A stretch of DNA of 64,000 nucleotides, taken from Mitsuaria chitosanitabida ATCC BAA-476 = NBRC 102408. GTDB taxonomy: Bacteria > Pseudomonadota > Gammaproteobacteria > Burkholderiales > Burkholderiaceae_C. The notes under the pieces are model-generated. The model saw nothing but the letters and a program-made list of their open reading frames with translations, ran no database searches and had not been told where the DNA came from. Position 1 is the first letter of the stretch, and each line of letters starts with the position of its first letter. Both the position numbers and the translations under genes were made by a program. Below, one piece after another: positions 1 through 64,000 of the stretch. The DNA lies in contig NZ_BCYP01000036.1 in the NCBI RefSeq assembly GCF_001598255.1, positions 1 to 64,000 on the forward strand, read 5' to 3'.

Positions 1-1
1 G

Positions 2-364
2 GTGGCGGCGGAGGTGCGGTCCCTGGCGCAGCGCAGCGCGGAGGCGGCCAAGGAGATCAAGCAGCTCATCACCGCGAGCGGCGAGAGCGTTGCCAGCGGC
101 GCGGCCCTGGTCGAGCGCGCGGGCGAGACCATGCACGAGATCTCGGACTCGATCTCCCGCGTGTCCCGGATCGTGGCGGAGATCAGCCATGCCACCGTCG
201 AGCAGAGCGGCGGCATCAACCAGATCGGGACCGCGATCTCGCAGCTGGACCAGATGACGCAGCAGAACGCCGCGCTGGTCGAGGAATCGGCGGCGGCGGC
301 GCAGAGCCTCCAGCATCAGGCCGACGCGCTGTCGGAATCGGTGGCGGTGTTCAAGCTCGCCTGA
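2..364 (+). CDS. Methyl-accepting chemotaxis protein, C-terminal part (5' end outside the window)
   Basis: This is the last 120 residues of a chemoreceptor whose start lies before base 1. The sequence opens in the highly conserved signalling hairpin tip and return helix: EVRSLAQRSAEAAKEIKQLI is the classic MCP signal-domain segment. It continues as a heptad-like coiled coil (INQIGTAISQLDQMTQQNAA) and ends in a short tail, VAVFKLA. Chemoreceptors form trimers of dimers in the inner membrane and control CheA through CheW. No ligand-binding domain is visible, so the stimulus cannot be named. The tail lacks a CheR/CheB-tethering pentapeptide. The gene converges on the diguanylate cyclase gene at 414, and a hairpin lies between the two stops. 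Confidence 0.93.
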   Translation: MAAEVRSLAQRSAEAAKEIKQLITASGESVASGAALVERAGETMHEISDSISRVSRIVAEISHATVEQSGGINQIGTAISQLDQMTQQNAALVEESAAAAQSLQHQADALSESVAVFKLA

Positions 365-382
365 GTCGTCGGACCGGGCGCG

Positions 383-408
383 GGACGGGGCGACCGGTCG
401 CGCCGTCC
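383..408. terminator. Near-perfect 26-bp palindrome between convergent genes
   Basis: The stretch from GGACGG to CCGTCC is self-complementary except for one mismatched pair, with the core GCGACCGGTCGC. It lies between the stop of the chemoreceptor gene (364) and the stop of the cyclase gene (414). It could serve both strands as a terminator or transcript-end hairpin. No T-run follows on either side, so intrinsic termination is not certain. Confidence 0.5.
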
Positions 409-413
409 TCGTG

Positions 414-2123
414 TCACCGGGCCGGAGTCGGCGGCGTGCCGTCCGTGCCCTGGTACTGGACGCGGTTTCGGCCGGAGTCCTTGGCGACGTAGAGGGCCTG
501 GTCGGCGATCGCGATCAGTTGCTGCGGACGCGCGGGAGGCGCGCCGGCGGCCAGGCCGATGCTGATGGTGACGCGCAGGCCGCGGGCGAGCTCGCCCCAC
601 AGGTGGCCGGCGACGACGGCGCGCAGCCGCTCGCAGATCTCCTGCGCCTTGGCGGGCGTGGCGCCGACGAAGACGAGCATGAACTCCTCGCCGCCCACGC
701 GCGCGATGAGATCGGCGCTGCGCAGCTGACGCTTCACCAGCTGCGCGACCTTCTGCAGCACCTGGTCGCCGATGCCGTGACCGAAGCCGTCGTTGACCTG
801 CTTGAAGTGGTCGATGTCCAGCATGCCCAGGGCGATCGCCTTGCCCTCCTGCCGCGCGCGCTCGAGCAGCAGCGGCAGCGCGAACTCCGCATGGCGCCGG
901 TTGTTCAGGCCGGTCAGCGCGTCCTCGTGGGCCATGCGGCCCAGCTCCGCCGCCTGCTGCCGCAGGCGCTGCTGCTCCTGCTCGGCCTGGTCGGCGCGCT
1001 CGCGCTCGCGGCGCGCGTCCTGCAAGGCGTGCTCGGCCCGGGCCTGCGCCTGCTCGAATTCCTGGCGGATCAGCATGGCCTCGGTCTGCAAGGCCATCGC
1101 GGCGCGCGCGGACTGGCGCTCCAGCGTGGACAGCAGCTCGTGCGCCTCCAGCGCCTTGGCCGGGTCGCCGCGCTGCTTGTAGCCCCGATGCATGGCCAGC
1201 GCGAGCTGCCGTCGCAGCCGCGCCGGCAACTGGTGCGGGGCGGGCTGGGCGACGAGCCCGCGCATGGCCTCCAGCGCCTCGAAGGCGTCGGTGGCGCCGG
1301 CCGTGTCGTCGCGCTTGAGCTGGAGCTGCGCGCGCTGCGCGCGCGCCTGCTGGACCATGCCGGCATAGCCGTGGCGCACCGCGAGCTGCTCGTATTCCTC
1401 GGTGATCGCCAGCGCCTCCTCGATCGCCCCGGTGCCCAGCTGGAACTCCACCAGGTTGGACAGCGAGACGACGATGAGGAAGGGGTTGCCTTCCTCGCGG
1501 ACCAGCTCGGCGGCGCGCAGCGCATAGGGCTCGGCCTGCGCCAGGGCGATGGCGGAGGCGGCGTGCTCGTCGTCGCGCAGCGCCTCGCCATGGGCCTGCA
1601 ACCAGAAGTGCGCGAGGTTGTTCAGGCAGCTCAGCATCAGCTCCCGGTCGGCGGCGACGTGGTGCTGGGCGATCTCCAGCGCCTGCAGCGTGTCGCGGCA
1701 GGCCTGGTCGATCTGGTCCGCGATGGCGTGCGCGACGGCCAGCCGGTTCAGCGCCCAGGCCTCGCGCACCGGATCGGCGGCGCGGCGCGCGGCGGCCACC
1801 GCCTGCCAGCCGGCCTGGATGGCGTCGCGGCCCATCTGGAACTGGGCGTAGACGTAGCAGAGCTCGGTCATCGCCTCGGCGATCCAGAGGTCCTGGTCGG
1901 GCCCGTCGATCGAATGGACGACGGCGACGGCCTCGCTGGCGCGGCGCAGCGCGGCCTGCAGGTCGCCCTGGCGGGGCAGGTTGTGGGCGATGTGGATCAG
2001 CGCCCGGGCGCGGTCGCGCACGGAGTTCGCCGCCACCAGCGCGAGCTCCATCGCGTCGGTGGCATCGCGGTAGGCGCCGCGTCGGCTGAGTTGAAGGGCG
2101 CGGGCGAGCTCGCGTTCGAACAA
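414..2123 (-). CDS. TPR-GGDEF diguanylate cyclase, TTG start
   Basis: The predicted product is a cytoplasmic diguanylate cyclase of 569 residues that makes c-di-GMP from GTP. Residues about 1-340 are helical repeats of TPR character, about 345-400 form a Gln/Arg/Glu-rich coiled coil, and about 400-560 form the GGDEF domain. The active-site motif is GGEEF (477-481), preceded by DALTGLNNRR and LDIDHFKQVND. An RSAD motif (468-471) lies five residues before GGEEF and matches the RxxD inhibitory site, so product inhibition is likely. No transmembrane segment is present. An ATG at 2273 would overlap the divergent DUF429 gene. The TTG at 2123 has an excellent Shine-Dalgarno sequence and removes a 50-residue Arg/Ala-rich extension, so it was chosen. 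The TPR array suggests control by a protein partner. Confidence 0.9.
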   Translation of the reverse strand: MFERELARALQLSRRGAYRDATDAMELALVAANSVRDRARALIHIAHNLPRQGDLQAALRRASEAVAVVHSIDGPDQDLWIAEAMTELCYVYAQFQMGRDAIQAGWQAVAAARRAADPVREAWALNRLAVAHAIADQIDQACRDTLQALEIAQHHVAADRELMLSCLNNLAHFWLQAHGEALRDDEHAASAIALAQAEPYALRAAELVREEGNPFLIVVSLSNLVEFQLGTGAIEEALAITEEYEQLAVRHGYAGMVQQARAQRAQLQLKRDDTAGATDAFEALEAMRGLVAQPAPHQLPARLRRQLALAMHRGYKQRGDPAKALEAHELLSTLERQSARAAMALQTEAMLIRQEFEQAQARAEHALQDARRERERADQAEQEQQRLRQQAAELGRMAHEDALTGLNNRRHAEFALPLLLERARQEGKAIALGMLDIDHFKQVNDGFGHGIGDQVLQKVAQLVKRQLRSADLIARVGGEEFMLVFVGATPAKAQEICERLRAVVAGHLWGELARGLRVTISIGLAAGAPPARPQQLIAIADQALYVAKDSGRNRVQYQGTDGTPPTPAR

Positions 2124-2129
2124 GCGGTT

Positions 2130-2138
2130 CTCCTCTCC
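2130..2138 (-). promoter_or_regulatory. Ribosome binding site that fixes a TTG start
   Basis: On the minus strand GGAGAGGAG lies six bases before the TTG at 2123. No comparable site precedes the in-frame ATG at 2273. This is the reason for choosing the TTG start of the cyclase gene. Confidence 0.75.
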
Positions 2139-2215
2139 AGACCCCCCAGCATTGGGCGATCCGCGCACCGCGTCAATGGCGGTCCGCCCCAGGGCGGGCC
2201 GATACAGTCGCGTCC

Positions 2216-3199
2216 ATGCCAAATGTCTCGAAAGCCCGGCGCGCCGCCGGGCTCCCCGCCGCGTCACCAGCAAGCTCCGCTCCCGTCGACGGGGCTCGTC
2301 CCGCGTCGCGGTCCCGGCGCGGGACCGCCTCGCCGGACGCGGGTCAGCCGGTCGCCGAGGCCGCGCCGGCCAGGGGCCTGTTGCCGTCCACCGGTCGCCA
2401 GCTGGTCGGCGTCGACTTCACCAGCGCGCCGACCCGCCGCAAGCCCATCCGCCTGGCCTTCGGTCAGCGGCAGGGCGCGGTGCTGAAGCTCGAGCGCCAG
2501 GAGGGCATCGAGTCGCTCGATGCCTTCGCCGAGTGGCTGCGCACGCCCGGCCCCTGGCTGGGCGGCTTCGACCTGCCGTTCGGGCTGCCGCGCGAGCTGA
2601 TCGAGACCCTGGGCTGGCCCACCGACTGGGCGCCGCTGATGGCGCACTACGCCGCGCTGTCGCGCGCCGAGATCCGCGACACCTTCGCCGCCTTCTGCGC
2701 AGCCCGGCCCGTGGGCGGCAAGTTCGCGCATCGCGCCTGCGACGGGCCGGCGGGCTCCTCGCCCAGCATGAAGTGGGTCAATCCGCCGGTGGCCTACATG
2801 CTGCATGCGGGCGTGCCGCGGCTGATCGCGGCCGGCGTGGACCTGCCGGGTCTGCACGCCGGTGACGCCAGCCGCGTCGCGCTGGAGGCCTATCCCGGCC
2901 TGCTCGCGCGGGAGCTGCTGGGCACCCGCAGCTACAAGAGCGACGACCGCGCCAAGCAGACGCCCGAACGGCTCATCGCCCGAAAGGATCTGGTCGAGGG
3001 GCTGGAGCAGGGCCGCACGCGGCTCGGGCTGCGGCTCAAGCTCAGCCACGCGCAGCGCGACGAGCTGGTCGACGACGCGAGCGGCGACAAGCTCGATGCG
3101 GTGCTCTGCCTGATGCAGGCGGCCTGGGCCGATCAACGCGCCGACTTCGGCCAGCCGGCCGGCATGGATCCGCTGGAAGGCTGGATCCTCTGCGCCTGA
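2216..3199 (+). CDS. DUF429 domain protein
   Basis: This 327-residue protein belongs to the DUF429 family, whose function is not established; the fold is thought to be RNase H-like. Recognisable segments are LVGVDFTSAP (about 63-72, a first acidic strand), GGFDLPFGLPRELIE (about 118-132), the Lys/Asp stretch RSYKSDDRAKQTPE, and the C-terminal GDKLDAVLCLMQAAW with an Asp that could complete an acidic site. The first ~60 residues are low-complexity Ala/Arg/Pro and may be untranslated or disordered, so the true start could be downstream of 2216. It is divergent from the cyclase gene with about 90 bases between the starts. Nothing nearby indicates a pathway. Confidence 0.75.
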   Translation: MPNVSKARRAAGLPAASPASSAPVDGARPASRSRRGTASPDAGQPVAEAAPARGLLPSTGRQLVGVDFTSAPTRRKPIRLAFGQRQGAVLKLERQEGIESLDAFAEWLRTPGPWLGGFDLPFGLPRELIETLGWPTDWAPLMAHYAALSRAEIRDTFAAFCAARPVGGKFAHRACDGPAGSSPSMKWVNPPVAYMLHAGVPRLIAAGVDLPGLHAGDASRVALEAYPGLLARELLGTRSYKSDDRAKQTPERLIARKDLVEGLEQGRTRLGLRLKLSHAQRDELVDDASGDKLDAVLCLMQAAWADQRADFGQPAGMDPLEGWILCA

Positions 3200-3337
3200 A
3201 GGCCAGCGACTCGGGCGCCGATCGCTGATCGCGCGGCGCGGTGGCCGGCGGCGCGCAGGGACATGCGCGGCCGCCTACGATCGGCGGCGATGTCCCGGCC
3301 GACGGACCGGGGTCCCTGATCTCAACGAGGAGACGTG

Positions 3338-4273
3338 ATGTCCGGATCTCAACGAGCCACGGGCACGCCGCTGACGGTCGCCGTGATGGGCGCGGGCGCG
3401 GTGGGCTGCTTCTTCGGCGGCATGCTGGCGCGCGCGGGCCACGACGTGGTCCTGATCGGCCGCCCGGCCCATGTGGACGCGATCCGCGCGCACGGCCTGC
3501 GCATGGACACCCGCATGTTCGACGAGCAGGTCCGCCTGCGCGCCGACACCGAGGCCTCAGCCGCCCAGGGCGCCGACGTGGTGCTGTTCTGCGTGAAGTC
3601 GACCGACACGGTCGCCGCGGCGCGGGAGCTGGAACCCTTCCTCGGGCCCGACACCTTGCTGCTGTCCCTGCAGAACGGGGTCGACAACGCCGAGCGCCTG
3701 CGCGAGGTGCTGAGGCAGCCGGTGTCGGCGGCGGTCGTCTACGTGGCCACCGAGATGGCCGGGCCCGGCCACGTGAAGCACCACGGGCGCGGTGAGCTGG
3801 TCATCGAGCCCGCGCCCGGCGCCGAGCGCGTCGCGCAGGCCTTCGTGGCGTCGGGCGTGGCGGTGGAGATCTCGGACAACGTGCGTGGCGCGCTGTGGTC
3901 CAAGCTGCTGATCAACTGCGCCTACAACGCGCTGTCGGCGCTCAGCGACCAGCCCTATGGCGAGCTGGTGAAGGGCGAGGGCGTCTGGACGGTGATGGAT
4001 CAGTTGCTCGACGAGGGCCATGCGGTGGCCGAGGCCGACGGGGTGCGGCTGGTCGGCGATGTCCGCGAGGCGGTGCGCAAGATCGCGGTGACCATGCCGG
4101 GGCAGTTCTCGTCGACGGCGCAGGACCTGCGCCGCGGCAAGCCCACCGAGATCGACCACCTCAACGGCTTCCTGGTCCGCCGCGGCGAGGCGCTGGGCAT
4201 TCCCGTGCCCGCCAACCGCGTGCTGCACACGCTGGTGAGGCTGGCGGAACTCGGCAACGAAGAAGCCGCCTGA
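3338..4273 (+). CDS. panE: 2-dehydropantoate 2-reductase family oxidoreductase
   Basis: The protein has 311 residues, the usual length for the ApbA/PanE family, which reduces ketopantoate to pantoate with NADPH in coenzyme A synthesis. The N-terminal Rossmann fold is clear: VAVMGAGAVGCFFGGMLARA is a GxGxxG motif followed by the second-strand region. NGVDNAERL and the helical C-terminal domain with WSKLLINCAYNALSAL and STAQDLRRGKPTEIDHLNG carry the conserved Lys, Asn and substrate-loop residues of the family. An ATG at 3338 with GAGGAG seven bases upstream is preferred over the overlapping GTG at 3335. Many genomes carry several paralogues, so a role in pantothenate synthesis is likely but not certain. 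No operon partner is present. Confidence 0.88.
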   Translation: MSGSQRATGTPLTVAVMGAGAVGCFFGGMLARAGHDVVLIGRPAHVDAIRAHGLRMDTRMFDEQVRLRADTEASAAQGADVVLFCVKSTDTVAAARELEPFLGPDTLLLSLQNGVDNAERLREVLRQPVSAAVVYVATEMAGPGHVKHHGRGELVIEPAPGAERVAQAFVASGVAVEISDNVRGALWSKLLINCAYNALSALSDQPYGELVKGEGVWTVMDQLLDEGHAVAEADGVRLVGDVREAVRKIAVTMPGQFSSTAQDLRRGKPTEIDHLNGFLVRRGEALGIPVPANRVLHTLVRLAELGNEEAA

Positions 4274-4284
4274 GCGGCGGCTTC
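4262..4284 (+). terminator. Stem-loop overlapping the panE stop codon
   Basis: GAAGCCGCC and GGCGGCTTC form a perfect nine-base-pair stem with the loop TGAGC, which contains the stop codon of the reductase gene. There is no T-run after it. It could end or protect the transcript before the convergent gene at 4399. Confidence 0.5.
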
Positions 4285-4398
4285 GAGGGGAGGCGCGGTC
4301 GGCGCCTGCGGACCGGCGCCTCGTGAGGGGCGCTTCCGGCACGGCGACGCGGTGACGCCCGGGACGATCGGGCGGGTCGTCGGTCGCCGCGTTCGCGA

Positions 4399-4938
4399 TC
4401 AGTAGGTGATCGTGACGGTGACCGTGTCGCTGTAGTTGCCCGGGACGATGCCGGCCAGCGAGGGCAGGCGGCCGTAGACGGTCAGGACCTGCTGGCTGCC
4501 GGTGCCCGTGCCGGTGTAGACGCCGGCGCCGTTGCCGTCGCCCCAGACCTGCGTGCGGCCGGAGTCCAGGTAGAGCTGGTACGGCAGGTTGTTGTTGCCG
4601 CTCTTCATCGTGCGCGAGCCGAAGGCCGACGCGTTGCCCGCGTTGGTGCCGGCGCTCAGCGCGACGCTGTAGGGCGTGGTCTTGGTGCAGGTGACGTTGA
4701 GCGAGGTCGAGGCGTCGACCGGGCCGGGGGTCTGCAGCGGATCGATGGCGCCGCCGAAGGTCAGCGTGGAGCCGGTGACGTTGCACGCCACCAGGATGGT
4801 GGCGCCGACCTGGAAGGTCGCGGAGGCGCTCGTCGGGGTGGCGGCCTGGACCGACAGCGGCGAGATCACGGAGGCGGAGAGGACGGTGGCGAGCGCGACG
4901 GCGCGCCGCAGGACTGCGGTGGAGGAACGGAACGACAT
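4399..4938 (-). CDS. Spore coat U (SCPU) domain secreted protein
   Basis: This is a 179-residue exported protein. A signal peptide covers about residues 1-32 and ends near VQAATP. The mature part matches the spore coat protein U/Csu fimbrial subunit family: FQVGATILVACNVTGSTLTFGG near the N terminus, LNVTCTKTTPYSVALSAGTN in the middle with a second Cys that can pair with the first, and the C-terminal YGRLPSLAGIVPGNYSDTVTV typical of these immunoglobulin-like pilin subunits. In Csu-type systems such subunits need a chaperone and usher, and none is encoded here, so it may act with a system elsewhere or alone. The ATG at 4938 was chosen because the signal peptide begins right after it; the earlier in-frame start gives an unlikely polar leader. 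Confidence 0.82.
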   Translation of the reverse strand: MSFRSSTAVLRRAVALATVLSASVISPLSVQAATPTSASATFQVGATILVACNVTGSTLTFGGAIDPLQTPGPVDASTSLNVTCTKTTPYSVALSAGTNAGNASAFGSRTMKSGNNNLPYQLYLDSGRTQVWGDGNGAGVYTGTGTGSQQVLTVYGRLPSLAGIVPGNYSDTVTVTITY

Positions 4939-5091
4939 GTTGGATTTCGAGCGTTTCACATCGCAGGTGGCTGGCGGGCGTCTGGCGACCTCGGCGCGAT
5001 GCGCTCCGGAGTCGGCCTCTGTGCCTGTCCCTGGTATCAATTGGACACGATTTTGCCGTTTTACCCCTGTGCGCTAGTTCACGGAGAGATG

Positions 5092-5123
5092 CCCCACTTT
5101 TTGGGGGGACTCCCTAAGTGGGG
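5092..5123. repeat. Inverted repeat CCCCACTT / AAGTGGGG
   Basis: CCCCACTT (5092-5099) and AAGTGGGG (5116-5123) are exact inverted copies separated by 16 bases that include a run of six G. The site lies about 155-185 bases upstream of the SCPU start. It could be an operator or an RNA hairpin. Confidence 0.6.
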
Positions 5124-5218
5124 AATCCTCCTCCCGATCCGCGTTGGTAGCGCAATCACCTTGTCGGGAAGCTGACCGCTGTCACGGGGGCGACAGACCG
5201 CGCGCCGAAGACCCTGTC

Positions 5219-5232
5219 ACCGACCGGTCGGT
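5219..5232. repeat. 14-bp perfect palindrome ACCGACCGGTCGGT
   Basis: The sequence reads the same on both strands. It lies about 40 bases beyond the stop of the arginase gene, in the 3' direction of that gene. It may be part of a transcript-end structure or a protein-binding site; there is no T-run. Confidence 0.5.
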
Positions 5233-5270
5233 CGATCGCGGCGCCCCGCCCGGGAGCGCCGCGAGCAGCC

Positions 5271-6191
5271 TCACTTGCGCATCAGCGTGGACTTGCCGAA
5301 CAGCGATTCGATCAGGTCGACGGCCACCAGCGCCGTCTTGTTGCGCAGGTCCAGCGCGGGGTTGAGTTCCATCACGTCCAGCGAGCCCAGCCGGCCGGTG
5401 TCCGCGATCATCTCCATGCACAGCTGCGCCTCGCGGTAGGTCGGGCCGCCCGGGATGGTCGTGCCCACGCCCGGGGCGATCTCGGGATCCAGGAAGTCGA
5501 CGTCGAAGCTCACATGCAGGTGGGTGTTGGCGTCCAGCGTGGCCAGCGCCAGTTCCATGGTGTGGCGCATGCCCATCTCGTCGATGTAGCGCATGTCGAA
5601 GACCTCCAGGCCCACCTCGTGGACGAAGCGCTTCTCGCCCTCGTCGACGCTGCGGATGCCGATCTGGCGGATCCATTTGGGATCGATGGCGGGGACATGG
5701 CCGCCGATCTCGATCAGCTGCTTCGGGCCGTGGCCGCACAGGCAGGCGACTGGCATGCCGTGGATGTTGCCGCTGGGCGTGAGCTGGCTGGTGTTGAAGT
5801 CGGCGTGCGCATCCAGCCAGAGGATGCGCAGCTTCTTGCCGGTCTCGCGGCAGTGGCGCGCGACGGCGGAGATGGAGCCCAGGCCCAGGCAGTGGTCGCC
5901 GCCCAGCAGGATGGGCATGCGGCCGCCCGCCAGTTCCGCATGGACCGCCTCGTGCACGGCGACGTTCCAGGCGGTGACCTCCTCGAGGTGGCGATAGCCC
6001 GCCACCGGCGGCCGCCAGGGGTTGGACGGGCCGGCCAGGTTGCCGCGGTCCAGCACCTCCACGCCGTGCGCGCGCAGCGCCTCGCTGAGGCCGGCCACCC
6101 GCAGGGCCTCCGGGCCCATGCTGGCGCCCCGGGCGCCGGCGCCCACGTCGGTGGGGGCGCCGATCAGGCTGACATGTCGTGCTGTGGTCAT
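5271..6191 (-). CDS. rocF: Arginase family enzyme
   Basis: The protein has 306 residues, normal for bacterial arginases, which hydrolyse L-arginine to L-ornithine and urea with a binuclear manganese site. The metal-ligand motifs are all present: GGDHCLGLGS (first His), WLDAHADFNT (Asp-x-His-x-Asp) and SFDVDFLDP (Asp-x-Asp). The N terminus VSLIGAPTDVGAGARGASMGPEAL and the guanidinium-loop segment NTSQLTPSGNIHGMPVACL are typical of arginase rather than agmatinase. The encoded product would supply urea for the urease system at 56.5-61.6 kb, although no operon link exists. The gene stands alone on the minus strand. Other ureohydrolases cannot be fully excluded. Confidence 0.9.
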   Translation of the reverse strand: MTTARHVSLIGAPTDVGAGARGASMGPEALRVAGLSEALRAHGVEVLDRGNLAGPSNPWRPPVAGYRHLEEVTAWNVAVHEAVHAELAGGRMPILLGGDHCLGLGSISAVARHCRETGKKLRILWLDAHADFNTSQLTPSGNIHGMPVACLCGHGPKQLIEIGGHVPAIDPKWIRQIGIRSVDEGEKRFVHEVGLEVFDMRYIDEMGMRHTMELALATLDANTHLHVSFDVDFLDPEIAPGVGTTIPGGPTYREAQLCMEMIADTGRLGSLDVMELNPALDLRNKTALVAVDLIESLFGKSTLMRK

Positions 6192-6246
6192 CGCGAACCT
6201 CTTCTGGGTCTGGACCCGGCTCGTGACCGGGTCGGTGGTGGCGGGA

Positions 6247-7161
6247 TCAGGGGGTGCCGTTGCCGCTGCCGTTGCCCGCGGGCACCGCGGAGCCGATGTC
6301 GTATTCCTTCATCAGCAGCGCCCAGGCTTCGTCGGCGGTCTCGACGTAATGGAAGAGCTGCTCGTCGCCCGGGCTGATCATCCCGGTGTCCAGCAGCAGG
6401 TCGAAGTCGATCAGCCGCGACCAGAAGTCGCGTCCGAACAGCAGGATGGGGCGGCGCCGGCACTTGCCGGTCTGGATCAGCGTCAACGTCTCGAAGAGCT
6501 CGTCCAGCGTGCCGTAGCCGCCCGGGAAGGCCGCCAGCGCCACCGACCGGATCAGGAAGTGCATCTTGCGCAGCCCGAAGTAGTGGAAGCGGAAGCACAG
6601 CTCCGGGGTGATGTACGGGTTGGGGCGCTGCTCGTGCGGCAGCACGATGTTCAGGCCGATGCTGCGGCCGCCCGCGTCATGCGCGCCGCGGTTGCCGGCC
6701 TCCATGATCCCGGGGCCGCCGCCGGTGACGACGTACAGCGGATGCGCGTGGTCCTTGGTGTGCTCGGTGATCAGCCGTGCGAAGCGACGCGCCTCCTCGT
6801 AGTAGCCGCTCATCAGCAGGCGGCGCTCGGCGCGCAGCAGGGCCTCGCTGTCGTTGGCGGCGCGGGCCGCGTCGACCGCCGCCTGGGCCGCCTCGCGGTC
6901 GGCGATGCGGGCGCTGCCGAAGATCACCACCGTCGACTGGATGTTCAGCTCCTGCTGCACCAGTTCGGGTTTGAGCAGCTCCAGCTGCATCCGCACCGGA
7001 CGCAGCTCCGGCCGGACCAGGAAGTCCGTGTCGGTGAAGGCCAGGCGGTAGGCGCTGGGCGGATTGGCGTCGAAGTCCGCTTCGAAGGAGGCGGCTTGCT
7101 GGGCGGCCTCTTCCTGGGCGGAAGGGAAATTGCGGGCGGTGAGTTTGTCGCTTCTGATCAT
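6247..7161 (-). CDS. LOG family protein (nucleotide 5'-monophosphate nucleosidase-like)
   Basis: This 304-residue protein belongs to the LOG/TIGR00730 Rossmann-fold family. Members remove the base from nucleoside 5'-monophosphates, including cytokinin ribotides. The two signature motifs are GGGPGIMEAGNRGAHDAGG and AFPGGYGTLDELFETLTLIQ, the latter carrying the PGGxGTxxE active-site motif. An N-terminal extension of about 110 residues with an acidic/alanine-rich helix precedes the core, placing it with the larger bacterial members rather than the 190-residue LOG type. The physiological substrate cannot be read from sequence. It is about 55 bases upstream of the arginase gene on the same strand and may share its transcript. 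Confidence 0.87.
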   Translation of the reverse strand: MIRSDKLTARNFPSAQEEAAQQAASFEADFDANPPSAYRLAFTDTDFLVRPELRPVRMQLELLKPELVQQELNIQSTVVIFGSARIADREAAQAAVDAARAANDSEALLRAERRLLMSGYYEEARRFARLITEHTKDHAHPLYVVTGGGPGIMEAGNRGAHDAGGRSIGLNIVLPHEQRPNPYITPELCFRFHYFGLRKMHFLIRSVALAAFPGGYGTLDELFETLTLIQTGKCRRRPILLFGRDFWSRLIDFDLLLDTGMISPGDEQLFHYVETADEAWALLMKEYDIGSAVPAGNGSGNGTP

Positions 7162-7284
7162 GATTCGATGGCCCGGGAGCTTACGGGCGTTGCGGCTTAA
7201 TTTCCTTGCATCCGGGACGAGGGGTCACTGGCGCGGGCGTCGGTTTGTTGCGTGGGGAAGCGCGACGGGGCGTGAGCGCGAGGC

Positions 7285-8049
7285 TCAGGCGCGCTCTCGG
7301 GCGGCGTCGCCGCAGCAGGGGCAGCGCGGATCGCGCGCCACGCCCAGATCGGTCCAGCTCATGCGGCGCGCATCGAGCATCAGCAGCCGGCCGGGCAGGG
7401 CGCTGCCCATGCCGGTCAGCAGCTTGAGCGCCTCGGCGGCCTGCATGCTGCCGATGATCCCGACCAGGGGCGCGAACACGCCCATCACGGCGCAGCGCTG
7501 TTCCTCGGGCGCCTGGTCCGGCGGGAACAGGCAGGCGTAGCAGGGGCGCGTGCCGTCGCGGCTGTCGTAGACCGAGAGCTGCGCGTCGAAGCCCAGCGCC
7601 GCGCCCGACACCAGCGGCTTGCCGTGGCGCACGCAGGCGGCGTTGACGAGGTGGCGGGTCTGGAAGTTGTCGGTGCAGTCGAGCACCACGTCGGCCGTGG
7701 GGACCAGCTCGTCGAGCAGGGCCGCGTCCGCGCGCGCGATGAGCGGCCGCACCCTCGGTTCCGGATTGATCGCCGCGATGCCGGCCGCGGCCGACGCGGC
7801 CTTGGGCTGGTCGACGCGATCCAGGCTGTGCGCGATCTGGCGCTGCAGGTTGGTGAGGTCCACGCGGTCGTGATCGACCAGCGTGATGCGGCCGACGCCG
7901 GCGGTCCCGAGGAACAGCGCCACGGGCGATCCCAGCCCGCCCGCGCCGATCACCAGCGCATGCGACGCCAGCAGCCGTTCTTGTCCCTCGACGCCGATGT
8001 CGTCCAGCAGGATGTGGCGCGAGTAGCGCAGCAGTTGCTCGTCATCCAT
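7285..8049 (-). CDS. moeB: MoeB/ThiF/HesA-family adenylyltransferase
   Basis: This 254-residue E1-like enzyme activates the C terminus of a small ubiquitin-fold sulfur carrier (MoaD or ThiS) by adenylation. The nucleotide-binding motif GAGGLGSPVALFLGTAGVG is followed by LVDHDRVDLTNLQRQIAH, the conserved Asp/Arg/Gln segment of the ATP site. Two CxxC pairs, CYAC in the middle and CPCC near the C terminus, match the structural zinc site of MoeB. The sequence cannot separate MoeB from ThiF by itself, so the symbol is provisional. It follows the ctpA gene in the same direction, a neighbourhood common in Burkholderiales, but a strong terminator lies between them, so it probably has its own promoter. 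Confidence 0.82.
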   Translation of the reverse strand: MDDEQLLRYSRHILLDDIGVEGQERLLASHALVIGAGGLGSPVALFLGTAGVGRITLVDHDRVDLTNLQRQIAHSLDRVDQPKAASAAAGIAAINPEPRVRPLIARADAALLDELVPTADVVLDCTDNFQTRHLVNAACVRHGKPLVSGAALGFDAQLSVYDSRDGTRPCYACLFPPDQAPEEQRCAVMGVFAPLVGIIGSMQAAEALKLLTGMGSALPGRLLMLDARRMSWTDLGVARDPRCPCCGDAARERA

Positions 8050-8136
8050 AGGAGGGCAAGCATAGCGGCCCGGCGGGTCGCGCGCCGCATCCGCGTGCGA
8101 TCGGCGCGGCGGGGCGAGGGCGGTCGCGCGCCCATG

Positions 8137-8169
8137 AAAAAAGCCCCGAGGACGAGGTCCAGGGGGCTT
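8137..8169 (-). terminator. Rho-independent terminator of ctpA
   Basis: Read on the minus strand, AAGCCCC and GGGGCTT form a seven-base-pair stem with a 15-base loop, and the right arm runs into TTTTTT. It lies 45 bases beyond the ctpA stop (8214) and before the moeB-like gene. Confidence 0.85.
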
Positions 8170-8213
8170 GATGCGAGCGCGAGGCTCGCGCGTCGCTCAG
8201 GCGATCGTGACGA

Positions 8214-9662
8214 TCACTGCGTCTTGGCCTCGGCCTTGCGTTCCTGCGCGACCTTGGACACCGCCACGGGCTTGCCCTTGAGCTGGTTCAGCGCCTGCTG
8301 CAGCGGGAAGTCCTCGGTGCTGCCGAACTCGGGCAGCGGCTTGGGCGGCTCGGCGCGCTTGGCGTAGTCGGCCTCCAGCTTCTGGCGGCGCTCCTCGCGC
8401 AGCTTCTCCAGCTCCTTCGAGCGGGCTTCCTCCGACTTCTCGTCGGCGCTGGTCAGGTGCTTCTCCAGGTCCGCCTCGCGCATGCGCAGCTCGGCGAAGA
8501 CGTTGCCCTCGGCGGTCTCGTCCAGCGGCACGTCGGGGACGATGCCCTTGGCCTGGATCGAGCGGCCGCTCGGCGTGTAGTAGCGCGCGGTGGTCAGCTT
8601 GACCGCCGTGTCCGGACCCAGCTGGCGCACGGTCTGCACCGAGCCCTTGCCGAAGGTCTGCAGACCCATCACGGTCGCCCGCTTGTGATCCTGCAGCGCG
8701 CCGGCCACGATCTCGCTGGCGGAGGCCGAGCCTTCGTTCACCAGCACCACCAGCGGCACGTTCTTGATGGCCTCGGGCAGGCGGCGCAGCGGATCGCCGG
8801 AACCGCGACGGGCGTAGAAGTCGGGATCGGCGCGATAGCTGGCCTTGGACTCGGCCAACTGGCCGTTGGTCGACACGACCTCGACGCCCTTGGGCAGGAA
8901 GGCGGCCGAGATGGCCACCGCGCCCTCGAGCAGGCCGCCCGGGTCATTGCGCAGGTCCAGCACGACGCCCTTGATCTTAGGGTCCTGCTTGTACAGGTCG
9001 GCCAGCTTCTGGGTGAAGTCGTCGACGGTGCGGTCCTGGAACTGGCTCACGCGGATCCAGGCATAGCCGGGCTCGACCATCTTGGCGCGCACCGACTGGA
9101 CCTTGATCTCCTCGCGATTGATGGTCACGGGGAAGGTGCGGCTCTCCGACTTGCGGTAGATGGACAGCGTCACCTTGGTGTTGGGTTCGCCGCGCATCTT
9201 CTTGACCGCCTGGTCCAGCGTCAGGCCGCGGACCGCCGTGTCGTCGATCTTGCTGATCAGGTCGCCGCTCTTGAGGCCGGCGCGGAAGGCCGGGCTGCCT
9301 TCGATCGGGGAGACGATCTTGACCAGACCGTCCTCCATGCCGATCTCGATGCCCACGCCGACGAAGCGGCCGGTGGTGCTCTCGCGGAATTCCTTGAAGC
9401 TCTTCTTGTCGAAGAACTGCGAATGGGGGTCCAGGCCGCTGACCATGCCGGAGATGGCGTCGTTGATCAGCTTCTTCTCGTCGACGGGCTCGACGTAGTC
9501 GGACTTGACGATCCCGAAGACCGCGGCGAGCTGCTGGAGCTCCTCGAGCGGCAGGGGGGACGTGGTGCTGCTGCGCGCGTTGGCCTGCAGCTGCATCGTG
9601 GTCAACACGCCGGTCATCGCTCCCAAAGCGACCCAGCCCGCGACTTTCAGTTTGGCGCCCAT
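8214..9662 (-). CDS. ctpA: S41 family carboxyl-terminal processing protease
   Basis: This 482-residue protease is anchored or exported through an N-terminal hydrophobic segment (about residues 6-28) and acts in the periplasm on protein C termini. A PDZ domain covers about residues 95-175 (GVGIEIG, GSPAFRAGLKSGDLI). The S41 catalytic core follows, with LDLRNDPGGLLEGAV, the Ser in EGSASASEI (Ser314) and the Lys in GLQTFGKGSVQ (Lys339); their 25-residue spacing equals that of characterised CtpA enzymes. A charged Glu/Lys/Arg-rich coiled coil fills the C-terminal ~90 residues. The ATG at 9662 places the signal anchor at the N terminus; the longer frame up to 9815 has an Arg/Cys-rich leader that does not look real. 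Likely roles are envelope protein quality control and peptidoglycan hydrolase turnover. Confidence 0.93.
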   Translation of the reverse strand: MGAKLKVAGWVALGAMTGVLTTMQLQANARSSTTSPLPLEELQQLAAVFGIVKSDYVEPVDEKKLINDAISGMVSGLDPHSQFFDKKSFKEFRESTTGRFVGVGIEIGMEDGLVKIVSPIEGSPAFRAGLKSGDLISKIDDTAVRGLTLDQAVKKMRGEPNTKVTLSIYRKSESRTFPVTINREEIKVQSVRAKMVEPGYAWIRVSQFQDRTVDDFTQKLADLYKQDPKIKGVVLDLRNDPGGLLEGAVAISAAFLPKGVEVVSTNGQLAESKASYRADPDFYARRGSGDPLRRLPEAIKNVPLVVLVNEGSASASEIVAGALQDHKRATVMGLQTFGKGSVQTVRQLGPDTAVKLTTARYYTPSGRSIQAKGIVPDVPLDETAEGNVFAELRMREADLEKHLTSADEKSEEARSKELEKLREERRQKLEADYAKRAEPPKPLPEFGSTEDFPLQQALNQLKGKPVAVSKVAQERKAEAKTQ

Positions 9663-9946
9663 GATGAAAAAAATCCTGAATCGGTACAGCCTGGCTGCGT
9701 GGCGCCGCTTGTGCCGTTCCCGCGGACAAGGCCGATCAGGACGGAACAAAGGCGTTACCAGTATATGTCCGAGGCAAAAATGCGGCCCGGCATGAGGCGG
9801 TGGTTTACCCCTCATTTACGGCCCCGGCGTGGCGTGCTCCGCATCCCCGACGACAGCGCGGGGTCGGAGGGTGCGGCCCGGAGCCGTCGGTGCCATGATC
9901 CGCGGATCCCCCGGCCCCCGGCCGACCGCCTTCGAGGAGCAGATCC

Positions 9947-10288
9947 ATGGCCCTCCCGCATGCCGCCCCCGCCCAGCCCATCGACGTCGCGCCGCTGGGC
10001 GCGGCCCTCGGGTCGACGCAGTCCTCGGCGCTGTTCAAGTCCGCCGGGCTGGAAGTCATGCGCCTGGTGCTGCCCGCCGGCAAGGTCTTCCCGGCCCACA
10101 AGGTGGACGGGGAGATCACGCTGCACTGCCTGGAAGGGACGCTCGAGCTGAGCGTCCACGCGGACGGCCAGGAGCGCCGCCAGCGCCTGGGCGCGGGGCA
10201 GCTCTGCTATCTGGAGGGTGGGGTGACGCACGCGGTCACGGGGCTGACGGACGCGTCGGCGCTGGTGACGATCGTGCTGAGGCGCTGA
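9947..10288 (+). CDS. Small single-domain cupin protein
   Basis: This 113-residue protein is one cupin barrel. The first motif appears as GKVFPAHKVDGEITLHCLEG and the second as LGAGQLCYLEGGVTHAVTGL. His and Glu residues in these motifs could bind a metal, but the first motif is degenerate compared with the standard G(X)5HXH(X)3,4E pattern. The ATG at 9947 is preceded by GAGGAG about eight bases upstream. It lies divergent from ctpA and just ahead of a convergent tRNA gene. A specific reaction cannot be named. Confidence 0.8.
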   Translation: MALPHAAPAQPIDVAPLGAALGSTQSSALFKSAGLEVMRLVLPAGKVFPAHKVDGEITLHCLEGTLELSVHADGQERRQRLGAGQLCYLEGGVTHAVTGLTDASALVTIVLRR

Positions 10289-10304
10289 GGCGCCGGGGAC
10301 CAGG

Positions 10305-10379
10305 TGGTCCCTCCGACAGGAATCGAACCTGTATTTGCCGCTTAGGAGGCGGCCGTTCTATCCATTGAACTACGGAGAG
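10305..10379 (-). tRNA. tRNA-Arg (anticodon CCT)
   Basis: The minus strand folds into a complete cloverleaf of 75 bases with the CCA end encoded. The acceptor arms are CTCTCCG and CGGAGGG with one G-T pair. The D arm is GTTC...GAAC, the anticodon stem is GCCGC/GCGGC around loop CTCCTAA, and the T arm is ACAGG TTCGATT CCTGT. The anticodon CCT reads AGG, a rare arginine codon in this G+C-rich genome. tRNA genes of this type are frequent integration sites, but no integrase or duplicated 3' end is seen nearby. Confidence 0.97.
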
Positions 10380-10510
10380 GATCAGCGGCCGCCGGGGCGA
10401 CCGCGCGCGGACCGGGAGCCGGTGCCGCGAAAGGCGCGGATTCTCGCATGGAAGCCGACGGACCCGGCCCTCGCTGCTACAGGACTGCTACGGCACTGCG
10501 ACGGTCGCGG

Positions 10511-13500
10511 CTACTCCCACTTCCACTGCCAGATCACGTCCAGGCCCTGCTGGACTTCCGTCGTGCGGGCCCGCAGCGTGAAGCGCTGGGCCAGCTTGTA
10601 GATCAGCTGCCAGGAGCCGGTGGTCGAGTTCAGTCCCCGTTCATAGGCGACGAAGACGTTGCGGCTGACCTGCTTGCCCAGTCGCACCACGGTGCCGCGC
10701 GCGTCGTCGCCCTCGCCGCTGAAGGACAGCTCGTCCAGGCCGATGTTGTGGATCAGCTTGTCGCTGGCGCTCTCGCCGTCGCCGCTGATCAGCGCCATCG
10801 CGGCGCGCTGCATCAGCGCGGTGTCGGTGCGGCCCAGGTTGTCCGGCGCGCGGCCCAGCACCAGCCAGGACAGCTTGTTGGTCTCGCTCATGTCCGGGTC
10901 CGAGTACAGCCGGATGCGCGGGTTGGTCGCCGTGCCGGTCACCGTCACGCCGACGCGCACGTTGTCGTTCTCCAGGCCCGGCCGGATGGCGAGCACGTCC
11001 AGGCGCGGGTTGTCCAGCGGCCCGACGAAGCTGAACACGCCCTGCTCGACGACCAGCTTCTGGCCGTAGGCGTTGAAGGTGCCACCCTCGCTGCGGACCT
11101 CGCCGGTCATCTGCGGACGCGGCTGGCCATCCTGCGCGATGTGCAGCAGGCCGCGTAGCCGGGTGTCGATGCCGTAGCCCTTGAGCTGCAGGCGCCGGCC
11201 CAGATCCAGGTCCAGGTCGAGCTTGAGCTTCATCGGCTTGCCGCTGCCGTCGACCGCCTTGGGCGGGTTGCTGGCGCGCACGACCTGCACGTCGCTGTCG
11301 AGCTGCGGCGCGTCGCCGCGGGAGAAGTCGAACAGGCCCTCGACGACGACGAACTGGCCCTTCAGGTCCAGCAGCTGCGCGCTGGCCTTGAGCTGCGCGC
11401 CGCCGGTGGCGACGATGCGCCGGTCCACGCGCTGCAGCAGCGCGAAGGTGTCGGCCTTGAGCGAGAGATCCGCGTGCGGGTCAGCGCCGAAGTGCAGGTT
11501 GCCCTCCAGGTTGACGCTGCCGTTGCCGGCCTTGGCGCTGAACTTCTCGAGCCTGGCCTCGCGGCCGCTCATGGTCAGCGCCAGCTCGCCCTGCTGCATG
11601 TCCACGCCCATCAGCGCGTTGCGCAGCGACAGCTTCTGGCCGCCGGCCTGACCGCGGATCTCGGGCGCGCCCAGCGTGCCGCCCAGCTGCAGCGTCGCGT
11701 ACAGGCTGCCGCCCAGGCGCCAGCCCGCCGGCACCCACGGTCCCCAGTTGCCCAGGTTGTCGACCTTGGCCTCGATGCCGCCTTCCAGGCGCGCGTCGCG
11801 CGTGGGCAGCGCATGCGGATTGGGGCTGCGGAAGGTCACCGCGCCGCCGACCGCGCCCATGTTGTCGCCCGCCACGCCCTGCACCAGGTGCCACACGCCC
11901 TGGTCGGCCAGCACGCCCAGGCGCAGGTCGGTCAGCGCGAGTCGCTGGGTGCTGACCTCGTCGGTGACGGTCAGGTCGCCGCGGGTGCGCTCGATCATGA
12001 AGTCCAGGGTCAGGCCGCGCGCATCGCTGCGCGTCTTGAGCCGGCCTTCCACCTGCAGGTCGCCGCCCCAGCCGAAGTCCGGCTGCAGCTTGGACAGCAC
12101 CGGCGCCGCGGCCAGCGGCTCCAGCACCGCCTGGACGTCCCAGTCGCGCGGCGACTGCCAGGTCATGCGATCCCAGTGCACGCCGGCGCCCAGCACTTCC
12201 ATCCGGCCCGGCGCGAGCATCGCCTGCCGCGGATCCAGACCCGGATCCAGCCGCAGCGAGCCCGACAGCCCCGTGGTCTTGAACAGCGGCAGCGCTTGCT
12301 GGCTGCCCTCGAGCTGCAGCGACAGCGCGCGCGCCTGCCACAGCCCGCCCTGGCGCCAGGCCTGCAGCGGGTCGGTCTCCAGCGCGCCGTCCAGCGAGAA
12401 CTGCGCCCGCGCGCCCTGCGGATCCAGGGGGAGCGGCTGCGCGCCGGTCGCGCTGGCGGCCTGGGCGCGGGCCACCACCTTGGTCGCCGAGGGCTGCGTC
12501 AGCACCGGCGGCAGCGGCACCTGGCCGCGCGTCGTCAGCGTCAGCTTGTGCTGGGCCCAGCTGCCGGACAGGTCCAGGTGGACCTCGTCCAGCCGCGTGC
12601 TCTGCTGCGGCAGGCGCAGCGTGCGCAGCTCGGTGGTCCAGGCGAGCCTGGCGTCCTTCAGGCTGGACAGCGACCACTGGCCGTTGGCCGCGTCGAGCTG
12701 CAGCGCGGGGCGGCTGCCGGAGTTGGCGGGCAGCCCCGGCACGCCGGACAGCGCGAAGCCCTGGATCTGCCACTTGCCGTCGGTCCCGTACTGCGCCTGC
12801 CGGGCGCCGGGCTGGACCAGCACGAGGCTGGCCTGCGCCTGCGCGCTGCCCACGAGGGTCGCCTGCGGGAAGCGCGCGCGCAGCATCGGCTGCAGGCTCG
12901 CCAGCTTGGGCGCGTTCAGGTCGAACGACAGGTCCACCTGCTCGCGCCTGGCACCCGCGTTGATGCGGCTGCGCGCGCTGAGCGTGGCGTCGGCCAGGCG
13001 CAGGTCGGCGGCGAGATCCGGCGGCGCGCTGCCGTTGCGGCTGTAGCGCACCTGACCCTGCAGCGGCAGGCCCTGCCACTGGCTGGGTTGGAGCTCGACC
13101 TCGGCCTTGCCCTGCGGCCACAGGCTGCCGCGCACGGACTGCAGCGCCGCCTGCACGCGCGCGTTCAGCGCCTGGGGGACGGCGCCGTCGGGCAGCGGCT
13201 CGGGGCTCAGGCGGCGCGGGTCCAGCCCTTGCACCGAAGCCTCGACCTTGGCCTTCCAGCCCTCGGCCAGGGACAGCGCCTCATTCAGACCCAGCTCGCC
13301 CTCGGCCTGCAGCGTCGCGGGACCGGAGCGCGCATGCAGTCGTTGCAGCGCGATCGACCGGGGGCGCAGTTCCGCCGCCAGCGAGACCTCCAGCGGCGCC
13401 TGCAGCCGGCCCTGGCCCAGCAGGCCGGACAGGTCGCCCTCGACCTGCAGCGCCTGGTCGGTACCGGCCTTCTCCAGGCTGGCCGCCGTCTTCAGGCGCA

Positions 13501-14728
13501 ACTCGCCGCGGGCCTGGGCCATGGGCCAGCGCAGGTCGATGCGGCGGCTGTCCAGACCGTCCAGCCGCAGCGTGAGCACGCTGCCGTCCTTCTCGCTGGT
13601 CTGGCCGGTGGCATGCAGACGGCCGCCGCCGGCCACTTGGGCATCCAGCTGGGGCAGGCGCAGCCGCGTCCAGTTCGACGGGTCCAGCAGCAGGTCCAGC
13701 CGCAGCGTGCTCAGCGGCAGCCGGTCCTGGTCAAGCCGTCCGGCGGCGTCGTTGGCCAGGTCGGCCTTCAGCGTCAGGGACTGGTCGGCGTTGGGCGTCA
13801 GCAGCACCTGACCGGTCAGGCCGGTGCGGGGCACGCCCTCGGTGCCGGGCAGCAGCGCGGCCAGGTCCACGCCCCGGGCCTGCGCCTCCAGCCGTGCCAC
13901 GGGGAAGGGCGCGAAGGGCAGCAGCCCCGCCTTGATCTGGAGCTTCTGCTTCGCGGCCTCCAGCGCGCCCTGCAGGGTGAGCGACGTCAGCGGACCGTCG
14001 AGCTGGAAGGGCGCGGACCAGGGCAGCTCGCCCTGCGGCTGGGCCAGCGTCCAGTGGCTGGCCAGCTTCAGGTCCTCGCGCGTGGCGATCCTCGCCTGGC
14101 CGGAGAGGGTCAGGCCTTGCCAGGCCAGCGACTTCAGCTCGACGCGGTGCTGCTCGCCGCCGTCGGCGCCCAGGGCGGCGCTGCCCCGCAGGCCGCGCAG
14201 CGGCTGCGTCAGGCCCGGGGCGAAGAGCTCGTCGATCTGCAGGTCCCGGATGGTGATCGCGACCGGCGACAGCAGGCTGGTCGGCGCCTTCGAGGGCTCG
14301 CCCGACGGGGCGACCTGCACCCGCAGCCGCTGCACGGCCAGGCGGTCGGCCAGCACCTCGCCCCACAGCAGCGGGGAGCGGTTCCAGCCCAGGCGCACGC
14401 CGCGCCACTGCAGGTGCTCGAGCACGATGCGATCGTCGCTGCCGGGCAGGAGGAGCTCGGCGCGGTCGACGTCGAAATCGCCCAGCAGGCTGCCGCGCGC
14501 GTTGCTCAGGCTCAGGCCCGGCACCTTGGCCAGGACGTAGGCGGTGCCGCCCTCGGTCTTCAGCGCCCAGGTCAGCGCCAGCAGCAGCACCCCGACGATC
14601 ACCGGGATGAGCAGCAGCGCCCACAGCAGGCCACGCGCGCGGCGACGGCGCCGCGACGGCGTGGCGGCGGGCGCCGGAGGCGTCGCGTCCGTCGGCGGGG
14701 TGGGGGAGTCGTCGCGCGGGTCGCTCAT
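10511..14728 (-). CDS. tamB: TamB, inner-membrane-anchored AsmA-like envelope protein
   Basis: The 1,405-residue protein matches TamB, partner of TamA in outer-membrane protein assembly and in lipid transport between the membranes. An Arg-rich start is followed by one transmembrane helix (about residues 33-55, LLWALLLIPVIVGVLLLALTW). A very long beta-strand-rich periplasmic region follows, starting KVPGLSLSNARGSLLGDF as in TamB/YtfN proteins. The C-terminal DUF490 domain contains GTATNPRIRLYSDPDMSE and LSWLVLGRAP, and the protein ends in an aromatic strand, VIWQWKWE. It lies 78 bases downstream of tamA on the same strand and almost certainly belongs to the same operon. Confidence 0.95.
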   Translation of the reverse strand: MSDPRDDSPTPPTDATPPAPAATPSRRRRRARGLLWALLLIPVIVGVLLLALTWALKTEGGTAYVLAKVPGLSLSNARGSLLGDFDVDRAELLLPGSDDRIVLEHLQWRGVRLGWNRSPLLWGEVLADRLAVQRLRVQVAPSGEPSKAPTSLLSPVAITIRDLQIDELFAPGLTQPLRGLRGSAALGADGGEQHRVELKSLAWQGLTLSGQARIATREDLKLASHWTLAQPQGELPWSAPFQLDGPLTSLTLQGALEAAKQKLQIKAGLLPFAPFPVARLEAQARGVDLAALLPGTEGVPRTGLTGQVLLTPNADQSLTLKADLANDAAGRLDQDRLPLSTLRLDLLLDPSNWTRLRLPQLDAQVAGGGRLHATGQTSEKDGSVLTLRLDGLDSRRIDLRWPMAQARGELRLKTAASLEKAGTDQALQVEGDLSGLLGQGRLQAPLEVSLAAELRPRSIALQRLHARSGPATLQAEGELGLNEALSLAEGWKAKVEASVQGLDPRRLSPEPLPDGAVPQALNARVQAALQSVRGSLWPQGKAEVELQPSQWQGLPLQGQVRYSRNGSAPPDLAADLRLADATLSARSRINAGARREQVDLSFDLNAPKLASLQPMLRARFPQATLVGSAQAQASLVLVQPGARQAQYGTDGKWQIQGFALSGVPGLPANSGSRPALQLDAANGQWSLSSLKDARLAWTTELRTLRLPQQSTRLDEVHLDLSGSWAQHKLTLTTRGQVPLPPVLTQPSATKVVARAQAASATGAQPLPLDPQGARAQFSLDGALETDPLQAWRQGGLWQARALSLQLEGSQQALPLFKTTGLSGSLRLDPGLDPRQAMLAPGRMEVLGAGVHWDRMTWQSPRDWDVQAVLEPLAAAPVLSKLQPDFGWGGDLQVEGRLKTRSDARGLTLDFMIERTRGDLTVTDEVSTQRLALTDLRLGVLADQGVWHLVQGVAGDNMGAVGGAVTFRSPNPHALPTRDARLEGGIEAKVDNLGNWGPWVPAGWRLGGSLYATLQLGGTLGAPEIRGQAGGQKLSLRNALMGVDMQQGELALTMSGREARLEKFSAKAGNGSVNLEGNLHFGADPHADLSLKADTFALLQRVDRRIVATGGAQLKASAQLLDLKGQFVVVEGLFDFSRGDAPQLDSDVQVVRASNPPKAVDGSGKPMKLKLDLDLDLGRRLQLKGYGIDTRLRGLLHIAQDGQPRPQMTGEVRSEGGTFNAYGQKLVVEQGVFSFVGPLDNPRLDVLAIRPGLENDNVRVGVTVTGTATNPRIRLYSDPDMSETNKLSWLVLGRAPDNLGRTDTALMQRAAMALISGDGESASDKLIHNIGLDELSFSGEGDDARGTVVRLGKQVSRNVFVAYERGLNSTTGSWQLIYKLAQRFTLRARTTEVQQGLDVIWQWKWE

Positions 14729-14806
14729 GGCTGCTGCGGGGATGAGGACGGGGTCAGGGGTTGACGTCGGTGGGGAGGGGCTGCGGGAAGGGGCGTCCGG
14801 TCGGGC

Positions 14807-16737
14807 TCACAGGCTGATCGCCAGGCTGAAGTGCATGCGCCAGCGGTCGGCCCGGTTCCCCTTGGCCAGGTCGAAGCGCAGCACCCCCACGGGGCTGCGG
14901 TAGCGCAGGCCGGTGCCGTAGGCCCACGCGGGACGGTAGTCGCCCCAGTTCTGCGCCGCGTTGCCGGCGTCGACGAAGAGCGCGCCCAGCAGTTGCGGGA
15001 TGCGGGGCGTCAGCGGATGCGAGACCTCGACGCTGCCGTCCAGCAGCACGCGGCCGCCGGTCAGGTTGCCGGCCGAGTCCAGCGGCGCCAGCGTCTCGAA
15101 GGCATAGCCGCGGATGGTGTCGTCGCCGCCGGTGCGGAAGCGCAGCGCCTCGGGCAGGCCGAGGTCGCTCTTGGCCAGGATCTGACCGCCCTCGACCCGG
15201 GTCGAGAACAGCCATTTGCCCGGCAGCGGCTGGTACCAGTAGGCCTTGCCGATCGCCCGCGCGAAGGGCCCCTTGGCCTGCGTCGAGCTGTCGGCCCAGC
15301 CGCCGCCCACGGTCATGGTGGCGCTCCAGCCCTTGCTCGGCAGCACGCGCGAGTCCAGCCGGCGCCAGGTCATCTGCTGGTTCAGCGAGATCGCGCCGGC
15401 CACCGTGGTCTGCACCTCGGGCTTGTGCTCCCAGGCGCGCAGCAGCTCGACATAGGTCAGGCGGTCCTCGGGCTCGGTCTCCTTGGCGTAGCCCAGGCGC
15501 GTGCTGAGGTTGGTGTTGACCTGGTTGTTGTCGTCCAGCCGCTCCAGCCGCACCGAGGCCAGGCTGCGCTGCATGTTGGGCTGCGGATGCGAGCTGATTT
15601 CGGTCTCCAGCACCTGGCGCGTCTTGGCCAGTTCGAGCTTGGTGCGCTCGCGGATGTTCAGGCCGAAGGGCTTGCGATGCGTGTACTCGACGCTGGCGCT
15701 GGGGCCGTCCACGGTCTGGTAGCCGATACCCAGCGTGACCTGCTGGCGCGCGGCCTCGCGGATCTTCACCGTGACCGGGACCTCGACGGTCTCGGCGCCG
15801 GGCGGCGGGGTGACGGATTCGGGCTGGATCTCGACGCTGGCGCTGTCGAACAGCTGGGTCCCCACCAGCCGCTCCTGGAAGTCCAGCAGCAGCTTCTCGT
15901 TGTAGGGCTGGTGCAGCTGATACCCCGCGAGCCGGCGCACGCTCTCCTCGGGCTGATGCTTCAGGCCCTCGACGGTGAGCTCGCCCAGCGTGAACAGCGG
16001 GCCGCTCTCCAGCGTCACGGCGATGTCGACCTGGTTGTCGTCGGCCTGCACGACGGCCTCGCTGTGGGTCATGCGGGCGAGCGGATAGCCCTGCGCGCGG
16101 GCGCGGGCGAGCAGCGCGTTCTTGGACGCGGCCCAGTCGCCCTGGCTGAAGCCCGATTGCACGGGGAGCTGCCAGCTCTGCGTCAGCGTGCGCTCCAGCG
16201 CGGTGGCGAGCTTGTCGCCGCGTTCGGCGGCGGTCCTGAGCGGGCCCTCGATGCGCAGGTCCATCTGGCGGACCAGCGCGCGCGGGCCGGTCTCGACCAC
16301 CAGGCGCAGGTTGCGCACGCCGTCGGACAGGTCGCCGACTTCCTCGGTCCTGACCTTGGCGTTGAAGTAGCCGGCGGTCTCCAGCAGCTTGGTCGCCTGC
16401 TCGGGCGCGACGGCGGCCAGACGGCGCAGCTCGGCCGCGGTCAGGCGCATGTCGTCGGGCGTGTCGCGGAAGCGCGCCAGGTCCAGGTGCTCCATCAGCA
16501 GCGAGCGCAGCTCGGGCGGCGCGTCGATGGTGAGCTCGTAGGCCGAGATGCGGCGCGTGGTGACGTTGGGGTTGTCGGTGTCGGCCTCGGCCGGCTGGGC
16601 GACCTTGAGCTGCGTGGTCGTGTTGTTGGCGGGCAGCAGCGAGCAGCCGCCCAGCACCGCGCCGCCGGCGCCGATCACGAGGACCAGCGACCAGCCGCGC
16701 AGGAAACGACCCAGGGACGTCTCCGGACGCGCTGCCG

Positions 16738-16741
<4 letters not shown>
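14807..16741 (-). CDS. tamA: TamA, outer-membrane BamA/Omp85-family protein
   Basis: This 644-residue Omp85 protein works with TamB. It begins with an exported leader whose GGCS forms a lipobox-like site (about residues 30-33). POTRA domains follow (for example YFNAKVRTEEV and LFTLGELTVEGL), then a C-terminal 16-strand barrel with GIGYQTVDGPSASVEYTHR, the barrel-loop motif RFRTGGDDTIRGY and the final strand GTGLRYRSPVGVLRFDLAKG. Its ATG overlaps the stop of the upstream vWA gene by four bases (ATGA), so translation of the two is coupled. The start at 16741 is well supported by the leader; reading further upstream is out of frame with the vWA gene. The possible lipidation is unusual for TamA and deserves care. 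Confidence 0.93.
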
Positions 16742-17919
<1,178 letters not shown>

Positions 17920-18046
17920 GGGCCTCCCCCCTGAACTGCAGGGCATCGGGCCATTATCCACGGCGGGCATGGGCGTAGCATCGGCGCACGCAGGTGCCCC
18001 GCGGGCGTGAGGCACGGCGACAGACAACAAGGTTGGGATCGGGCGC

Positions 18047-19357
18047 ATGGACGGTGACTACGGCGGCGGGCAAGGCGCGGACCTGGCGATCAACGTCGAG
18101 GTCGAGGCGATGCTTCAGGCGCTCTACGGCGCGATCTTCGAGGAGCGCGGGCGCTGGGTCGCCCAGCACGCCGGGCGCCGGCTCACCAGCGCCTTCCAGC
18201 CGATCTACAGCTTTCCGCACCGCCGGCCCGTGGGCTACGAGGCGCTGGTGCGGGTCGAGGACGAGCGCGGCCGGCCCATCCCGCCGGTGGCGGCCTTCGA
18301 GGGCGTGGGCAATTTCGACGAGCAGGTCTGGCTGGACCGCCTGTGCCGGCTGCTGCACGTGCACAACTTCGTGTCGCAGCGGCAGTCGGACTGCTGGCTG
18401 TTCCTGAACATCCACCCGGCGGTCTTCGTGCATGCGGCGGTGCAGGTGCGGATGCTGGCGCGGGCGGTGGAGGTGGTGCACGACCTGGGGTTGCCGACGC
18501 ACCGGCTGGTGTTCGAGGTCACCGAGGACGTGATGGCCCGGGACGACAGCTTCGAGGCGGCGGTCGAGGCGGCGCGCGCCACCGGCTGCCTGCTGGCGTT
18601 GGACGACTTCGGCGTGGGGCATTCCAACTTCGACCGCATCTGGCGCATCCGGCCGGAGATCGTGAAGCTGGACCGCTCGCTGCTCAAGCGCACGCGCGGG
18701 TCGCGCAAGATGGCGCGGGTGCTCGCGCAGATGGTGGCGTTGCTGCACGAGTGCGGCTCGCTGGTGCTGCTGGAGGGCATCGAGACCGCCGAGGACGCGC
18801 AGATGGCGATGGACGCGGATGTCGACCTGGTGCAGGGCTTCGCCTTCGGCCATCCGGCGCCGATGCTGCGCGACGAGCAGGGCGTGTCGCCCGAGCTCGA
18901 GGGCGTGTGGAGCCTGTTCAACGCGCGCCAGGCTCAGCTGCGCCGCGACCACCTGGACCGGCTGACGCCGTTCCGCACGGCCATCGCGCTGGCGCTGCAG
19001 CCCTTGCAGCAAGGCCGGCCGCTGGCCGAGGCCTGCGCGGTCTTCCTGAAGCTGGCGGGCGCGCAGATGTGCGTGCTGCTGGACGAGGACGGCCGGGAGA
19101 TCGGCCCGCGCGCGGTGCCGGCGGACACGCCGCTGGACCTGGATCCGCGCTTCCTGCCGATGGAACGCGCCGGCGACGCGCGCTGGGCGCGCCGGCCGTA
19201 CTTCCGCCGGGCGGTGGAGTCGGTGGGGGAGGTCCAGGTCACGCGGCCCTACCTGAGCCTGCACGGCGCCCGCATGTGCGTCACGGTGTCCGTCGCCTAC
19301 TGGCAGGACGGCCGGCTGCGCGTGCTGTGCGGGGATCTGGACTGGGACGAGGCCTGA
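18047..19357 (+). CDS. EAL domain c-di-GMP phosphodiesterase
   Basis: This 436-residue protein has an EAL domain at about residues 45-290 and a C-terminal region of about 145 residues with no obvious family. The key residues for c-di-GMP hydrolysis are visible: YEALVR (Glu65), LNIHP (Asn), VFEVTED, LALDDFGVGHSN (the Asp-Asp pair), IVKLDRSLL (Lys) and LLEGIETAEDA, then LVQGFAFG. The enzyme should therefore be active, cutting c-di-GMP to pGpG. The C-terminal part (FRTAIALALQPLQQGRPLAEACAVFLK onward) may be a sensor domain; it contains QMCVLLDEDGREIG, a GAF/PAS-like strand pattern. No membrane helix is seen. It is divergent from the vWA gene. Confidence 0.92.
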   Translation: MDGDYGGGQGADLAINVEVEAMLQALYGAIFEERGRWVAQHAGRRLTSAFQPIYSFPHRRPVGYEALVRVEDERGRPIPPVAAFEGVGNFDEQVWLDRLCRLLHVHNFVSQRQSDCWLFLNIHPAVFVHAAVQVRMLARAVEVVHDLGLPTHRLVFEVTEDVMARDDSFEAAVEAARATGCLLALDDFGVGHSNFDRIWRIRPEIVKLDRSLLKRTRGSRKMARVLAQMVALLHECGSLVLLEGIETAEDAQMAMDADVDLVQGFAFGHPAPMLRDEQGVSPELEGVWSLFNARQAQLRRDHLDRLTPFRTAIALALQPLQQGRPLAEACAVFLKLAGAQMCVLLDEDGREIGPRAVPADTPLDLDPRFLPMERAGDARWARRPYFRRAVESVGEVQVTRPYLSLHGARMCVTVSVAYWQDGRLRVLCGDLDWDEA

Positions 19358-19578
19358 CCCCGGCGGCTCGCGCGCCGCGGCGGCGTGCCCGACCTCGGTC
19401 CCTGTCCCGCGGGACGACGCGGGTAAGGACTGTGACCAATGGCGTCATCGGGCGCCATTTGTCCGCATCTCGGAAGCAAGACCTGTCACCGGACGGGTGA
19501 CGGCATCGACCTTGCCATTCCCGTCCCGGGTCCACTTCGACAAGGTGACGGGGCCGCGATGGCGGCCGCCTTCCGACG

Positions 19579-20568
19579 ATGTCCAGACTTGCCACTTGCC
19601 TCAGCTCGCCGGCCATGGGGGCGCTTGCCGCCTTCGCCTTCCTCCCGATCCTGTTGACTGTGCTGCCCGTCGGGGCGCGTGCCTCGCCGGGCACCGCGGC
19701 CGCGCCGACCGGGTCGACCGAGGCGACGTCAACGAGCGCGATGGGCACGATGGGAGCCCGGCGCGAGAGGAGCGGGAGGGCCCCGGCGCCGGCCTGCTCC
19801 TGGGACCATCCCGGGCGCGACGCCTTCACCGGGGACGTACCCTCGGCGGTGGATCGCTACACCGATCTCGCGCCGGACTTGCGCGAGCGGCTCAAGGCGC
19901 GCATGCGGGCCCACGACTACGACGACATCGTCGAGATCTCCCGCGATCGGATCGCCGGCAAGGCGGGCTATGAGCCGCAGATCCGCGACATGCATTTCGG
20001 CGCGGGCCCCGGTCGCGTCTGCGCGACGGTCAGCCGCGAACGCTGGTCCGATGCGCAGCGGGAACGGGCCCTGGTCTATTGCGAGGGGCAGACTTGCGTG
20101 ATGGTGCCGACGGTGTGCCGCAACGTGAGCCGCATCGCGCGGGTGGCTGGCGGAGGGCCTGGCGCGGGGGAGGGCGAGCTGCCGTTCGATCCGCCGGGCG
20201 CGGGGGCGCCGACGCCGGTGCCCGAGAGCGTCCCGCTGACGCTGGCGCCGACACCCTTGCCCGAAACCTTGCCGGGTGTTCCGCTGGTGCCGCCGACGGC
20301 ACTCGCGGTGCCGCCGAGCCTGTCGATCTCGCCGCCGGGCGGGCCGCCGGTCGCGGGGTTGCCGCCACCGCCGCTCTACACGCTGCCACCGGGTGTGGGC
20401 ACGCCCATCGATCCCCCGGTCACGACCCCGATCGCGCCGCCGGTGGTGCCGCCGATCGCTCCCCCGATCGCCCCGGTGCCCGAGCCCTCATCGCCGGCGA
20501 TGACGGCGGCGGGCCTGGCGCTGCTCGCGGTGGCGGCGCGACGGGTCAGGCGGCGCGCGCCTTCTTGA
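19579..20568 (+). CDS. PEP-CTERM-type surface/secreted protein, proline-rich
   Basis: This 329-residue protein has a signal peptide (about residues 1-36, ending near GARAS). A region of about 110 residues follows (SWDHPGRDAFTGDVPSAVDRY onward) with four Cys, including a CEGQTC pair. About 110 residues of low-complexity Pro/Val/Ala/Ile then precede the C terminus. The end is a PEP-CTERM sorting signal: PVPEPSS, a short hydrophobic helix (AMTAAGLALLAVAA) and an Arg cluster (RRVRRRAPS). Such tails are processed by an exosortase, commonly linked to exopolysaccharide. No exosortase gene is in the window. The last 23 bases overlap the end of the convergent peptidase gene. The N-terminal domain is not recognised. 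Confidence 0.78.
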   Translation: MSRLATCLSSPAMGALAAFAFLPILLTVLPVGARASPGTAAAPTGSTEATSTSAMGTMGARRERSGRAPAPACSWDHPGRDAFTGDVPSAVDRYTDLAPDLRERLKARMRAHDYDDIVEISRDRIAGKAGYEPQIRDMHFGAGPGRVCATVSRERWSDAQRERALVYCEGQTCVMVPTVCRNVSRIARVAGGGPGAGEGELPFDPPGAGAPTPVPESVPLTLAPTPLPETLPGVPLVPPTALAVPPSLSISPPGGPPVAGLPPPPLYTLPPGVGTPIDPPVTTPIAPPVVPPIAPPIAPVPEPSSPAMTAAGLALLAVAARRVRRRAPS

Positions 20569-22663
20569 CGGTGGCCGCCTTGGCGCTCTTCGTGCCTTTC
20601 GCGCGCTTCGGCCCTTTCGCGCCCGCGGTGTCGTGCCGACGCAGCCAGTCGAAGAACTCGTGGTACCAGAGCTTGCTGTTGCGTGGCTTGAGGATCCAGT
20701 GGTTCTCGTCGGGGAACCAGACGAGCTTGGCCTCGACGCCGCGCGCCTTCAGCGTGTTGTAGTAGGCCAGGCCTTGCGCGTCGGGCACGCGGTAGTCGAG
20801 CTGGCCGTGGATGACCAGCGTCGGCGTGCTGAAGTGCTGCGCGGCCGTGAGCGGACTCTGCGCGGCGACGCGGGCGGCGTCCTCCCAGTACCAGGCGCCC
20901 AGTTCCTTCGCGTGCCAGTGGTACGCGTCGTTGGCGAACATGGCTTGCCAGTCGACGCAGCCGGCGTGACAGACGTAGGCCTGGTAGCGGCCCGCGGGCA
21001 CGTGGCCGTTCATCCACGACACCATGTAGCCGCCGTAGCTGCCGCCGGTGGCGAAGACGCGCTTCGGATCGGCCCAGGGCTGCTTGAGCAGCAGCGAGGT
21101 GGCGATCTCGATGTCCTCGCACTCCAGCGGCCCCCAGTTGCCGGTGATCGAATCGGCGAAGCGGTAGCCGAAGCTGGACGAGCCGTGGTAGTTCACGCAG
21201 GCCACGACATAGCCCTGCGCCGCCATCAACTGGTGGTTCCAGCGCCAGTGCCAGCTGTCGCCCATCGCCGTGTGCGGACCGCCATGGATCAGCTGCATCA
21301 GCGGCGTCTTGCCCTTCTTCTTCGGATCGAAGTCCGGCGGGTAGTACAGCCACATCTGGACCAGCTCGCCCTGCGCGCCCTCGTACCAGAGCTCCTCGAC
21401 CTCGCCGAAGCGGCGGGCCGCGAGCTGCTCGTCGTTGAAGGACTCGATGCGGCGCAGCACCTGCTCGTCGGCCTCGCCCTCGCGCTCGACCAGCGACAGC
21501 CGCGGCGGGAAGGAGGCGCTGTCGTGCAGCACGACCAGCGTGCCGGCCGCCAGCGCGAAGGCGCCGACGTGGCCGCCCTCGCACAGCGCGAACGGGTGCA
21601 AGGTCTTGACGTCGAAGCGGTAGAGGTGGCGGCGGCCCTGGTCCTCGGCGCAGAAGATCACGCCCAGGTCGTCCTCGTCCCAGCGCAGCGGGGCGGCGAC
21701 CTCGCGGTCCCAGTCCTCCGACAGCACCGCCCAGTGGCCGTGCGTGTCCAGCACCGCGAGCTGCGCGGGCATGGTGTGCTTCACCCCCTGATGGCTGGCG
21801 ACGAAGGCGATGTGCTGGCCAGCGTGGCTGTAGACCGGCGCGGTGAAGTCCCAGTCGCCGTCCACCAGCAGCGGCTGCGCGCGACCGGAGCGCACGTCGA
21901 TCTCGGCCAGGCCGTTGCGGTGCTCCAGGATCTTCTTCTCGGATGGGTCGAAGCTGAAGACGATGCGGCGGCCGTCGGGGGAGATGTCGAAGGTGTCGGC
22001 GTCGGGTTCGGCGCGGCTGAGCTCGTAGGACGTGCCCTCGAAGAGGTCGCGGATCTCGCCGGTCTCGACGTCCACCACATGCAGATGGGGCACGCGGCCC
22101 ATGGGCAGCGAGTGGTCCCAGAAGCGGTAGAAACCTTCCTCGGTGACGTAGGCCGTCTCCTTGCGGTCCTTTTCGGCCTGGCGGGCCTGGGCCTGCGCGG
22201 CCTGGCCCTTCAGCGTCGGATCGACCCAGGACACGAAGGCCAGCCGGCGGCCGTCCGGGAACCACTTGAAGGCCTCGACGCCGAAGGGCATGCGGGTGAC
22301 GCGGCGCGCCTCGCCGCCATCGGGCGGGATGACGTAGAGCTGCGGCGACTCGTCCTTGTCGCCTTCCTGCTCGCGGCGGGCGACGAAGGCCACCAGGTCG
22401 CCCTCGGGACTCCAGCGCGGCTGGCCGTCCTTCTCGCCGGCCTGCGTCAGCGCGCGCGGCGCGCCGCCCAGCGTGGACAGCAGCCACAGCGTGGTGCGGC
22501 CCTTGTTCTTGTCCATGTCGTAGCGGGTCACCGGGACCACCGCCTGCGCGCCGTCGGGCGACAGCGTCGGCGCGCCCAGGCGGTCCATCGACCAGAGCGC
22601 GTCGATGTCCATGATGGCGGTCGTGGCGGCCTGGGCCGTGTTCTTGTTCTTCGATGCGGGCAT
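20546..22663 (-). CDS. S9 family prolyl-oligopeptidase-type serine peptidase
   Basis: This 705-residue enzyme has an N-terminal beta-propeller (repeats such as PDGAQAVVPVTRYD and SPDGRRIVFSFD, about residues 30-400) and a C-terminal alpha/beta hydrolase domain. The catalytic triad is Ser542 in GGSYGGYM, Asp623 in HGQLDYRVPD and His655 in DENHWIL, matching the acylaminoacyl-peptidase/S9C group. It probably cleaves short peptides. There is no signal peptide; the start MPASKNKNTAQAATTAI is followed by the propeller. A 25-residue Lys/Ala-rich tail ends the protein. Its ATG shares one base with the stop of the upstream GNAT gene (TGATG), so the two are coupled. Confidence 0.93.
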   Translation of the reverse strand: MPASKNKNTAQAATTAIMDIDALWSMDRLGAPTLSPDGAQAVVPVTRYDMDKNKGRTTLWLLSTLGGAPRALTQAGEKDGQPRWSPEGDLVAFVARREQEGDKDESPQLYVIPPDGGEARRVTRMPFGVEAFKWFPDGRRLAFVSWVDPTLKGQAAQAQARQAEKDRKETAYVTEEGFYRFWDHSLPMGRVPHLHVVDVETGEIRDLFEGTSYELSRAEPDADTFDISPDGRRIVFSFDPSEKKILEHRNGLAEIDVRSGRAQPLLVDGDWDFTAPVYSHAGQHIAFVASHQGVKHTMPAQLAVLDTHGHWAVLSEDWDREVAAPLRWDEDDLGVIFCAEDQGRRHLYRFDVKTLHPFALCEGGHVGAFALAAGTLVVLHDSASFPPRLSLVEREGEADEQVLRRIESFNDEQLAARRFGEVEELWYEGAQGELVQMWLYYPPDFDPKKKGKTPLMQLIHGGPHTAMGDSWHWRWNHQLMAAQGYVVACVNYHGSSSFGYRFADSITGNWGPLECEDIEIATSLLLKQPWADPKRVFATGGSYGGYMVSWMNGHVPAGRYQAYVCHAGCVDWQAMFANDAYHWHAKELGAWYWEDAARVAAQSPLTAAQHFSTPTLVIHGQLDYRVPDAQGLAYYNTLKARGVEAKLVWFPDENHWILKPRNSKLWYHEFFDWLRRHDTAGAKGPKRAKGTKSAKAATVKKARAA

Positions 22664-23274
22664 CAGGCGCTCCGGGGTTTGTCCAGTTGCCACTGGAGAT
22701 GATTCTGGATGGTCGGCCATTCGGCCGCGGTGATGCTGTAGACGCAGGTGTCGCGCAGCGTGCCGTCGGGCATGCGCTGGTGCGAGCGCAGCACGCCGTC
22801 CAGCTGCGCGCCCAGGCGCTCGATGGCCTTGCGGCTCTGCTGGTTCAGGCGGTGGGTGCGGAACTCGACGGCGATGCAGCCCAGCGTCTCGAACGCGTGG
22901 CGCAGCAGCAGCAGCTTGCACTGGGTGTTGAGCCCGCTGCGCTGGCAGGAGGCGCGCGTCCAGGTCGAGCCGATCTCGACACGGCGGTTCGCCGCATCGA
23001 TGTTCATGTAGGTCGTCATGCCGGCCGCGCGGCCGGCGGCGTCGAAGACGGTGAAGGGATTCATCGTGCCGGCCTCGCGCAGGGCGAGGCGGCGGTCGAT
23101 CTCCGCGGCCAGGCGGTCCGGCGCGGGGACCGAGGTGTACCAGAGCTTCCACAGGTCGCCGTCCCGGACGGCGTCGAGCAGCGCATCGTGGTGGTCGCGG
23201 GACAGCGGCTCGAGCCGGGCATGCGGGCCGGTCAGCGTGACCGGGGCGGCGAGAGGAAGGGGGGTGGTGCTCAA
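22663..23274 (-). CDS. GNAT family N-acetyltransferase, TTG start
   Basis: The protein has 203 residues if read from the TTG at 23274. No ATG or GTG lies between the end of the MoxR frame and the conserved start LTGPHARLEPLSRDHHDAL, so a TTG is the best available start; the ribosome site before it is weak. The sequence resembles RimJ/RimL-like acetyltransferases: NRRVEIGSTWTRASCQRSG and LNTQCKLLLLRHAFETLGC form the acetyl-CoA-binding region, and EFRTHRLNQQSRKAIERLGAQ is the conserved C-terminal helix segment. The acceptor substrate is unknown. It lies 80 bases after moxR and is coupled to the S9 peptidase, so a moxR-GNAT-peptidase operon is likely. Confidence 0.88.
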   Translation of the reverse strand: MSTTPLPLAAPVTLTGPHARLEPLSRDHHDALLDAVRDGDLWKLWYTSVPAPDRLAAEIDRRLALREAGTMNPFTVFDAAGRAAGMTTYMNIDAANRRVEIGSTWTRASCQRSGLNTQCKLLLLRHAFETLGCIAVEFRTHRLNQQSRKAIERLGAQLDGVLRSHQRMPDGTLRDTCVYSITAAEWPTIQNHLQWQLDKPRSA

Positions 23275-23354
23275 GTCGGGATGCCCGGTCGGGCCTGGAG
23301 GAGGGGAGGGGACCGGGCCTCGCGGACCCGGTCGGGGAGGGCGGGGCGCGCGCG

Positions 23355-24197
23355 TCAGCGGTTGCGGCTCTGCATGTAGACGAGCTTCTCGAACAGGGTC
23401 AGGTCTTGCTCGTTCTTCAGCAGCGCGCCCACCAGCGGCGGAATGGCGACCTTCTCGTCCTGGGTCTGCAGCGCTTCCAGCGGGATGTCCTCGGCCAGCA
23501 GCAGCTTGAGCCAGTCGATCAGCTCCGAGGTCGAGGGCTTCTTCTTGAGCCCGGGGAGCTTGCGCACGTCGTAGAAGGTCTTGAGCGCCGCGGCCAGCAG
23601 CTCCTTCTTCAGATGCGGGAAGTGGACGTCGACGATGGCCTGCATCGTGTCGGCCTCGGGGAACTTGATGTAGTGGAAGAAGCAACGGCGCAGGAAGGCG
23701 TCGGGCAGCTCCTTCTCGTTGTTGGAGGTGATGAACACCAGCGGCCGATGCTTGGCCCGGACCCATTCGCGCGTCTCGTAGACGTAGAACTCCATGCGGT
23801 CGAGCTCGCGCAGCAGGTCGTTGGGGAACTCGATGTCGGCCTTGTCGATCTCGTCGATCAGCAGCGCCACCGGGGTGTCGGACGCGAAGGCCTGCCACAG
23901 CGTGCCCTTGACGATGTAGTTGCCGATGTCGCGCACCTTGTCGTCACCGAGCTGGCTGTCGCGCAGGCGGGAGACGGCGTCGTACTCGTACAGGCCCTGC
24001 TGCGCCTTGGTCGTGCTCTTGACGTGCCATTGCAGCAGGGGAAGGTCCAGGGCCTTGGCCACTTCCTCGGCCAGCAGGGTCTTGCCGGTGCCGGGTTCGC
24101 CCTTGACCAGCAGCGGCCGCTTGAGCGTGATGGCCGCGTTGACCGCCAGCATCAGGTCGGGCGTGGCGACGTAGTCCTGGGTACCTTGGAATTTCAT
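23355..24197 (-). CDS. MoxR-family AAA ATPase
   Basis: This 280-residue AAA+ ATPase is of the MoxR/CbbQ class. Walker A is GEPGTGKT (about 38-45) and Walker B is LLIDEIDKAD (about 112-121). The sensor region is FITSNNEKELPDAFLRRC with the arginine finger, and FHYIKFPEADTMQAIVD is typical of the family. These chaperone-like ATPases work with a vWA protein to insert cofactors or activate complexes. The natural partner is the vWA protein at 16738-17919. The divergent promoter region shared with the cytochrome gene has overlapping -10-like elements. Confidence 0.92.
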   Translation of the reverse strand: MKFQGTQDYVATPDLMLAVNAAITLKRPLLVKGEPGTGKTLLAEEVAKALDLPLLQWHVKSTTKAQQGLYEYDAVSRLRDSQLGDDKVRDIGNYIVKGTLWQAFASDTPVALLIDEIDKADIEFPNDLLRELDRMEFYVYETREWVRAKHRPLVFITSNNEKELPDAFLRRCFFHYIKFPEADTMQAIVDVHFPHLKKELLAAALKTFYDVRKLPGLKKKPSTSELIDWLKLLLAEDIPLEALQTQDEKVAIPPLVGALLKNEQDLTLFEKLVYMQSRNR

Positions 24198-24228
24198 GAG
24201 GGTCTTCTCTAGCGCAGAGGTGAAAACC

Positions 24229-24252
24229 AGTATATAGGGCCCCCCCTATAAT
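24229..24252. promoter_or_regulatory. Divergent promoter elements with 7-bp inverted repeat
   Basis: On the plus strand TATAAT (24247-24252) is a perfect -10 hexamer 32 bases before the cytochrome ATG. On the minus strand TATACT (24234 to 24229) is a near-consensus -10 facing moxR. TATAGGG (24233-24239) and CCCTATA (24244-24250) are inverted copies separated by CCCC, overlapping both boxes. No clear -35 is seen on either strand, which suggests activator dependence or a non-standard site. Confidence 0.6.
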
Positions 24253-24284
24253 CGCGCCGCCCCAAATCCTAGAAGATCGGGACC

Positions 24285-24989
24285 ATGAGAAGACAACTGC
24301 AGATCTCCCTCGCGTTGATGCTGGCTGGTAGTGCTTTTGTTGTATCGGCTCAGTCCAACGCATCCTCCTCCCCGGCGCCGGGACAAGCGCCGGCGGCAAC
24401 CCCCGCAAGTCCTGGCACCGGCGCGCCGGTCCAGGCGAAGGTGGCCATGTGCATCGGCTGCCATGGCATTCCGGGTTATCAGGCGTCCTTCCCGGAAGTG
24501 CACAAGGTCCCGATGATCGCGGGCCAGAACGCCAAGTACATCGCCTCGGCGCTGGCGGCCTATGCCAAGGGCGACCGCAAGCATCCGACCATGCGCGGCA
24601 TCGCCATGCCGCTCAAGGACGAGGACATCACCCAGATCGCGGAGTACTACGCGTCCCAGGCCAAGGTCGACCCGGTCCCGCCGACCGTCGAGGCCCCGGC
24701 CGACGTGCGCAAGCTGCTCGACAAGGGCGCCTGCGCCAGCTGTCACGGCGCCAACTTCAGCAAGCCGATCGACGGCACCTACCCCAAGATCGCCGGCCAG
24801 CATGCCGACTATCTGTATGTGGCGCTGAAGTCCTACCAGACCGATGGCAAGAGCTACATCGGACGCAGCAACGCGGTGATGGCTGGCCAGGTCAAGCAGT
24901 TCACGCACGCGGAACTGAAGACTTTGTCGCAGTATTTGGCGAGTCTCCCATCCGAACTCCGTACAGTCCCGCAATCAAGATTCCGGTGA
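24285..24989 (+). CDS. Dihaem cytochrome c4-type protein
   Basis: The protein has 234 residues with a signal peptide (about 1-22, SAFVVSA) followed by an Ala/Pro/Ser linker. It has two class I cytochrome c domains, with haem motifs CIGCH (56-60) and CASCH (150-154). The repeats KVPMIAGQNAKYIASALAAY and YPKIAGQHADYLYVALKSYQ are the characteristic two-domain pattern of cytochrome c4, and Met residues (RGIAM, NAVMAGQ) are probable sixth ligands. It would carry electrons in the periplasm to a terminal oxidase. An intrinsic terminator follows, so it appears to be a single-gene unit. Confidence 0.95.
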   Translation: MRRQLQISLALMLAGSAFVVSAQSNASSSPAPGQAPAATPASPGTGAPVQAKVAMCIGCHGIPGYQASFPEVHKVPMIAGQNAKYIASALAAYAKGDRKHPTMRGIAMPLKDEDITQIAEYYASQAKVDPVPPTVEAPADVRKLLDKGACASCHGANFSKPIDGTYPKIAGQHADYLYVALKSYQTDGKSYIGRSNAVMAGQVKQFTHAELKTLSQYLASLPSELRTVPQSRFR

Positions 24990-25025
24990 AACGTGGCAGG
25001 CTACCGACGTAGCCTGATCGCAGCG

Positions 25026-25058
25026 AAGCCGCCCCGACCGGGCGGCTTTTCGTTTTTT
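25026..25058 (+). terminator. Rho-independent terminator after cytochrome c4 gene
   Basis: AAGCCGCCC and GGGCGGCTT form a perfect nine-base-pair stem with the loop CGACC, followed by TT, CG and six T. It lies about 37 bases after the cytochrome stop and upstream of the HD-GYP gene. Confidence 0.92.
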
Positions 25059-25127
25059 GAGTCGTGCCGACTGTGCGGGCGCCAAGGAGGGCGCCATACT
25101 GTGTTGTCCTGGAAGAGAACGCCGGTC

Positions 25128-26393
25128 ATGCTGAAGAAGATTCCCACGTCACAGGTTCGGCTGGGCATGTATCTGCACGGGATGGAAGGCTCCTGGCTTT
25201 CCCATCCCTTCTGGAAGACGAAGTTCGTCCTGACCGATCCGGAAGACCTCCGCGCGCTGCAGGCGAGCGGGGTGCCGTTCTGCTGGATCGACGCGTCGCT
25301 GGGCCTGGACGTGGAGGGCGAGGCCGCCGCCGCGCCCGCGGCACCGGCGAGCCCCCCGCCCCCAGCCGCCCCGACCGTCATCGCGCCCGCGCCCGAGGCG
25401 CCCGCCGTGGCGCCAGCCCGCGAGCGCCTGGAGCTGGGCACCGCGCCCGCCTCCATGGGCGAGGAACTCGAGCGTGCCACGCAGGTGATGCAGCGTTCCA
25501 AGCGCGCGGTGATGAACCTGTTCGGCGAGGCGAGGCTGGGCAAGGCGATCGATGCCGAGCAATGCCTGCCCCTGGTGGAGGAGGTGGCCAGCTCGGTGGT
25601 GCGCAACCCGTCGGCGCTGATCAGCCTGGCGCGGCTCAAGACCAAGGACGACTACACCTACATGCACTCGGTGGCCGTGTGCGCGCTGATGGTCTCGTTG
25701 GCGCGGCAGATGGGCCTGGACGAGGCGCAGACCCGCGACGCGGGGCTGGCGGGGCTGCTGCATGACATCGGGAAGATGGCGATGCCGCTGGACGTGCTGA
25801 ACAAGCCGGGCGCGCTGACCGACGACGAGTTCGCCATCATGCGCGACCACCCCACGCGCGGCTTCGAGATGCTCAAGGACGGCGCGGCGGTGTCGGAGGG
25901 CGCGCTGGACGTGGCGCTGCGGCACCACGAGAAGATGGACGGCAGCGGCTATCCCGGCAAGCTCAAGGGCGAGGAGATCAGCCTGCTGGCGCGCATGGGC
26001 GCGGTGTGCGACGTCTACGACGCGATCACCTCGAACCGGCCCTACAAGAACGCCTGGGACCCGGCCTCGTCGCTGGCGCGGATGGCGCAGTGGTCGGGGC
26101 ATTTCGACCCGCGGGTGTTCCAGGCCTTCGTGAAGTGCGTGGGCATCTATCCGGTGGGGACGCTGGTGAAGCTGCAGTCGGGCAAGCTGGCGGTGGTGCT
26201 GGAGCAGAACGCCACCGCGCTGACGGCGCCGCGGGTGCGGGCCTTCTACTCGACGAAGTCGCAGATGCCGATCCCGACACAGGTGCTGGACCTGTCGTCG
26301 CAGGGCGCGTCGGACCGCATCGTCGGTCGCGAGGACCCGGCCACCTGGGGGTTCCAGAAGCTCGACGAGCTGTGGCAGGCCCCGGCGGGGTGA
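25128..26393 (+). CDS. HD-GYP domain c-di-GMP phosphodiesterase
   Basis: This 421-residue protein has an N-terminal DUF3391-like domain (MLKKIPTSQVRLGMYLHGMEGSW, about 1-65), an Ala/Pro-rich linker (about 66-105) and an HD-GYP domain from about 150. Metal and signature residues are present: MHSVAVCALMVSLAR, LLHDIGKMAMP (HD), DHPTRGFEML, the paired His in ALRHHEKMDGSGYP (GYP signature) and CDVYDAITSNRPYK. HD-GYP enzymes degrade c-di-GMP to pGpG or GMP. The ATG at 25128 was chosen because DUF3391 starts exactly there. It is a single gene on the plus strand, preceded by a strong terminator. Confidence 0.93.
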   Translation: MLKKIPTSQVRLGMYLHGMEGSWLSHPFWKTKFVLTDPEDLRALQASGVPFCWIDASLGLDVEGEAAAAPAAPASPPPPAAPTVIAPAPEAPAVAPARERLELGTAPASMGEELERATQVMQRSKRAVMNLFGEARLGKAIDAEQCLPLVEEVASSVVRNPSALISLARLKTKDDYTYMHSVAVCALMVSLARQMGLDEAQTRDAGLAGLLHDIGKMAMPLDVLNKPGALTDDEFAIMRDHPTRGFEMLKDGAAVSEGALDVALRHHEKMDGSGYPGKLKGEEISLLARMGAVCDVYDAITSNRPYKNAWDPASSLARMAQWSGHFDPRVFQAFVKCVGIYPVGTLVKLQSGKLAVVLEQNATALTAPRVRAFYSTKSQMPIPTQVLDLSSQGASDRIVGREDPATWGFQKLDELWQAPAG

Positions 26394-26536
26394 GCCCCTC
26401 TCACTTGCTTCGGTAGTCGGCCATCGCACGAGTCGGTAGGGCCGCCCGATGTTCAGGGCAAACGTCTCCTAGTTCAGGCAATGGCGCGCGGGAAACCCGC
26501 GTCGGAAGATGCGGGCCTCGCGTCGATGTCCGGCGC

Positions 26537-26545
26537 AGGAGGAGG
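26537..26545 (+). promoter_or_regulatory. Strong ribosome binding site that sets the start of the protease gene
   Basis: AGGAGGAGG lies four bases before the ATG at 26550. In-frame ATGs at 26481 and 26526 have no comparable site, so translation probably begins at 26550. Confidence 0.7.
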
Positions 26546-26549
26546 CGGC

Positions 26550-27641
26550 ATGGCAGTTCTGTCGGAGCGAGGCGATGAATCCGTGGGAGCCGACGGCGCG
26601 GCGATGGTGGCGGACGCTGCGGATGGTGAGGATGGGCTTGCCGCTCCGCTCGATGTGATCGCCTATGCGGGGCCAATCACCACCGACGGCTATGAGCAAC
26701 TCTGTGAGCTGATCGCGTCACGGAAGAGGTCGACGCGCGTACTCGTGATTCTGGAGACGCCGGGTGGGGATCCACATGCGGCATTCCGAATTGCCAGGGC
26801 CCTGGGAGCCAATTACCAGTCTGTCAGCGCCCTGGTGCCCCGCTACTGCAAGAGTGCGGGGACTCTCATCGTCCTGGGCGCTTCCGTGCTCTACATGGAT
26901 GATCAAGGTGAGCTCGGGCCCTTGGACGTACAGATCCGGCGTGACGATGAGCCGACCGCGAGCAACTCCGGGCTGGAGTACTTCACCGCGCTCGACTTTC
27001 TTTGTGCGCAACAGCTTCAGGCGTTCAGGGATTCCATGGCGAGATTCCGGGAACAGGGCCTTGCCAGGAGCGCGTCTTCCGAGATGGCGACGGCGCTCGT
27101 GAACGGCTTGATGAGACCCATCGCAGAACGGATCGATCCATTTCGACTGGCGGAGGTCAACCGTGCGCTGAGCATTGCCCAGGCCTATGGAGTCCGGCTT
27201 GCCTCGCGGGGCCGCAATCTCCGAGAGGCGGGCTTGGACGATCTGATCTCGGCCTATCCGTCGCATTCCTTCGTCATCGATCGGAAGGAGGCTCGGCGAC
27301 TCTTCCTGCGCGTGTACTCCGCGGAGGGGGAAGTTCGTCGCCTCTCCGAATGGGTCAGAGATTGGATGCGGAAGTCGGCACAGGGCGACAAGCCGGCCCT
27401 GCTGTTTCAAACATTTCCCCTTGACACCGAGGAGTGCGTCGATGCGAAACAAGGCAATGGAAATCATCCGGCACATGGAGAAGAGTCAGCGCCGAGCGCT
27501 GGAGATTGTGAATCAGCTGAATCCAAGGCTGTTCACCTTGGATCGCGAGCCTCCGCCCCGGAGCACCGCGCCCATCGGGCCGCTTCAGGAAACAGGTCGG
27601 CCTGCGCGAGTGACGCGGCAAGCAGCACCAGCGCGCCTTGA
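26550..27641 (+). CDS. SDH/ClpP-fold serine protease-like protein
   Basis: This 363-residue protein matches the serine dehydrogenase proteinase (SDH/SppA-ClpP fold) family. VLVILETPGGDPHAAFRIAR forms the oxyanion-hole strand and helix. CKSAGTLIVLGAS contains the probable nucleophile Ser102. YMDDQGELGPLDVQIR holds the Gly-Pro-x-Asp element, where a catalytic Asp or His is expected. The C-terminal ~70 residues after FPLDTEE are low-complexity Ser/Ala/Glu/His and are overlapped by another gene in a different frame, so the biological stop may be less important than the core. There is no signal peptide. Codons end in A or T visibly more often than in neighbouring genes, suggesting acquisition by transfer. 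Targets are unknown. Confidence 0.8.
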   Translation: MAVLSERGDESVGADGAAMVADAADGEDGLAAPLDVIAYAGPITTDGYEQLCELIASRKRSTRVLVILETPGGDPHAAFRIARALGANYQSVSALVPRYCKSAGTLIVLGASVLYMDDQGELGPLDVQIRRDDEPTASNSGLEYFTALDFLCAQQLQAFRDSMARFREQGLARSASSEMATALVNGLMRPIAERIDPFRLAEVNRALSIAQAYGVRLASRGRNLREAGLDDLISAYPSHSFVIDRKEARRLFLRVYSAEGEVRRLSEWVRDWMRKSAQGDKPALLFQTFPLDTEECVDAKQGNGNHPAHGEESAPSAGDCESAESKAVHLGSRASAPEHRAHRAASGNRSACASDAASSTSAP

Positions 27642-27678
27642 CGGCTGCGGCCCCCGGCAATCCCCGCACCGTCCGTAA
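27442..27678 (+). CDS. Small helical protein overlapping the 3' end of the protease gene
   Basis: This 78-residue frame starts at an ATG with GAGGAG seven bases upstream, inside the protease gene and out of frame with it. The first ~35 residues (MRNKAMEIIRHMEKSQRRAL and on) are strongly predicted to be helical and amphipathic, followed by a Pro/Arg-rich tail. The overlap is 200 bases. The good ribosome site, the normal-looking N-terminal helix and the degenerate sequence of the overlapped protease tail suggest the small frame is translated. It has no recognised family. It could equally be a non-functional frame. Confidence 0.45.
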   Translation: MRNKAMEIIRHMEKSQRRALEIVNQLNPRLFTLDREPPPRSTAPIGPLQETGRPARVTRQAAPARLDGCGPRQSPHRP

Positions 27679-27750
27679 AGACCCCGAGCACCCGCCCGGG
27701 CGGGGCTCCCTAAACTCGTCGCCACTACATGGGACGTCGGGGGTATCGGA

Positions 27751-29349
27751 ATGACGCGGATGCTCATGCTGCTGGCGCTGTGCGCCGGCGTGGTCGCCGG
27801 AGGACCGGGCGGGATGTCCTCGGCCCAGGCGCAGACCTTGCGCTGGGCCAGCCAGGGGGATCCTCAGACCATGGACCCCCACTCGCAGAACGAGAGCCAG
27901 ACCAACGGCATGAACGCCCAGGTCTACGAGCGCCTCACCTCCCGCGACCGACAGCTCAACATCGTCCCCGGCCTGGCCACCGAATGGACCCAGGTCAGCG
28001 CCACCGTCTGGCGCTTCAAGCTCCGGCCCAACGTCAAGTTCCACGACGGCTCGGCCTTCACCGCCGACGACGTGGTGTTCTCCCTGCAGCGGGCGAAGGC
28101 GCCCAGCTCCCAGATCGCCGTCTACGCCAACGCGGTGGGCACGGCGCGCAAGCTCGACGAGCTCACCGTCGAGATCACCCAGCCGCGCTTCGATCCCATC
28201 TTCCTGCAGCACCTGGACCTCATCTTCATCATGAGCAAGTCCTGGTCCGAGCAGCACAAGGTGACCAAGCCGCTCAGCTTCAAGGACAACGAGGAGAGCT
28301 TCGCCAGCTTCAACGCCAACGGCACCGGCCCCTTCATGCTGGTGCGGCGCCAGCCCGGCATCCGCACCACCTACAAGCGCAACCCCAACTGGTGGGGGCG
28401 CTTCGAAGGCAATGTGCAGGAAGTCCAGTTCACCCCCATCGCCAACGACGCGACGCGGCTGGCCGCGCTGGTCTCGGGCGAGGTCGACCTGCTGCTCGAT
28501 CCCTCGCCGCGGGACGTGCCGCGCCTGCGCGCGACGCCTGGCATCCAGATCGTCGAGGGCGTCGAGAACCGGCTGGTGTTCGTCGGCATGGACCAGGCGC
28601 GCGACACGCTGGTCTATGGCAAGACCGCCAACGGGAAGAACCCCTTCCAGGACCTGCGCGTGCGCCAGGCCCTGTACCAGGCCATCGACATCGAGGCCAT
28701 CCGCAAGCGGCTGATGAACGGACTGTCGCAGCCCACCGGCGGGCTCACCCCATCCCCGCTCGGGGCCTACGAGGACCCGGCGCTGGAGACGCGGCTGCCC
28801 GTCGACCTGGCCGCGGCGCGCAAGCTGATGAGCGACGCGGGCTATGGCGATGGCTTCGAGGTCACCTTCGACTGTCCCAACAACCGCTACGTCAACGACG
28901 AGGGCATCTGCCTGGCGCTGGCCTCGATGTGGGCGCAGATCAAGATCAAGGTGAAGGTCAACGCGATGCCGCGCGTCCTTTACTTCCCCAAGCTGGAGCG
29001 CTACGAGACCTCGCTCTACCTGCTCGGCTGGGGCGGCGCGATCACCGACGCGGAAACCATCTTCACGCCGGTCTATCGCAACGAGGATCGGGCTTCCGGC
29101 GCGGGCGCCTACAACTATGGCCGGTCGAGAAACGCGAAGTTCGACCAGCTCGCGGCGGCGTCGTCGAGCGAGGCCGACCCGGCCAAGCGCGAGCAACTGA
29201 TCAAGGCGGCGCTCGCCGAGTACCGCGCCCAGCTCAACGTGTTGCCGCTGCATCGCCAGGTGATCCCCTGGGCGACGCGGCAGGGCGTGAAGGTGGTGCA
29301 CCGCGCCGACAACTGGCTGGAGTACGCCTGGATCACGCTGCCCAAGTGA
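27751..29349 (+). CDS. Family 5 ABC transporter substrate-binding protein
   Basis: The protein has 532 residues with a signal peptide (about 1-27, AQAQ). It belongs to the SBP_bac_5 family, which binds peptides, some sugars, opines or nickel in the periplasm. Landmarks are LRWASQGDPQTMDPHSQNE near the N terminus, VWRFKLRPNVKFHDGSAFTADDVVF, and the C-terminal lobe with LRVRQALYQAIDIEAIRKRL. No permease or ATPase genes accompany it, so it is an orphan or uses components encoded elsewhere. It lies 71 bases upstream of ureD, but the ligand cannot be inferred; the long sequence fits dipeptide/oligopeptide binders. Confidence 0.9.
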   Translation: MTRMLMLLALCAGVVAGGPGGMSSAQAQTLRWASQGDPQTMDPHSQNESQTNGMNAQVYERLTSRDRQLNIVPGLATEWTQVSATVWRFKLRPNVKFHDGSAFTADDVVFSLQRAKAPSSQIAVYANAVGTARKLDELTVEITQPRFDPIFLQHLDLIFIMSKSWSEQHKVTKPLSFKDNEESFASFNANGTGPFMLVRRQPGIRTTYKRNPNWWGRFEGNVQEVQFTPIANDATRLAALVSGEVDLLLDPSPRDVPRLRATPGIQIVEGVENRLVFVGMDQARDTLVYGKTANGKNPFQDLRVRQALYQAIDIEAIRKRLMNGLSQPTGGLTPSPLGAYEDPALETRLPVDLAAARKLMSDAGYGDGFEVTFDCPNNRYVNDEGICLALASMWAQIKIKVKVNAMPRVLYFPKLERYETSLYLLGWGGAITDAETIFTPVYRNEDRASGAGAYNYGRSRNAKFDQLAAASSSEADPAKREQLIKAALAEYRAQLNVLPLHRQVIPWATRQGVKVVHRADNWLEYAWITLPK

Positions 29350-29420
29350 GCGTTGGCCTGGACAGGCGCCGAGCCTGACCCGGGTGTGATCCGGGCGCGC
29401 AGCCTCTAACATCGGCGCCC

Positions 29421-30365
29421 ATGATCGTCCCGACCGCCACGTCCGTCCCGACCGCCTCGCCCGCCACCGACGAGGGCGGCACCGCCGCGCGGTCCGCCGA
29501 TCCGATCCCCGTGACGGGTCATCCGGGCGGCAAGCACTGGCTCGCGAGGCTGCGCGCGGACTACCGGCGCGAAGGCGCGCGCTGCGTCGTCAGCCACGCG
29601 CATGAAGGCCCCTTGCGACTGCTCAAGAGCCTCTACCCCGAGGGCGACGCGATCTGCCACAGCGTGCTGGTGCACCCGCCCAGCGGCCTGGTCGGCGGCG
29701 ACACGCTGGACATCGGGCTCACGCTGGACCCAGGCGCCCATGCGCTGGTCACCACGCCGGGCGCGACGCGCTTCTACCGCAGCCCCACCGGCGCGCTGGC
29801 GACGCAGCGTCTGCACGCGCGGCTGGGCGAGGACTCCCGGCTGGAATGGCTGCCGCTGGAAGCCATCGCCTATCCCGGCTGCGAAGGCCTCAACGAGGCC
29901 CGTTTCGAGCTCGCCCCGAGCGCCGAGCTGTTCGCCTGGGACATCACCGCGCTGGGCCTGCCTGGCGCGGGCCAGCCCTATGCGGCCGGCCGCTTCCAGC
30001 AGCATCTCGAGATCCCCGGCGTCTGGCTGGAGCGCGGCCTGCTCGACGCCTCCGACGCCCTGTTGATGGACGGCGAGCTCGGCCTGGCCGGCCATCGCTG
30101 CCTGGGCACGCTGGTCTTCGCCAGCGGCACGGCGATCGCGCGCGAGCGCCGCGAGCAGGCGCTCGACGCGGTCCGCGCCCTCATCGAGGCCGACCCGCTG
30201 CGCACCAGTGCCGGCGCGACGGCGGCGCAGGACGGCGTGCTGATCGTGCGCGCGCTGGGACCGGTGGTCGAGCCGGTGGCGCTGCTGCTGCGTCGCTGCT
30301 GGGCCACATGGCGTCAGGTCTTGTGGGGACTCGACGGCACCGCGCCGCGGCTCTGGGCGCTCTGA
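29421..30365 (+). CDS. ureD: Urease accessory protein UreD
   Basis: This 314-residue protein matches UreD (UreH), the scaffold that binds apo-urease and recruits UreF and UreG for nickel insertion. Typical segments are HEGPLRLLKSLYPEG, VHPPSGLVGGDTLDI, TPGATRFYRSPTG, WLPLEAIAYPGCEG and MDGELGLAGHRCLGTLVF. An N-terminal extension of about 30 residues is Thr/Ala-rich. In most Burkholderiales ureD directly precedes ureA. Here it is alone, about 26 kb from ureABCEFG, so the urease cluster has been split. The start ATG has only a weak ribosome site, and a slightly later start is possible. Confidence 0.93.
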   Translation: MIVPTATSVPTASPATDEGGTAARSADPIPVTGHPGGKHWLARLRADYRREGARCVVSHAHEGPLRLLKSLYPEGDAICHSVLVHPPSGLVGGDTLDIGLTLDPGAHALVTTPGATRFYRSPTGALATQRLHARLGEDSRLEWLPLEAIAYPGCEGLNEARFELAPSAELFAWDITALGLPGAGQPYAAGRFQQHLEIPGVWLERGLLDASDALLMDGELGLAGHRCLGTLVFASGTAIARERREQALDAVRALIEADPLRTSAGATAAQDGVLIVRALGPVVEPVALLLRRCWATWRQVLWGLDGTAPRLWAL

Positions 30366-30366
30366 A

Positions 30367-30385
30367 CGGGCGTCCGGAACGCCCG
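30367..30385 (+). terminator. Hairpin after ureD
   Basis: CGGGCGT and ACGCCCG form a perfect seven-base-pair stem with loop CCGGA, beginning two bases after the ureD stop. There is no T-run, so it is only a candidate transcript-end structure. Confidence 0.4.
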
Positions 30386-30522
30386 CCGCCACGGGCCTCG
30401 CGCCCCGGCGCATCCCTTCCCAGGAGGATGCCGTACGGAGCACGACGGGCCGCGCCGGTAGCCAAGCCCCCGGGTGCCGCATAGCATGGGTGTTCCACGA
30501 CCGGTCTCCAGGGAGGTGATCG

Positions 30523-30927
30523 ATGTCTTCGAGAACAGCGTCCTGCGCCTGCGGCCAGCTGAAGATCGTGGTGCAGGGGGAGCCCTTGGGCACGGGCCTC
30601 TGCCACTGCCTGGCCTGCCAGCGCCGCACGGGCAGCGTCTTCGCGGCGCTCGCCGCGTTCCGGGAGCCCTACGAGGTCATCGGCGTCGCCAATGAATTCG
30701 TGCGCGCCGGCGACCAGGGCGCGCGCTTCCGGTTCCGCTTCTGCCCCGCCTGCGGCAGCAACCTCTTCCACACCGAGGAAGGCGTCGAGGGCACGGTCGG
30801 CGTCGCCGTCGGAGGCTTTGGCGATCCGGACTTCCCGGCGCCGCAGGACTCGGTCTACACCTGTCGCATGCACCGCTGGGTCGAGCTGCCCGAGGGCATC
30901 ACGCGCCACGACCGCGATCCGGTCTGA
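30523..30927 (+). CDS. GFA-family zinc protein
   Basis: This 134-residue protein is of the GFA (glutathione-dependent formaldehyde-activating enzyme-like, CENP-V) family. The zinc-binding cysteines are present: CACGQLKIVV near the N terminus, CHCLACQRRTGSVFAA and FCPACGSNLFH. Members bind two zinc ions. Few have proven reactions, and the glutathione-formaldehyde activity holds only for some. TVGVAVGGFGDPDFP and YTCRMHRWVEL are conserved family features. It is a single gene convergent with opgH, separated from it by a long palindrome. Confidence 0.88.
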   Translation: MSSRTASCACGQLKIVVQGEPLGTGLCHCLACQRRTGSVFAALAAFREPYEVIGVANEFVRAGDQGARFRFRFCPACGSNLFHTEEGVEGTVGVAVGGFGDPDFPAPQDSVYTCRMHRWVELPEGITRHDRDPV

Positions 30928-30942
30928 TCTCACAAGGACCGA

Positions 30943-30992
30943 CGCCGGGCGCCGGAGAGACCGCCATGACTCGGTCTGTCCAGCGCCCGGCG
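30943..30992. terminator. 50-bp imperfect palindrome between convergent GFA and opgH genes
   Basis: The outer arms CGCCGGGCGC (30943-30952) and GCGCCCGGCG (30983-30992) are perfect inverted copies. Inside them GGA/TCC and AGACCG/CGGTCT continue the pairing around an eight-base loop, with only two mismatched positions in the whole stem. It begins 16 bases after the GFA stop and ends 23 bases before the opgH stop, which suits a bidirectional terminator. No T-runs are present. Confidence 0.6.
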
Positions 30993-31014
30993 CGGCGCGC
31001 GGGGAAAGGAACGA

Positions 31015-33210
31015 TCAGGCGGCCAGGCGCAGCTCCCGCGCCGCGTCGGCGGCGGCAGGGCGCTTGGGCTGGGCGAGACGGACCAGGTGGGCCGGCTCGC
31101 TCAGGAAGCGCATGCGCTCGGCAGGGGTCAGCGCTTCCAGCGCGCCGGGCTGGGCGGCGAGCTCATGCAGGCGACGGTCGCGCACGCGGGCCCGCACGCC
31201 GTGGCCGATCTCGCGGCGGCCCATCGCCTCGGCGGCCAGCGCGGTCAGGCGGCGGCTGGCGATCAGCTCGGTCCAGCCGGGGAGACGGCGTTCCTGGCGA
31301 CCGTAGGCCCAGGCGTTGCTCAGCACGGTCGGGGTGCGGCTCTCCTCGGGGATCACCAGCAGGCCGGCGGCGCGCAGGCGCTCGCCCAGACGGGCGCGGC
31401 TGGACAGCACGATGATCGGCGCGGCCAGCAGCAGCGGCAGGGCGATCGGGGCGACCCAGATCAGCGTCGACGGGCTCAGCGCGCCGATCGCGGCGGCGAT
31501 CACGGCCGTCACCGCGCTCACGCGGCCGTAGGCGGCGAAGGCCTCGCGCCAGGACACGTCCTCGGCGGCCCGCGGGGGCGACTTCCATTCCAGCGAGATG
31601 CCGGTCAGCGCGACCACGCAGAAGATCGAGTGCGCGACCATCCGCAGCGGCGCCTGCAGCAGGGACATGCCGGCCTCGGTGGCGCAGGAGGCGATCAGCT
31701 TGAGCGAGCCACCGTACTGCGACTGCTCGCCGCGCAGGATCAGCGCCGCGACCGACAGCAGGCGCGGCAGCACCAGCATGCCGATCGTGCCCAGCCACAG
31801 CGCGGCCACGCCCGGCGCCAGCGAGCCGTCGCTCATGAAGGGACGGAAGCTCTCGCTGCCGCCGACGTTCCAGAGCAGTACGCCCAGGCCGACGTACAGC
31901 AGCCACAGCGGCGCGGCCAGGTAGGACAGCGCGCCCGTCACCAGCATCGCGCGGTGCACGCCGTGCAGGCCGGGCTCGGCGATGAGGCCGGCGTTCTGGA
32001 TGTTGCCCTGGCACCAGCGGCGGTCGCGCTGCAGCTCGGCCAGCAGGTGCGGCGGCTGCTGCTCGTACGAGCCCGGCAGGTCGGCCACCAGCCACACCTG
32101 GTAGCCGGCGCGGCGCATCAGCGCGGCCTCGACGAAGTCGTGCGACATGATCTCCTTGCCGTTGAGCTGAGCCAGGCCGCAGTGCTTCATGAAGGGCTCG
32201 ACGCGGATGATCGCGTTGTGGCCCCAGTAATGGGCCTCGCCCAGCTGCCAGAACTGCATGCCGGCGGCGAAGAGGCGACCCGTCACGCGGCTCGCGAACT
32301 GCTGGGCTCGGGCGTGCGGCGTGTCGTGGCCGCAGACCTGGTTGGCGGCCTGCAGGATGCCGGCGCGCGGGTGCTTCTCCATCAGACGGACGAGGCCCAG
32401 CAGGCAGTCGCCGCTCATGACGCTGTCGGCGTCCAGCACCACCATGTAGCGGTAGTTGCGGCCCCAGCGGCGGCAGAAGTCGGCCACGTTGCCGGCCTTC
32501 TTCTTCACGCGGCGCTGGCGCCAGCGGTAGTGGACGCGGCCGCGGCCGGCGAACTGCGCGCGCAGCTCAGCCCAGGCGGCCAGCTCCTGCGTGCGGCGTT
32601 CGGGGTCGCTGGAGTCGGACAGGATGTAGACGTCGAACAGCCGCAGCGCGCCGGCGGCGGCCAGCGATTCGCAGCTGGCGCGCAGGCCGGCGAAGACGGT
32701 GGTGACGTCCTCGTTGCAGATGGGCATGACGAGCGCGGTGCGGGCGTGGGCGCCCAACGGGTCGTTGCCGGCGTCCTGGATGGAGATGGCGTGGCGGTCG
32801 CCGCGCAGCATCACCCAGAAGCCCATCACCGCGGTGACGCAGCCGGCGCTGACCCAGGCGAACAGCAGCGCGAACAGCGCCAGGTGCACGCACTGCAGCG
32901 CGAAGGCCCAGGGGTTGTCGGCCCAGCCGTTGTGGGTCTGCCAGAGCACGCCGGTGGCCAGCGCGGTGGCGCCGGCGATGGCCAGCTTCAGCGCGTTGCG
33001 GCGGTTGCGGGCGGCGGTCTCCCAGGCCTGCGGCGGCTCGGCGCCGGGCAGGGCTTCCACCGGCGGGGTCCGCAGGCCCCAGGGGCGCGGCACCATCGAG
33101 CCGCGCTTCATCGGCGGGGCGCTCGGGCCCACCGGGCCGGGGGCGGCGGCGGCCCGCAGGGGCGCGCCGGCGTGAGCGGTGTGGGCGGCGTCGCGGAAGG
33201 ATTCGGTCAT
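31015..33210 (-). CDS. opgH: Glucans biosynthesis glucosyltransferase OpgH
   Basis: This 731-residue inner-membrane glycosyltransferase makes the linear beta-1,2-glucan backbone of osmoregulated periplasmic glucans from UDP-glucose. Residues 1-70 are Pro/Ala-rich and cytoplasmic, two membrane helices follow (about 85-150), then the family 2 catalytic domain. Markers are VMPICNEDVTTVFAGL, ILSDSSDPERR, KAGNVADFCRRWG, MVVLDADSVMSGDCL (DxD), ANQVCGHDTPHARAQ and the acceptor motif QRDRRWCQGNIQN (QxxRW). More membrane helices close the protein. The ATG at 33210 is 11 bases after the opgG stop, so the two genes form an operon as in enteric bacteria. Confidence 0.96.
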   Translation of the reverse strand: MTESFRDAAHTAHAGAPLRAAAAPGPVGPSAPPMKRGSMVPRPWGLRTPPVEALPGAEPPQAWETAARNRRNALKLAIAGATALATGVLWQTHNGWADNPWAFALQCVHLALFALLFAWVSAGCVTAVMGFWVMLRGDRHAISIQDAGNDPLGAHARTALVMPICNEDVTTVFAGLRASCESLAAAGALRLFDVYILSDSSDPERRTQELAAWAELRAQFAGRGRVHYRWRQRRVKKKAGNVADFCRRWGRNYRYMVVLDADSVMSGDCLLGLVRLMEKHPRAGILQAANQVCGHDTPHARAQQFASRVTGRLFAAGMQFWQLGEAHYWGHNAIIRVEPFMKHCGLAQLNGKEIMSHDFVEAALMRRAGYQVWLVADLPGSYEQQPPHLLAELQRDRRWCQGNIQNAGLIAEPGLHGVHRAMLVTGALSYLAAPLWLLYVGLGVLLWNVGGSESFRPFMSDGSLAPGVAALWLGTIGMLVLPRLLSVAALILRGEQSQYGGSLKLIASCATEAGMSLLQAPLRMVAHSIFCVVALTGISLEWKSPPRAAEDVSWREAFAAYGRVSAVTAVIAAAIGALSPSTLIWVAPIALPLLLAAPIIVLSSRARLGERLRAAGLLVIPEESRTPTVLSNAWAYGRQERRLPGWTELIASRRLTALAAEAMGRREIGHGVRARVRDRRLHELAAQPGALEALTPAERMRFLSEPAHLVRLAQPKRPAAADAARELRLAA

Positions 33211-33221
33211 GTCGGGCTCCT

Positions 33222-34811
33222 TCACTGGGGAGGAAGAATCAGGCTCCAGGTCTCGGTCAGGACCTGTTGCTTCGTCTGGAGGAAGGCGCGCAGCTCGGTC
33301 GACTGACCGGGCTTGAGCTGCTTGACGCGGACGGCCATGCGCCAGCCGCCGGTCACCGGATTGGGATAGGCGTTGACCTCGCTCACCTGGCCGTTGTCGT
33401 TGGTGCTGGCCACGGCCTTCACCTCGGCGCCGGCGGGCAGCGCGGCCAGGGACGGGCCTTCGAAGTCGACGATGAACTGCTGCTCGTTCTGATCGAGCTT
33501 GGCGTAGCTGTAGCCGGTGCGGGTCTGCACCGCCCAGGCGCCCGGCGGACGCTGCTGCTGCTCGCCCTGCAGGTGCAGGCGATACGCGTAGTCCAGCGGC
33601 TGACCGGGGGCCGGCTGCTTGGCCGGGACCCAGTAGGCGACGATGTTGTCGTGGGTCTCGTCGGGCGTGTGCAGCGCCATCAGCTCGACGCGGCCGGGGC
33701 CCCAGTCGCTGGTGGGCTCGACCCAGGCGGAGGGCCGCATCTCGTAGCGGGCCTCGACGTCCTCGTAGCTCGAGAAGCGGCGGTCGCGCTGCATCAGGCC
33801 GAAGCCCTTCACGCCGGGCAGCGTGAACGAGGTGGTCAGCGTGCCGTTGGGGTTGATCAGCGGACGCCAGATCCATTCGCCGCTCGCGCTGGCCACCATC
33901 AGGCCGTCGCTGTCGTGGACCTCGGGCCGGAAGTCGCCCTTCTGCGGCTGGTTCTCGCCGAAGAGGTACATGCTGGTCAGCGGCGCCATCGCCAGCGTGG
34001 CCACCGGCGCGCGCATGAACAGGCGCACACGGGTCTCGACCACGGTCTCGCTGCCGGGCTTGATCACGAAGGTGTAGGCGCCGCTCGCGCGCGCCGAGTC
34101 CAGCAGCGCGTGGATGGTCAGGGTCTTGGCGTCGGCCGCGGGGCGCTCGATCCAGAACTCGCTGAAGCGGGGGAATTCCTCGCCCTTGCCGCCGACGGTG
34201 TCGATGGCCAGGCCGCGCGCCGACAGGCCGTAATGCTGGTTGGCGCCGAGCACGCGGAAGTAGCTCGCGCCCAGGAAGACGGCCAGCTCGTCCTTGTACT
34301 TGTCGTTGTTGAGCGCGTAGTGGGCGCGGAAGCCGGCGTAGCCGACGTCGCCCCACTTCTGCGGCGACAGCTGGCTGTTCTTCCCGTAATCGAAGTCCTC
34401 GCGCTTGAAGGGGACAGGTCTTGCCTGGCCGCCGACGATCTCGTTGATGCGCACGGCCTGGGTCTGGTAATGGCCCAGGTGGAAGAACATCAGCTCGAAG
34501 GGCAGCTTCTCGTCACGCCACAGCGCGCGGGCCGGCTTGAACCGGATGTCGCGCATCTGGTCGTAGTTGAGGTTCTTGAGCTCGGCCGGCAGCTTGTCCG
34601 GCGGCGCGACGTAGGGCTTGGCGGCCAGCGCCTTGGCGCGCTCGGCCACGTCGTCGAAGCCGAAGGCCTGGGCCGAGGCGCCTGCCGCCAGCAGCGCGGC
34701 GCCCACGGCCAGCCCGAGGAACGATCCGATCCACCGACGCTGGTCGGCCAGGAGGCGAACGCTGGTCGCCTGGATGCGGGTCCGAGAGGAGGGGGTGTGA
34801 ATAGTTCGCAT
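33222..34811 (-). CDS. opgG: Glucans biosynthesis protein OpgG
   Basis: This 529-residue periplasmic protein is needed for synthesis of osmoregulated periplasmic glucans. A signal peptide occupies about residues 1-48, with an unusually long Arg/Thr-rich start before the hydrophobic core (IGSFLGLAVGAALLAAGASAQA). The mature part starts FGFDDVAERAKALAAKPYVAP, a hallmark of OpgG/OpgD, and includes LNYDQMRDIRFKPARALWR, GASYFRVLGANQHYGLSARG and the C-terminal all-beta domain ending WSLILPPQ. Recent structural work identifies members of this family as glucan hydrolases; which activity applies here is not visible. It is the first gene of the opgGH operon. Its promoter should lie within 34812-34974. 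Confidence 0.96.
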   Translation of the reverse strand: MRTIHTPSSRTRIQATSVRLLADQRRWIGSFLGLAVGAALLAAGASAQAFGFDDVAERAKALAAKPYVAPPDKLPAELKNLNYDQMRDIRFKPARALWRDEKLPFELMFFHLGHYQTQAVRINEIVGGQARPVPFKREDFDYGKNSQLSPQKWGDVGYAGFRAHYALNNDKYKDELAVFLGASYFRVLGANQHYGLSARGLAIDTVGGKGEEFPRFSEFWIERPAADAKTLTIHALLDSARASGAYTFVIKPGSETVVETRVRLFMRAPVATLAMAPLTSMYLFGENQPQKGDFRPEVHDSDGLMVASASGEWIWRPLINPNGTLTTSFTLPGVKGFGLMQRDRRFSSYEDVEARYEMRPSAWVEPTSDWGPGRVELMALHTPDETHDNIVAYWVPAKQPAPGQPLDYAYRLHLQGEQQQRPPGAWAVQTRTGYSYAKLDQNEQQFIVDFEGPSLAALPAGAEVKAVASTNDNGQVSEVNAYPNPVTGGWRMAVRVKQLKPGQSTELRAFLQTKQQVLTETWSLILPPQ

Positions 34812-34974
34812 GTGACAGGCCTAGCGCAAGACCTGTGCCACATGTGATTTGTCTTTCAGATCAAGGACTTACACCATTTGTGCGGTGCCGCACCCTGGGT
34901 TTTGTGTCGCCGGACGGCGACGCGGGGCGGGGGTGAAATCCCAAGTCGTTGATTTCAAAGGAATTTTCTTGTCG

Positions 34975-36365
<1,391 letters not shown>

Positions 36366-36369
<4 letters not shown>

Positions 36370-36941
36370 GGCTTGTCCAGCGCCGAGCGCGGCCCGCCCA
36401 GGCTGCGCTCGATGGCCTTGAGGGCCTCGATCTTGCGGTTGGCCTCGTCCAGCCGGCGCTGCAGGTCGTCGCGGGCCTGGCGGGTCTTGTCGAGCTCCGT
36501 CTCCATGCGGCGCTGTTCCGCGACGCGGTCGGCCAGGAACTGGGCAACCGGGCGCCAGTCGTTGGCCTCGGGCCGGGTGTCGCGCAGCACCTGGTCGAGC
36601 AGGGTCTGGGCGCGGAAGGTCTCGCCGTTGTTGTGGCTGACCATCAGCGCGAGCGCCAGCTGGACCGCGTTGCCGGGCGCGAGCGTGCCGTCGTCGCGCG
36701 GCGCGACTTCCTGGGCCAGCTCCAGCGGGCTGAGCTGACGCAGCCGGTCGTTGGCATTGAGCACGACGCGCGCGGCGTTGTCGGTCGGCGCGACGACGGG
36801 CACCTGCACCGGGACCTCGACGCGCACCTCCTTGACCACCGTCTTGGGCGGCAGCTGGGCGCAGCCGGCGGCCAGCAGCGCGAGCGCGCACAGGCCCAGC
36901 GCGGCGCAGGCGCGTGCTGGCGCCGCGGCCCGCGTGCTCAT
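36366..36941 (-). CDS. qseG: QseG-like outer-membrane lipoprotein
   Basis: This 191-residue lipoprotein has a signal peptide ending in the lipobox LAAGC (Cys about 27). A short linker [13 protein letters not shown] follows, then a helical region with [20 protein letters not shown] and [18 protein letters not shown], and a C-terminal coiled coil rich in Arg/Glu/Leu ([20 protein letters not shown]). Sequence resemblance to enteric QseG is modest, so the name rests mainly on the conserved gene order between kinase and regulator, to both of which it is coupled by ATGA overlaps. In enterics QseG is a periplasmic-side partner of the kinase QseE; the same role is inferred. Confidence 0.75.
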
Positions 36942-38389
36942 GCGTGGGAGGACTTCAGGGATCGGGGCGGGTGGGCGCATGGCAGCGTGATTCTGAAATG
37001 GGCGCCCGGATCGGAGGGCAGCAGGTCGATGTGGCCGCCGTGGGCGGCGATGTATTCCTGGACGATGGACAGGCCGATGCCGGTGCCCTTGAGGGCATCC
37101 TCGGGCTGGCGTTCGCCGCGATAGAAGGGCTCGAAGATGCGGGCCTGGTCCGCCGGCGCGACGCCCGGGCCGTCGTCGCGCAGGTCGATGGTGAGCTGAC
37201 CGTCCTGGCGCGCCAGGACGATGTCCACGCGGCCGCCGGGCGGGGCGAAGCGTATCGCATTGGAGAGCAGGTTGCCGACGGCGGCGCCGAACTTGGCCGG
37301 GTCGACGTCCGCCTCCAGCGGACCGCCAGAGACGGTCACGTGCAATCCGCGTGCCTGCCATTGCAGGCGTTGGTCGGCGATCGTGCCCTGGATCAGGGAC
37401 ATGAGCTCGGTGCGCTGGGGCTTGAGGTCGCGGGCCTCGAAGGCCGCGGCGTTGAAACGCAGCAGATCCTCGATCTGGCGCTGCAGCACGGCGGTGTTGT
37501 CGCGCAAGATGCGGGCGACTTCCTTCTGCTTGTCGTTGAGCGGGCCCGCGACTTTGTCCTCCAGCAGCGCCGTGCCCTCGCGCAGCGCGGCCAGCGGGGT
37601 CTTGAGCTCATGCGAGACGTGCCGCAGGAAACGCGCCTTGTCGGCATCGAGCTCGCCCAGCCGCAGCCGCAGCCAGTCCAGGCGCTGGCCGATGGAGCGC
37701 AGGTCGGAGGGACCGGGGATCTCGATGCGGTCGTCCAGGCGGTTCTCGCCCAGGCCGGCGATGGCGCGTTCCAGGCGCTTGAGCGGCCGGGTCAGGAAGA
37801 TGCCGAAGACCAGCGACAGCAGCGCGGCGATCGCGATCGCGCCCAGCACCTGCTGGCCCAGCAGCACGCGGCCGTTCTCCAGCTTGTCCTGCAGGACGCG
37901 GTTGTTGACCTCGGCGTGGCGGCGCACGTCCTCGGAGAGTCCCGCGGTCAGGCTGCCCAGATCGCGGAACTTGGCGGTGAGGTCCAGTTCACGCTTGCGC
38001 GGAGGGGCAGCGCGCGGGCCGGCGTCGAGCAGGGCGCGGATCTCGCCCAGGCGGGCGGCCCAGGCGTCCAGCGGGGCCGGGGTCAGCCCTTGCGTGCGCA
38101 GCAGCTGCAGCAGGTGCTCCGCGTCGGCGGCGTCGTCCTCGAAGCGCTGACGCAGGGCGCGGTCCTCCAGCACCAGGAACTGGCGCGCGGCGCGCTCCAT
38201 GCTGACGCTGCGGTCGCCCAGTTGCTGGACCTCGCTGCTCATGCGGGCGCCGCGCAGGACGGCCTCGCGGCTCTGCATGGTCAGGCGCTCGAGCGTGAGC
38301 AGGCCGCCCAGCGACGCGCCCGCGAGCAGGCCGGCGATCGACAGGAAGCCGATCAGCAGCATCTGGCGGAAGGAGATTCGGTTCAGCAT
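36938..38389 (-). CDS. qseE: Sensor histidine kinase, QseE/GlrK-like
   Basis: This 483-residue inner-membrane kinase has two membrane helices (about 10-32 and 180-200) flanking a ~145-residue periplasmic helical domain. A HAMP linker follows (RPLKRLERAIAGLGENRLDDRI). The dimerisation/phosphoacceptor domain has FLRHVSHELKTPLAAL (His260), and the ATPase domain carries N, G1 and G2 boxes (GNLLSNAIRFAP, DDGPGV, KGTGIGLSIVQEY). It should phosphorylate the sigma-54 regulator encoded downstream. The signal is unknown; in enterics related kinases respond to envelope or adrenergic cues, which is not evidence for this organism. It is the first gene of a three-gene operon with two ATGA overlaps. Confidence 0.92.
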   Translation of the reverse strand: MLNRISFRQMLLIGFLSIAGLLAGASLGGLLTLERLTMQSREAVLRGARMSSEVQQLGDRSVSMERAARQFLVLEDRALRQRFEDDAADAEHLLQLLRTQGLTPAPLDAWAARLGEIRALLDAGPRAAPPRKRELDLTAKFRDLGSLTAGLSEDVRRHAEVNNRVLQDKLENGRVLLGQQVLGAIAIAALLSLVFGIFLTRPLKRLERAIAGLGENRLDDRIEIPGPSDLRSIGQRLDWLRLRLGELDADKARFLRHVSHELKTPLAALREGTALLEDKVAGPLNDKQKEVARILRDNTAVLQRQIEDLLRFNAAAFEARDLKPQRTELMSLIQGTIADQRLQWQARGLHVTVSGGPLEADVDPAKFGAAVGNLLSNAIRFAPPGGRVDIVLARQDGQLTIDLRDDGPGVAPADQARIFEPFYRGERQPEDALKGTGIGLSIVQEYIAAHGGHIDLLPSDPGAHFRITLPCAHPPRSLKSSHA

Positions 38390-38451
38390 CGGGGGCGGAT
38401 GTTACCCAGCGCCCTCCGCGTGCGGCCGGGGAACGGGCGCGGTGGATACGG

Positions 38452-39360
38452 ATGGATACTCCGCCGACCATGAACCTGCATCGCGTCGATCTCGTCTCGC
38501 TGTCCCTGTTCAGCCTGGTGGCGCGGACGGGCAGCATCAGCCAGGGCGCCGCGCTGGCCGCGCTGGCCGTCGGCGCGGCGAGCAAGCGGCTGAGCGACCT
38601 GGAGCGCTCGCTCGGCACGACGCTGCTGGAGCGGCACTCGCGCGGGGTGACGCTGACCGAGGCCGGCCTGGCCTTGCAGAAGCACGCGCAGCGCATCCTC
38701 AGCGATGTCGACCAGATGGCGGCCGATCTGTCCGACTACGCCTCGGGCCTGACGGGCGTGGTGCGCCTGTGGGCCAACACCTCGGCGGTGACGCAGTTCC
38801 TGCCGGCGCAGGTCTCCGGTTTCGTGCGCGACAACCCACGCATCCGGATCGAGCTGGAGGAGGCCGACAGCCACGAGATCGTGGTGGCGGTGCTCGACGG
38901 TCGCGCGGATCTGGGGATCTTCGCGGACCGGACGCCGGCGCTGGGCCTGCATGTGCTGACCTACCGGCATGACCGCCTCGCGCTGGTGGTGCCGGCCGGC
39001 CATCGTCTGGCGCGACGCAAGGCCGTCCGCTGGGAGGATGCGGTCGACGACGACTTCGTCACCCTGGCCAAGGCGACCTCGCTGGCCAAGCGCCTGGAGG
39101 TGGAGACGGAGAAGCTCGGTCGCCGGCTCAAGAACCGCATCCAGGTGCGGAGCTTCGACGCCATGTGCCGCATGGTCGCGGCCGGCATGGGCATCGCGGT
39201 TCTGCCGGAGGAGGCGGTGGAGCCGCTGCTCAAGCCGCTGAACCTGCGCCGCATCGCCATCGACGAGCCGTGGGCGGATCGGACGCTGCTCATCGGGGTG
39301 CGTGATCTGGACGCGCTGCCCAGGCATGTGCGGGCGTTCATTGATCACCTGTGTTGCTGA
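38452..39360 (+). CDS. LysR family transcriptional regulator
   Basis: The protein has 302 residues (296 if started at the ATG at 38470, where MNLHRVDLVSLSLFSLVART looks like the natural beginning). The N-terminal winged helix-turn-helix contains GSISQGAALAALAVGAASKRLSDLERSLG and the wing TLLERHSRGVTLTEAG. The C-terminal effector domain has NPRIRIELEEADSHEIVVAVLDGRADLGIF. It precedes, in the same direction, a CoA-transferase, an HMG-CoA-lyase-like enzyme and a TctC protein. It probably controls them in response to a carboxylic acid or its CoA ester; this is inference from position only. Confidence 0.9.
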   Translation: MDTPPTMNLHRVDLVSLSLFSLVARTGSISQGAALAALAVGAASKRLSDLERSLGTTLLERHSRGVTLTEAGLALQKHAQRILSDVDQMAADLSDYASGLTGVVRLWANTSAVTQFLPAQVSGFVRDNPRIRIELEEADSHEIVVAVLDGRADLGIFADRTPALGLHVLTYRHDRLALVVPAGHRLARRKAVRWEDAVDDDFVTLAKATSLAKRLEVETEKLGRRLKNRIQVRSFDAMCRMVAAGMGIAVLPEEAVEPLLKPLNLRRIAIDEPWADRTLLIGVRDLDALPRHVRAFIDHLCC

Positions 39361-39564
39361 CGATGACATCAACCGGCAGGAATCTACCGTTTGTGCCCGC
39401 TGGGCCGCGCCAATCGGCAGAAGCTTGCCGCTTGAGGTGCTCGCCGCCGGTCTAGGGTCAACCCTCTGCCGCTTTCGCCATCCGTGAAAGCTGGCGACGC
39501 CACTCGGCCATTCCGCTGACGCGCGGTCCTTCCCAGAATCCGGCTCCATCACAGGAGACAGGTC

Positions 39565-40761
39565 ATGGAAGGATTGCAGGCCCTGCACGGGTTGCGCGTG
39601 GTCGAGATGGGCCAGCTCATCGCCGGCCCCTTCGCGGGCAAGACGCTCGGCGACTTCGGCGCCGACGTCGTGAAGATCGAGGCCCCCGGCGCCGGCGACC
39701 CGCTGCGCAACTGGCGCATGCTCCAGGACGGCACCTCCGTCTGGTGGCAGGTCCAGTCCCGCAACAAGCGTTCCATCGCGCTGGACCTGCGCCAGCCCGA
39801 CGGCCAGGACATCGCCCGCCAGCTCATCGCGGAAGCCGATGTGCTGATCGAGAATTTCCGCCCCGGCACGCTCGAGGGCTGGGGCATGTCCTACGAGGCC
39901 CTCGCCGCCGTCAACCCCGGTCTGATCATGCTGCGCATCAGCGGTTACGGGCAGAGCGGTCCCTATCGCGACCTGCCCGGCTTCGGCGTGATCGGTGAGG
40001 CCATGGGCGGTCTGCGCCATCTGACCGGTGAGCCCGAGCGCGTGCCCGTGCGCTGCGGCATCTCCATCGGCGACACGCTCGCCGCGCTGCACGGCACCAT
40101 CGGCGTGCTGACCGCGCTCTATCACCGCAAGGTCAACGGCGGGCGAGGGCAGGTCATCGACGTCGCGCTCAGCGAGGCCGTGCTCAACGTGATGGAAAGC
40201 CTGATCCCCGAGTACAGCGCCTTCGGCGCCGTGCGCGGCCCGGCCGGCTCCGCGCTGCCGGGCATCGCGCCGTCCAACGCCTATCGCTGCATCGACGGCG
40301 TGGTGCTGGTCGCGGGCAACGGCGATTCCATCTTCAAGCGCTTGATGCAGGTCATCGGCCGCGAGGACCTCGCCAACGATCCGGCCCTGGCCAACAACGC
40401 CGGGCGCGTGGTCCGCGTCGCGGAGATCGATGCCGCCATCGGGACGTGGACCGCGACGCGCACCGTGGACGAGGTGCTCGCCCAGCTCGGTCCGGCCAGC
40501 GTGCCGGCGGGCCGCGTGTACACGGCCAAGGACATCGTCGAGGACCCGCACTTCCGCGCCCGCGACATGATCCTGCGCCAGCAGACCCGGGACGGCCATG
40601 AACTTGAGGTCCCGGGCATCGTGCCCAAGCTGCTGGGAACGCCCGGCGCGGTGCGCCGCAGCGCGCCGCGTCTGGGCGACGACACCGACGCCGTGCTGCG
40701 CGAGATCGGCCTCAGCGCCGAGCAGATCGCCGCGCTGCGCGACCGCAAGATCGTTTCCTGA
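39565..40761 (+). CDS. Class III (CaiB/BaiF) CoA-transferase
   Basis: This 398-residue enzyme is of the family III CoA-transferase type, which moves CoA between acyl-CoA and a carboxylic acid through an aspartyl intermediate. LHGLRVVEMGQLIAGPFAGK, LGDFGADVVKIEAPGAGDPL and NKRSIALDLRQPDG are family signatures. The catalytic Asp is probably in CGISIGDTLAALHG (Asp about residue 172). The C-terminal small domain contains YTAKDIVEDPHFRARDMI, also typical. AGGAGAC before the ATG at 39565 is a fair ribosome site. It lies next to an HMG-CoA-lyase-like gene 10 bases downstream, so the two may activate and then cleave the same acid. Confidence 0.93.
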   Translation: MEGLQALHGLRVVEMGQLIAGPFAGKTLGDFGADVVKIEAPGAGDPLRNWRMLQDGTSVWWQVQSRNKRSIALDLRQPDGQDIARQLIAEADVLIENFRPGTLEGWGMSYEALAAVNPGLIMLRISGYGQSGPYRDLPGFGVIGEAMGGLRHLTGEPERVPVRCGISIGDTLAALHGTIGVLTALYHRKVNGGRGQVIDVALSEAVLNVMESLIPEYSAFGAVRGPAGSALPGIAPSNAYRCIDGVVLVAGNGDSIFKRLMQVIGREDLANDPALANNAGRVVRVAEIDAAIGTWTATRTVDEVLAQLGPASVPAGRVYTAKDIVEDPHFRARDMILRQQTRDGHELEVPGIVPKLLGTPGAVRRSAPRLGDDTDAVLREIGLSAEQIAALRDRKIVS

Positions 40762-40771
40762 GGACGTCGCG

Positions 40772-41836
40772 ATGACCGCATCCACCGCTTCCACTTCCAC
40801 TTCCGCTTCCACGTCCGCCGCACCGGCCGGCGCCGGCGCGACCCCTGCCCATCGGCCTTCCGACGTCTGGACCGGCGCGGGCCGCCGCATCTTCATGCAG
40901 GATGTCGGCACCCGCGACGGCCTGCAGGCCGAGACCGTCTTCGTCCCCACCGAGGCCAAGATCGCGCTGGTGGACGCGCTGTCCGAGGCCGGTCTGGCCA
41001 AGGTCGAGGTCACCGCCTTCGTCTCGCCCAAGGCCATCCCGGTGCTGGCCGACGCCTCCGAGGTGATGCACCGCATCCGCCGCAAGCCCGGCGTGATCTA
41101 CACCGTGCTGGTGCCCAACGTCCGTGGCGCCGAGCGTGCCATCGAGGCGCGCGCCGACGAGCTCAACCTCGTCATGTCCGCCAGCGAGAGCCACAACCTC
41201 TCCAACCTGCGCATGACCCGGGCCCAGTCCTTCGCCGGCCTGGCCGAGGTCGCCGGGATGGCGCACGGCGCGGGCACGGCGGTGAACGTGTCGCTGTCCT
41301 GCTCCTTCGGCTGCCCGATGGAGGGTGAGGTCCCGACCGCCACGGTGCTCGAATGGTGCGGTCGCTTCGTCGGCGAGCTCGGCGCGCGCGGGGTCACGCT
41401 GTGCGACACCACCGGCATGGCCTATCCGACTCAGGTCGTCGCGCTGGTGCGCGCCTTCCGCGAGCGCTGGCCCGCCACCGAACTCACGCTGCACTTCCAC
41501 AACACGCGCGGCATGGGCCTGGCCAACGTGATCGCCGCGATCGACGCCGGCGCCGACCGCTTCGACGCCTCGCTGGGCGGGCTGGGCGGCTGTCCCTACG
41601 CGCCCGGCGCGACGGGCAACGTCTGCACCGAGGAGATCGTCCATGCGCTGCAATGCATGGGCTGCGACACGGGCGTGGACCTGGAGCGGCTGATCGCCGC
41701 CGCGCGCCAACTGCCGGGCCTCATCGGCCATGCCGTCCCCAGTCAGATCCTCAGCGCCGGTCGCCGGCTGGACCTGCATCCCAAGCCGCGCGACTTCGAC
41801 GCCATCCGCGAGCGCGCGCTGGCGCGCACGGCCTGA
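40772..41836 (+). CDS. Hydroxymethylglutaryl-CoA lyase family protein
   Basis: This 354-residue protein belongs to the HMG-CoA lyase-like TIM barrels, which cleave 3-hydroxy-3-methylglutaryl-CoA or related 3-hydroxyacyl-CoA esters. MQDVGTRDGLQAE carries the Arg-Asp pair, FVSPKAIPVLADASEV the substrate loop, LTLHFHNTRGMGLAN the metal-binding His-x-His, and GGLGGCPYAPGATGN the loop with the catalytic Cys. Ahead of the barrel is an unusual ~40-residue Ser/Thr/Ala tract (TASTASTSTSASTSAAPAG) encoded by near-repeats of CTTCCA. The substrate is uncertain; the CoA-transferase and TctC context suggests a branched dicarboxylate such as citramalate or 3-hydroxy-3-methylglutarate. Confidence 0.9.
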   Translation: MTASTASTSTSASTSAAPAGAGATPAHRPSDVWTGAGRRIFMQDVGTRDGLQAETVFVPTEAKIALVDALSEAGLAKVEVTAFVSPKAIPVLADASEVMHRIRRKPGVIYTVLVPNVRGAERAIEARADELNLVMSASESHNLSNLRMTRAQSFAGLAEVAGMAHGAGTAVNVSLSCSFGCPMEGEVPTATVLEWCGRFVGELGARGVTLCDTTGMAYPTQVVALVRAFRERWPATELTLHFHNTRGMGLANVIAAIDAGADRFDASLGGLGGCPYAPGATGNVCTEEIVHALQCMGCDTGVDLERLIAAARQLPGLIGHAVPSQILSAGRRLDLHPKPRDFDAIRERALARTA

Positions 41837-41988
41837 GGCGGCGCGCCGACCGCGGCCGGCCCCGTGGGCGAAGGTCTCGCCCCGATGCCTCTGCGTCGAC
41901 TGTGACGCGTCCCGACGCCCGGCCTTCGCCGCCCTTTCCTGATCACCGACAACAACGCCGCCACGAGCGGCACCTGCTGGAGACAACC

Positions 41989-42966
41989 ATGAACCCGATC
42001 CGCCGCCGCCTCGCCGGTGCCGCCGCGCTGGCGCTGCTCGCCACGACCGCCCCCGCCGCCTTCGCGCAGGGCGGCTATCCCGACAAGCCGATCACCCTGA
42101 TGGTCGGCGCCGCGCCCGGCGGCACGACCGACATCGCCGCGCGCATGCTCGCGGAACCGCTGGGCAAGGCGCTGGGCCAGACGGTGGTGGTGGACAACCG
42201 CGCCGGCGCCAGCGGCGCCCTGGCCGCGATCGCGGTGAAGCGCGCGGAGGCGGACGGCTACACCATCCTGATGCAGTACTCCGGCTATCACGTGATCACG
42301 CCGCACATCCAGAAGTCCCAGTGGGACCTGAAGGACTTGCGCCCGGTGGCCAACGTGCTGACCGCGCCGCAGCTGATCGTGGTGCGCGAGGGCGTGCCCA
42401 TCAAGACCACCGCGGAGCTGATCGCCTACGCGAAGAAGAACCCCGGCAAGCTGTCCTTCGCGTCCTCGGGCAACGGGTCGCTGCAGCACGTGACCGGCGT
42501 GATGCTGGAACAGCAGACCGGGATCCAGATGATCCACGTCCCCTACAAGGGCACCGGCCCGGCGCTGCAGGACCTGCTGGGCGGCCAAGTGGACCTGACC
42601 TTCGGCACGCCGCCGCCGTTCATGCCCTTCATCGCCTCGGGCAAGCTGCGCGCGGTCGCGGTGACCGGCAAGGAGCGCCTGTCCTCGCTGCCGGACGTGC
42701 CGACCGCGGCGCAGGCCGGGCTGCCGAACCTGGACGCGGGCTCGTGGTTCGCGGTGTTCGCGCCGGCCAAGACGCCGCAGGCCGTCGTCGACCGCCTGAC
42801 GACGGCGATCGCCAAGATCATGGCCACGCCGGAGTTCAAGAAGAAGGCCGCCGAGCTGGGCGCCACCGCGGACTACATGAATCCGCAACAGCTGCAGGCC
42901 CACAGTGACGCGGAGTTCCAGCGCTGGGGCAAGGTGATCTCGTCGGCGAAGATCCAGGCGGATTGA
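41989..42966 (+). CDS. Bug/TctC family substrate-binding protein
   Basis: This 325-residue periplasmic protein has a signal peptide (about 1-26, ending AFAQ). It is of the tripartite tricarboxylate receptor family, greatly expanded in Burkholderiales. YPDKPITLMVGAAPGGTTDIAARMLAEPL, VVVDNRAGASGALAAIAVKRAEADGYT and FASSGNGSLQHVTGVM are signature segments. Such proteins bind a carboxylate and pass it to a TctB-TctA transporter. None is adjacent; a TctA gene sits at the far end of the window, on the other strand. It is the fourth gene of the LysR-linked group, 152 bases after the lyase gene. Confidence 0.95.
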   Translation: MNPIRRRLAGAAALALLATTAPAAFAQGGYPDKPITLMVGAAPGGTTDIAARMLAEPLGKALGQTVVVDNRAGASGALAAIAVKRAEADGYTILMQYSGYHVITPHIQKSQWDLKDLRPVANVLTAPQLIVVREGVPIKTTAELIAYAKKNPGKLSFASSGNGSLQHVTGVMLEQQTGIQMIHVPYKGTGPALQDLLGGQVDLTFGTPPPFMPFIASGKLRAVAVTGKERLSSLPDVPTAAQAGLPNLDAGSWFAVFAPAKTPQAVVDRLTTAIAKIMATPEFKKKAAELGATADYMNPQQLQAHSDAEFQRWGKVISSAKIQAD

Positions 42967-42982
42967 GGACGGCGACGGGGCT

Positions 42983-43211
42983 GGAAGACCCTCACCCCGA
43001 CCCTCTCCCGCAAGCGGGAGAGGGAGAGGGAGAAAGAATGCACCGAGTTCGTCGAGAGATGAGCGGAGCGGCCCCTCGCCAGCTTGCAAGAGCGCGCCGG
43101 ATACCCCTCTCCCGCTTGCAAGAGCGCGCCGGATACCCTTCTCCCGCTTGCAAGAGTGCCCCGTGTGCCCCCTCTCCCGCTTGCGGGAGAGGGTTGGGGT
43201 GAGGGTCTTCC
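42983..43211. repeat. Non-coding element with 42-bp terminal inverted repeats
   Basis: The left end (42983-43024) and the right end (43170-43211) are inverted copies of 42 bases with one mismatch. Each contains the smaller hairpin CTCTCCCGC-AA-GCGGGAGAG. Between them lie three tandem 32-33-base units. The element begins 16 bases after the tctC stop. It contains no gene. The layout resembles a REP pair (BIME) or a small MITE. Confidence 0.85.
43082..43178. repeat. Three tandem 32-33-bp units inside the inverted-repeat element
   Basis: Units begin at 43082, 43114 and 43146, each starting GCTTGCAAGAG and ending TCTCCC. The first two differ at one base; the third is diverged in its middle. They continue into the right-hand inverted repeat, which starts with a related GCTTGCGGGAG. 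The array is too short and lacks varied spacers, so it is not CRISPR. Confidence 0.8.
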
Positions 43212-43332
43212 GGCCGCTTGCCCGGCTCCCCAATGAGGGGGTGAGTTCACCGCTCCCGCCACTCCCATAATCCGCCGCACCGCGCGGCGGGTTCCTCCCG
43301 GGACCGGCGTGGTCCACAGGGAGCTCAAGAAG

Positions 43333-44337
43333 ATGCGCATCGCCGCCGTCGTGCTGGCCATCGGAGGCCTGGCCTCGTCCTGCAACGTGCTGGCGCAGGC
43401 CGCTCAAGGCGCCGCCCCTGCCGCGCAGGTCGCGGGGCCGAGCACCACGACACCGGCCGCGTCGCCGGTCGACCCCGCCTCGACCGAGCCCTTGCCCGCG
43501 CCGTCGGGCGACGTCGAGAAGCCCAAGGTCGTCGCGCTGATGGCCGCCGTCGGCGACCGGCTGTCGGTGGTGCGTCAGCGGCCGTCCGTCGGCACCCACA
43601 TCGATCCCACCGTGCGCCGCGCGCTGCGCGTCCCGGGCCAGGCCCTGAACACGGCGGTGCTGCGCGGGCTGGACCAGGGCATCGGCCAGGAGTACCCCGA
43701 CGCCGGCCGCGTGTTGCTGACCTGGACACCGCCCGCCGAGCTCGAGCAGCGGCTCGAGGACGTCAAGGGCCTGGACCGCGATCGCCTGCTGATGGACGCG
43801 GTGATCGAGCACCTGCGCCCGGTGGCCGAGCGCGCGCAGTGGGACCGCATCGAGGTGATCGTGCCCAAGTACCGCCGCTACGAGGCCAACGGCATGGGCA
43901 CGAAGCTGCAGGGCATGGGCCTGTACGTGCAGCCGCTGGGCCGGGGCGTCGACCTGATCGACGAGTCCATCCCGCCGGGCGACAACGAGGTCGGCGGTCG
44001 CCGCGTGGTCAATCCCAACACCGGGGAAGTGGTGCGCGCCAACACCTATGTCGCGCCCTACATGTTCTTCGAACGCATCGCGCTGGACGCCCGCACGCTG
44101 GCCGTCGTAAAGCGCCAGGCGATCTACGACTCGGTGAAGTACAACGACCCGATGTCGGCCACGCGGGACGTGTGGGACTCGATGCCGCTGCAGCAGATGC
44201 TCGAGAAACTCAGCGACCTCGCGGAGCGATCGGCCTTCCAGGCGATCCGGGGCAAGGGCTCGTCCGTCGATGTCTCGGCGCCCAAGTCCGTGGCCGCGAT
44301 GCCGCCGGCGGACGTCGCGAGCGGCGCGACGCGTTGA
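43333..44337 (+). CDS. Exported protein of unknown function
   Basis: The product has 334 residues with a signal peptide (about 1-22). A Cys near residue 17 (LASSCNVLAQA) is not in a good lipobox, so secretion is more likely than lipidation. An Ala/Pro/Thr-rich linker runs to about residue 60. The rest looks globular, with RRALRVPGQALNTAVLRGLD, VIEHLRPVAERAQWDRIEVI and KYRRYEANGMGTKLQGMGLY. No family is recognised. AGGGAG lies before the ATG at 43333. The upstream region is the inverted-repeat element. It converges with the urt operon and has no evident role in it. Confidence 0.72.
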   Translation: MRIAAVVLAIGGLASSCNVLAQAAQGAAPAAQVAGPSTTTPAASPVDPASTEPLPAPSGDVEKPKVVALMAAVGDRLSVVRQRPSVGTHIDPTVRRALRVPGQALNTAVLRGLDQGIGQEYPDAGRVLLTWTPPAELEQRLEDVKGLDRDRLLMDAVIEHLRPVAERAQWDRIEVIVPKYRRYEANGMGTKLQGMGLYVQPLGRGVDLIDESIPPGDNEVGGRRVVNPNTGEVVRANTYVAPYMFFERIALDARTLAVVKRQAIYDSVKYNDPMSATRDVWDSMPLQQMLEKLSDLAERSAFQAIRGKGSSVDVSAPKSVAAMPPADVASGATR

Positions 44338-44371
44338 ACGCGACGGGCGCGCCGCGGGGCCGCCGGGGCCG

Positions 44372-45127
44372 TCAGATCGCCACCAGCCCCCGGATCTCCG
44401 GCCGCCGCATGTCGGCGTTGTCGCCCCGCGCGATGACGCTGCCGCGCTCCAGCACCAGGAACTCGTCGGCCAGCTCGGCGGCGAAGTCGTAGTACTGCTC
44501 GCACAGCAGGATCGCGACGGGATGGCCGTCCAGCCCCTCGTCGGCCAGGCGCCGGATCACGCGACCGATGTCCTTGATGATGCTGGGCTGGATGCCCTCC
44601 GTGGGCTCGTCCAGGATCAGCAGCCGCGGCGACGCCGCCAGCGCCCGGGCGATCGCGAGCTGCTGCTGCTGGCCGCCGGACAGGTCGCCGCCGCGCCGCT
44701 TCAGCATCTGCCGCAGCACGGGGAAGAGCGCGTACAGGGGCTCCGGCACCGGCGTGCCGCCGGGCTTGCTGGCCAGGCCCATGCGCAGGTTCTCCTCGAC
44801 GGTGAGCCGCGCGAAGATCTCCCGCCCCTGCGGGACGTAGCCGATGCCCGCCCGCGCGCGCTGGTAGGGCGTCGCGCGGCTGATGTCCTTGCCGGCGAGG
44901 GTCACGCTGCCCGAGCGGATCGGCACCAGGCCCATCAGGCTCTTGAGCAGGCTGGTCTTGCCGACGCCGTTGCGGCCCAGCAGCACGGTGACCCGGCCGG
45001 GCGCGGCGCTCACCGACACGTCCCTCAGGATGTGCGAGCCGCCGTAGAACTGATGGATGCCGACGGCTTCCAGCATCGGCGGGGCGACAGGGACCGTGGA
45101 GGTCCGATCTTGCAGTTCAACGTCCAA
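44372..45127 (-). CDS. urtE: Urea ABC transporter ATP-binding protein UrtE
   Basis: This 251-residue ATPase is the second nucleotide-binding subunit of the urea importer. Walker A is LLGRNGVGKTSLLKSLMG, the signature is GGDLSGGQQQQLAIARAL and Walker B is LLILDEPTEGIQPSII, with GYVPQGREIF as the Q-loop region. YGGSHILRDV and TEGIQPSIIKDIG are typical of UrtE rather than LivF. The TTG at 45127 has GAGGTG four bases upstream, inside the end of urtD, and is preferred; an ATG at 45076 is the alternative and would give the more usual UrtE N terminus. Translation is coupled to urtD. It is the last gene of urtABCDE. Confidence 0.93.
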   Translation of the reverse strand: MDVELQDRTSTVPVAPPMLEAVGIHQFYGGSHILRDVSVSAAPGRVTVLLGRNGVGKTSLLKSLMGLVPIRSGSVTLAGKDISRATPYQRARAGIGYVPQGREIFARLTVEENLRMGLASKPGGTPVPEPLYALFPVLRQMLKRRGGDLSGGQQQQLAIARALAASPRLLILDEPTEGIQPSIIKDIGRVIRRLADEGLDGHPVAILLCEQYYDFAAELADEFLVLERGSVIARGDNADMRRPEIRGLVAI

Positions 45128-45953
45128 GGTACACCTCGATCACGCGTTCATCGGCCTGCACCTGGGCCAGGGTGCCCTCCGCCAGCACCGAGCCCTCCGC
45201 CAGCACGGTGACCTGCTCCGCGATGCGGTCGACGAAGCCCATGTCGTGCTCGACGACGATGATGCTGTGCCGACCCTTGAGCGTCAGGATCAGCTCGGCG
45301 GTGCGCTCGGTCTCCTGGTCGGTCATGCCCGCGACCGGCTCGTCGAGCAGCAGCAGCTTGGGGTCCTGCACCAGCAGCATGCCGATCTCCAGCCACTGCT
45401 TCTGGCCGTGGCTCAGCAGCCCGGCCGCGCGCGTCATCCGGTCCTGCAGGCGGATCAGCGTCAGCACCTCGGCCAGCCGGTCCCTCTGCGCGCCGCTCAG
45501 CGTCCCCCACAGCGAGGCCCGCAGCGCGCGCGAGCCCTGCAGCGCGAGCTCCAGGTTCTCGTGGACGCTCAGCGCCTCGAAGACGGTCGGGCGCTGGAAC
45601 TTGCGGCCGATGCCGAGCTGCGCGATCTCGGCCTCGCTGTGGCGCAGCAGGTCGATGGTGCCGCCGAAGAAGACGCTGCCGCTCTGGGGCCGGGTCTTGC
45701 CCGTGATGATGTCCATCATCGTGGTCTTGCCCGCGCCGTTCGGGCCGATGATGCAGCGCAGCTCGCCGGGCGCGATGTCGATGGACAGCTGGTTGATCGC
45801 GCGGAAGCCGTCGAAGCTGACGCTGACGTCCTCCAGGTACAGGATGCGGCCGTGCGCCAGGTCCAGCTGGCCGGGCAGCACCACGCGGCTGTAGCCGGGG
45901 CCGCTCGCGGCGCGCAGTCGCTCGCCGCCTTGCTCCATCAGGTCGGGGCTCAT
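45117..45953 (-). CDS. urtD: Urea ABC transporter ATP-binding protein UrtD
   Basis: This 278-residue ATPase is the first nucleotide-binding subunit of the urea importer. Markers are Walker A GPNGAGKTTMMDIITG, VFFGGTIDLLRHSEAEIAQL, GIGRKFQRPTVFEALSVHEN (UrtD/LivG-type), the signature LLSHGQKQWLEIGMLL in the UrtD form, and Walker B LLLLDEPVAGMTDQE. An N-terminal extension of about 35 residues, including LPGQLDLAHGRILYLEDVSV, is usual for UrtD. The ATG overlaps the urtC stop by four bases. Confidence 0.95.
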   Translation of the reverse strand: MSPDLMEQGGERLRAASGPGYSRVVLPGQLDLAHGRILYLEDVSVSFDGFRAINQLSIDIAPGELRCIIGPNGAGKTTMMDIITGKTRPQSGSVFFGGTIDLLRHSEAEIAQLGIGRKFQRPTVFEALSVHENLELALQGSRALRASLWGTLSGAQRDRLAEVLTLIRLQDRMTRAAGLLSHGQKQWLEIGMLLVQDPKLLLLDEPVAGMTDQETERTAELILTLKGRHSIIVVEHDMGFVDRIAEQVTVLAEGSVLAEGTLAQVQADERVIEVYLGR

Positions 45954-47191
45954 GCCTTCACCTCCGTCGCGTCGGCGACCGCGTCGCCGGTCCGGCGGCC
46001 GAGCTTGCGCTTGACCAGTCCCGCGATGCCGTCGGGCATGAACAGCGTGACCGAGACGAACAGTCCGCCCAGCAGGTAGAGCCAGTACTCCGGCGCGACC
46101 TGCGTCAGCCAGCTCTTCGCGCCGTTGACCGCGAAGGCGCCCGCGATCGGCCCGATCAGCGTGCCGCGGCCGCCGACGGCGGCCCAGACGGCGATCTCGA
46201 TGGAGTTGGCGACGCTCATCTCGCCGGGATTGATGATGCCGACCTGCGGCACGTAGAGCGCGCCCGCCAGGCCGCAGATCAGCGCCGAGAGCACCCAGGC
46301 CGCGAGCTTGTAAGGCAGCGGCGAGTAGCCGCAGAACATCAGCCGCGATTCGGCGTCGCGCACGGCGCTGAGCACGCGGCCGAACTTGGCGCGGGTCAGC
46401 CAGCGCAGACCGAGATAGCAGCCGATCAGCGCGACGGCGCTGAGCACGAACAGCGCCATGCGCATGCCGGCGGTGGTGATGGGCAGGCCCAGCAGCCGCT
46501 TGAAGTCGGTGAAGCCGTTGTTGCCGCCGAAGCCGGTCTCGTTGCGGAAGAAGAGCAGCATCGCGGCGTAGGTCATCGCCTGCGTGATGATCGAGAAGTA
46601 CACGCCCTTGATGCGCGAGCGGAAGGCGAAGAAGCCGAACACGAAGGCGATGCCGCCGGGCACCAGCAGCACCAGCAGCACGGTGGCCAGGAAGCTGTCG
46701 CTCAGGGCCCAGTGCCAGGGGAGTTCCTTCCAGTCCAGGAAGACCATGAAGTCGGGCAGCGCGCTGCGGTACTGGCCGTCGGTGCCGATCTGGCGCATCA
46801 GGTACATGCCCATCGCGTAGCCGCCCAGCGCGAAGTACAGGCCGTGACCCAGCGAGAGGATGCCGGCGAAGCCCCAGATCAGGTCCATCGCCAGCGCGCA
46901 CATCGCGTAGCAGCAGAACTTGCCCAGCAGGCTGATCCAGTAGCCGTCCAGATGCAGTGGGCTGTCGGCGGGCACGAGCAGGTTGAGCGCCGGGATCGCG
47001 ACGCAGGACAGCGCCAGCGCGACCAGCACCGCGATCCAGCCGGCGCGGGTGAGCAGGGCGGGGCGCTCGGGAAGCCGCAGCGCCGCGGGCGGCGAGGTGG
47101 GGGGCGGGATCGCGGTCATGGTGGGGACGGCGGCGGGGGGCGCGGCGTGGGCAGCGGACGAGGCGGGGGCGATGAAGGGGTCGGCGCGCAT
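45950..47191 (-). CDS. urtC: Urea ABC transporter permease UrtC
   Basis: This 413-residue permease of the LivM type has about ten membrane helices. The first ~50 residues are a Pro/Ala-rich cytoplasmic tail. Helices begin with AGWIAVLVALALSCVAIPAL. Diagnostic stretches are MDLIWGFAGILSLGHGLYFA, GIAFVFGFFAFRSRIKGVYF, TGFGGNNGFTDFKRLLGLPI and PGEMSVANSIEIAVWAAVGGRGT, all characteristic of UrtC. Its ATG immediately follows the urtB stop (TGA then ATG), and its stop overlaps urtD. Confidence 0.96.
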   Translation of the reverse strand: MRADPFIAPASSAAHAAPPAAVPTMTAIPPPTSPPAALRLPERPALLTRAGWIAVLVALALSCVAIPALNLLVPADSPLHLDGYWISLLGKFCCYAMCALAMDLIWGFAGILSLGHGLYFALGGYAMGMYLMRQIGTDGQYRSALPDFMVFLDWKELPWHWALSDSFLATVLLVLLVPGGIAFVFGFFAFRSRIKGVYFSIITQAMTYAAMLLFFRNETGFGGNNGFTDFKRLLGLPITTAGMRMALFVLSAVALIGCYLGLRWLTRAKFGRVLSAVRDAESRLMFCGYSPLPYKLAAWVLSALICGLAGALYVPQVGIINPGEMSVANSIEIAVWAAVGGRGTLIGPIAGAFAVNGAKSWLTQVAPEYWLYLLGGLFVSVTLFMPDGIAGLVKRKLGRRTGDAVADATEVKA

Positions 47192-48799
47192 TCAGGTCTC
47201 CTGCGCGCGGCCCTTGACCGCGAAGAGGCCCTGGGGCCGTTTCTGGATGAAGACGATGATGAAGAGCAGCACGGCGATCTTCGCGAGCACCGCGCCGACC
47301 ACCCCTTCGAGCGCCTTGTTGGCCAGGCCCAGTCCCAGCGCGGCGAGCACCGTGCCCGCGAGCTGGCCGACGCCGCCCAGCACCACGACCATGAAGGCGT
47401 CGACGATGTAGCCCTGGCCCAGATCCGGGCCGACGTTGCCGACCTGGCTCAGCGCGCAGCCGGCCAGGCCGGCGAGGCCCGACCCCAGCGCGAAGGCGTA
47501 GGTGTCCACGCGCGCGGTGGGCACCCCCATGCAGGAGGCGATGGGGCGGTTCTGCGTGACGGCGCGGACGAAGAGCCCGAGCCGGGTGCGCGCGATCAGC
47601 AGCGCCATGCCGCCCAGCACCGCCAGCGCGAAGACGATGATCACCAGCCGGTTGGTCGGCAGCGCCAGGCCGGGCAGCAGCGAGAGCGACCCGCCCATCC
47701 ACGACGGGCTCTCGACCGCGACGTTCTGCGCGCCGAAGAGCGAGCGGACGCCTTGCATCAGGGCCAGGCTCAGGCCCCAGGTGGCGAGCAGCGTCTCCAG
47801 CGGCCGGCCGTAGAGCCAGCGGATCACGCTGCGCTCCAGCGCCGCGCCGACCAGGGCCGAGGCGAGGAAGGACACGGGGACCGCGGCGACCAGGTAGAGA
47901 TCGAAGCCGCCTGGCAGCCATTGGCGGAAGGCGACCTGCACGAGGTAGGTGGCGTAGGCGCCGATCATCATCAGCTCGCCGTGGGCCATGTTGATCACGC
48001 CCATCAGGCCGTAGGTGATGGCCAGGCCCAGCGCGACCAGCAGCAGGATGCTGCCCAGGCTGACGCCGGTGAACACCGCGCCCAGGCGCTCGCCCCAGGC
48101 CAGCGTGTCCTCGACCGAGCGCAGCGAGTGCCGCAGCGCGCGCTGGACGGCGGGGTCCTGCTCGTCGGCCAGGCGCTGGTTGAGCAGCAGCCGGGTCTCG
48201 GGGCTGTGGGACTCGCCGAGCTGCTTCGCGGCGGCGAGGCGCTTGGCGGTGTCGGGGCTGGCGGCGAGGGCCGCCGCGCGGGCGAGCCGGAGGGCGTCGA
48301 GGACGGTGGTGTCCTTCTCCTTGGCGATCGCGCCATCGATCAGCGCGACGCGGGCGTCGTCGCCGCCGGCGTCGAGAAGCGCCTTCGCGGCTGAGAGGCG
48401 CTCGGACTTGTCGGGGCTGGAGAGATGCAAGGCGGCCAGCGCGCCGTCGAGCTCGCCGCGCAGGCGGTTGTTGAGCATCACGTCCTCGAGCGAGGACTGG
48501 GCATCGGGCGGAAGCGTCACGGGCGCGCCCGTGGCGGCGTCGAGGAGGGTGGCGTCGGTGGCGATCAGGACGCGGTGGTCGGCGGTCAGCTTGAGGCGCT
48601 CGTCGGCCATGGCCCGCAGCAGGACCGCGGTCCGGTCGTCCGGCGCGGCGACGAGCCGGCCGAGCGCGGCGATGCGATCGTCGGTCTCGCCTTGCGCCAC
48701 GGAGAGCGCCTGCGGCTGGGTGAGCGCGTGGGCGGTCGGTGCGAGCGCCAGCAGGGCCCATGGCAGCGTCGCGGCCAGTCGGCGAAGAAACATCATCAT
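47192..48799 (-). CDS. urtB: Urea ABC transporter permease UrtB
   Basis: This 535-residue protein combines a signal-peptide-led periplasmic domain of about 225 residues (ALTQPQALSVAQGETDDRIA, with helical repeats like DDRTAVLLRAMADERLKLTA) and a LivH-type permease with about eight helices. The long N-terminal domain is a known distinguishing feature of UrtB. The permease part has GSILLLVALGLAITYGLMGVINMAHGELMMIGAYAT split over consecutive helices, and GVPTARVDTYAFALGSGLAG. A short N-terminal run of three Met leaves the exact start open by one or two codons. A palindromic repeat element separates it from urtA. Confidence 0.96.
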   Translation of the reverse strand: MMMFLRRLAATLPWALLALAPTAHALTQPQALSVAQGETDDRIAALGRLVAAPDDRTAVLLRAMADERLKLTADHRVLIATDATLLDAATGAPVTLPPDAQSSLEDVMLNNRLRGELDGALAALHLSSPDKSERLSAAKALLDAGGDDARVALIDGAIAKEKDTTVLDALRLARAAALAASPDTAKRLAAAKQLGESHSPETRLLLNQRLADEQDPAVQRALRHSLRSVEDTLAWGERLGAVFTGVSLGSILLLVALGLAITYGLMGVINMAHGELMMIGAYATYLVQVAFRQWLPGGFDLYLVAAVPVSFLASALVGAALERSVIRWLYGRPLETLLATWGLSLALMQGVRSLFGAQNVAVESPSWMGGSLSLLPGLALPTNRLVIIVFALAVLGGMALLIARTRLGLFVRAVTQNRPIASCMGVPTARVDTYAFALGSGLAGLAGCALSQVGNVGPDLGQGYIVDAFMVVVLGGVGQLAGTVLAALGLGLANKALEGVVGAVLAKIAVLLFIIVFIQKRPQGLFAVKGRAQET

Positions 48800-48849
48800 C
48801 GGACGCTCCGGTCAGTCATGCGCGGGTGCGCCTCATCCTTGGGATCCTT

Positions 48850-48957
48850 GGGCTCGCTGTGTGGCACGGCCCTCACCCCAACCCCTCTCCCATTCCATGG
48901 GAGAGGGGCTCACTTGGCCCCTCGCCCGCTTGCGGGAGAGGGGTTGGGGTGAGGGCC
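48850..48957. repeat. Palindromic repeat pair between urtA and urtB
   Basis: The left arm (48868-48908) and right arm (48918-48957) are imperfect inverted copies ending in GGCCCTCACCCCAACCCCTC and its complement. Each arm contains an internal CTCTCCC/GGGAGAG-type hairpin. The flank GGCTCGCTGTGTGGC at 48850-48864 is also present in the copy near 56350, so the duplicated unit is larger than the palindrome. Lying inside the operon, it could affect the ratio of urtA to urtBCDE transcript. Confidence 0.85.
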
Positions 48958-48975
48958 GGCGAAGCGCTCGGTCAG

Positions 48976-50256
48976 TTACTTCTTCGCGGGCTCGTCCGGC
49001 TTGCCCTCATTGCCGGCGATGTACGGGCTCCACGGCTTGGCCTTGACCGGCGCGGGCGTCTTCCACACCACGTTGAACTGCCCGTCCGCCCGGATCTCCC
49101 CGATGAACACGGACTTGTGCAGGTGGTGGTTCTTCTCGTCCATCTTGGACGTGATGCCCGACGGCGCGCTGAAGGTCTGGCCGGCCATCGCGGCGATGAC
49201 CTTGTCGACGTCGGTCGACTTGGCCTTCTCCACCGCCTGCTTCCACATGTTGATGCCGATGTAGGTCGCCTCCATCGGATCGTTGGTCAGCGGCTTGTCC
49301 TTGTGGCCCGGGATGTTCTTCGCCTTCGCGTAGGCCGACCATTTCTTGATGAACGCGTCGTTGGTCGGGTTCTTGATCGACATGAAGTAATTCCACGCCG
49401 CCAGATGGCCGACCAGCGGCTTGGTGTCGACGCCGCGCAGCTCTTCCTCGCCGACGGAGAAGGCCACCACCGGCACGTCCTTGGCCTTCAGGCCGGCGTT
49501 GCCCAGCTCCTTGTAGAAGGGCACGTTGGAGTCGCCGTTGATGGTCGACACCACCGCCGTCTTGCCGCCGGCGGAGAACTTCTTGATGTCGGCCACGATG
49601 GTCTGGTAATCGCTGTGGCCGAAGGGGGTGTACTTCTCGTCGATGTCCGAGTCCTTCACGCCCTTGCTCTTCAGGTAGGCGCGCAGGATCTTGTTGGTGG
49701 TGCGCGGGTAGACGTAGTCGGTGCCCAGCAGCACCCAGCGCTTGGCGCCGCCGCCGTCCTTGCTCATCAGGTAGTCGACCGCCGGGATGGCCTGCTGGTT
49801 GGGCGCGGCGCCGGTGTAGAAGACGTTCTTGCTGAGCTCCTCGCCCTCGTACTGCACCGGGTAGAAGAGCAGCCCGTTGAGCTCCTCGACCACCGGCAGC
49901 ACCGACTTGCGGGACACCGAGGTCCAGCAGCCGAAGATCACGGCGACCTTGTCCTGGGTCAGCAGCTGGCGGGTCTTCTCGGCGAAGAGCGGCCAGTTGG
50001 AGGCCGGGTCGACGACCACGGGCTCGAGCTTCTTGCCGAGCACGCCGCCCTTGGCGTTGATCTCGTCGATGGCCATCAGGACGGTGTCCTTGAGCACGGT
50101 CTCGGAGATGGCCATGGTGCCCGACAGGCTGTGCAGCACGCCGACCTTGATGGTGTCGGCGGCGAAGGCGGGCAGGGCGGCGAGGTTCAGGCCGGCCAGG
50201 GCGCTGGCGACGGCCAGGGTCTTGAGCGTGCGGCGGCGGGGGACGTGCGAGGACAT
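48976..50256 (-). CDS. urtA: Urea ABC transporter substrate-binding protein UrtA
   Basis: This 426-residue periplasmic binding protein has a signal peptide with an RRR-containing start (SSHVPRRRTLKTLAVASALAG) ending near AFAADT. Its segments are the UrtA hallmark: KVGVLHSLSGTMAISETVLKD near the mature N terminus, VFGCWTSVSRKSVLPVVEE in the form IFGCWTSVSRKSV, YPVQYEGEELSKNVFYTGAA and LLGTDYVYPRTTNKILRAYL. It delivers urea to UrtBC. The start at 50256 puts the signal peptide at the N terminus. It is the first gene of urtABCDE; the 325 bases upstream must hold the operon promoter. Confidence 0.97.
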   Translation of the reverse strand: MSSHVPRRRTLKTLAVASALAGLNLAALPAFAADTIKVGVLHSLSGTMAISETVLKDTVLMAIDEINAKGGVLGKKLEPVVVDPASNWPLFAEKTRQLLTQDKVAVIFGCWTSVSRKSVLPVVEELNGLLFYPVQYEGEELSKNVFYTGAAPNQQAIPAVDYLMSKDGGGAKRWVLLGTDYVYPRTTNKILRAYLKSKGVKDSDIDEKYTPFGHSDYQTIVADIKKFSAGGKTAVVSTINGDSNVPFYKELGNAGLKAKDVPVVAFSVGEEELRGVDTKPLVGHLAAWNYFMSIKNPTNDAFIKKWSAYAKAKNIPGHKDKPLTNDPMEATYIGINMWKQAVEKAKSTDVDKVIAAMAGQTFSAPSGITSKMDEKNHHLHKSVFIGEIRADGQFNVVWKTPAPVKAKPWSPYIAGNEGKPDEPAKK

Positions 50257-50581
50257 GGGGTCGGCTCCGGTGGGGGTGGGGCTCGATCGGATCGAGCGTT
50301 CGGGGACTCCGCCTGGGACTTCGGGCAGTGAGGGGATGCTAGGAACGCGGCGCCGCGCGGGATATACGGCACATGGCGTACGAGGCGGGGAGGCTCCCGC
50401 CCGTCGGTCGTCCGGGCCGGCGGCCGGGACGGTCGCGCCATGTGACCTGTCGTAACACCTCCTCGACGTCGCCGTGCACCGCTCGGGGAAGGGCGGCGTT
50501 GAGGCAACATCCGCCCCTCGCGCGCGGAGGCATCCGCTGCGGAGCCATACCAACAACATCGAAGCACCTGGAGGTCCCGAT
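50257..50581. other. Divergent intergenic region between urtA and the DUF3395-like gene
   Basis: No gene is seen in these 325 bases. The region should contain the urtA promoter (minus strand) and the promoter of the plus-strand gene at 50582. I found no convincing sigma-54 -24/-12 element. A 17-bp palindrome lies close to urtA and is listed separately. GGAGG precedes the plus-strand ATG. Confidence 0.6.
50281..50297. promoter_or_regulatory. 17-bp palindrome in the urtA leader
   Basis: GCTCGATC and GATCGAGC are perfect inverted copies around a single G, beginning 25 bases before the urtA ATG. A site of this size and place fits a dimeric regulator binding downstream of the promoter, or a leader hairpin. 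No other copy was noticed in the window. Confidence 0.5.
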
Positions 50582-51637
50582 ATGTCCTCGATGACTCTTT
50601 CCCTGCCGACGCCCGCCCGGGCGACGGCGCTGCGCGCGGTGACGCGCTGGCTGCTGGCGGCGATCGCGCTGCTGGCGGCGCTGACGGCGGGCTCCTCCGC
50701 CTGGGCCCGCGACGACGGCGACTGGCAGATCCTGCAGGCGCGCTACGGCACCTCGTCGCGCAACATCGACGTCACCGAACGGCTGCGCGAGGTGGCGCGT
50801 TCCGACCGCCGGGTGCGGGTCGAGAACGAGCTCTTCGGCACCGACCCGGCGCCGCGCGAGATGAAGACCCTGCGCCTCTACGCCCGCAACCGCGGCGGCG
50901 AGACCCGCACCTTCGAGTTCCGCGAGGGCTCGATCATCGACGGCGACGACTTCACCGGCTGGGATCGCGGCGACTGGGGCCGTGGCGGCTGGAACGGCGG
51001 CTGGGACGGCGACCGCCGCGATGACCGCCGGGACGAGCGTCGCGACGACGGCGCGTACCAGATCCTGGGCGCCCGCTACGGCGTTCCCGACGCCAACATC
51101 GACGTCACCGACCGCCTGAAGCAACTGGCGCGTCGCGATCTGAAGGTGCAGATCACCAACGACCTGTTCCGTGACGACCCGGCGCCGCGCCGCCTGAAGA
51201 CGCTGCGCATCTATGCCCGCGGCCGCGACGGCGACGTGCGCACCTTCGAGTACCGCGAGGGCTCGTGGATCGACGGCGGCCAGTTCACCGGCTGGGGCCG
51301 GGGTGACTGGGGCGACCGCAACTGGAACGGCAACTGGGAAGGTGGCATCGGCGGCGCGCTGCGCCAGGGCTACAACCAGGGCGCGGGCCCGAGCATCGAC
51401 GGCCGCGTGAACATCATCCGTGCCAGCTACGGCGCCAACGGCCGCAGCATCGACGTGACCGATCGTCTGCGCAACATCAGCCGCGGCGGCCCGGTCGACC
51501 TGCGGGTGAGCAACGACCTCTTCGACCGCGATCCGGCGGAAGGCAGCCGCAAGACGCTGCGCGTGGTCTTCAGCATCGGCCGCGGCGAGGAGCAAGTGGC
51601 CGAGGCCCGCGAGGGCGACCGCCTGCGCTTCCCCTGA
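50582..51637 (+). CDS. Exported protein with three DUF3395-like repeats
   Basis: The protein has 351 residues with a signal peptide (about 1-42, ending SAWA). It contains three copies of one ~73-residue domain, at about 48-120, 158-230 and 277-351. Each has the pattern ILxARYG...IDVTxRL...LFxxDPA...KTLR, followed by a beta strand and EFREG/EYREG. The pattern resembles DUF3395, also found at the end of eukaryotic DNAJC11. Linkers are Gly/Trp/Asp/Arg-rich (for example GWDRGDWGRGGWNGG), probably flexible. The function is unknown. It is divergent from urtA and followed by a hairpin terminator. The start is set by GGAGG six to eight bases before the ATG. Confidence 0.85.
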   Translation: MSSMTLSLPTPARATALRAVTRWLLAAIALLAALTAGSSAWARDDGDWQILQARYGTSSRNIDVTERLREVARSDRRVRVENELFGTDPAPREMKTLRLYARNRGGETRTFEFREGSIIDGDDFTGWDRGDWGRGGWNGGWDGDRRDDRRDERRDDGAYQILGARYGVPDANIDVTDRLKQLARRDLKVQITNDLFRDDPAPRRLKTLRIYARGRDGDVRTFEYREGSWIDGGQFTGWGRGDWGDRNWNGNWEGGIGGALRQGYNQGAGPSIDGRVNIIRASYGANGRSIDVTDRLRNISRGGPVDLRVSNDLFDRDPAEGSRKTLRVVFSIGRGEEQVAEAREGDRLRFP

Positions 51638-51683
51638 GGGGATCGCTTGCCGGCGCCGACCTCGTCGGCGCCTCTGAATGAAG

Positions 51684-51703
51684 AAGGCCCCGCGAGGGGC
51701 CTT
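51684..51703. terminator. Hairpin between convergent genes
   Basis: AAGGCCCC and GGGGCCTT form a perfect eight-base-pair stem with the stable tetraloop GCGA. It lies 47 bases after the DUF3395-like gene and 14 bases before the end of the minus-strand regulator gene. T-runs are weak on both sides, but the position suits a bidirectional terminator. Confidence 0.75.
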
Positions 51704-51716
51704 CGGCGTTTGCGGC

Positions 51717-52778
51717 CTACACCTCCCAGCTCGGATGCATCTCCCTCACCCGCGTGAGCGCCATGGCGGCCGCGGCGGTGCGGGTCTCGACGCCGAGCTT
51801 GGCGTGGATGCGCTCCAGGTGCTTCTTCACCGTCGCCGGGCTCGCGCCGAGGATCTCCCCGATGTCGCGGTTGATCTTGCCCTTCACCACCCAGTACAGC
51901 ACCTCCGCCTCCCGCGCCGTCAGGCTGAAGACCAGCCCCAGCGAGCGGATCACCGCCGCGTCCGACACCTCCCGCATCACGATCAGCCAGTCGCCGCCCG
52001 GGGCACTCGCCGTCGTCGCGTTCGAGCCCCCGCCGGCGCCCGTTGGGTCCGATGCGCCCGGGGCATCCTCACCGCCGATGCAGTTGTGCAGCCGGAAGCT
52101 CAGGCGCCGCGCGCCCAGCTCGGCGCTGAGGCGGGGCGGCTCCTGCGTCGCGGGGCTGTCGCCCATCTCCTCCAGGCTCCGGCGCAGCCAGGCCAGCACC
52201 GGGGCCGGCGTCTGCGGCGCGACCGTGCCGTAGTAGAGCTGCAGCAGCTCCCGCGCCAGCGGCGTCTGCCACAGCAGGCGGCCCGTGGACGCCCGCACCG
52301 CGATGCTCGCGTAGCCGAAGGCGTCCAGCGCCTGGCGGGTCTGCCGCGCCTGACGCGCCCCTTGCAGATGCACCTGCATGCGGGCCAGCACCGCGCGCGG
52401 ATCCAGGGGCTTGGTCACGTAGTCCACGCCACCGGCCTGGAGCGCCGCCACCAGATGCTCGGTCTCCGTCAGGCCGGTCATGAACACGATCGGGATGTGC
52501 GCCGTCACCGGGTTGGCCTTGAGCCGCCGCGCGACCTCGAAGCCGTCCATGCCCGGCATCATCGCGTCCAGCAGCACGATGTCGGGCTGGCCCTGCAGCG
52601 CGCTGGCCAGCGCGGCCTCGCCGCTGGTGGCGGCGAGCACGGTGTAGCCGTGCTCGTCCAGCGCATCGTGCAGCAGCGACAGGTTGTCCGGCACGTCGTC
52701 GACGACCAGGACGCGATCGCCCTGCTGCTGGTCCAGCAGCGCGGCCACGGCGGAGGGCAGGGGAGGATTCATCGTCAT
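51717..52778 (-). CDS. LuxR-type response regulator coupled to the NCS1-kinase gene
   Basis: This 353-residue protein has a receiver domain (about 21-140) with the Asp pair DD (27-28), phosphoacceptor Asp71 in DIVLLDAMMPG and Lys123 in VTKPLD. A middle region of about 130 residues carries GYASIAVRASTGRLLWQTPLA, a PAS-like segment, and a Gly/Ala/Thr-rich loop. A C-terminal LuxR helix-turn-helix (about 285-350) includes LTAREAEVLYWVVKGKINRD and ASPATVKKHLERIHAKLGVE. It binds DNA as the output of the sensor kinase encoded immediately upstream, to which it is coupled by an ATGA overlap. Targets could include the nearby urea and urease genes; that is inference. Confidence 0.92.
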   Translation of the reverse strand: MTMNPPLPSAVAALLDQQQGDRVLVVDDVPDNLSLLHDALDEHGYTVLAATSGEAALASALQGQPDIVLLDAMMPGMDGFEVARRLKANPVTAHIPIVFMTGLTETEHLVAALQAGGVDYVTKPLDPRAVLARMQVHLQGARQARQTRQALDAFGYASIAVRASTGRLLWQTPLARELLQLYYGTVAPQTPAPVLAWLRRSLEEMGDSPATQEPPRLSAELGARRLSFRLHNCIGGEDAPGASDPTGAGGGSNATTASAPGGDWLIVMREVSDAAVIRSLGLVFSLTAREAEVLYWVVKGKINRDIGEILGASPATVKKHLERIHAKLGVETRTAAAAMALTRVREMHPSWEV

Positions 52779-55700
52779 GCAGGGTTCTCGCTGCGCGCGA
52801 GCATGCGCAGCATCGCTTCGAACTGGAACTGTCGCGCCAGCGTCCGCTGGCGCTCGCAGAAGGGCAGCCATGCGGGATCCGCCGCCTCGATCTCGTCGAG
52901 CTGGGACAGCACGCCGCGGTAGTAGCCCAGGGACAGGGCCTCGCTCAGGCCGGTCAGGCGCTCCGGCGGCGGCATGTCGCCGGCCCGGCGCGAGCCCGAC
53001 GCCTCGCCCGACGCCTCGCCCGGTGCCGATGCCGGTGTCGATGCCGTCGGCCCCTCTGGCGTCACCCGCCACTTCAGCGCGAGTCGCTCGGTGAGCCAAT
53101 CCAGCAGCAGCTCGTGCCGCACCGGCTTGACGATGAAGTCGCGCGCGCCGATGCCGGCGTCGTTCTCCTGACCGCGCTCGAAGGCGTTGGCCGAGACCAC
53201 CGCGATCGGTGGCGACGTGGCCAGCATCGCGCGCAGTCGCCGGATGGTCTCCCAGCCGTCGATGCCCGGCATCGCCAGATCCATCAGCACGGCGTCCGGC
53301 ACCCAGCCCGCGGCGATCAGGTCCAGCGCGTCATGGCCGCTCGAGGCCTCGCGCACGGTGAAGCCCAGCGGCGCCAGCAGCTCGATCAGCAACTGGCGGT
53401 CATCCGCCTCGTTGTCGACGACCAGCAGGCGCGGCGACGCGCCGTCCACGCCCAGCCGCTGCCGCGCCGCGGCGGCCGCCCGCATGCGCGGCGAGTCGGG
53501 AATGCGGCCGTGCAGCTCCGGCAGGAACAGCCGCACGCGGAAGGTGGAGCCCGCGCCCGGCGTGCTGGTGGCCGACATCTCGCCGCCCATCAGCTCGGTG
53601 AGCATCTTGGCGATCGTCAGGCCCAGCCCCGCGCCCGGCGCGGCGCTGCCGCCGCGCGCGCTGCTGGCGCTGGCGCCGCGGGCGAAGGGCTCGAAGATGC
53701 GCGCGAGCTCGGCCGCATCCATGCCGGGACCGGTGTCCTCGATCTCCAGCGTCGCCATCTCGCGCCCGTGCCGCACGCGCAGCGTGACGCCGCCCTCGGC
53801 GGTGAACTTGATGGCATTGCCCAGCAGATTGATCAGGATCTGCCGCAGTCGCTGCTCGTCCGCGCGGACCCACCCAGGCAAGGTGCCCGCGGTCTCGAAG
53901 CGGAAGCGCAGGCCCTTGGCCGCGGCCTGCGGCTCGAACATGTCGGCCAGCTCCTGCAGCAGATCCGCGAAGCGCAGCGGCGCGGGCTCCAGGCTGAGCC
54001 GGCCGGCTTCGATGCGCGCGATGTCCAGCGTGCCGTCGATCAGCCGCATCAGGTGCTCGCCGCCACGCTTGATCACCTGCACCGCCTGGCGCCGCTGCGG
54101 CGGCAGCGAGGCGTCGGCCGCCATCAGCTGCGCGTAGCCGAGGATGCTGTTCAGCGGGGTGCGCAGCTCATGGCTGATGGTGCTGATGTAGCGGCTCTTG
54201 GCCTGGTTGGCCGCCTCGGCCGAGGCCTGGGCGCGCTCGGCCTGCAGCCGCGCGCCCTGCAGCGCCTCGTCGGTGCGGCGGTGGGAGTCGATCTCCCGCA
54301 CCAGCGCCTGGGTCTGGCGGTTGGACTCCTCCTGCGCGACCTGGCGGCTCTGATGCGCCAGCACCAGCCACCAGGCGACCGTCCCCGCGACCAGCAGCAG
54401 CGCGAAGAAGGCCTTGAGCAGCCCGGCCTTGAGGCCGATGCGCAGCGCCTCCTGCGAGGCCGCGTCGATCAGCGGGATCTGCGGCAGCTGTTGCAGCTGC
54501 TGGTGGTAGAGCAAGCCGAACAGCATGGCCAGCAGCGGCGTCACCACCAGCATCAGCAGCAGGTAGTGGCCCAGGCCGGTGTCGAGGTAGGGCCAGCTGG
54601 CGCGCGGCAGCAGGCGGCGCAGCAGCGCGTTCCACTGCGAGGCCAGACTGGCCTGGGGCTTGCACAGATCGCCGCAGCGCGCGTCCAGCGTGCAGCACAG
54701 GGAGCAGATCGCGCCGCGATAGGCCGGGCAGTGGGCCATGTCGGGCCCCTCGTACTCGCGCTCGCAGATGACGCAGCGGTGCAGCACGTCGCGGCCCAGG
54801 GACGCCGGGCAGTGGGCGATCTCCTCGGCCGGTCGCGCCAAGTAGTATCGCCCCTTCGTCGCCCAGGCGATCAGCGGCGCGGCGACCAGCGCCGTCACCA
54901 TCGCGATGGCCGCGGACCAGGCCTGCGCGAGCGCGCCCATCAGACCGAGGTGCGCCGCCACCGACAGCACCGAGGCCAGCGCCATCGCGCCGACGCCGAC
55001 CGGATTCACGTCGTACAGGTGGGCGCGCTTGAACTCGATCCCCGGGGGGGAGAGCCCCAGCGGCTTGTTGATCACCAGGTCCGCGACGACGGCCATGATC
55101 CAGGCGATCGCGATGTTGGCGTAGAGACCCAGCACGTGCCCGAGCGCCTCGAACACGTTCATCTCCATCAGCATGAAGGCGATCAGCGTGTTGAAGACGA
55201 CCCAGACCACGCGCCCGGGATGGCTGTGGGTCAGGCGGGAGAAGAAGTTGCTCCACGCCAGCGAGCCGGCGTAGGCGTTGGTCACGTTGATCTTGAGCTG
55301 GGAGACGACCACGAAGAGCGCCGTGATCGCCACGGCCCAGCCGTACTGCGGGAATACGTACTCGTAGGCGGCCAGGTACATCTGGTTGGGATCGACGGCC
55401 CGCTCCGGCGGCACCGCGTGGCTCACGGCCAGCCAGGCCAGCAGCGCGCCGCCCAGCATCTTGAGCACGCCCAGCACGACCCAGCCCGGCCCGCCCAGCA
55501 GCACCGCCGCCCACCAGCGGCGGGCGTTGCCGGCGGTGCGGCGGGGCATGAAGCGCAGATAGTCGGCCTGCTCGCCCATCTGCGTGATCAGCGCCACGCC
55601 GACGGTGAGCGCCGCACCGAAGGCGTGCGCGTCGAAGCCGGCCGTGCCGGACTGCGACCCAATCTGGGTCGTCACGCCATCAAATGCACCAGGGTGGCGC

Positions 55701-56305
55701 CAGCCCACCCAGGCGAAGGGCAGCACGAGCAGGGCCAGCCAGAGCGGCTGGGTCCAGAGCTGCAGCCGGCTGATGGCGGAGATGCCGTGGGTGACCAGCG
55801 GGATCACGACCAGCGCGCACAGCAGGTAGCCCCATTGGGGCGGGATGTCGAGGGCCAGCTCCAGCGCGTAGGCCATCACCGCGGCCTCGAGCGCGAAGAA
55901 GATGAAGGTGAAGCTGGCGTAGATCAGCGAGGTCAGCGTGGAGCCGATGTAGCCGAAGCCCGCGCCGCGGGTCAGCAGGTCCATGTCGACGCCGTGACGG
56001 GCGGCGTAGACGCTGATGGGCAGGCCGGCGAGGAAGATGATCAGCCCGGTCGCGAGGATGGCCAGGGCGGCGTTGGTCCAGCCGTAGTGCAGCAGCAGCG
56101 TCGCGCCGACGGCTTCCAGGATCAGGAAGGAGGCGGCACCGAAGGCGGTGTTGGCCACGCGCCAGGAGGACCAGCGCCGGAAGCGCTGCGGGGTGTAGCG
56201 GAGGGCGTAGTCCTCCAGTGTTTCGCGCGCCACCCAGGCGTTGTAGTCCCGCCGCAGCTTGATGATGTGCTGCGGGGCGTCGGTGGGGGCGAGCGGCGTG
56301 TCCAT
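52775..56305 (-). CDS. NCS1 permease fused to hybrid histidine kinase
   Basis: This 1,176-residue membrane protein joins four parts. Residues 1-490 are a complete NCS1 (nucleobase/allantoin/cytosine:cation symporter) permease with about twelve helices (IIKLRRDYNAWVARETLEDY, RGAGFGYIGSTLTSLIYASF, ITQMGEQADYLRFMP, LKINVTNAYAGSLAWSNFF). Residues 499-548 hold nine Cys in CVIC, CSLCC and CGDLC groups. Two more helices (about 580-655) and a coiled coil lead to the kinase: ISTISHELRTPLNS (His712), a GNAIKF N-box and DTGPGM. The receiver (958-1080) has Asp1009, and a helical C-terminal region follows. This is the architecture of a transporter-derived sensor (compare SSS-family CbrA). It lies between urtABCDE and ureABC and is coupled to a LuxR regulator. 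The start at 56305 is preferred over ATGs at 56326 and 56371. Confidence 0.9.
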   Translation of the reverse strand: MDTPLAPTDAPQHIIKLRRDYNAWVARETLEDYALRYTPQRFRRWSSWRVANTAFGAASFLILEAVGATLLLHYGWTNAALAILATGLIIFLAGLPISVYAARHGVDMDLLTRGAGFGYIGSTLTSLIYASFTFIFFALEAAVMAYALELALDIPPQWGYLLCALVVIPLVTHGISAISRLQLWTQPLWLALLVLPFAWVGWRHPGAFDGVTTQIGSQSGTAGFDAHAFGAALTVGVALITQMGEQADYLRFMPRRTAGNARRWWAAVLLGGPGWVVLGVLKMLGGALLAWLAVSHAVPPERAVDPNQMYLAAYEYVFPQYGWAVAITALFVVVSQLKINVTNAYAGSLAWSNFFSRLTHSHPGRVVWVVFNTLIAFMLMEMNVFEALGHVLGLYANIAIAWIMAVVADLVINKPLGLSPPGIEFKRAHLYDVNPVGVGAMALASVLSVAAHLGLMGALAQAWSAAIAMVTALVAAPLIAWATKGRYYLARPAEEIAHCPASLGRDVLHRCVICEREYEGPDMAHCPAYRGAICSLCCTLDARCGDLCKPQASLASQWNALLRRLLPRASWPYLDTGLGHYLLLMLVVTPLLAMLFGLLYHQQLQQLPQIPLIDAASQEALRIGLKAGLLKAFFALLLVAGTVAWWLVLAHQSRQVAQEESNRQTQALVREIDSHRRTDEALQGARLQAERAQASAEAANQAKSRYISTISHELRTPLNSILGYAQLMAADASLPPQRRQAVQVIKRGGEHLMRLIDGTLDIARIEAGRLSLEPAPLRFADLLQELADMFEPQAAAKGLRFRFETAGTLPGWVRADEQRLRQILINLLGNAIKFTAEGGVTLRVRHGREMATLEIEDTGPGMDAAELARIFEPFARGASASSARGGSAAPGAGLGLTIAKMLTELMGGEMSATSTPGAGSTFRVRLFLPELHGRIPDSPRMRAAAAARQRLGVDGASPRLLVVDNEADDRQLLIELLAPLGFTVREASSGHDALDLIAAGWVPDAVLMDLAMPGIDGWETIRRLRAMLATSPPIAVVSANAFERGQENDAGIGARDFIVKPVRHELLLDWLTERLALKWRVTPEGPTASTPASAPGEASGEASGSRRAGDMPPPERLTGLSEALSLGYYRGVLSQLDEIEAADPAWLPFCERQRTLARQFQFEAMLRMLARSENPA

Positions 56306-56344
56306 GGGGGCGCTCGGGAAATGCATGAAGCATGCCGGGCTTGG

Positions 56345-56469
56345 GGGCTCGCTGTGTGGCCCGGCCCTCACCCCAACCCCTCTCCCACTTCATGGGAGAG
56401 GGGCTTCCATGCGCCACGCCATGTGGAGCCCCTCTCCCGCTGCGCGGGAGAGGGGTTGGGGTGAGGGCC
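56345..56469. repeat. Palindromic repeat pair between the sensor gene and ureA
   Basis: The left arm (56363-56403) and right arm (56429-56469) are inverted copies of the same family as 48868-48957, preceded by the shared flank GGCTCGCTGTGTGGC (56347-56361). Both arms contain CTCTCCC/GGGAGAG hairpins. The element overlaps the probable promoter zone of the sensor and urease genes. Confidence 0.85.
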
Positions 56470-56494
56470 GTCGCACACCAGAGCCTGTATGACT

Positions 56495-56535
56495 CCCTCT
56501 CCCGCAAGGCGGGAGAGGGCGGGGGAGAGGGTCTT
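56495..56535. repeat. Additional single arm of the palindromic repeat family
   Basis: The sequence CCCTCTCCCGC-AAG-GCGGGAGAGGG followed by GCGGGGGAGAGGGTCTT matches the hairpin core and the AGACCCTC end of the family, in inverted orientation. It lies 40 bases before the ureA start. Confidence 0.7.
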
Positions 56536-56574
56536 CCTCCAGCACCGGCATGGTGCTTGCTAGCAGTCCCCCCC

Positions 56575-56877
<303 letters not shown>

Positions 56878-56886
56878 GGACCCGCC

Positions 56887-57492
56887 ATGACCCGACGTCT
56901 GCTTGCCGCCACCGCCGCTGTCGCCGCGGCCGCTTTGCCTGCCCTGGCCTTCGCCCACGCGGGCGATGCGCCCCATGATCACGGCGCCTCGCTGGGATTC
57001 ACCGCCGGCTTCCTGCATCCCTTCACCGGCCTGGACCACCTGGCCGCGATGCTGGCCGTCGGCCTGTGGAGCGCGCTCACCCAGACCGGCCGCCGCATGC
57101 TGGCCGCGCCCTTCGCCTTCGCGGGCCTGCTCCTGGCCGGCGCGCTGATCGGCGCGGCCGGCGTCGGCGCCGCGCTGCCGGGCATCGAGCCCATGGTCGC
57201 CGCCTCCGTGCTCGCGCTGGGCCTGATCGCCGCGACGCGCTGGAAGCTGAGCGCCGCCGCCGCATCCGCGCTGGTCGGCGCCTTCGCCGTCTTCCACGGC
57301 CTGGCGCACGGCGCCGAACTCGGCGGCGGCGCCGCGCTGATCGGCATGGTCGCGGCCACGGCGCTGCTGCATGCGGGCGGCCTGGCGCTCGGCCTGAGGC
57401 TGCGCGCGGCGGCTCCGGCCTGGTCCAGTGCGGCGGGCGGCACGATCGCGCTGCTGGGCCTGGGCCTGCTGACCCGGCTGGTGGTCGCATGA
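56887..57492 (+). CDS. ureJ: HupE/UreJ family membrane protein
   Basis: This 201-residue protein has a signal peptide-like start (about 1-23), then [10 protein letters not shown], a His-rich exit, and about six membrane helices. The family motif [18 protein letters not shown] occurs near residue 43, and [12 protein letters not shown] near 135. HupE/UreJ proteins are secondary nickel or cobalt transporters, which fits a role in supplying nickel for urease. It lies 9 bases after ureA, with GAGGA before its ATG, and its stop overlaps ureB (ATGA). Confidence 0.93.
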
Positions 57493-57794
57493 TCCCCGGC
57501 GAGCTGCTGACCGACCCCGGCGAGCTGCCGCTCAACCCGGGTCGTCGCACGGTCACCCTGACCGTGATCAACGCCGCGGATCGCCCCATCCAGGTGGGCT
57601 CGCATTACCACTTCGCCGAAACCAACGGCGCGCTGAACTTCGACCGCGAGGCCGCGCGCGGCATGCGGCTCAACATCGCGTCCGGCACCGCCGTGCGCTT
57701 CGAGCCCGGCCAGCAGCGCACCGTCGAACTGGTCGACTTCGCCGGCACCCGCGAGATCTGGGGATTCCGCGGCCTGATCCAGGGAGCGCTCTGA
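57489..57794 (+). CDS. ureB: Urease beta subunit
   Basis: This 101-residue subunit is the normal size. [40 protein letters not shown] and [20 protein letters not shown] are characteristic. It is a separate subunit from UreA, as in most proteobacteria. Its stop shares one base with the ureC start (TGATG). Confidence 0.97.
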
Positions 57795-59512
57795 TGGCCC
57801 GCATCGGCAAACGCGCCTACGCCGAGATGTTCGGCCCCACCGTCGGCGATCGTGTCCGGCTGGCCGACACCGCGCTGGTCATCGAGGTCGAGCAAGACCT
57901 GACCCTGCGCGCCGGCGGCTATGGCGAGGAAGTGAAGTTCGGCGGCGGCAAGACCATCCGCGACGGCATGGCGCAGTCGCAGCGCACGCGCGCGCAGGGC
58001 GCCGTGGACACGGTGCTGACCAACGCGCTGATCCTGGACCACTGGGGCATCGTCAAGGCGGACATCGGCCTGAAGGACCACCGCATCGTCGCCATCGGCA
58101 AGGCCGGGAATCCGGACACGCAGCCGGGGGTGGACATCGTCATCGGGCCCGGCACCGAGGTGATCGCCTGCGAGGGCAACATCGTCACCGCCGGCGCGAT
58201 CGACTCCCACATCCACTTCATCTGCCCGCAGCAGATCGAGGAGGCCCTGGCCAGCGGCGTGACCACGATGCTGGGCGGCGGCACCGGTCCGGCGACCGGC
58301 ACCTTCGCCACCACCTGCACGCCGGGGCCCTGGCACCTCGAGCGCATGCTGCAGGCGGCCGATGCCTTCCCGATGAACCTGGGCTTCCTGGGCAAGGGGA
58401 ACGCGAGCCGGCCCGAGGGCCTGGTCGAGCAGATCGAGGCCGGCGCGATCGGGCTGAAGCTGCACGAGGACTGGGGCACCACGCCCGCGGCGATCAGCAA
58501 CTGCCTGGACGTCGCGGAGCTCACCGACACCCAGGTCGCCATCCACACCGACACGCTCAACGAGAGCGGCTTCGTCGAGGACACGGTGGCCGCCTTCAAG
58601 GGCCGCACCATCCACACCTTCCACACGGAAGGGGCGGGCGGCGGCCATGCGCCGGACATCCTGAAGGTGGTCGGCGAGGCCAACGTGCTGCCCAGCTCGA
58701 CCAATCCGACGCGCCCGTACACCATCAACACGCTCGACGAGCACGTCGACATGCTGATGGTCTGCCACCACCTGGATCCGGCCATCGCCGAGGACCTGGC
58801 CTTCGCCGAGAGCCGCATCCGCAAGGAGACCATCGCGGCCGAGGACATCCTGCACGACCTGGGCGCGATCAGCATGTTCAGCTCGGACTCGCAGGCCATG
58901 GGCCGCGTGGGCGAGGTGATCCTGCGCTGCTGGCAGACCGCGCACAAGATGAAGCAGCAGCGCGGGCAGTTGCCCGGCGACAGCGAGCGGCACGACAACG
59001 GTCGCGTGAAGCGCTACGTGGCCAAGCTGGCGATCAATCCGGCGATCGCGCACGGCGTCTCGCACGAGGTCGGCAGCATCGAGGTCGGCAAGTGGGCCGA
59101 CCTGGTCATCTGGAAGCCGGCCTTCTTCGGCGTGAAGCCGGCGCTGATCCTCAAGGGCGGCGTGATCGCGATGGCCGCGATGGGCGATCCCAACGCGTCC
59201 ATCCCGACGCCGCAGCCCGTGCACTACCGGCCGATGTTCGGGAGCTACGGCGGCTCGCTGACGCGCGCCTCGCTGAGCTTCGTGTCGCAGGCCGCGATCG
59301 CGGCGGGCGCGCCGGCCCGCTACGGTCTGGCCAAGCAGGCCGTGGCGGTGAAGGGCATTCGCGGCGTGGGCAAGAAGGACATGGTCCACAATGCCTACGC
59401 CCCGCGGATGGAGGTCGATCCCCAGACCTACGCGGTGCGCGCCGACGGCCTGTTGCTGCACTGCGAGCCCGCCACGGCGCTCCCGATGGCGCAGCGCTAC
59501 TTCCTGTTCTGA
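57794..59512 (+). CDS. ureC: Urease alpha (catalytic) subunit
   Basis: This 572-residue catalytic subunit hydrolyses urea to ammonia and carbamate with two nickel ions. Every active-site residue is present: His139 and His141 (SHIHF), the carbamylated Lys222 (GLKLHEDWG), His224, His251, His277 ([11 protein letters not shown]), the flap Cys324-His325 (MVCHHLDP) and Asp365. All are offset by exactly five from the Klebsiella enzyme numbering. The protein should be fully active. Its stop shares one base with the ureE start. Confidence 0.98.
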
Positions 59513-60276
59513 TGATCCAAGTCTCCAAACTGCTGGCGCGCGGCGCCGGCCTGGCCCCGGTGCTGCTCAAGCGCGCCGCCACCGTGACGCTCGACTGGGA
59601 CACGCGCCAGAAGAGCCGCTTCCAGGCCGTGGACAGCCAGGGGCGCGAACTCGGCGTCTTCCTGCCGCGCGGCACGGCCGTGCGTGGCGGCGATGTGCTG
59701 GTGGGCGAGGATGGCTCGCTGGTGCGTGTCGTCGCGGCGCCTCAGGCCCTGCTGCGCATCACCGCCTGCACGGCCCACGGCTCGACTTTCGACCTGGTGC
59801 GCGCGGCGTATCACCTGGGCAACCGCCATGTGCAGATCGAGCTGCAGCCCGACCACCTCAAGATCGAGCCCGATCACGTGCTGGCCGACATGCTGCGCGC
59901 GATGCATCTGATCGTGAACGCGGTCGAGGAGGCCTTCGAGCCCGAGGCCGGCGCCTACGCGGCCGGCGGCCACGGTCATGCGCACGGGCACGGCCATGGG
60001 CATGAGTCTCACGGTCATCGGCACGAGGGCCACGAGCACCACGGCCACCACGGGCATCAGCACGAGGGCCATGAGCACCCTGGCCACAAGCACGAAGCCC
60101 ACAAGCACGAAGGCCGCAGGACCATCGCGATCAACGCGGCGCCGGCGCCCCATGTGCACGGCCCGGGTTGCGGCCACGACCACTCGCACGAGCACCACCA
60201 GCATGACCACGGCCACGGTCACCCGCACGACCACGACCACCCGCACGGCAAGCCCGGCCACAAGCGCGACCACTGA
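59512..60276 (+). CDS. ureE: Urease nickel chaperone UreE with very long His-rich tail
   Basis: The protein has 254 residues, well above the ~150-160 common for UreE. The first ~150 residues are the normal fold: peptide-binding domain with RAATVTLDWDTRQKSRF and LPRGTAVRGGDVL, then metal-binding domain with AYHLGNRHVQIELQPDHLKI. The remaining ~105 residues hold two His-rich blocks (about 39 His in all, mostly Gly-His, Glu-His and Asp-His) with a short hydrophobic spacer RTIAINAAPA and one GPGCGH. Such tails bind several nickel ions and can store nickel. The last 74 bases also encode the start of ureF in another frame. The tail is made of simple repeats, so slippage may vary it between strains. 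Confidence 0.95.
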   Translation: MIQVSKLLARGAGLAPVLLKRAATVTLDWDTRQKSRFQAVDSQGRELGVFLPRGTAVRGGDVLVGEDGSLVRVVAAPQALLRITACTAHGSTFDLVRAAYHLGNRHVQIELQPDHLKIEPDHVLADMLRAMHLIVNAVEEAFEPEAGAYAAGGHGHAHGHGHGHESHGHRHEGHEHHGHHGHQHEGHEHPGHKHEAHKHEGRRTIAINAAPAPHVHGPGCGHDHSHEHHQHDHGHGHPHDHDHPHGKPGHKRDH

Positions 60277-60957
60277 TCCGGTCCCGCCGCTGCTGCGGCT
60301 GGCCTGGCTCGCGTCGCCGGCGCTGCCGATCGGGGCGTTCTCGTACTCCGAGGCGCTGGAGGCCGCGGTCGAGCACGGCCTGGTGCATGACGACCTCAGC
60401 GCCGGCCACTGGCTGAGCCAGCAGCTGCGGCTGCTCGCGCGTGGCGATCTCGCGGCGATCGCGCAGGGCATCGTCGCCTGGCGCGCGAACGACGAGCCCG
60501 CGCTGCGCGATCTCGCCCGCTGGCTGCGCGTCACCCGTGACGGCGCCGAGGCCCGCCTGCAGAGCGAGCAGATGGGCCAGTCGCTGCTGACCTGGCTGCG
60601 CGCGCAGCCGATGGCCTCGCCCGACCAGCTCGCGCGCCTGTCCGACTGCGGCGAGGCCGGCCCCGCGCACTACGCCTTCGTGATGGCGCTCGCGCTGTCG
60701 ACGATCGACGTCCCGCTGGAGCAGGCCTTGTTCACGCAGGCTTTCGGCTGGGCCGAGAACCAGGTGCAGGCGGCGCTCAAGGCGGTGCCGCTGGGCCAGA
60801 CCGCCGGACAGCGCGTGCTGACGCGACTCGCCGCCGAGATTCCCGCCGCGGTCGCCGAGGCCGTCTCGACGCCGCCCGCGCGGCGCCAGCTCTTCGCGCC
60901 CATGCTGTCCATCCTGGCGGCGCGCCACGAAACCCAGTACTCCCGACTGTTCCGATC

Positions 60958-60961
<4 letters not shown>
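60203..60961 (+). CDS. ureF: Urease accessory protein UreF, start uncertain
   Basis: The conserved UreF part begins [31 protein letters not shown], and it continues with [38 protein letters not shown] and the C-terminal segment [14 protein letters not shown], all typical. UreF, bound to UreD, admits UreG to the urease. Between the ureE stop and the conserved start there is no ATG, GTG or TTG in this frame. The nearest is the ATG at 60203 inside the ureE His-rich tail, giving a 252-residue protein with a Thr-rich leader ([18 protein letters not shown]) generated by reading the His repeats out of frame. Initiation at a CTG near 60288 is the alternative. Confidence 0.88.
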
Positions 60962-61647
<686 letters not shown>

Positions 61648-61698
61648 ATTCCAGGTCCGCATCCGGCCAGACAGGTCGGGCCGCGGAGGAAAGACTGG

Positions 61699-61726
61699 GC
61701 GCTCCTTCATCACGAGCAGGGAGCGC
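61699..61726 (+). promoter_or_regulatory. Inverted repeat covering the ribosome binding site of the SDR gene
   Basis: GCGCTCC (61699-61705) and GGAGCGC (61720-61726) are inverted copies. The right arm overlaps the Shine-Dalgarno AGGGAG, and the ATG follows two bases later. It could be an operator for a dimeric repressor or a hairpin that hides the ribosome site. Confidence 0.5.
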
Positions 61727-61728
61727 TC

Positions 61729-62559
61729 ATGACCACCGCAGATCACCACACGACCCCCCACGCCGCCAGCGCGGAGGTCGCCACCGTCCCCATCTCCCGC
61801 TGCCTGGCCCGCCAGGTCGCGCTGATCACCGGCGCGAGCAGCGGCATCGGACGCGCGACGGCGCGGCTCTTCGCCCGGGAAGGCGCGGCCGTCGTCGTCG
61901 GCGCGCGGCGCCAGGCCGAGCTCGACGCCCTCGTGCGCGAGATCGAGGCCGAGGGCGGCCACGCGGCCGCGCTGGCCGGCGACGTGCGCGATGAGGCCTA
62001 TGCGCGGGCGCTGGTGGCGCTCGCGCAGTCGCGTTTCGGTGGGCTGGACATCGCCTTCAACAACGCCGGGGCCATGGGGCCGCTGGGACCGACGCAGGAC
62101 GTGAGCCTGGACGCCTGGAACGAGGCCCTGTCGGTGAACCTGACGGGCGCCTTCCTCGGCGCCAAGCATCAACTGCCGGCGCTGCGGGCGCGAGGTGGGG
62201 GCGCCTTGATCTTCACGTCGACCTTCGTCGGTCATACGGCGGGATTCCCGGGCGCGGCCAGCTACGCGGCCGGGAAGTCCGGGCTGATCGGCCTGACCCA
62301 GGCGCTGGCGGTGGAAGTCGCCGCGGAGGGCGTGCGCGTCAACGCGCTGCTGCCCGGTGGCACCGACACGCCCATGGCGCGCGAGATGAACGCCACGCCC
62401 GAGGCGCTCGCGCAGGTGGCGCGGCTGCACGCGCTGGGTCGCATCGCGCAGCCCGAGGAGATGGCGCGCGCGGTGCTGTTCCTGGCGTCGCCGGCCTCCT
62501 CCTTCATGACCGGCGCGACGCTGCTGGTCGATGGCGGGGTGTCGATCAAGAAGGTCTGA
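61729..62559 (+). CDS. Short-chain dehydrogenase/reductase
   Basis: This 276-residue classical SDR has a leader of ~25 residues that is His/Thr-rich. The cofactor motif is ITGASSGIGRATA (TGxxxGIG), followed by NNAGAM, NLTGAFLGAKH and the catalytic Ser/Tyr/Lys: FTSTFVGHTAGFPGAASYAAGK. PGGTDTPMAREM and LASPASSFMTGATLLVDGGV complete the fold. VVVGARRQAELD after the second strand (Arg residues) suggests NADP(H) preference, though a second-strand Asp is absent. The substrate is unknown. It is downstream of ureG but separated by 81 bases with its own hairpin leader, so it is probably independent of urease. A palindromic repeat begins inside its stop codon. Confidence 0.92.
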   Translation: MTTADHHTTPHAASAEVATVPISRCLARQVALITGASSGIGRATARLFAREGAAVVVGARRQAELDALVREIEAEGGHAAALAGDVRDEAYARALVALAQSRFGGLDIAFNNAGAMGPLGPTQDVSLDAWNEALSVNLTGAFLGAKHQLPALRARGGGALIFTSTFVGHTAGFPGAASYAAGKSGLIGLTQALAVEVAAEGVRVNALLPGGTDTPMAREMNATPEALAQVARLHALGRIAQPEEMARAVLFLASPASSFMTGATLLVDGGVSIKKV

Positions 62560-62598
62560 AGACCCTCACCCCGACCCTCTCCCGCAAGCGGGAGAGGG
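62558..62598. repeat. Single arm of the palindromic repeat family
   Basis: These 41 bases are identical to 42984-43024. They include the hairpin CTCTCCCGC-AA-GCGGGAGAG and begin within the SDR stop codon. The copy lies between convergent SDR and tctA genes, where a hairpin could act as a terminator. Confidence 0.85.
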
Positions 62599-62677
62599 GG
62601 AAGTCGAGAGGCGTGGAGAGGGGGAGAGAGTCGACGGGGGGGCGTCGACGGGGGAGCGGGTGGGCGCTCCCCGGGGC

Positions 62678-64000
62678 TCAGGCGATCTGGGGAGCCGCCT
62701 CGCTCGGGCCGTCCTTGTCGTGGTCGTCGCCGCCGGCCTTGCTCTTGGCGCCCTTGCGGGCAGTCATGAAGAAGGCGATCAGTTGCCAGGCGATGAACAC
62801 CGCGATGATGCCCAACAGCGTCGCGCTGATCGGGCGCTGCACGAAGACGTCGAACTTGCCGCGGCTGATCAGCATCGCGCGACGGAAGTTCTCCTCCAGC
62901 ATCGGGCCCAGGATGAAGCCCAGCATCAGCGGCGCGGGGTCCATGTCCAGCCGCATGAAGATGTAGCCGGCCAGGCCGAAGGCCGCGGTGACGAAGACGT
63001 CGTCCAGGTTGTTGTTGACGCTGAAGGTGCCGATGCAGCAGAAGAACAGGATCGACGGGAACAGCACGTTGTACGGGATCTTGAAGACCGACAGCCAGTA
63101 GCGCACCAGAGGCACGTTCAGCACGACCAGGAACACGTTGCCGATCCACATCGAGGCGACCAGGCCCCAGAAGATGTCGGGGTGGCCGGCGATCATGTTG
63201 GGGCCCGGCTGGATGCCCTTGATGATGAACGCGGCCATCATCAGCGCCATCACCGGGTTCTCCGGGATGCCGATCGACATCAGCGGGATGAAGCTGGTGC
63301 GGGCGGCCGACTCGTCCGCCGCGGCCTGACCGGCCACGCCCTCGATCGCGCCGTCGCCGATCTCGTGGCGGTACTTGCTGACCTTCTTGTCCACGGCATA
63401 GGCCGCGAACTGCGCGATGGTCGGGCCGCCGCCGGGCAGGATGCCCAGGATCGAGCCCACCACGCTGCCGCGCAGCGCGCTCGGGATGATGCGCTTGAAC
63501 TCCGGCCACGTGGGCATCAGGTGGATCTTGCCGTTGAAGGGCGTGCGCTCGTTCTTGGCGTCCAGGTTCTTGGAGATCTCCGCGATGCCGAAGCAGCCCA
63601 GCGCGATGCTCACCAGGCCCACGCCCTCGGCCAGGAAGGGCATGTCGAAGGTGTAGCGCTCCATGCCCGAGTTCACGTCCGTGCCGATCTGGCCGAACAG
63701 CACGCCGATCAGGCACATGGCCAGGCCGTTGAGCAGGCTGCCGGTGGTCACGAAGCTCACGCAGAGGAAGCCGAGCAACATCAGCGCGCAGTAGTCGGCG
63801 GGGCCGAACAGGAAGGCCACCTCGCCCAGCGTCGGGGCCAGGCAGGCCAGCACCACGATGGCGACGGTGCCGCCGATGAAGCTCGAGATGCCCGCGGTGA
63901 ACAGGGCCAGGCCTGTCTTCCCTTTCAGGGTCATCTGGTACCCGTCGATGCAGGCCACGATCGAGCTCGCGTGCGGGATCTTCATCGTGATCGCGCTGAC
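62678..64000 (-). CDS. tctA: TctA family tricarboxylate transporter permease (5' end outside the window)
   Basis: The frame runs off the window at 64000, and the first ~100 residues of TctA are missing; 440 residues remain. The visible part has many membrane helices with the signatures VACIDGYQMTLKGKTGLALF, GILPGGGPTIAQFAAYAVDK, FIPLMSIGIPENPVMALMM, NVLFPSILFFCCIGTFSVNN and LGPMLEENFRRAMLIS. It is the large permease of the tripartite tricarboxylate transporter, which imports carboxylates with a sodium or proton gradient using a periplasmic TctC and small TctB. The C terminus is a charged Lys/Asp-rich tail. The M at 63985 is not a start; it lies inside the conserved region. Confidence 0.94.
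   Translation of the reverse strand, partial: VSAITMKIPHASSIVACIDGYQMTLKGKTGLALFTAGISSFIGGTVAIVVLACLAPTLGEVAFLFGPADYCALMLLGFLCVSFVTTGSLLNGLAMCLIGVLFGQIGTDVNSGMERYTFDMPFLAEGVGLVSIALGCFGIAEISKNLDAKNERTPFNGKIHLMPTWPEFKRIIPSALRGSVVGSILGILPGGGPTIAQFAAYAVDKKVSKYRHEIGDGAIEGVAGQAAADESAARTSFIPLMSIGIPENPVMALMMAAFIIKGIQPGPNMIAGHPDIFWGLVASMWIGNVFLVVLNVPLVRYWLSVFKIPYNVLFPSILFFCCIGTFSVNNNLDDVFVTAAFGLAGYIFMRLDMDPAPLMLGFILGPMLEENFRRAMLISRGKFDVFVQRPISATLLGIIAVFIAWQLIAFFMTARKGAKSKAGGDDHDKDGPSEAAPQIA

Follow-up and report, generated by a model that had tools for sequence, protein, structure and literature searches.

Transporters joined to histidine kinases are already known from the SLC5/STAC family, whose described members include CbrA and RpuS (PMC13022988, PMC7096432, PMC9100948) and CrbS (PMC5715377). 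In the cited sections of these reports, a carrier of the LeuT fold and a histidine kinase lie in one chain with a cytoplasmic domain between them, and the RpuS/R pair controls the adjoining permease gene mctP (PMC13022988, PMC7096432, PMC9100948). The SLC5 domain of CbrA is a histidine transporter, with protons as the probable driving force, and can transport alone, and the kinase of CbrA can work without its SLC5 domain (sections of PMC7096432); a fused carrier therefore need not be the sensor.

Gene clusters that combine UrtABCDE with formamidase have been described as the ‘UTS’ of Klebsiella CG307 (PMC13060141), in P. veronii (PMC13209695) and as operon III of E. guguanensis (PMC13296017), and, as far as the cited sections describe them, these are clusters of the same kind as those considered here. 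A figure legend on the urea genes of E. guguanensis names a hybrid histidine kinase and a LuxR-family regulator (PMC13296017). We found no mention of a permease part of the kinase in the accessible sections of PMC13296017, PMC13060141 and PMC13209695, and the term ‘histidine kinase’ has no match in those of PMC13060141 and PMC13209695. Among the matches listed in a search of mainly open-access literature, no bacterial sensor kinase is described as a urea receptor, and there is no NCS1-type kinase and no urea-linked type bearing an eight-cysteine module.

Here we describe a hybrid sensor kinase encoded in a 64-kb stretch of DNA from Mitsuaria chitosanitabida, which was analysed as a whole and is called the window below. 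The protein has the same arrangement of carrier, intervening domain and histidine kinase as the SLC5/STAC kinases and is a variant of such CbrA-like kinases, but its carrier is NCS1-like rather than SLC5, a module of eight cysteines (Cys8) and two further helices occupy the position of STAC, no PAS domain was found by Pfam in the kinase, and its genes are linked to urt, ure and fmd genes. The comparison with CbrA that had been drawn in a first-pass annotation of the window is right for the architecture; the type of carrier and the cysteine module differ. We think it reasonably probable that the protein is a permease turned receptor, with urea or a small amide as its ligand, and that it drives a LuxR-type regulator of the genes for uptake and breakdown.

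Layout of the locus and domains of the kinase

The features of the locus are collected in Table 1. The TGA of the kinase gene and the ATG of the regulator gene overlap by four bases in the sequence ATGA (52775–52778), and a GTG at 56371 is a possible alternative start of the kinase frame. The urtA–E genes lie downstream of the pair on the same strand, and ureA is divergent from the kinase; the annotation of Mitsuaria sp. 7 gives urease gamma for the corresponding gene. The UrtA profile spans only residues 137–511 of the urtA ORF, so the true start of urtA lies at a lower position than the start of the ORF. One plus-strand ORF (50474–51637), whose family was not recognised, stands between the regulator and urtA. 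All the features of a hybrid kinase are present, namely HisKA with its SHELRTP box, HATPase_c, the receiver aspartate (SHELRTP and Asp1009 being recognised from sequence and conservation) and the co-encoded LuxR-type regulator.

The reading frame, the domains, the neighbours and the four-base overlap reported in the first-pass annotation were borne out by reading of the ORFs, Pfam and NCBIfam. Its description of a set flanked by urt and ure genes also holds, with the qualification that the pair shares its orientation with urt, from which an opposite-strand ORF separates it, and points away from ureA.

Table 1. Positions of the kinase, its parts and its neighbours within the window.
Feature	Position	Strand	Basis or remark
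urtB, urtC, urtD, urtE	44372..48799	-	TIGR03409, 03408, 03411, 03410 above cut-off
urtA ORF	48976..50559	-	TIGR03407, 602.6 bits, above cut-off
Response regulator, receiver and LuxR-type HTH	51717..52778	-	353 aa; Pfam REC and HTH
NCS1-like/Cys8/HisKA-HATPase-REC hybrid sensor kinase	52775..56305	-	1176 aa, ATG 56305
Receiver domain, residues 961-1069, phospho-acceptor Asp1009	53099..53425	-	Pfam Response_reg; conservation
HisKA (702-768) and HATPase_c (816-928)	53522..54202	-	Pfam
Two further helices, residues 568-609 and 615-659	54329..54604	-	AF2 model helices
Cys8 module, residues 511-549 (C511 C514 C526 C534 C537 C538 C544 C548)	54659..54775	-	pattern conservation
NCS1-like membrane domain, residues about 18-492	54830..56254	-	AF2 model, Foldseek, hhalign
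Sigma54-like -24/-12 element towards kinase	56322..56337	-	weak, 2 mismatches to pattern
Sigma54-like -24/-12 element towards ureA	56546..56561	+	pattern match
ureA, first gene of divergent urease operon	56575..56877	+	read by eye
ureC	57794..59512	+	NCBIfam, E 0
UreG-type gene	60958-61647		downstream of UreC; Pfam CobW/HypB/UreG match

The membrane domain is a remote NCS1-like branch

An AlphaFold2 (AF2) model of residues 1–660, built on an alignment of 71 homologues, had a mean pLDDT of 78.3 and a pTM of 0.79. When the PDB was searched with Foldseek, ranks 1–5 were taken by Mhp1 and CodB (TM-score by target length 0.62–0.73; identity 15–18%), and SGLT2 and other SLC5 structures ranked below the NCS1 proteins. 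Comparison of the family with CodB and four other NCS1 proteins by hhalign gave a probability of 98.9% with an E-value of 3.5e-17 over 417 columns, and 98.0% with 2.1e-13 over 354 columns when a larger family alignment was used. The NCBIfam cytosine permease model matched residues 32–253 weakly (E 2.4e-5). The Pfam NCS1 model PF02133 gave no match to this domain up to E 10, though it did recognise a different gene of this genome (6e-48); Pfam on residues 1–543 returned nothing but one chance-level match, and none of SLC5 type. Sequence searches of the solved structures yielded no match with the protein as query; with a profile as query the sole match was RING-like, and its E-value of 5.2 is what chance would give.

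Since the fold and the profile homology are those of NCS1 proteins while PF02133 is unmatched, fold and descent mark the domain as NCS1-like, yet it stands outside the usual family; it is a remote NCS1-like branch, which differs from Mhp1 and CodB also in its extra C-terminal cysteine module. The ‘full-length NCS1 permease’ of the first-pass annotation is therefore upheld as to fold and distant homology but not as to a match to the NCS1 family model.

Conservation of the fusion and linkage to urea and formamide genes

Every one of the 15 further genomes searched within the genus has a full-length homologue, and the module, counted at E <= 1e-20, was present in 52 of 398 genomes drawn evenly from the phylum (the window's own genome included), which speaks against a local accident or chance as the origin of the fusion. 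We fetched 57 loci outside the window, mostly as 20-kb stretches, and counted linkage to urt where three or more urt genes were found. Linkage to urt, ure or fmdA/amiF was seen at 53 of the 57, the partners being urt at 44, formamidase (fmdA/amiF) at 35 and urease at 11. None of 20 control kinases, drawn from 60 relatives rather than from the phylum sample and including two stretches under 20 kb, was linked, although one had a single urt-like match (Fisher p 7e-15 against 53/57). The four unlinked loci are L180, whose contig ends beside the kinase, L209, L210, which lies on a 4.8-kb contig, and L211, a distant stand-alone; in the genome of L209 a match to UrtA lies 6.6 kb away from the module, where the fetched stretch comes to its end.

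UrtA (E <= 1e-100) was encoded in 51 of the 52 carrier genomes, compared with 118 of the 346 others (p 2e-20, the lists being compared by eye), a co-occurrence that includes the linked urtA copies and so is not independent of the linkage test. Among named relatives, taken as the best 80 of 564, mostly Burkholderiales and many on short contigs, 57 were linked at strict thresholds; for the 54 with full flanks, looser thresholds gave 44 linked loci and ten without urt or ure. Eight of these ten belong to Zoogloeaceae, Rhodocyclaceae or Azonexaceae, in which the kinase/regulator pair looks orphaned. Ten genes neighbouring unlinked copies were examined with Pfam, and none was a urea or amide gene; in a set of 20 genomes selected for the most part because their copies are unlinked, 17 encode UreC. 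On plasmids, 531 records matched (tblastn E <= 1e-5, distant stand-alones included), 342 of them from Klebsiella. The ten fused copies inspected on annotated plasmids, chosen mostly for their annotation, all adjoin urt, ure or formamidase genes. In the plasmid neighbourhoods inspected, whose gene tables are incomplete and in one case absent, no annotated gene for purine or pyrimidine catabolism was seen.

The proposal, made from the window by itself, that a sensor derived from a transporter is coupled to urease and the uptake of urea is strengthened by the conservation of the fusion and by the contrast between these loci and the controls. What had been named beforehand as counting against it, a fusion that is not conserved and a locus unconnected with nitrogen genes elsewhere, is not what we observed.

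Stand-alone sister permeases and descent of the fusion

The membrane domain has sisters that stand alone, and the surroundings of 16 close ones were read. Nine lie in urease clusters, six before fmdA and one (L321) near neither gene set. In A. lwoffii the stand-alone is directly before ureEFG; in K. pneumoniae, where it is annotated as a cytosine permease, it directly follows ureG. Seven further genomes have it after ureG, and in one of them the frame has just 383 aa. The K. pneumoniae record is labelled a plasmid yet carries dnaG and rpoD. In six genomes the stand-alone heads a permease-fmdA-fmdB-nitrilase operon that is divergent from a fused copy and takes the usual place of urtABCDE, and three genomes (G869, G876 and G879) hold all three forms. 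Such positions, in urease clusters or before fmdA, suggest urea and small amides as ligands rather than products of purines or pyrimidines, and by gene position the sisters may be urea or small-amide permeases.

In a tree of the permease part only, inferred under a mixture model, the 61 fused rows form one clade (SH-aLRT 99) with the stand-alones outside it. In an earlier, quicker tree the one stand-alone with Cys8 had fallen among the fused rows; we place more trust in the later tree, which has more stand-alones. The outgroup branch on which the root depends is very long, and a change from permease to sensor is therefore the likely direction rather than a demonstrated one. Probably an amide permease became a receptor for the same substrates by one fusion.

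Residues of the substrate and sodium sites

The sites were mapped by alignment to CodB at about 20% identity; TM1, TM3 and TM8 align alike in both hhalign comparisons, and the register of TM6 differs between them. The CodB residues with described roles at the substrate and sodium sites, in the cited sections, are Trp108, Gln105, Asn280, Thr278 and Thr279, with Trp108 and Phe204 as an aromatic pair (PMC9379551). In the TM3 and TM8 alignments, Trp108, Gln105 and Asn280 correspond to F136, T133 and N340 here, and the position of Mhp1 Gln121, reached through the CodB–Mhp1 alignment, is E140. At the Trp108 position most fused rows have Phe (151 of 166) and the remaining 15 have Leu; comparison on the Phe204 side is hampered by the uncertain TM6 register.

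The sodium-site hydroxyls Thr278 and Thr279 of CodB align with K338 and I339, the Thr/Ser pair of TM8 in the Na2 site being absent. Seven residues (Q242, E245, Q246, D248, K338, N340 and N343) are identical in all 166 fused and all 16 stand-alone rows, and so are common to sensor and permease. A Lys in the Na2 site is reported for CbrA as well (in the cited section of PMC13022988), and together with the invariant K338 this suggests that sodium coupling of the NCS1-like domain has probably been lost; to the question raised in the first-pass annotation, whether the sodium site is kept, the alignment answers that it probably is not.

Copies linked to urease and copies linked to formamidase do not differ in the conserved residues, so that urea and formamide are not distinguishable by them; the two compounds have the H2N-C=O group in common, which would be in keeping with a single conserved site for loci of either kind. 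Position 241 was considered as a specificity code, with Thr in 61 of 70 urease-linked and 4 of 42 formamidase-linked rows. Nine urease-linked rows do not have this Thr, the pattern probably reflects descent, and we claim no such code.

The domain might still be a working transporter that moves urea or an amide with protons, the kinase reading its transport cycle. The core residues common to fused copies and stand-alone permeases are in keeping with this, as are the probably proton-driven transport of histidine by CbrA (PMC7096432) and its Na2-site Lys (PMC13022988), which Lys338 recalls by its alignment with CodB Thr278. However, the two forms part in TM1 and TM8: fused rows have F60, L/C/M/I63 and E64 in 165 of 165 with a residue there and A346 in 166 of 166, whereas the stand-alones have Y60 and D63 in 14 of 15 each (L321 differs), F/Q64 in 15 of 15 and S346 in 16 of 16. 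The rows being related, these differences represent few independent events, but they are such as might be expected if transport was given up, and we regard continued transport by the sensor as rather unlikely.

The eight-cysteine module

The eight-cysteine pattern occurs in 164 of 164 fused copies. In the AlphaFold2 model the module consists of short strands and helices, with a local confidence of only 54–72; it is perhaps a cytoplasmic domain that would bind two metals. The nine urease-cluster stand-alones retain C511, C514, C534 and C537 and not the full pattern, and the joint loss of the other four cysteines suggests two separate four-Cys metal sites. The six stand-alones of the fmdA operons, which have no kinase, and L321 carry all eight cysteines, so that Cys8 is not a module of kinases only.

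The module could in principle be the real sensor, of zinc, nickel or redox state, with the NCS1-like domain as an anchor or a separately used transporter. Its constancy in the fused copies and the chance-level RING-like match would speak for this, and urease requires nickel. Seven stand-alones outside the fused clade carry the module too, however, so that it is not tied to the kinase, and the NCS1 residues are conserved equally with the cysteines. As for nickel, formamidase is a more frequent partner than urease (35 against 11 of the 57 loci), and we know of no nickel requirement of formamidase. We consider sensing by the cysteines improbable.

Promoter elements

Sigma54 promoters are a link to nitrogen limitation, and both directions of the kinase–ureA intergenic region of the window contain an element of this kind (Table 1), either of which would give a very short leader. 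In 57 urease-type kinase–ureA regions, elements with at most two mismatches were found towards the kinase in 49 and towards ureA in 52, where Markov-resampled sequences would lead one to expect about 1.7; the 14 urtA-type regions had three (towards the kinase) and one. Across the 64 kb, matches to the pattern by itself are no more frequent than chance would give; what exceeds chance is its position and its recurrence in relatives. Nothing convincing as a palindromic operator for the regulator was found to be common to ureA-type and urtA-type regions.

The ligand and the proposed role of the kinase

That the domain senses a nucleobase, a hydantoin, allantoin or another purine or pyrimidine product, with the urea genes as its downstream pathway, was the original proposal for the locus and agrees with the NCS1 fold and homology, but we hold it to be the most doubtful of the readings: the commonest partners are urt and formamidase genes, formamidase being to our knowledge no step in the pathways of such products, the annotated (if incomplete) plasmid neighbourhoods hold none of their catabolic genes, the stand-alone sisters sit in urease and formamidase clusters, and the TM3 Trp and Gln105 of CodB are replaced by Phe and Thr. 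Most characterised bacterial NCS1 proteins do carry nucleobases, hydantoins or allantoin (cited sections of PMC9379551 and PMC13390362), but the family is not confined to ring compounds, MetT being a carrier of metformin (PMC13390362).

For a receptor of urea or a small amide, we infer the ligand, the sensory role of the NCS1-like domain and the direction of control as follows. The domain would bind extracellular urea or a closely similar small amide such as formamide, and the resulting change of state would be handed on to the HisKA dimer by way of the Cys8 module and the two further helices. The phosphoryl group would then reach the co-encoded LuxR-type regulator, with the built-in receiver acting as a relay or a brake. 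The regulator would switch on uptake, by urtABCDE or by the stand-alone sister permease, and breakdown, by urease or formamidase; in the urease group this LuxR-type control would be set on top of the putative sigma54 promoters.

More tentatively, and with rather less confidence than in the receptor itself, we propose that the NCS1-like branch may be a family of bacterial permeases for urea and formamide that has so far gone unrecognised, with the Klebsiella ‘cytosine permease’ encoded after ureG among its members, and that one ancient fusion to a kinase may have turned a member into the founder of a receptor family. The residues Y60, D63, F/Q64 and S346 of the permeases, as against F60, L63, E64 and A346 of the sensors, would then mark the step from carrier to receptor, and the invariant Lys would take the place of the sodium ion; in the six genomes with the fmdA operon, the permease and its sensor twin would stand back to back before fmdA.

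If these proposals are true, the kinase would serve as the receptor of a nitrogen compound that is among the commonest in soil and urine, and would account for the switching-on of the urt, urease and formamidase genes. Proteins now named ‘cytosine permease’ or ‘ATP-binding protein’ would gain a function, a relative being present in the 342 Klebsiella plasmid records. The family would also be a natural experiment in the conversion of a transporter into a receptor, with the residues to swap already marked.

Other features around the urea genes

Parts of tripartite tricarboxylate systems lie on both sides of the urea region in the window. A further ORF, situated between the LuxR-type regulator and urtA, was judged by eye to have a signal-like N-terminal start and to contain three repeats of the unit ARYG...IDVTDRL...YREGS...DG, and gave no match to Pfam at an E-value of 1e-4. 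The gap between the kinase and ureA holds a GC-rich palindromic element, whose 52-nt arms are 83% complementary and which carries additional 25-nt inverted copies; in the three relatives compared (loci L100, L119 and L155), the corresponding gaps are shorter and the element is absent.

Coordinates of these features and of one stand-alone relative
Feature	Location	Strand	Position or character
LysR regulator, CoA-transferase III, TctC	window 38452-42966		one side of urea region
387-aa ORF	window 50474-51637	+	between regulator and urtA
GC-rich palindromic element	window 56354-56534		kinase-ureA gap
TctA gene	window 62678-63985		opposite side of urea region
L321	G881:C1:587937-589484		divergent stand-alone permease, eight Cys

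Variation among relatives of the permease and its fusions

L321 lacks the D63 that other permeases carry, and neither urease nor formamidase was found in its surroundings. The more distant 'cytosine permeases' at L153 and L211 are without the cysteine pattern; in both, Arg occupies the position of Lys338, and residue 140 is Glu. In the Pantoea member of this pair, a nitrilase-type gene comes next.

The NCS1-Cys8 module is also fused to kinases of differing length, 864-996 aa at L151, L200, L208 and L257 and 1225-1272 aa at L255 and L256; no urt, ure or fmd genes lie near L255-L257. One genome (G686, locus L254) holds two fused copies, approximately 9.5 kb apart, each with a separate regulator, and one of these copies adjoins urt.
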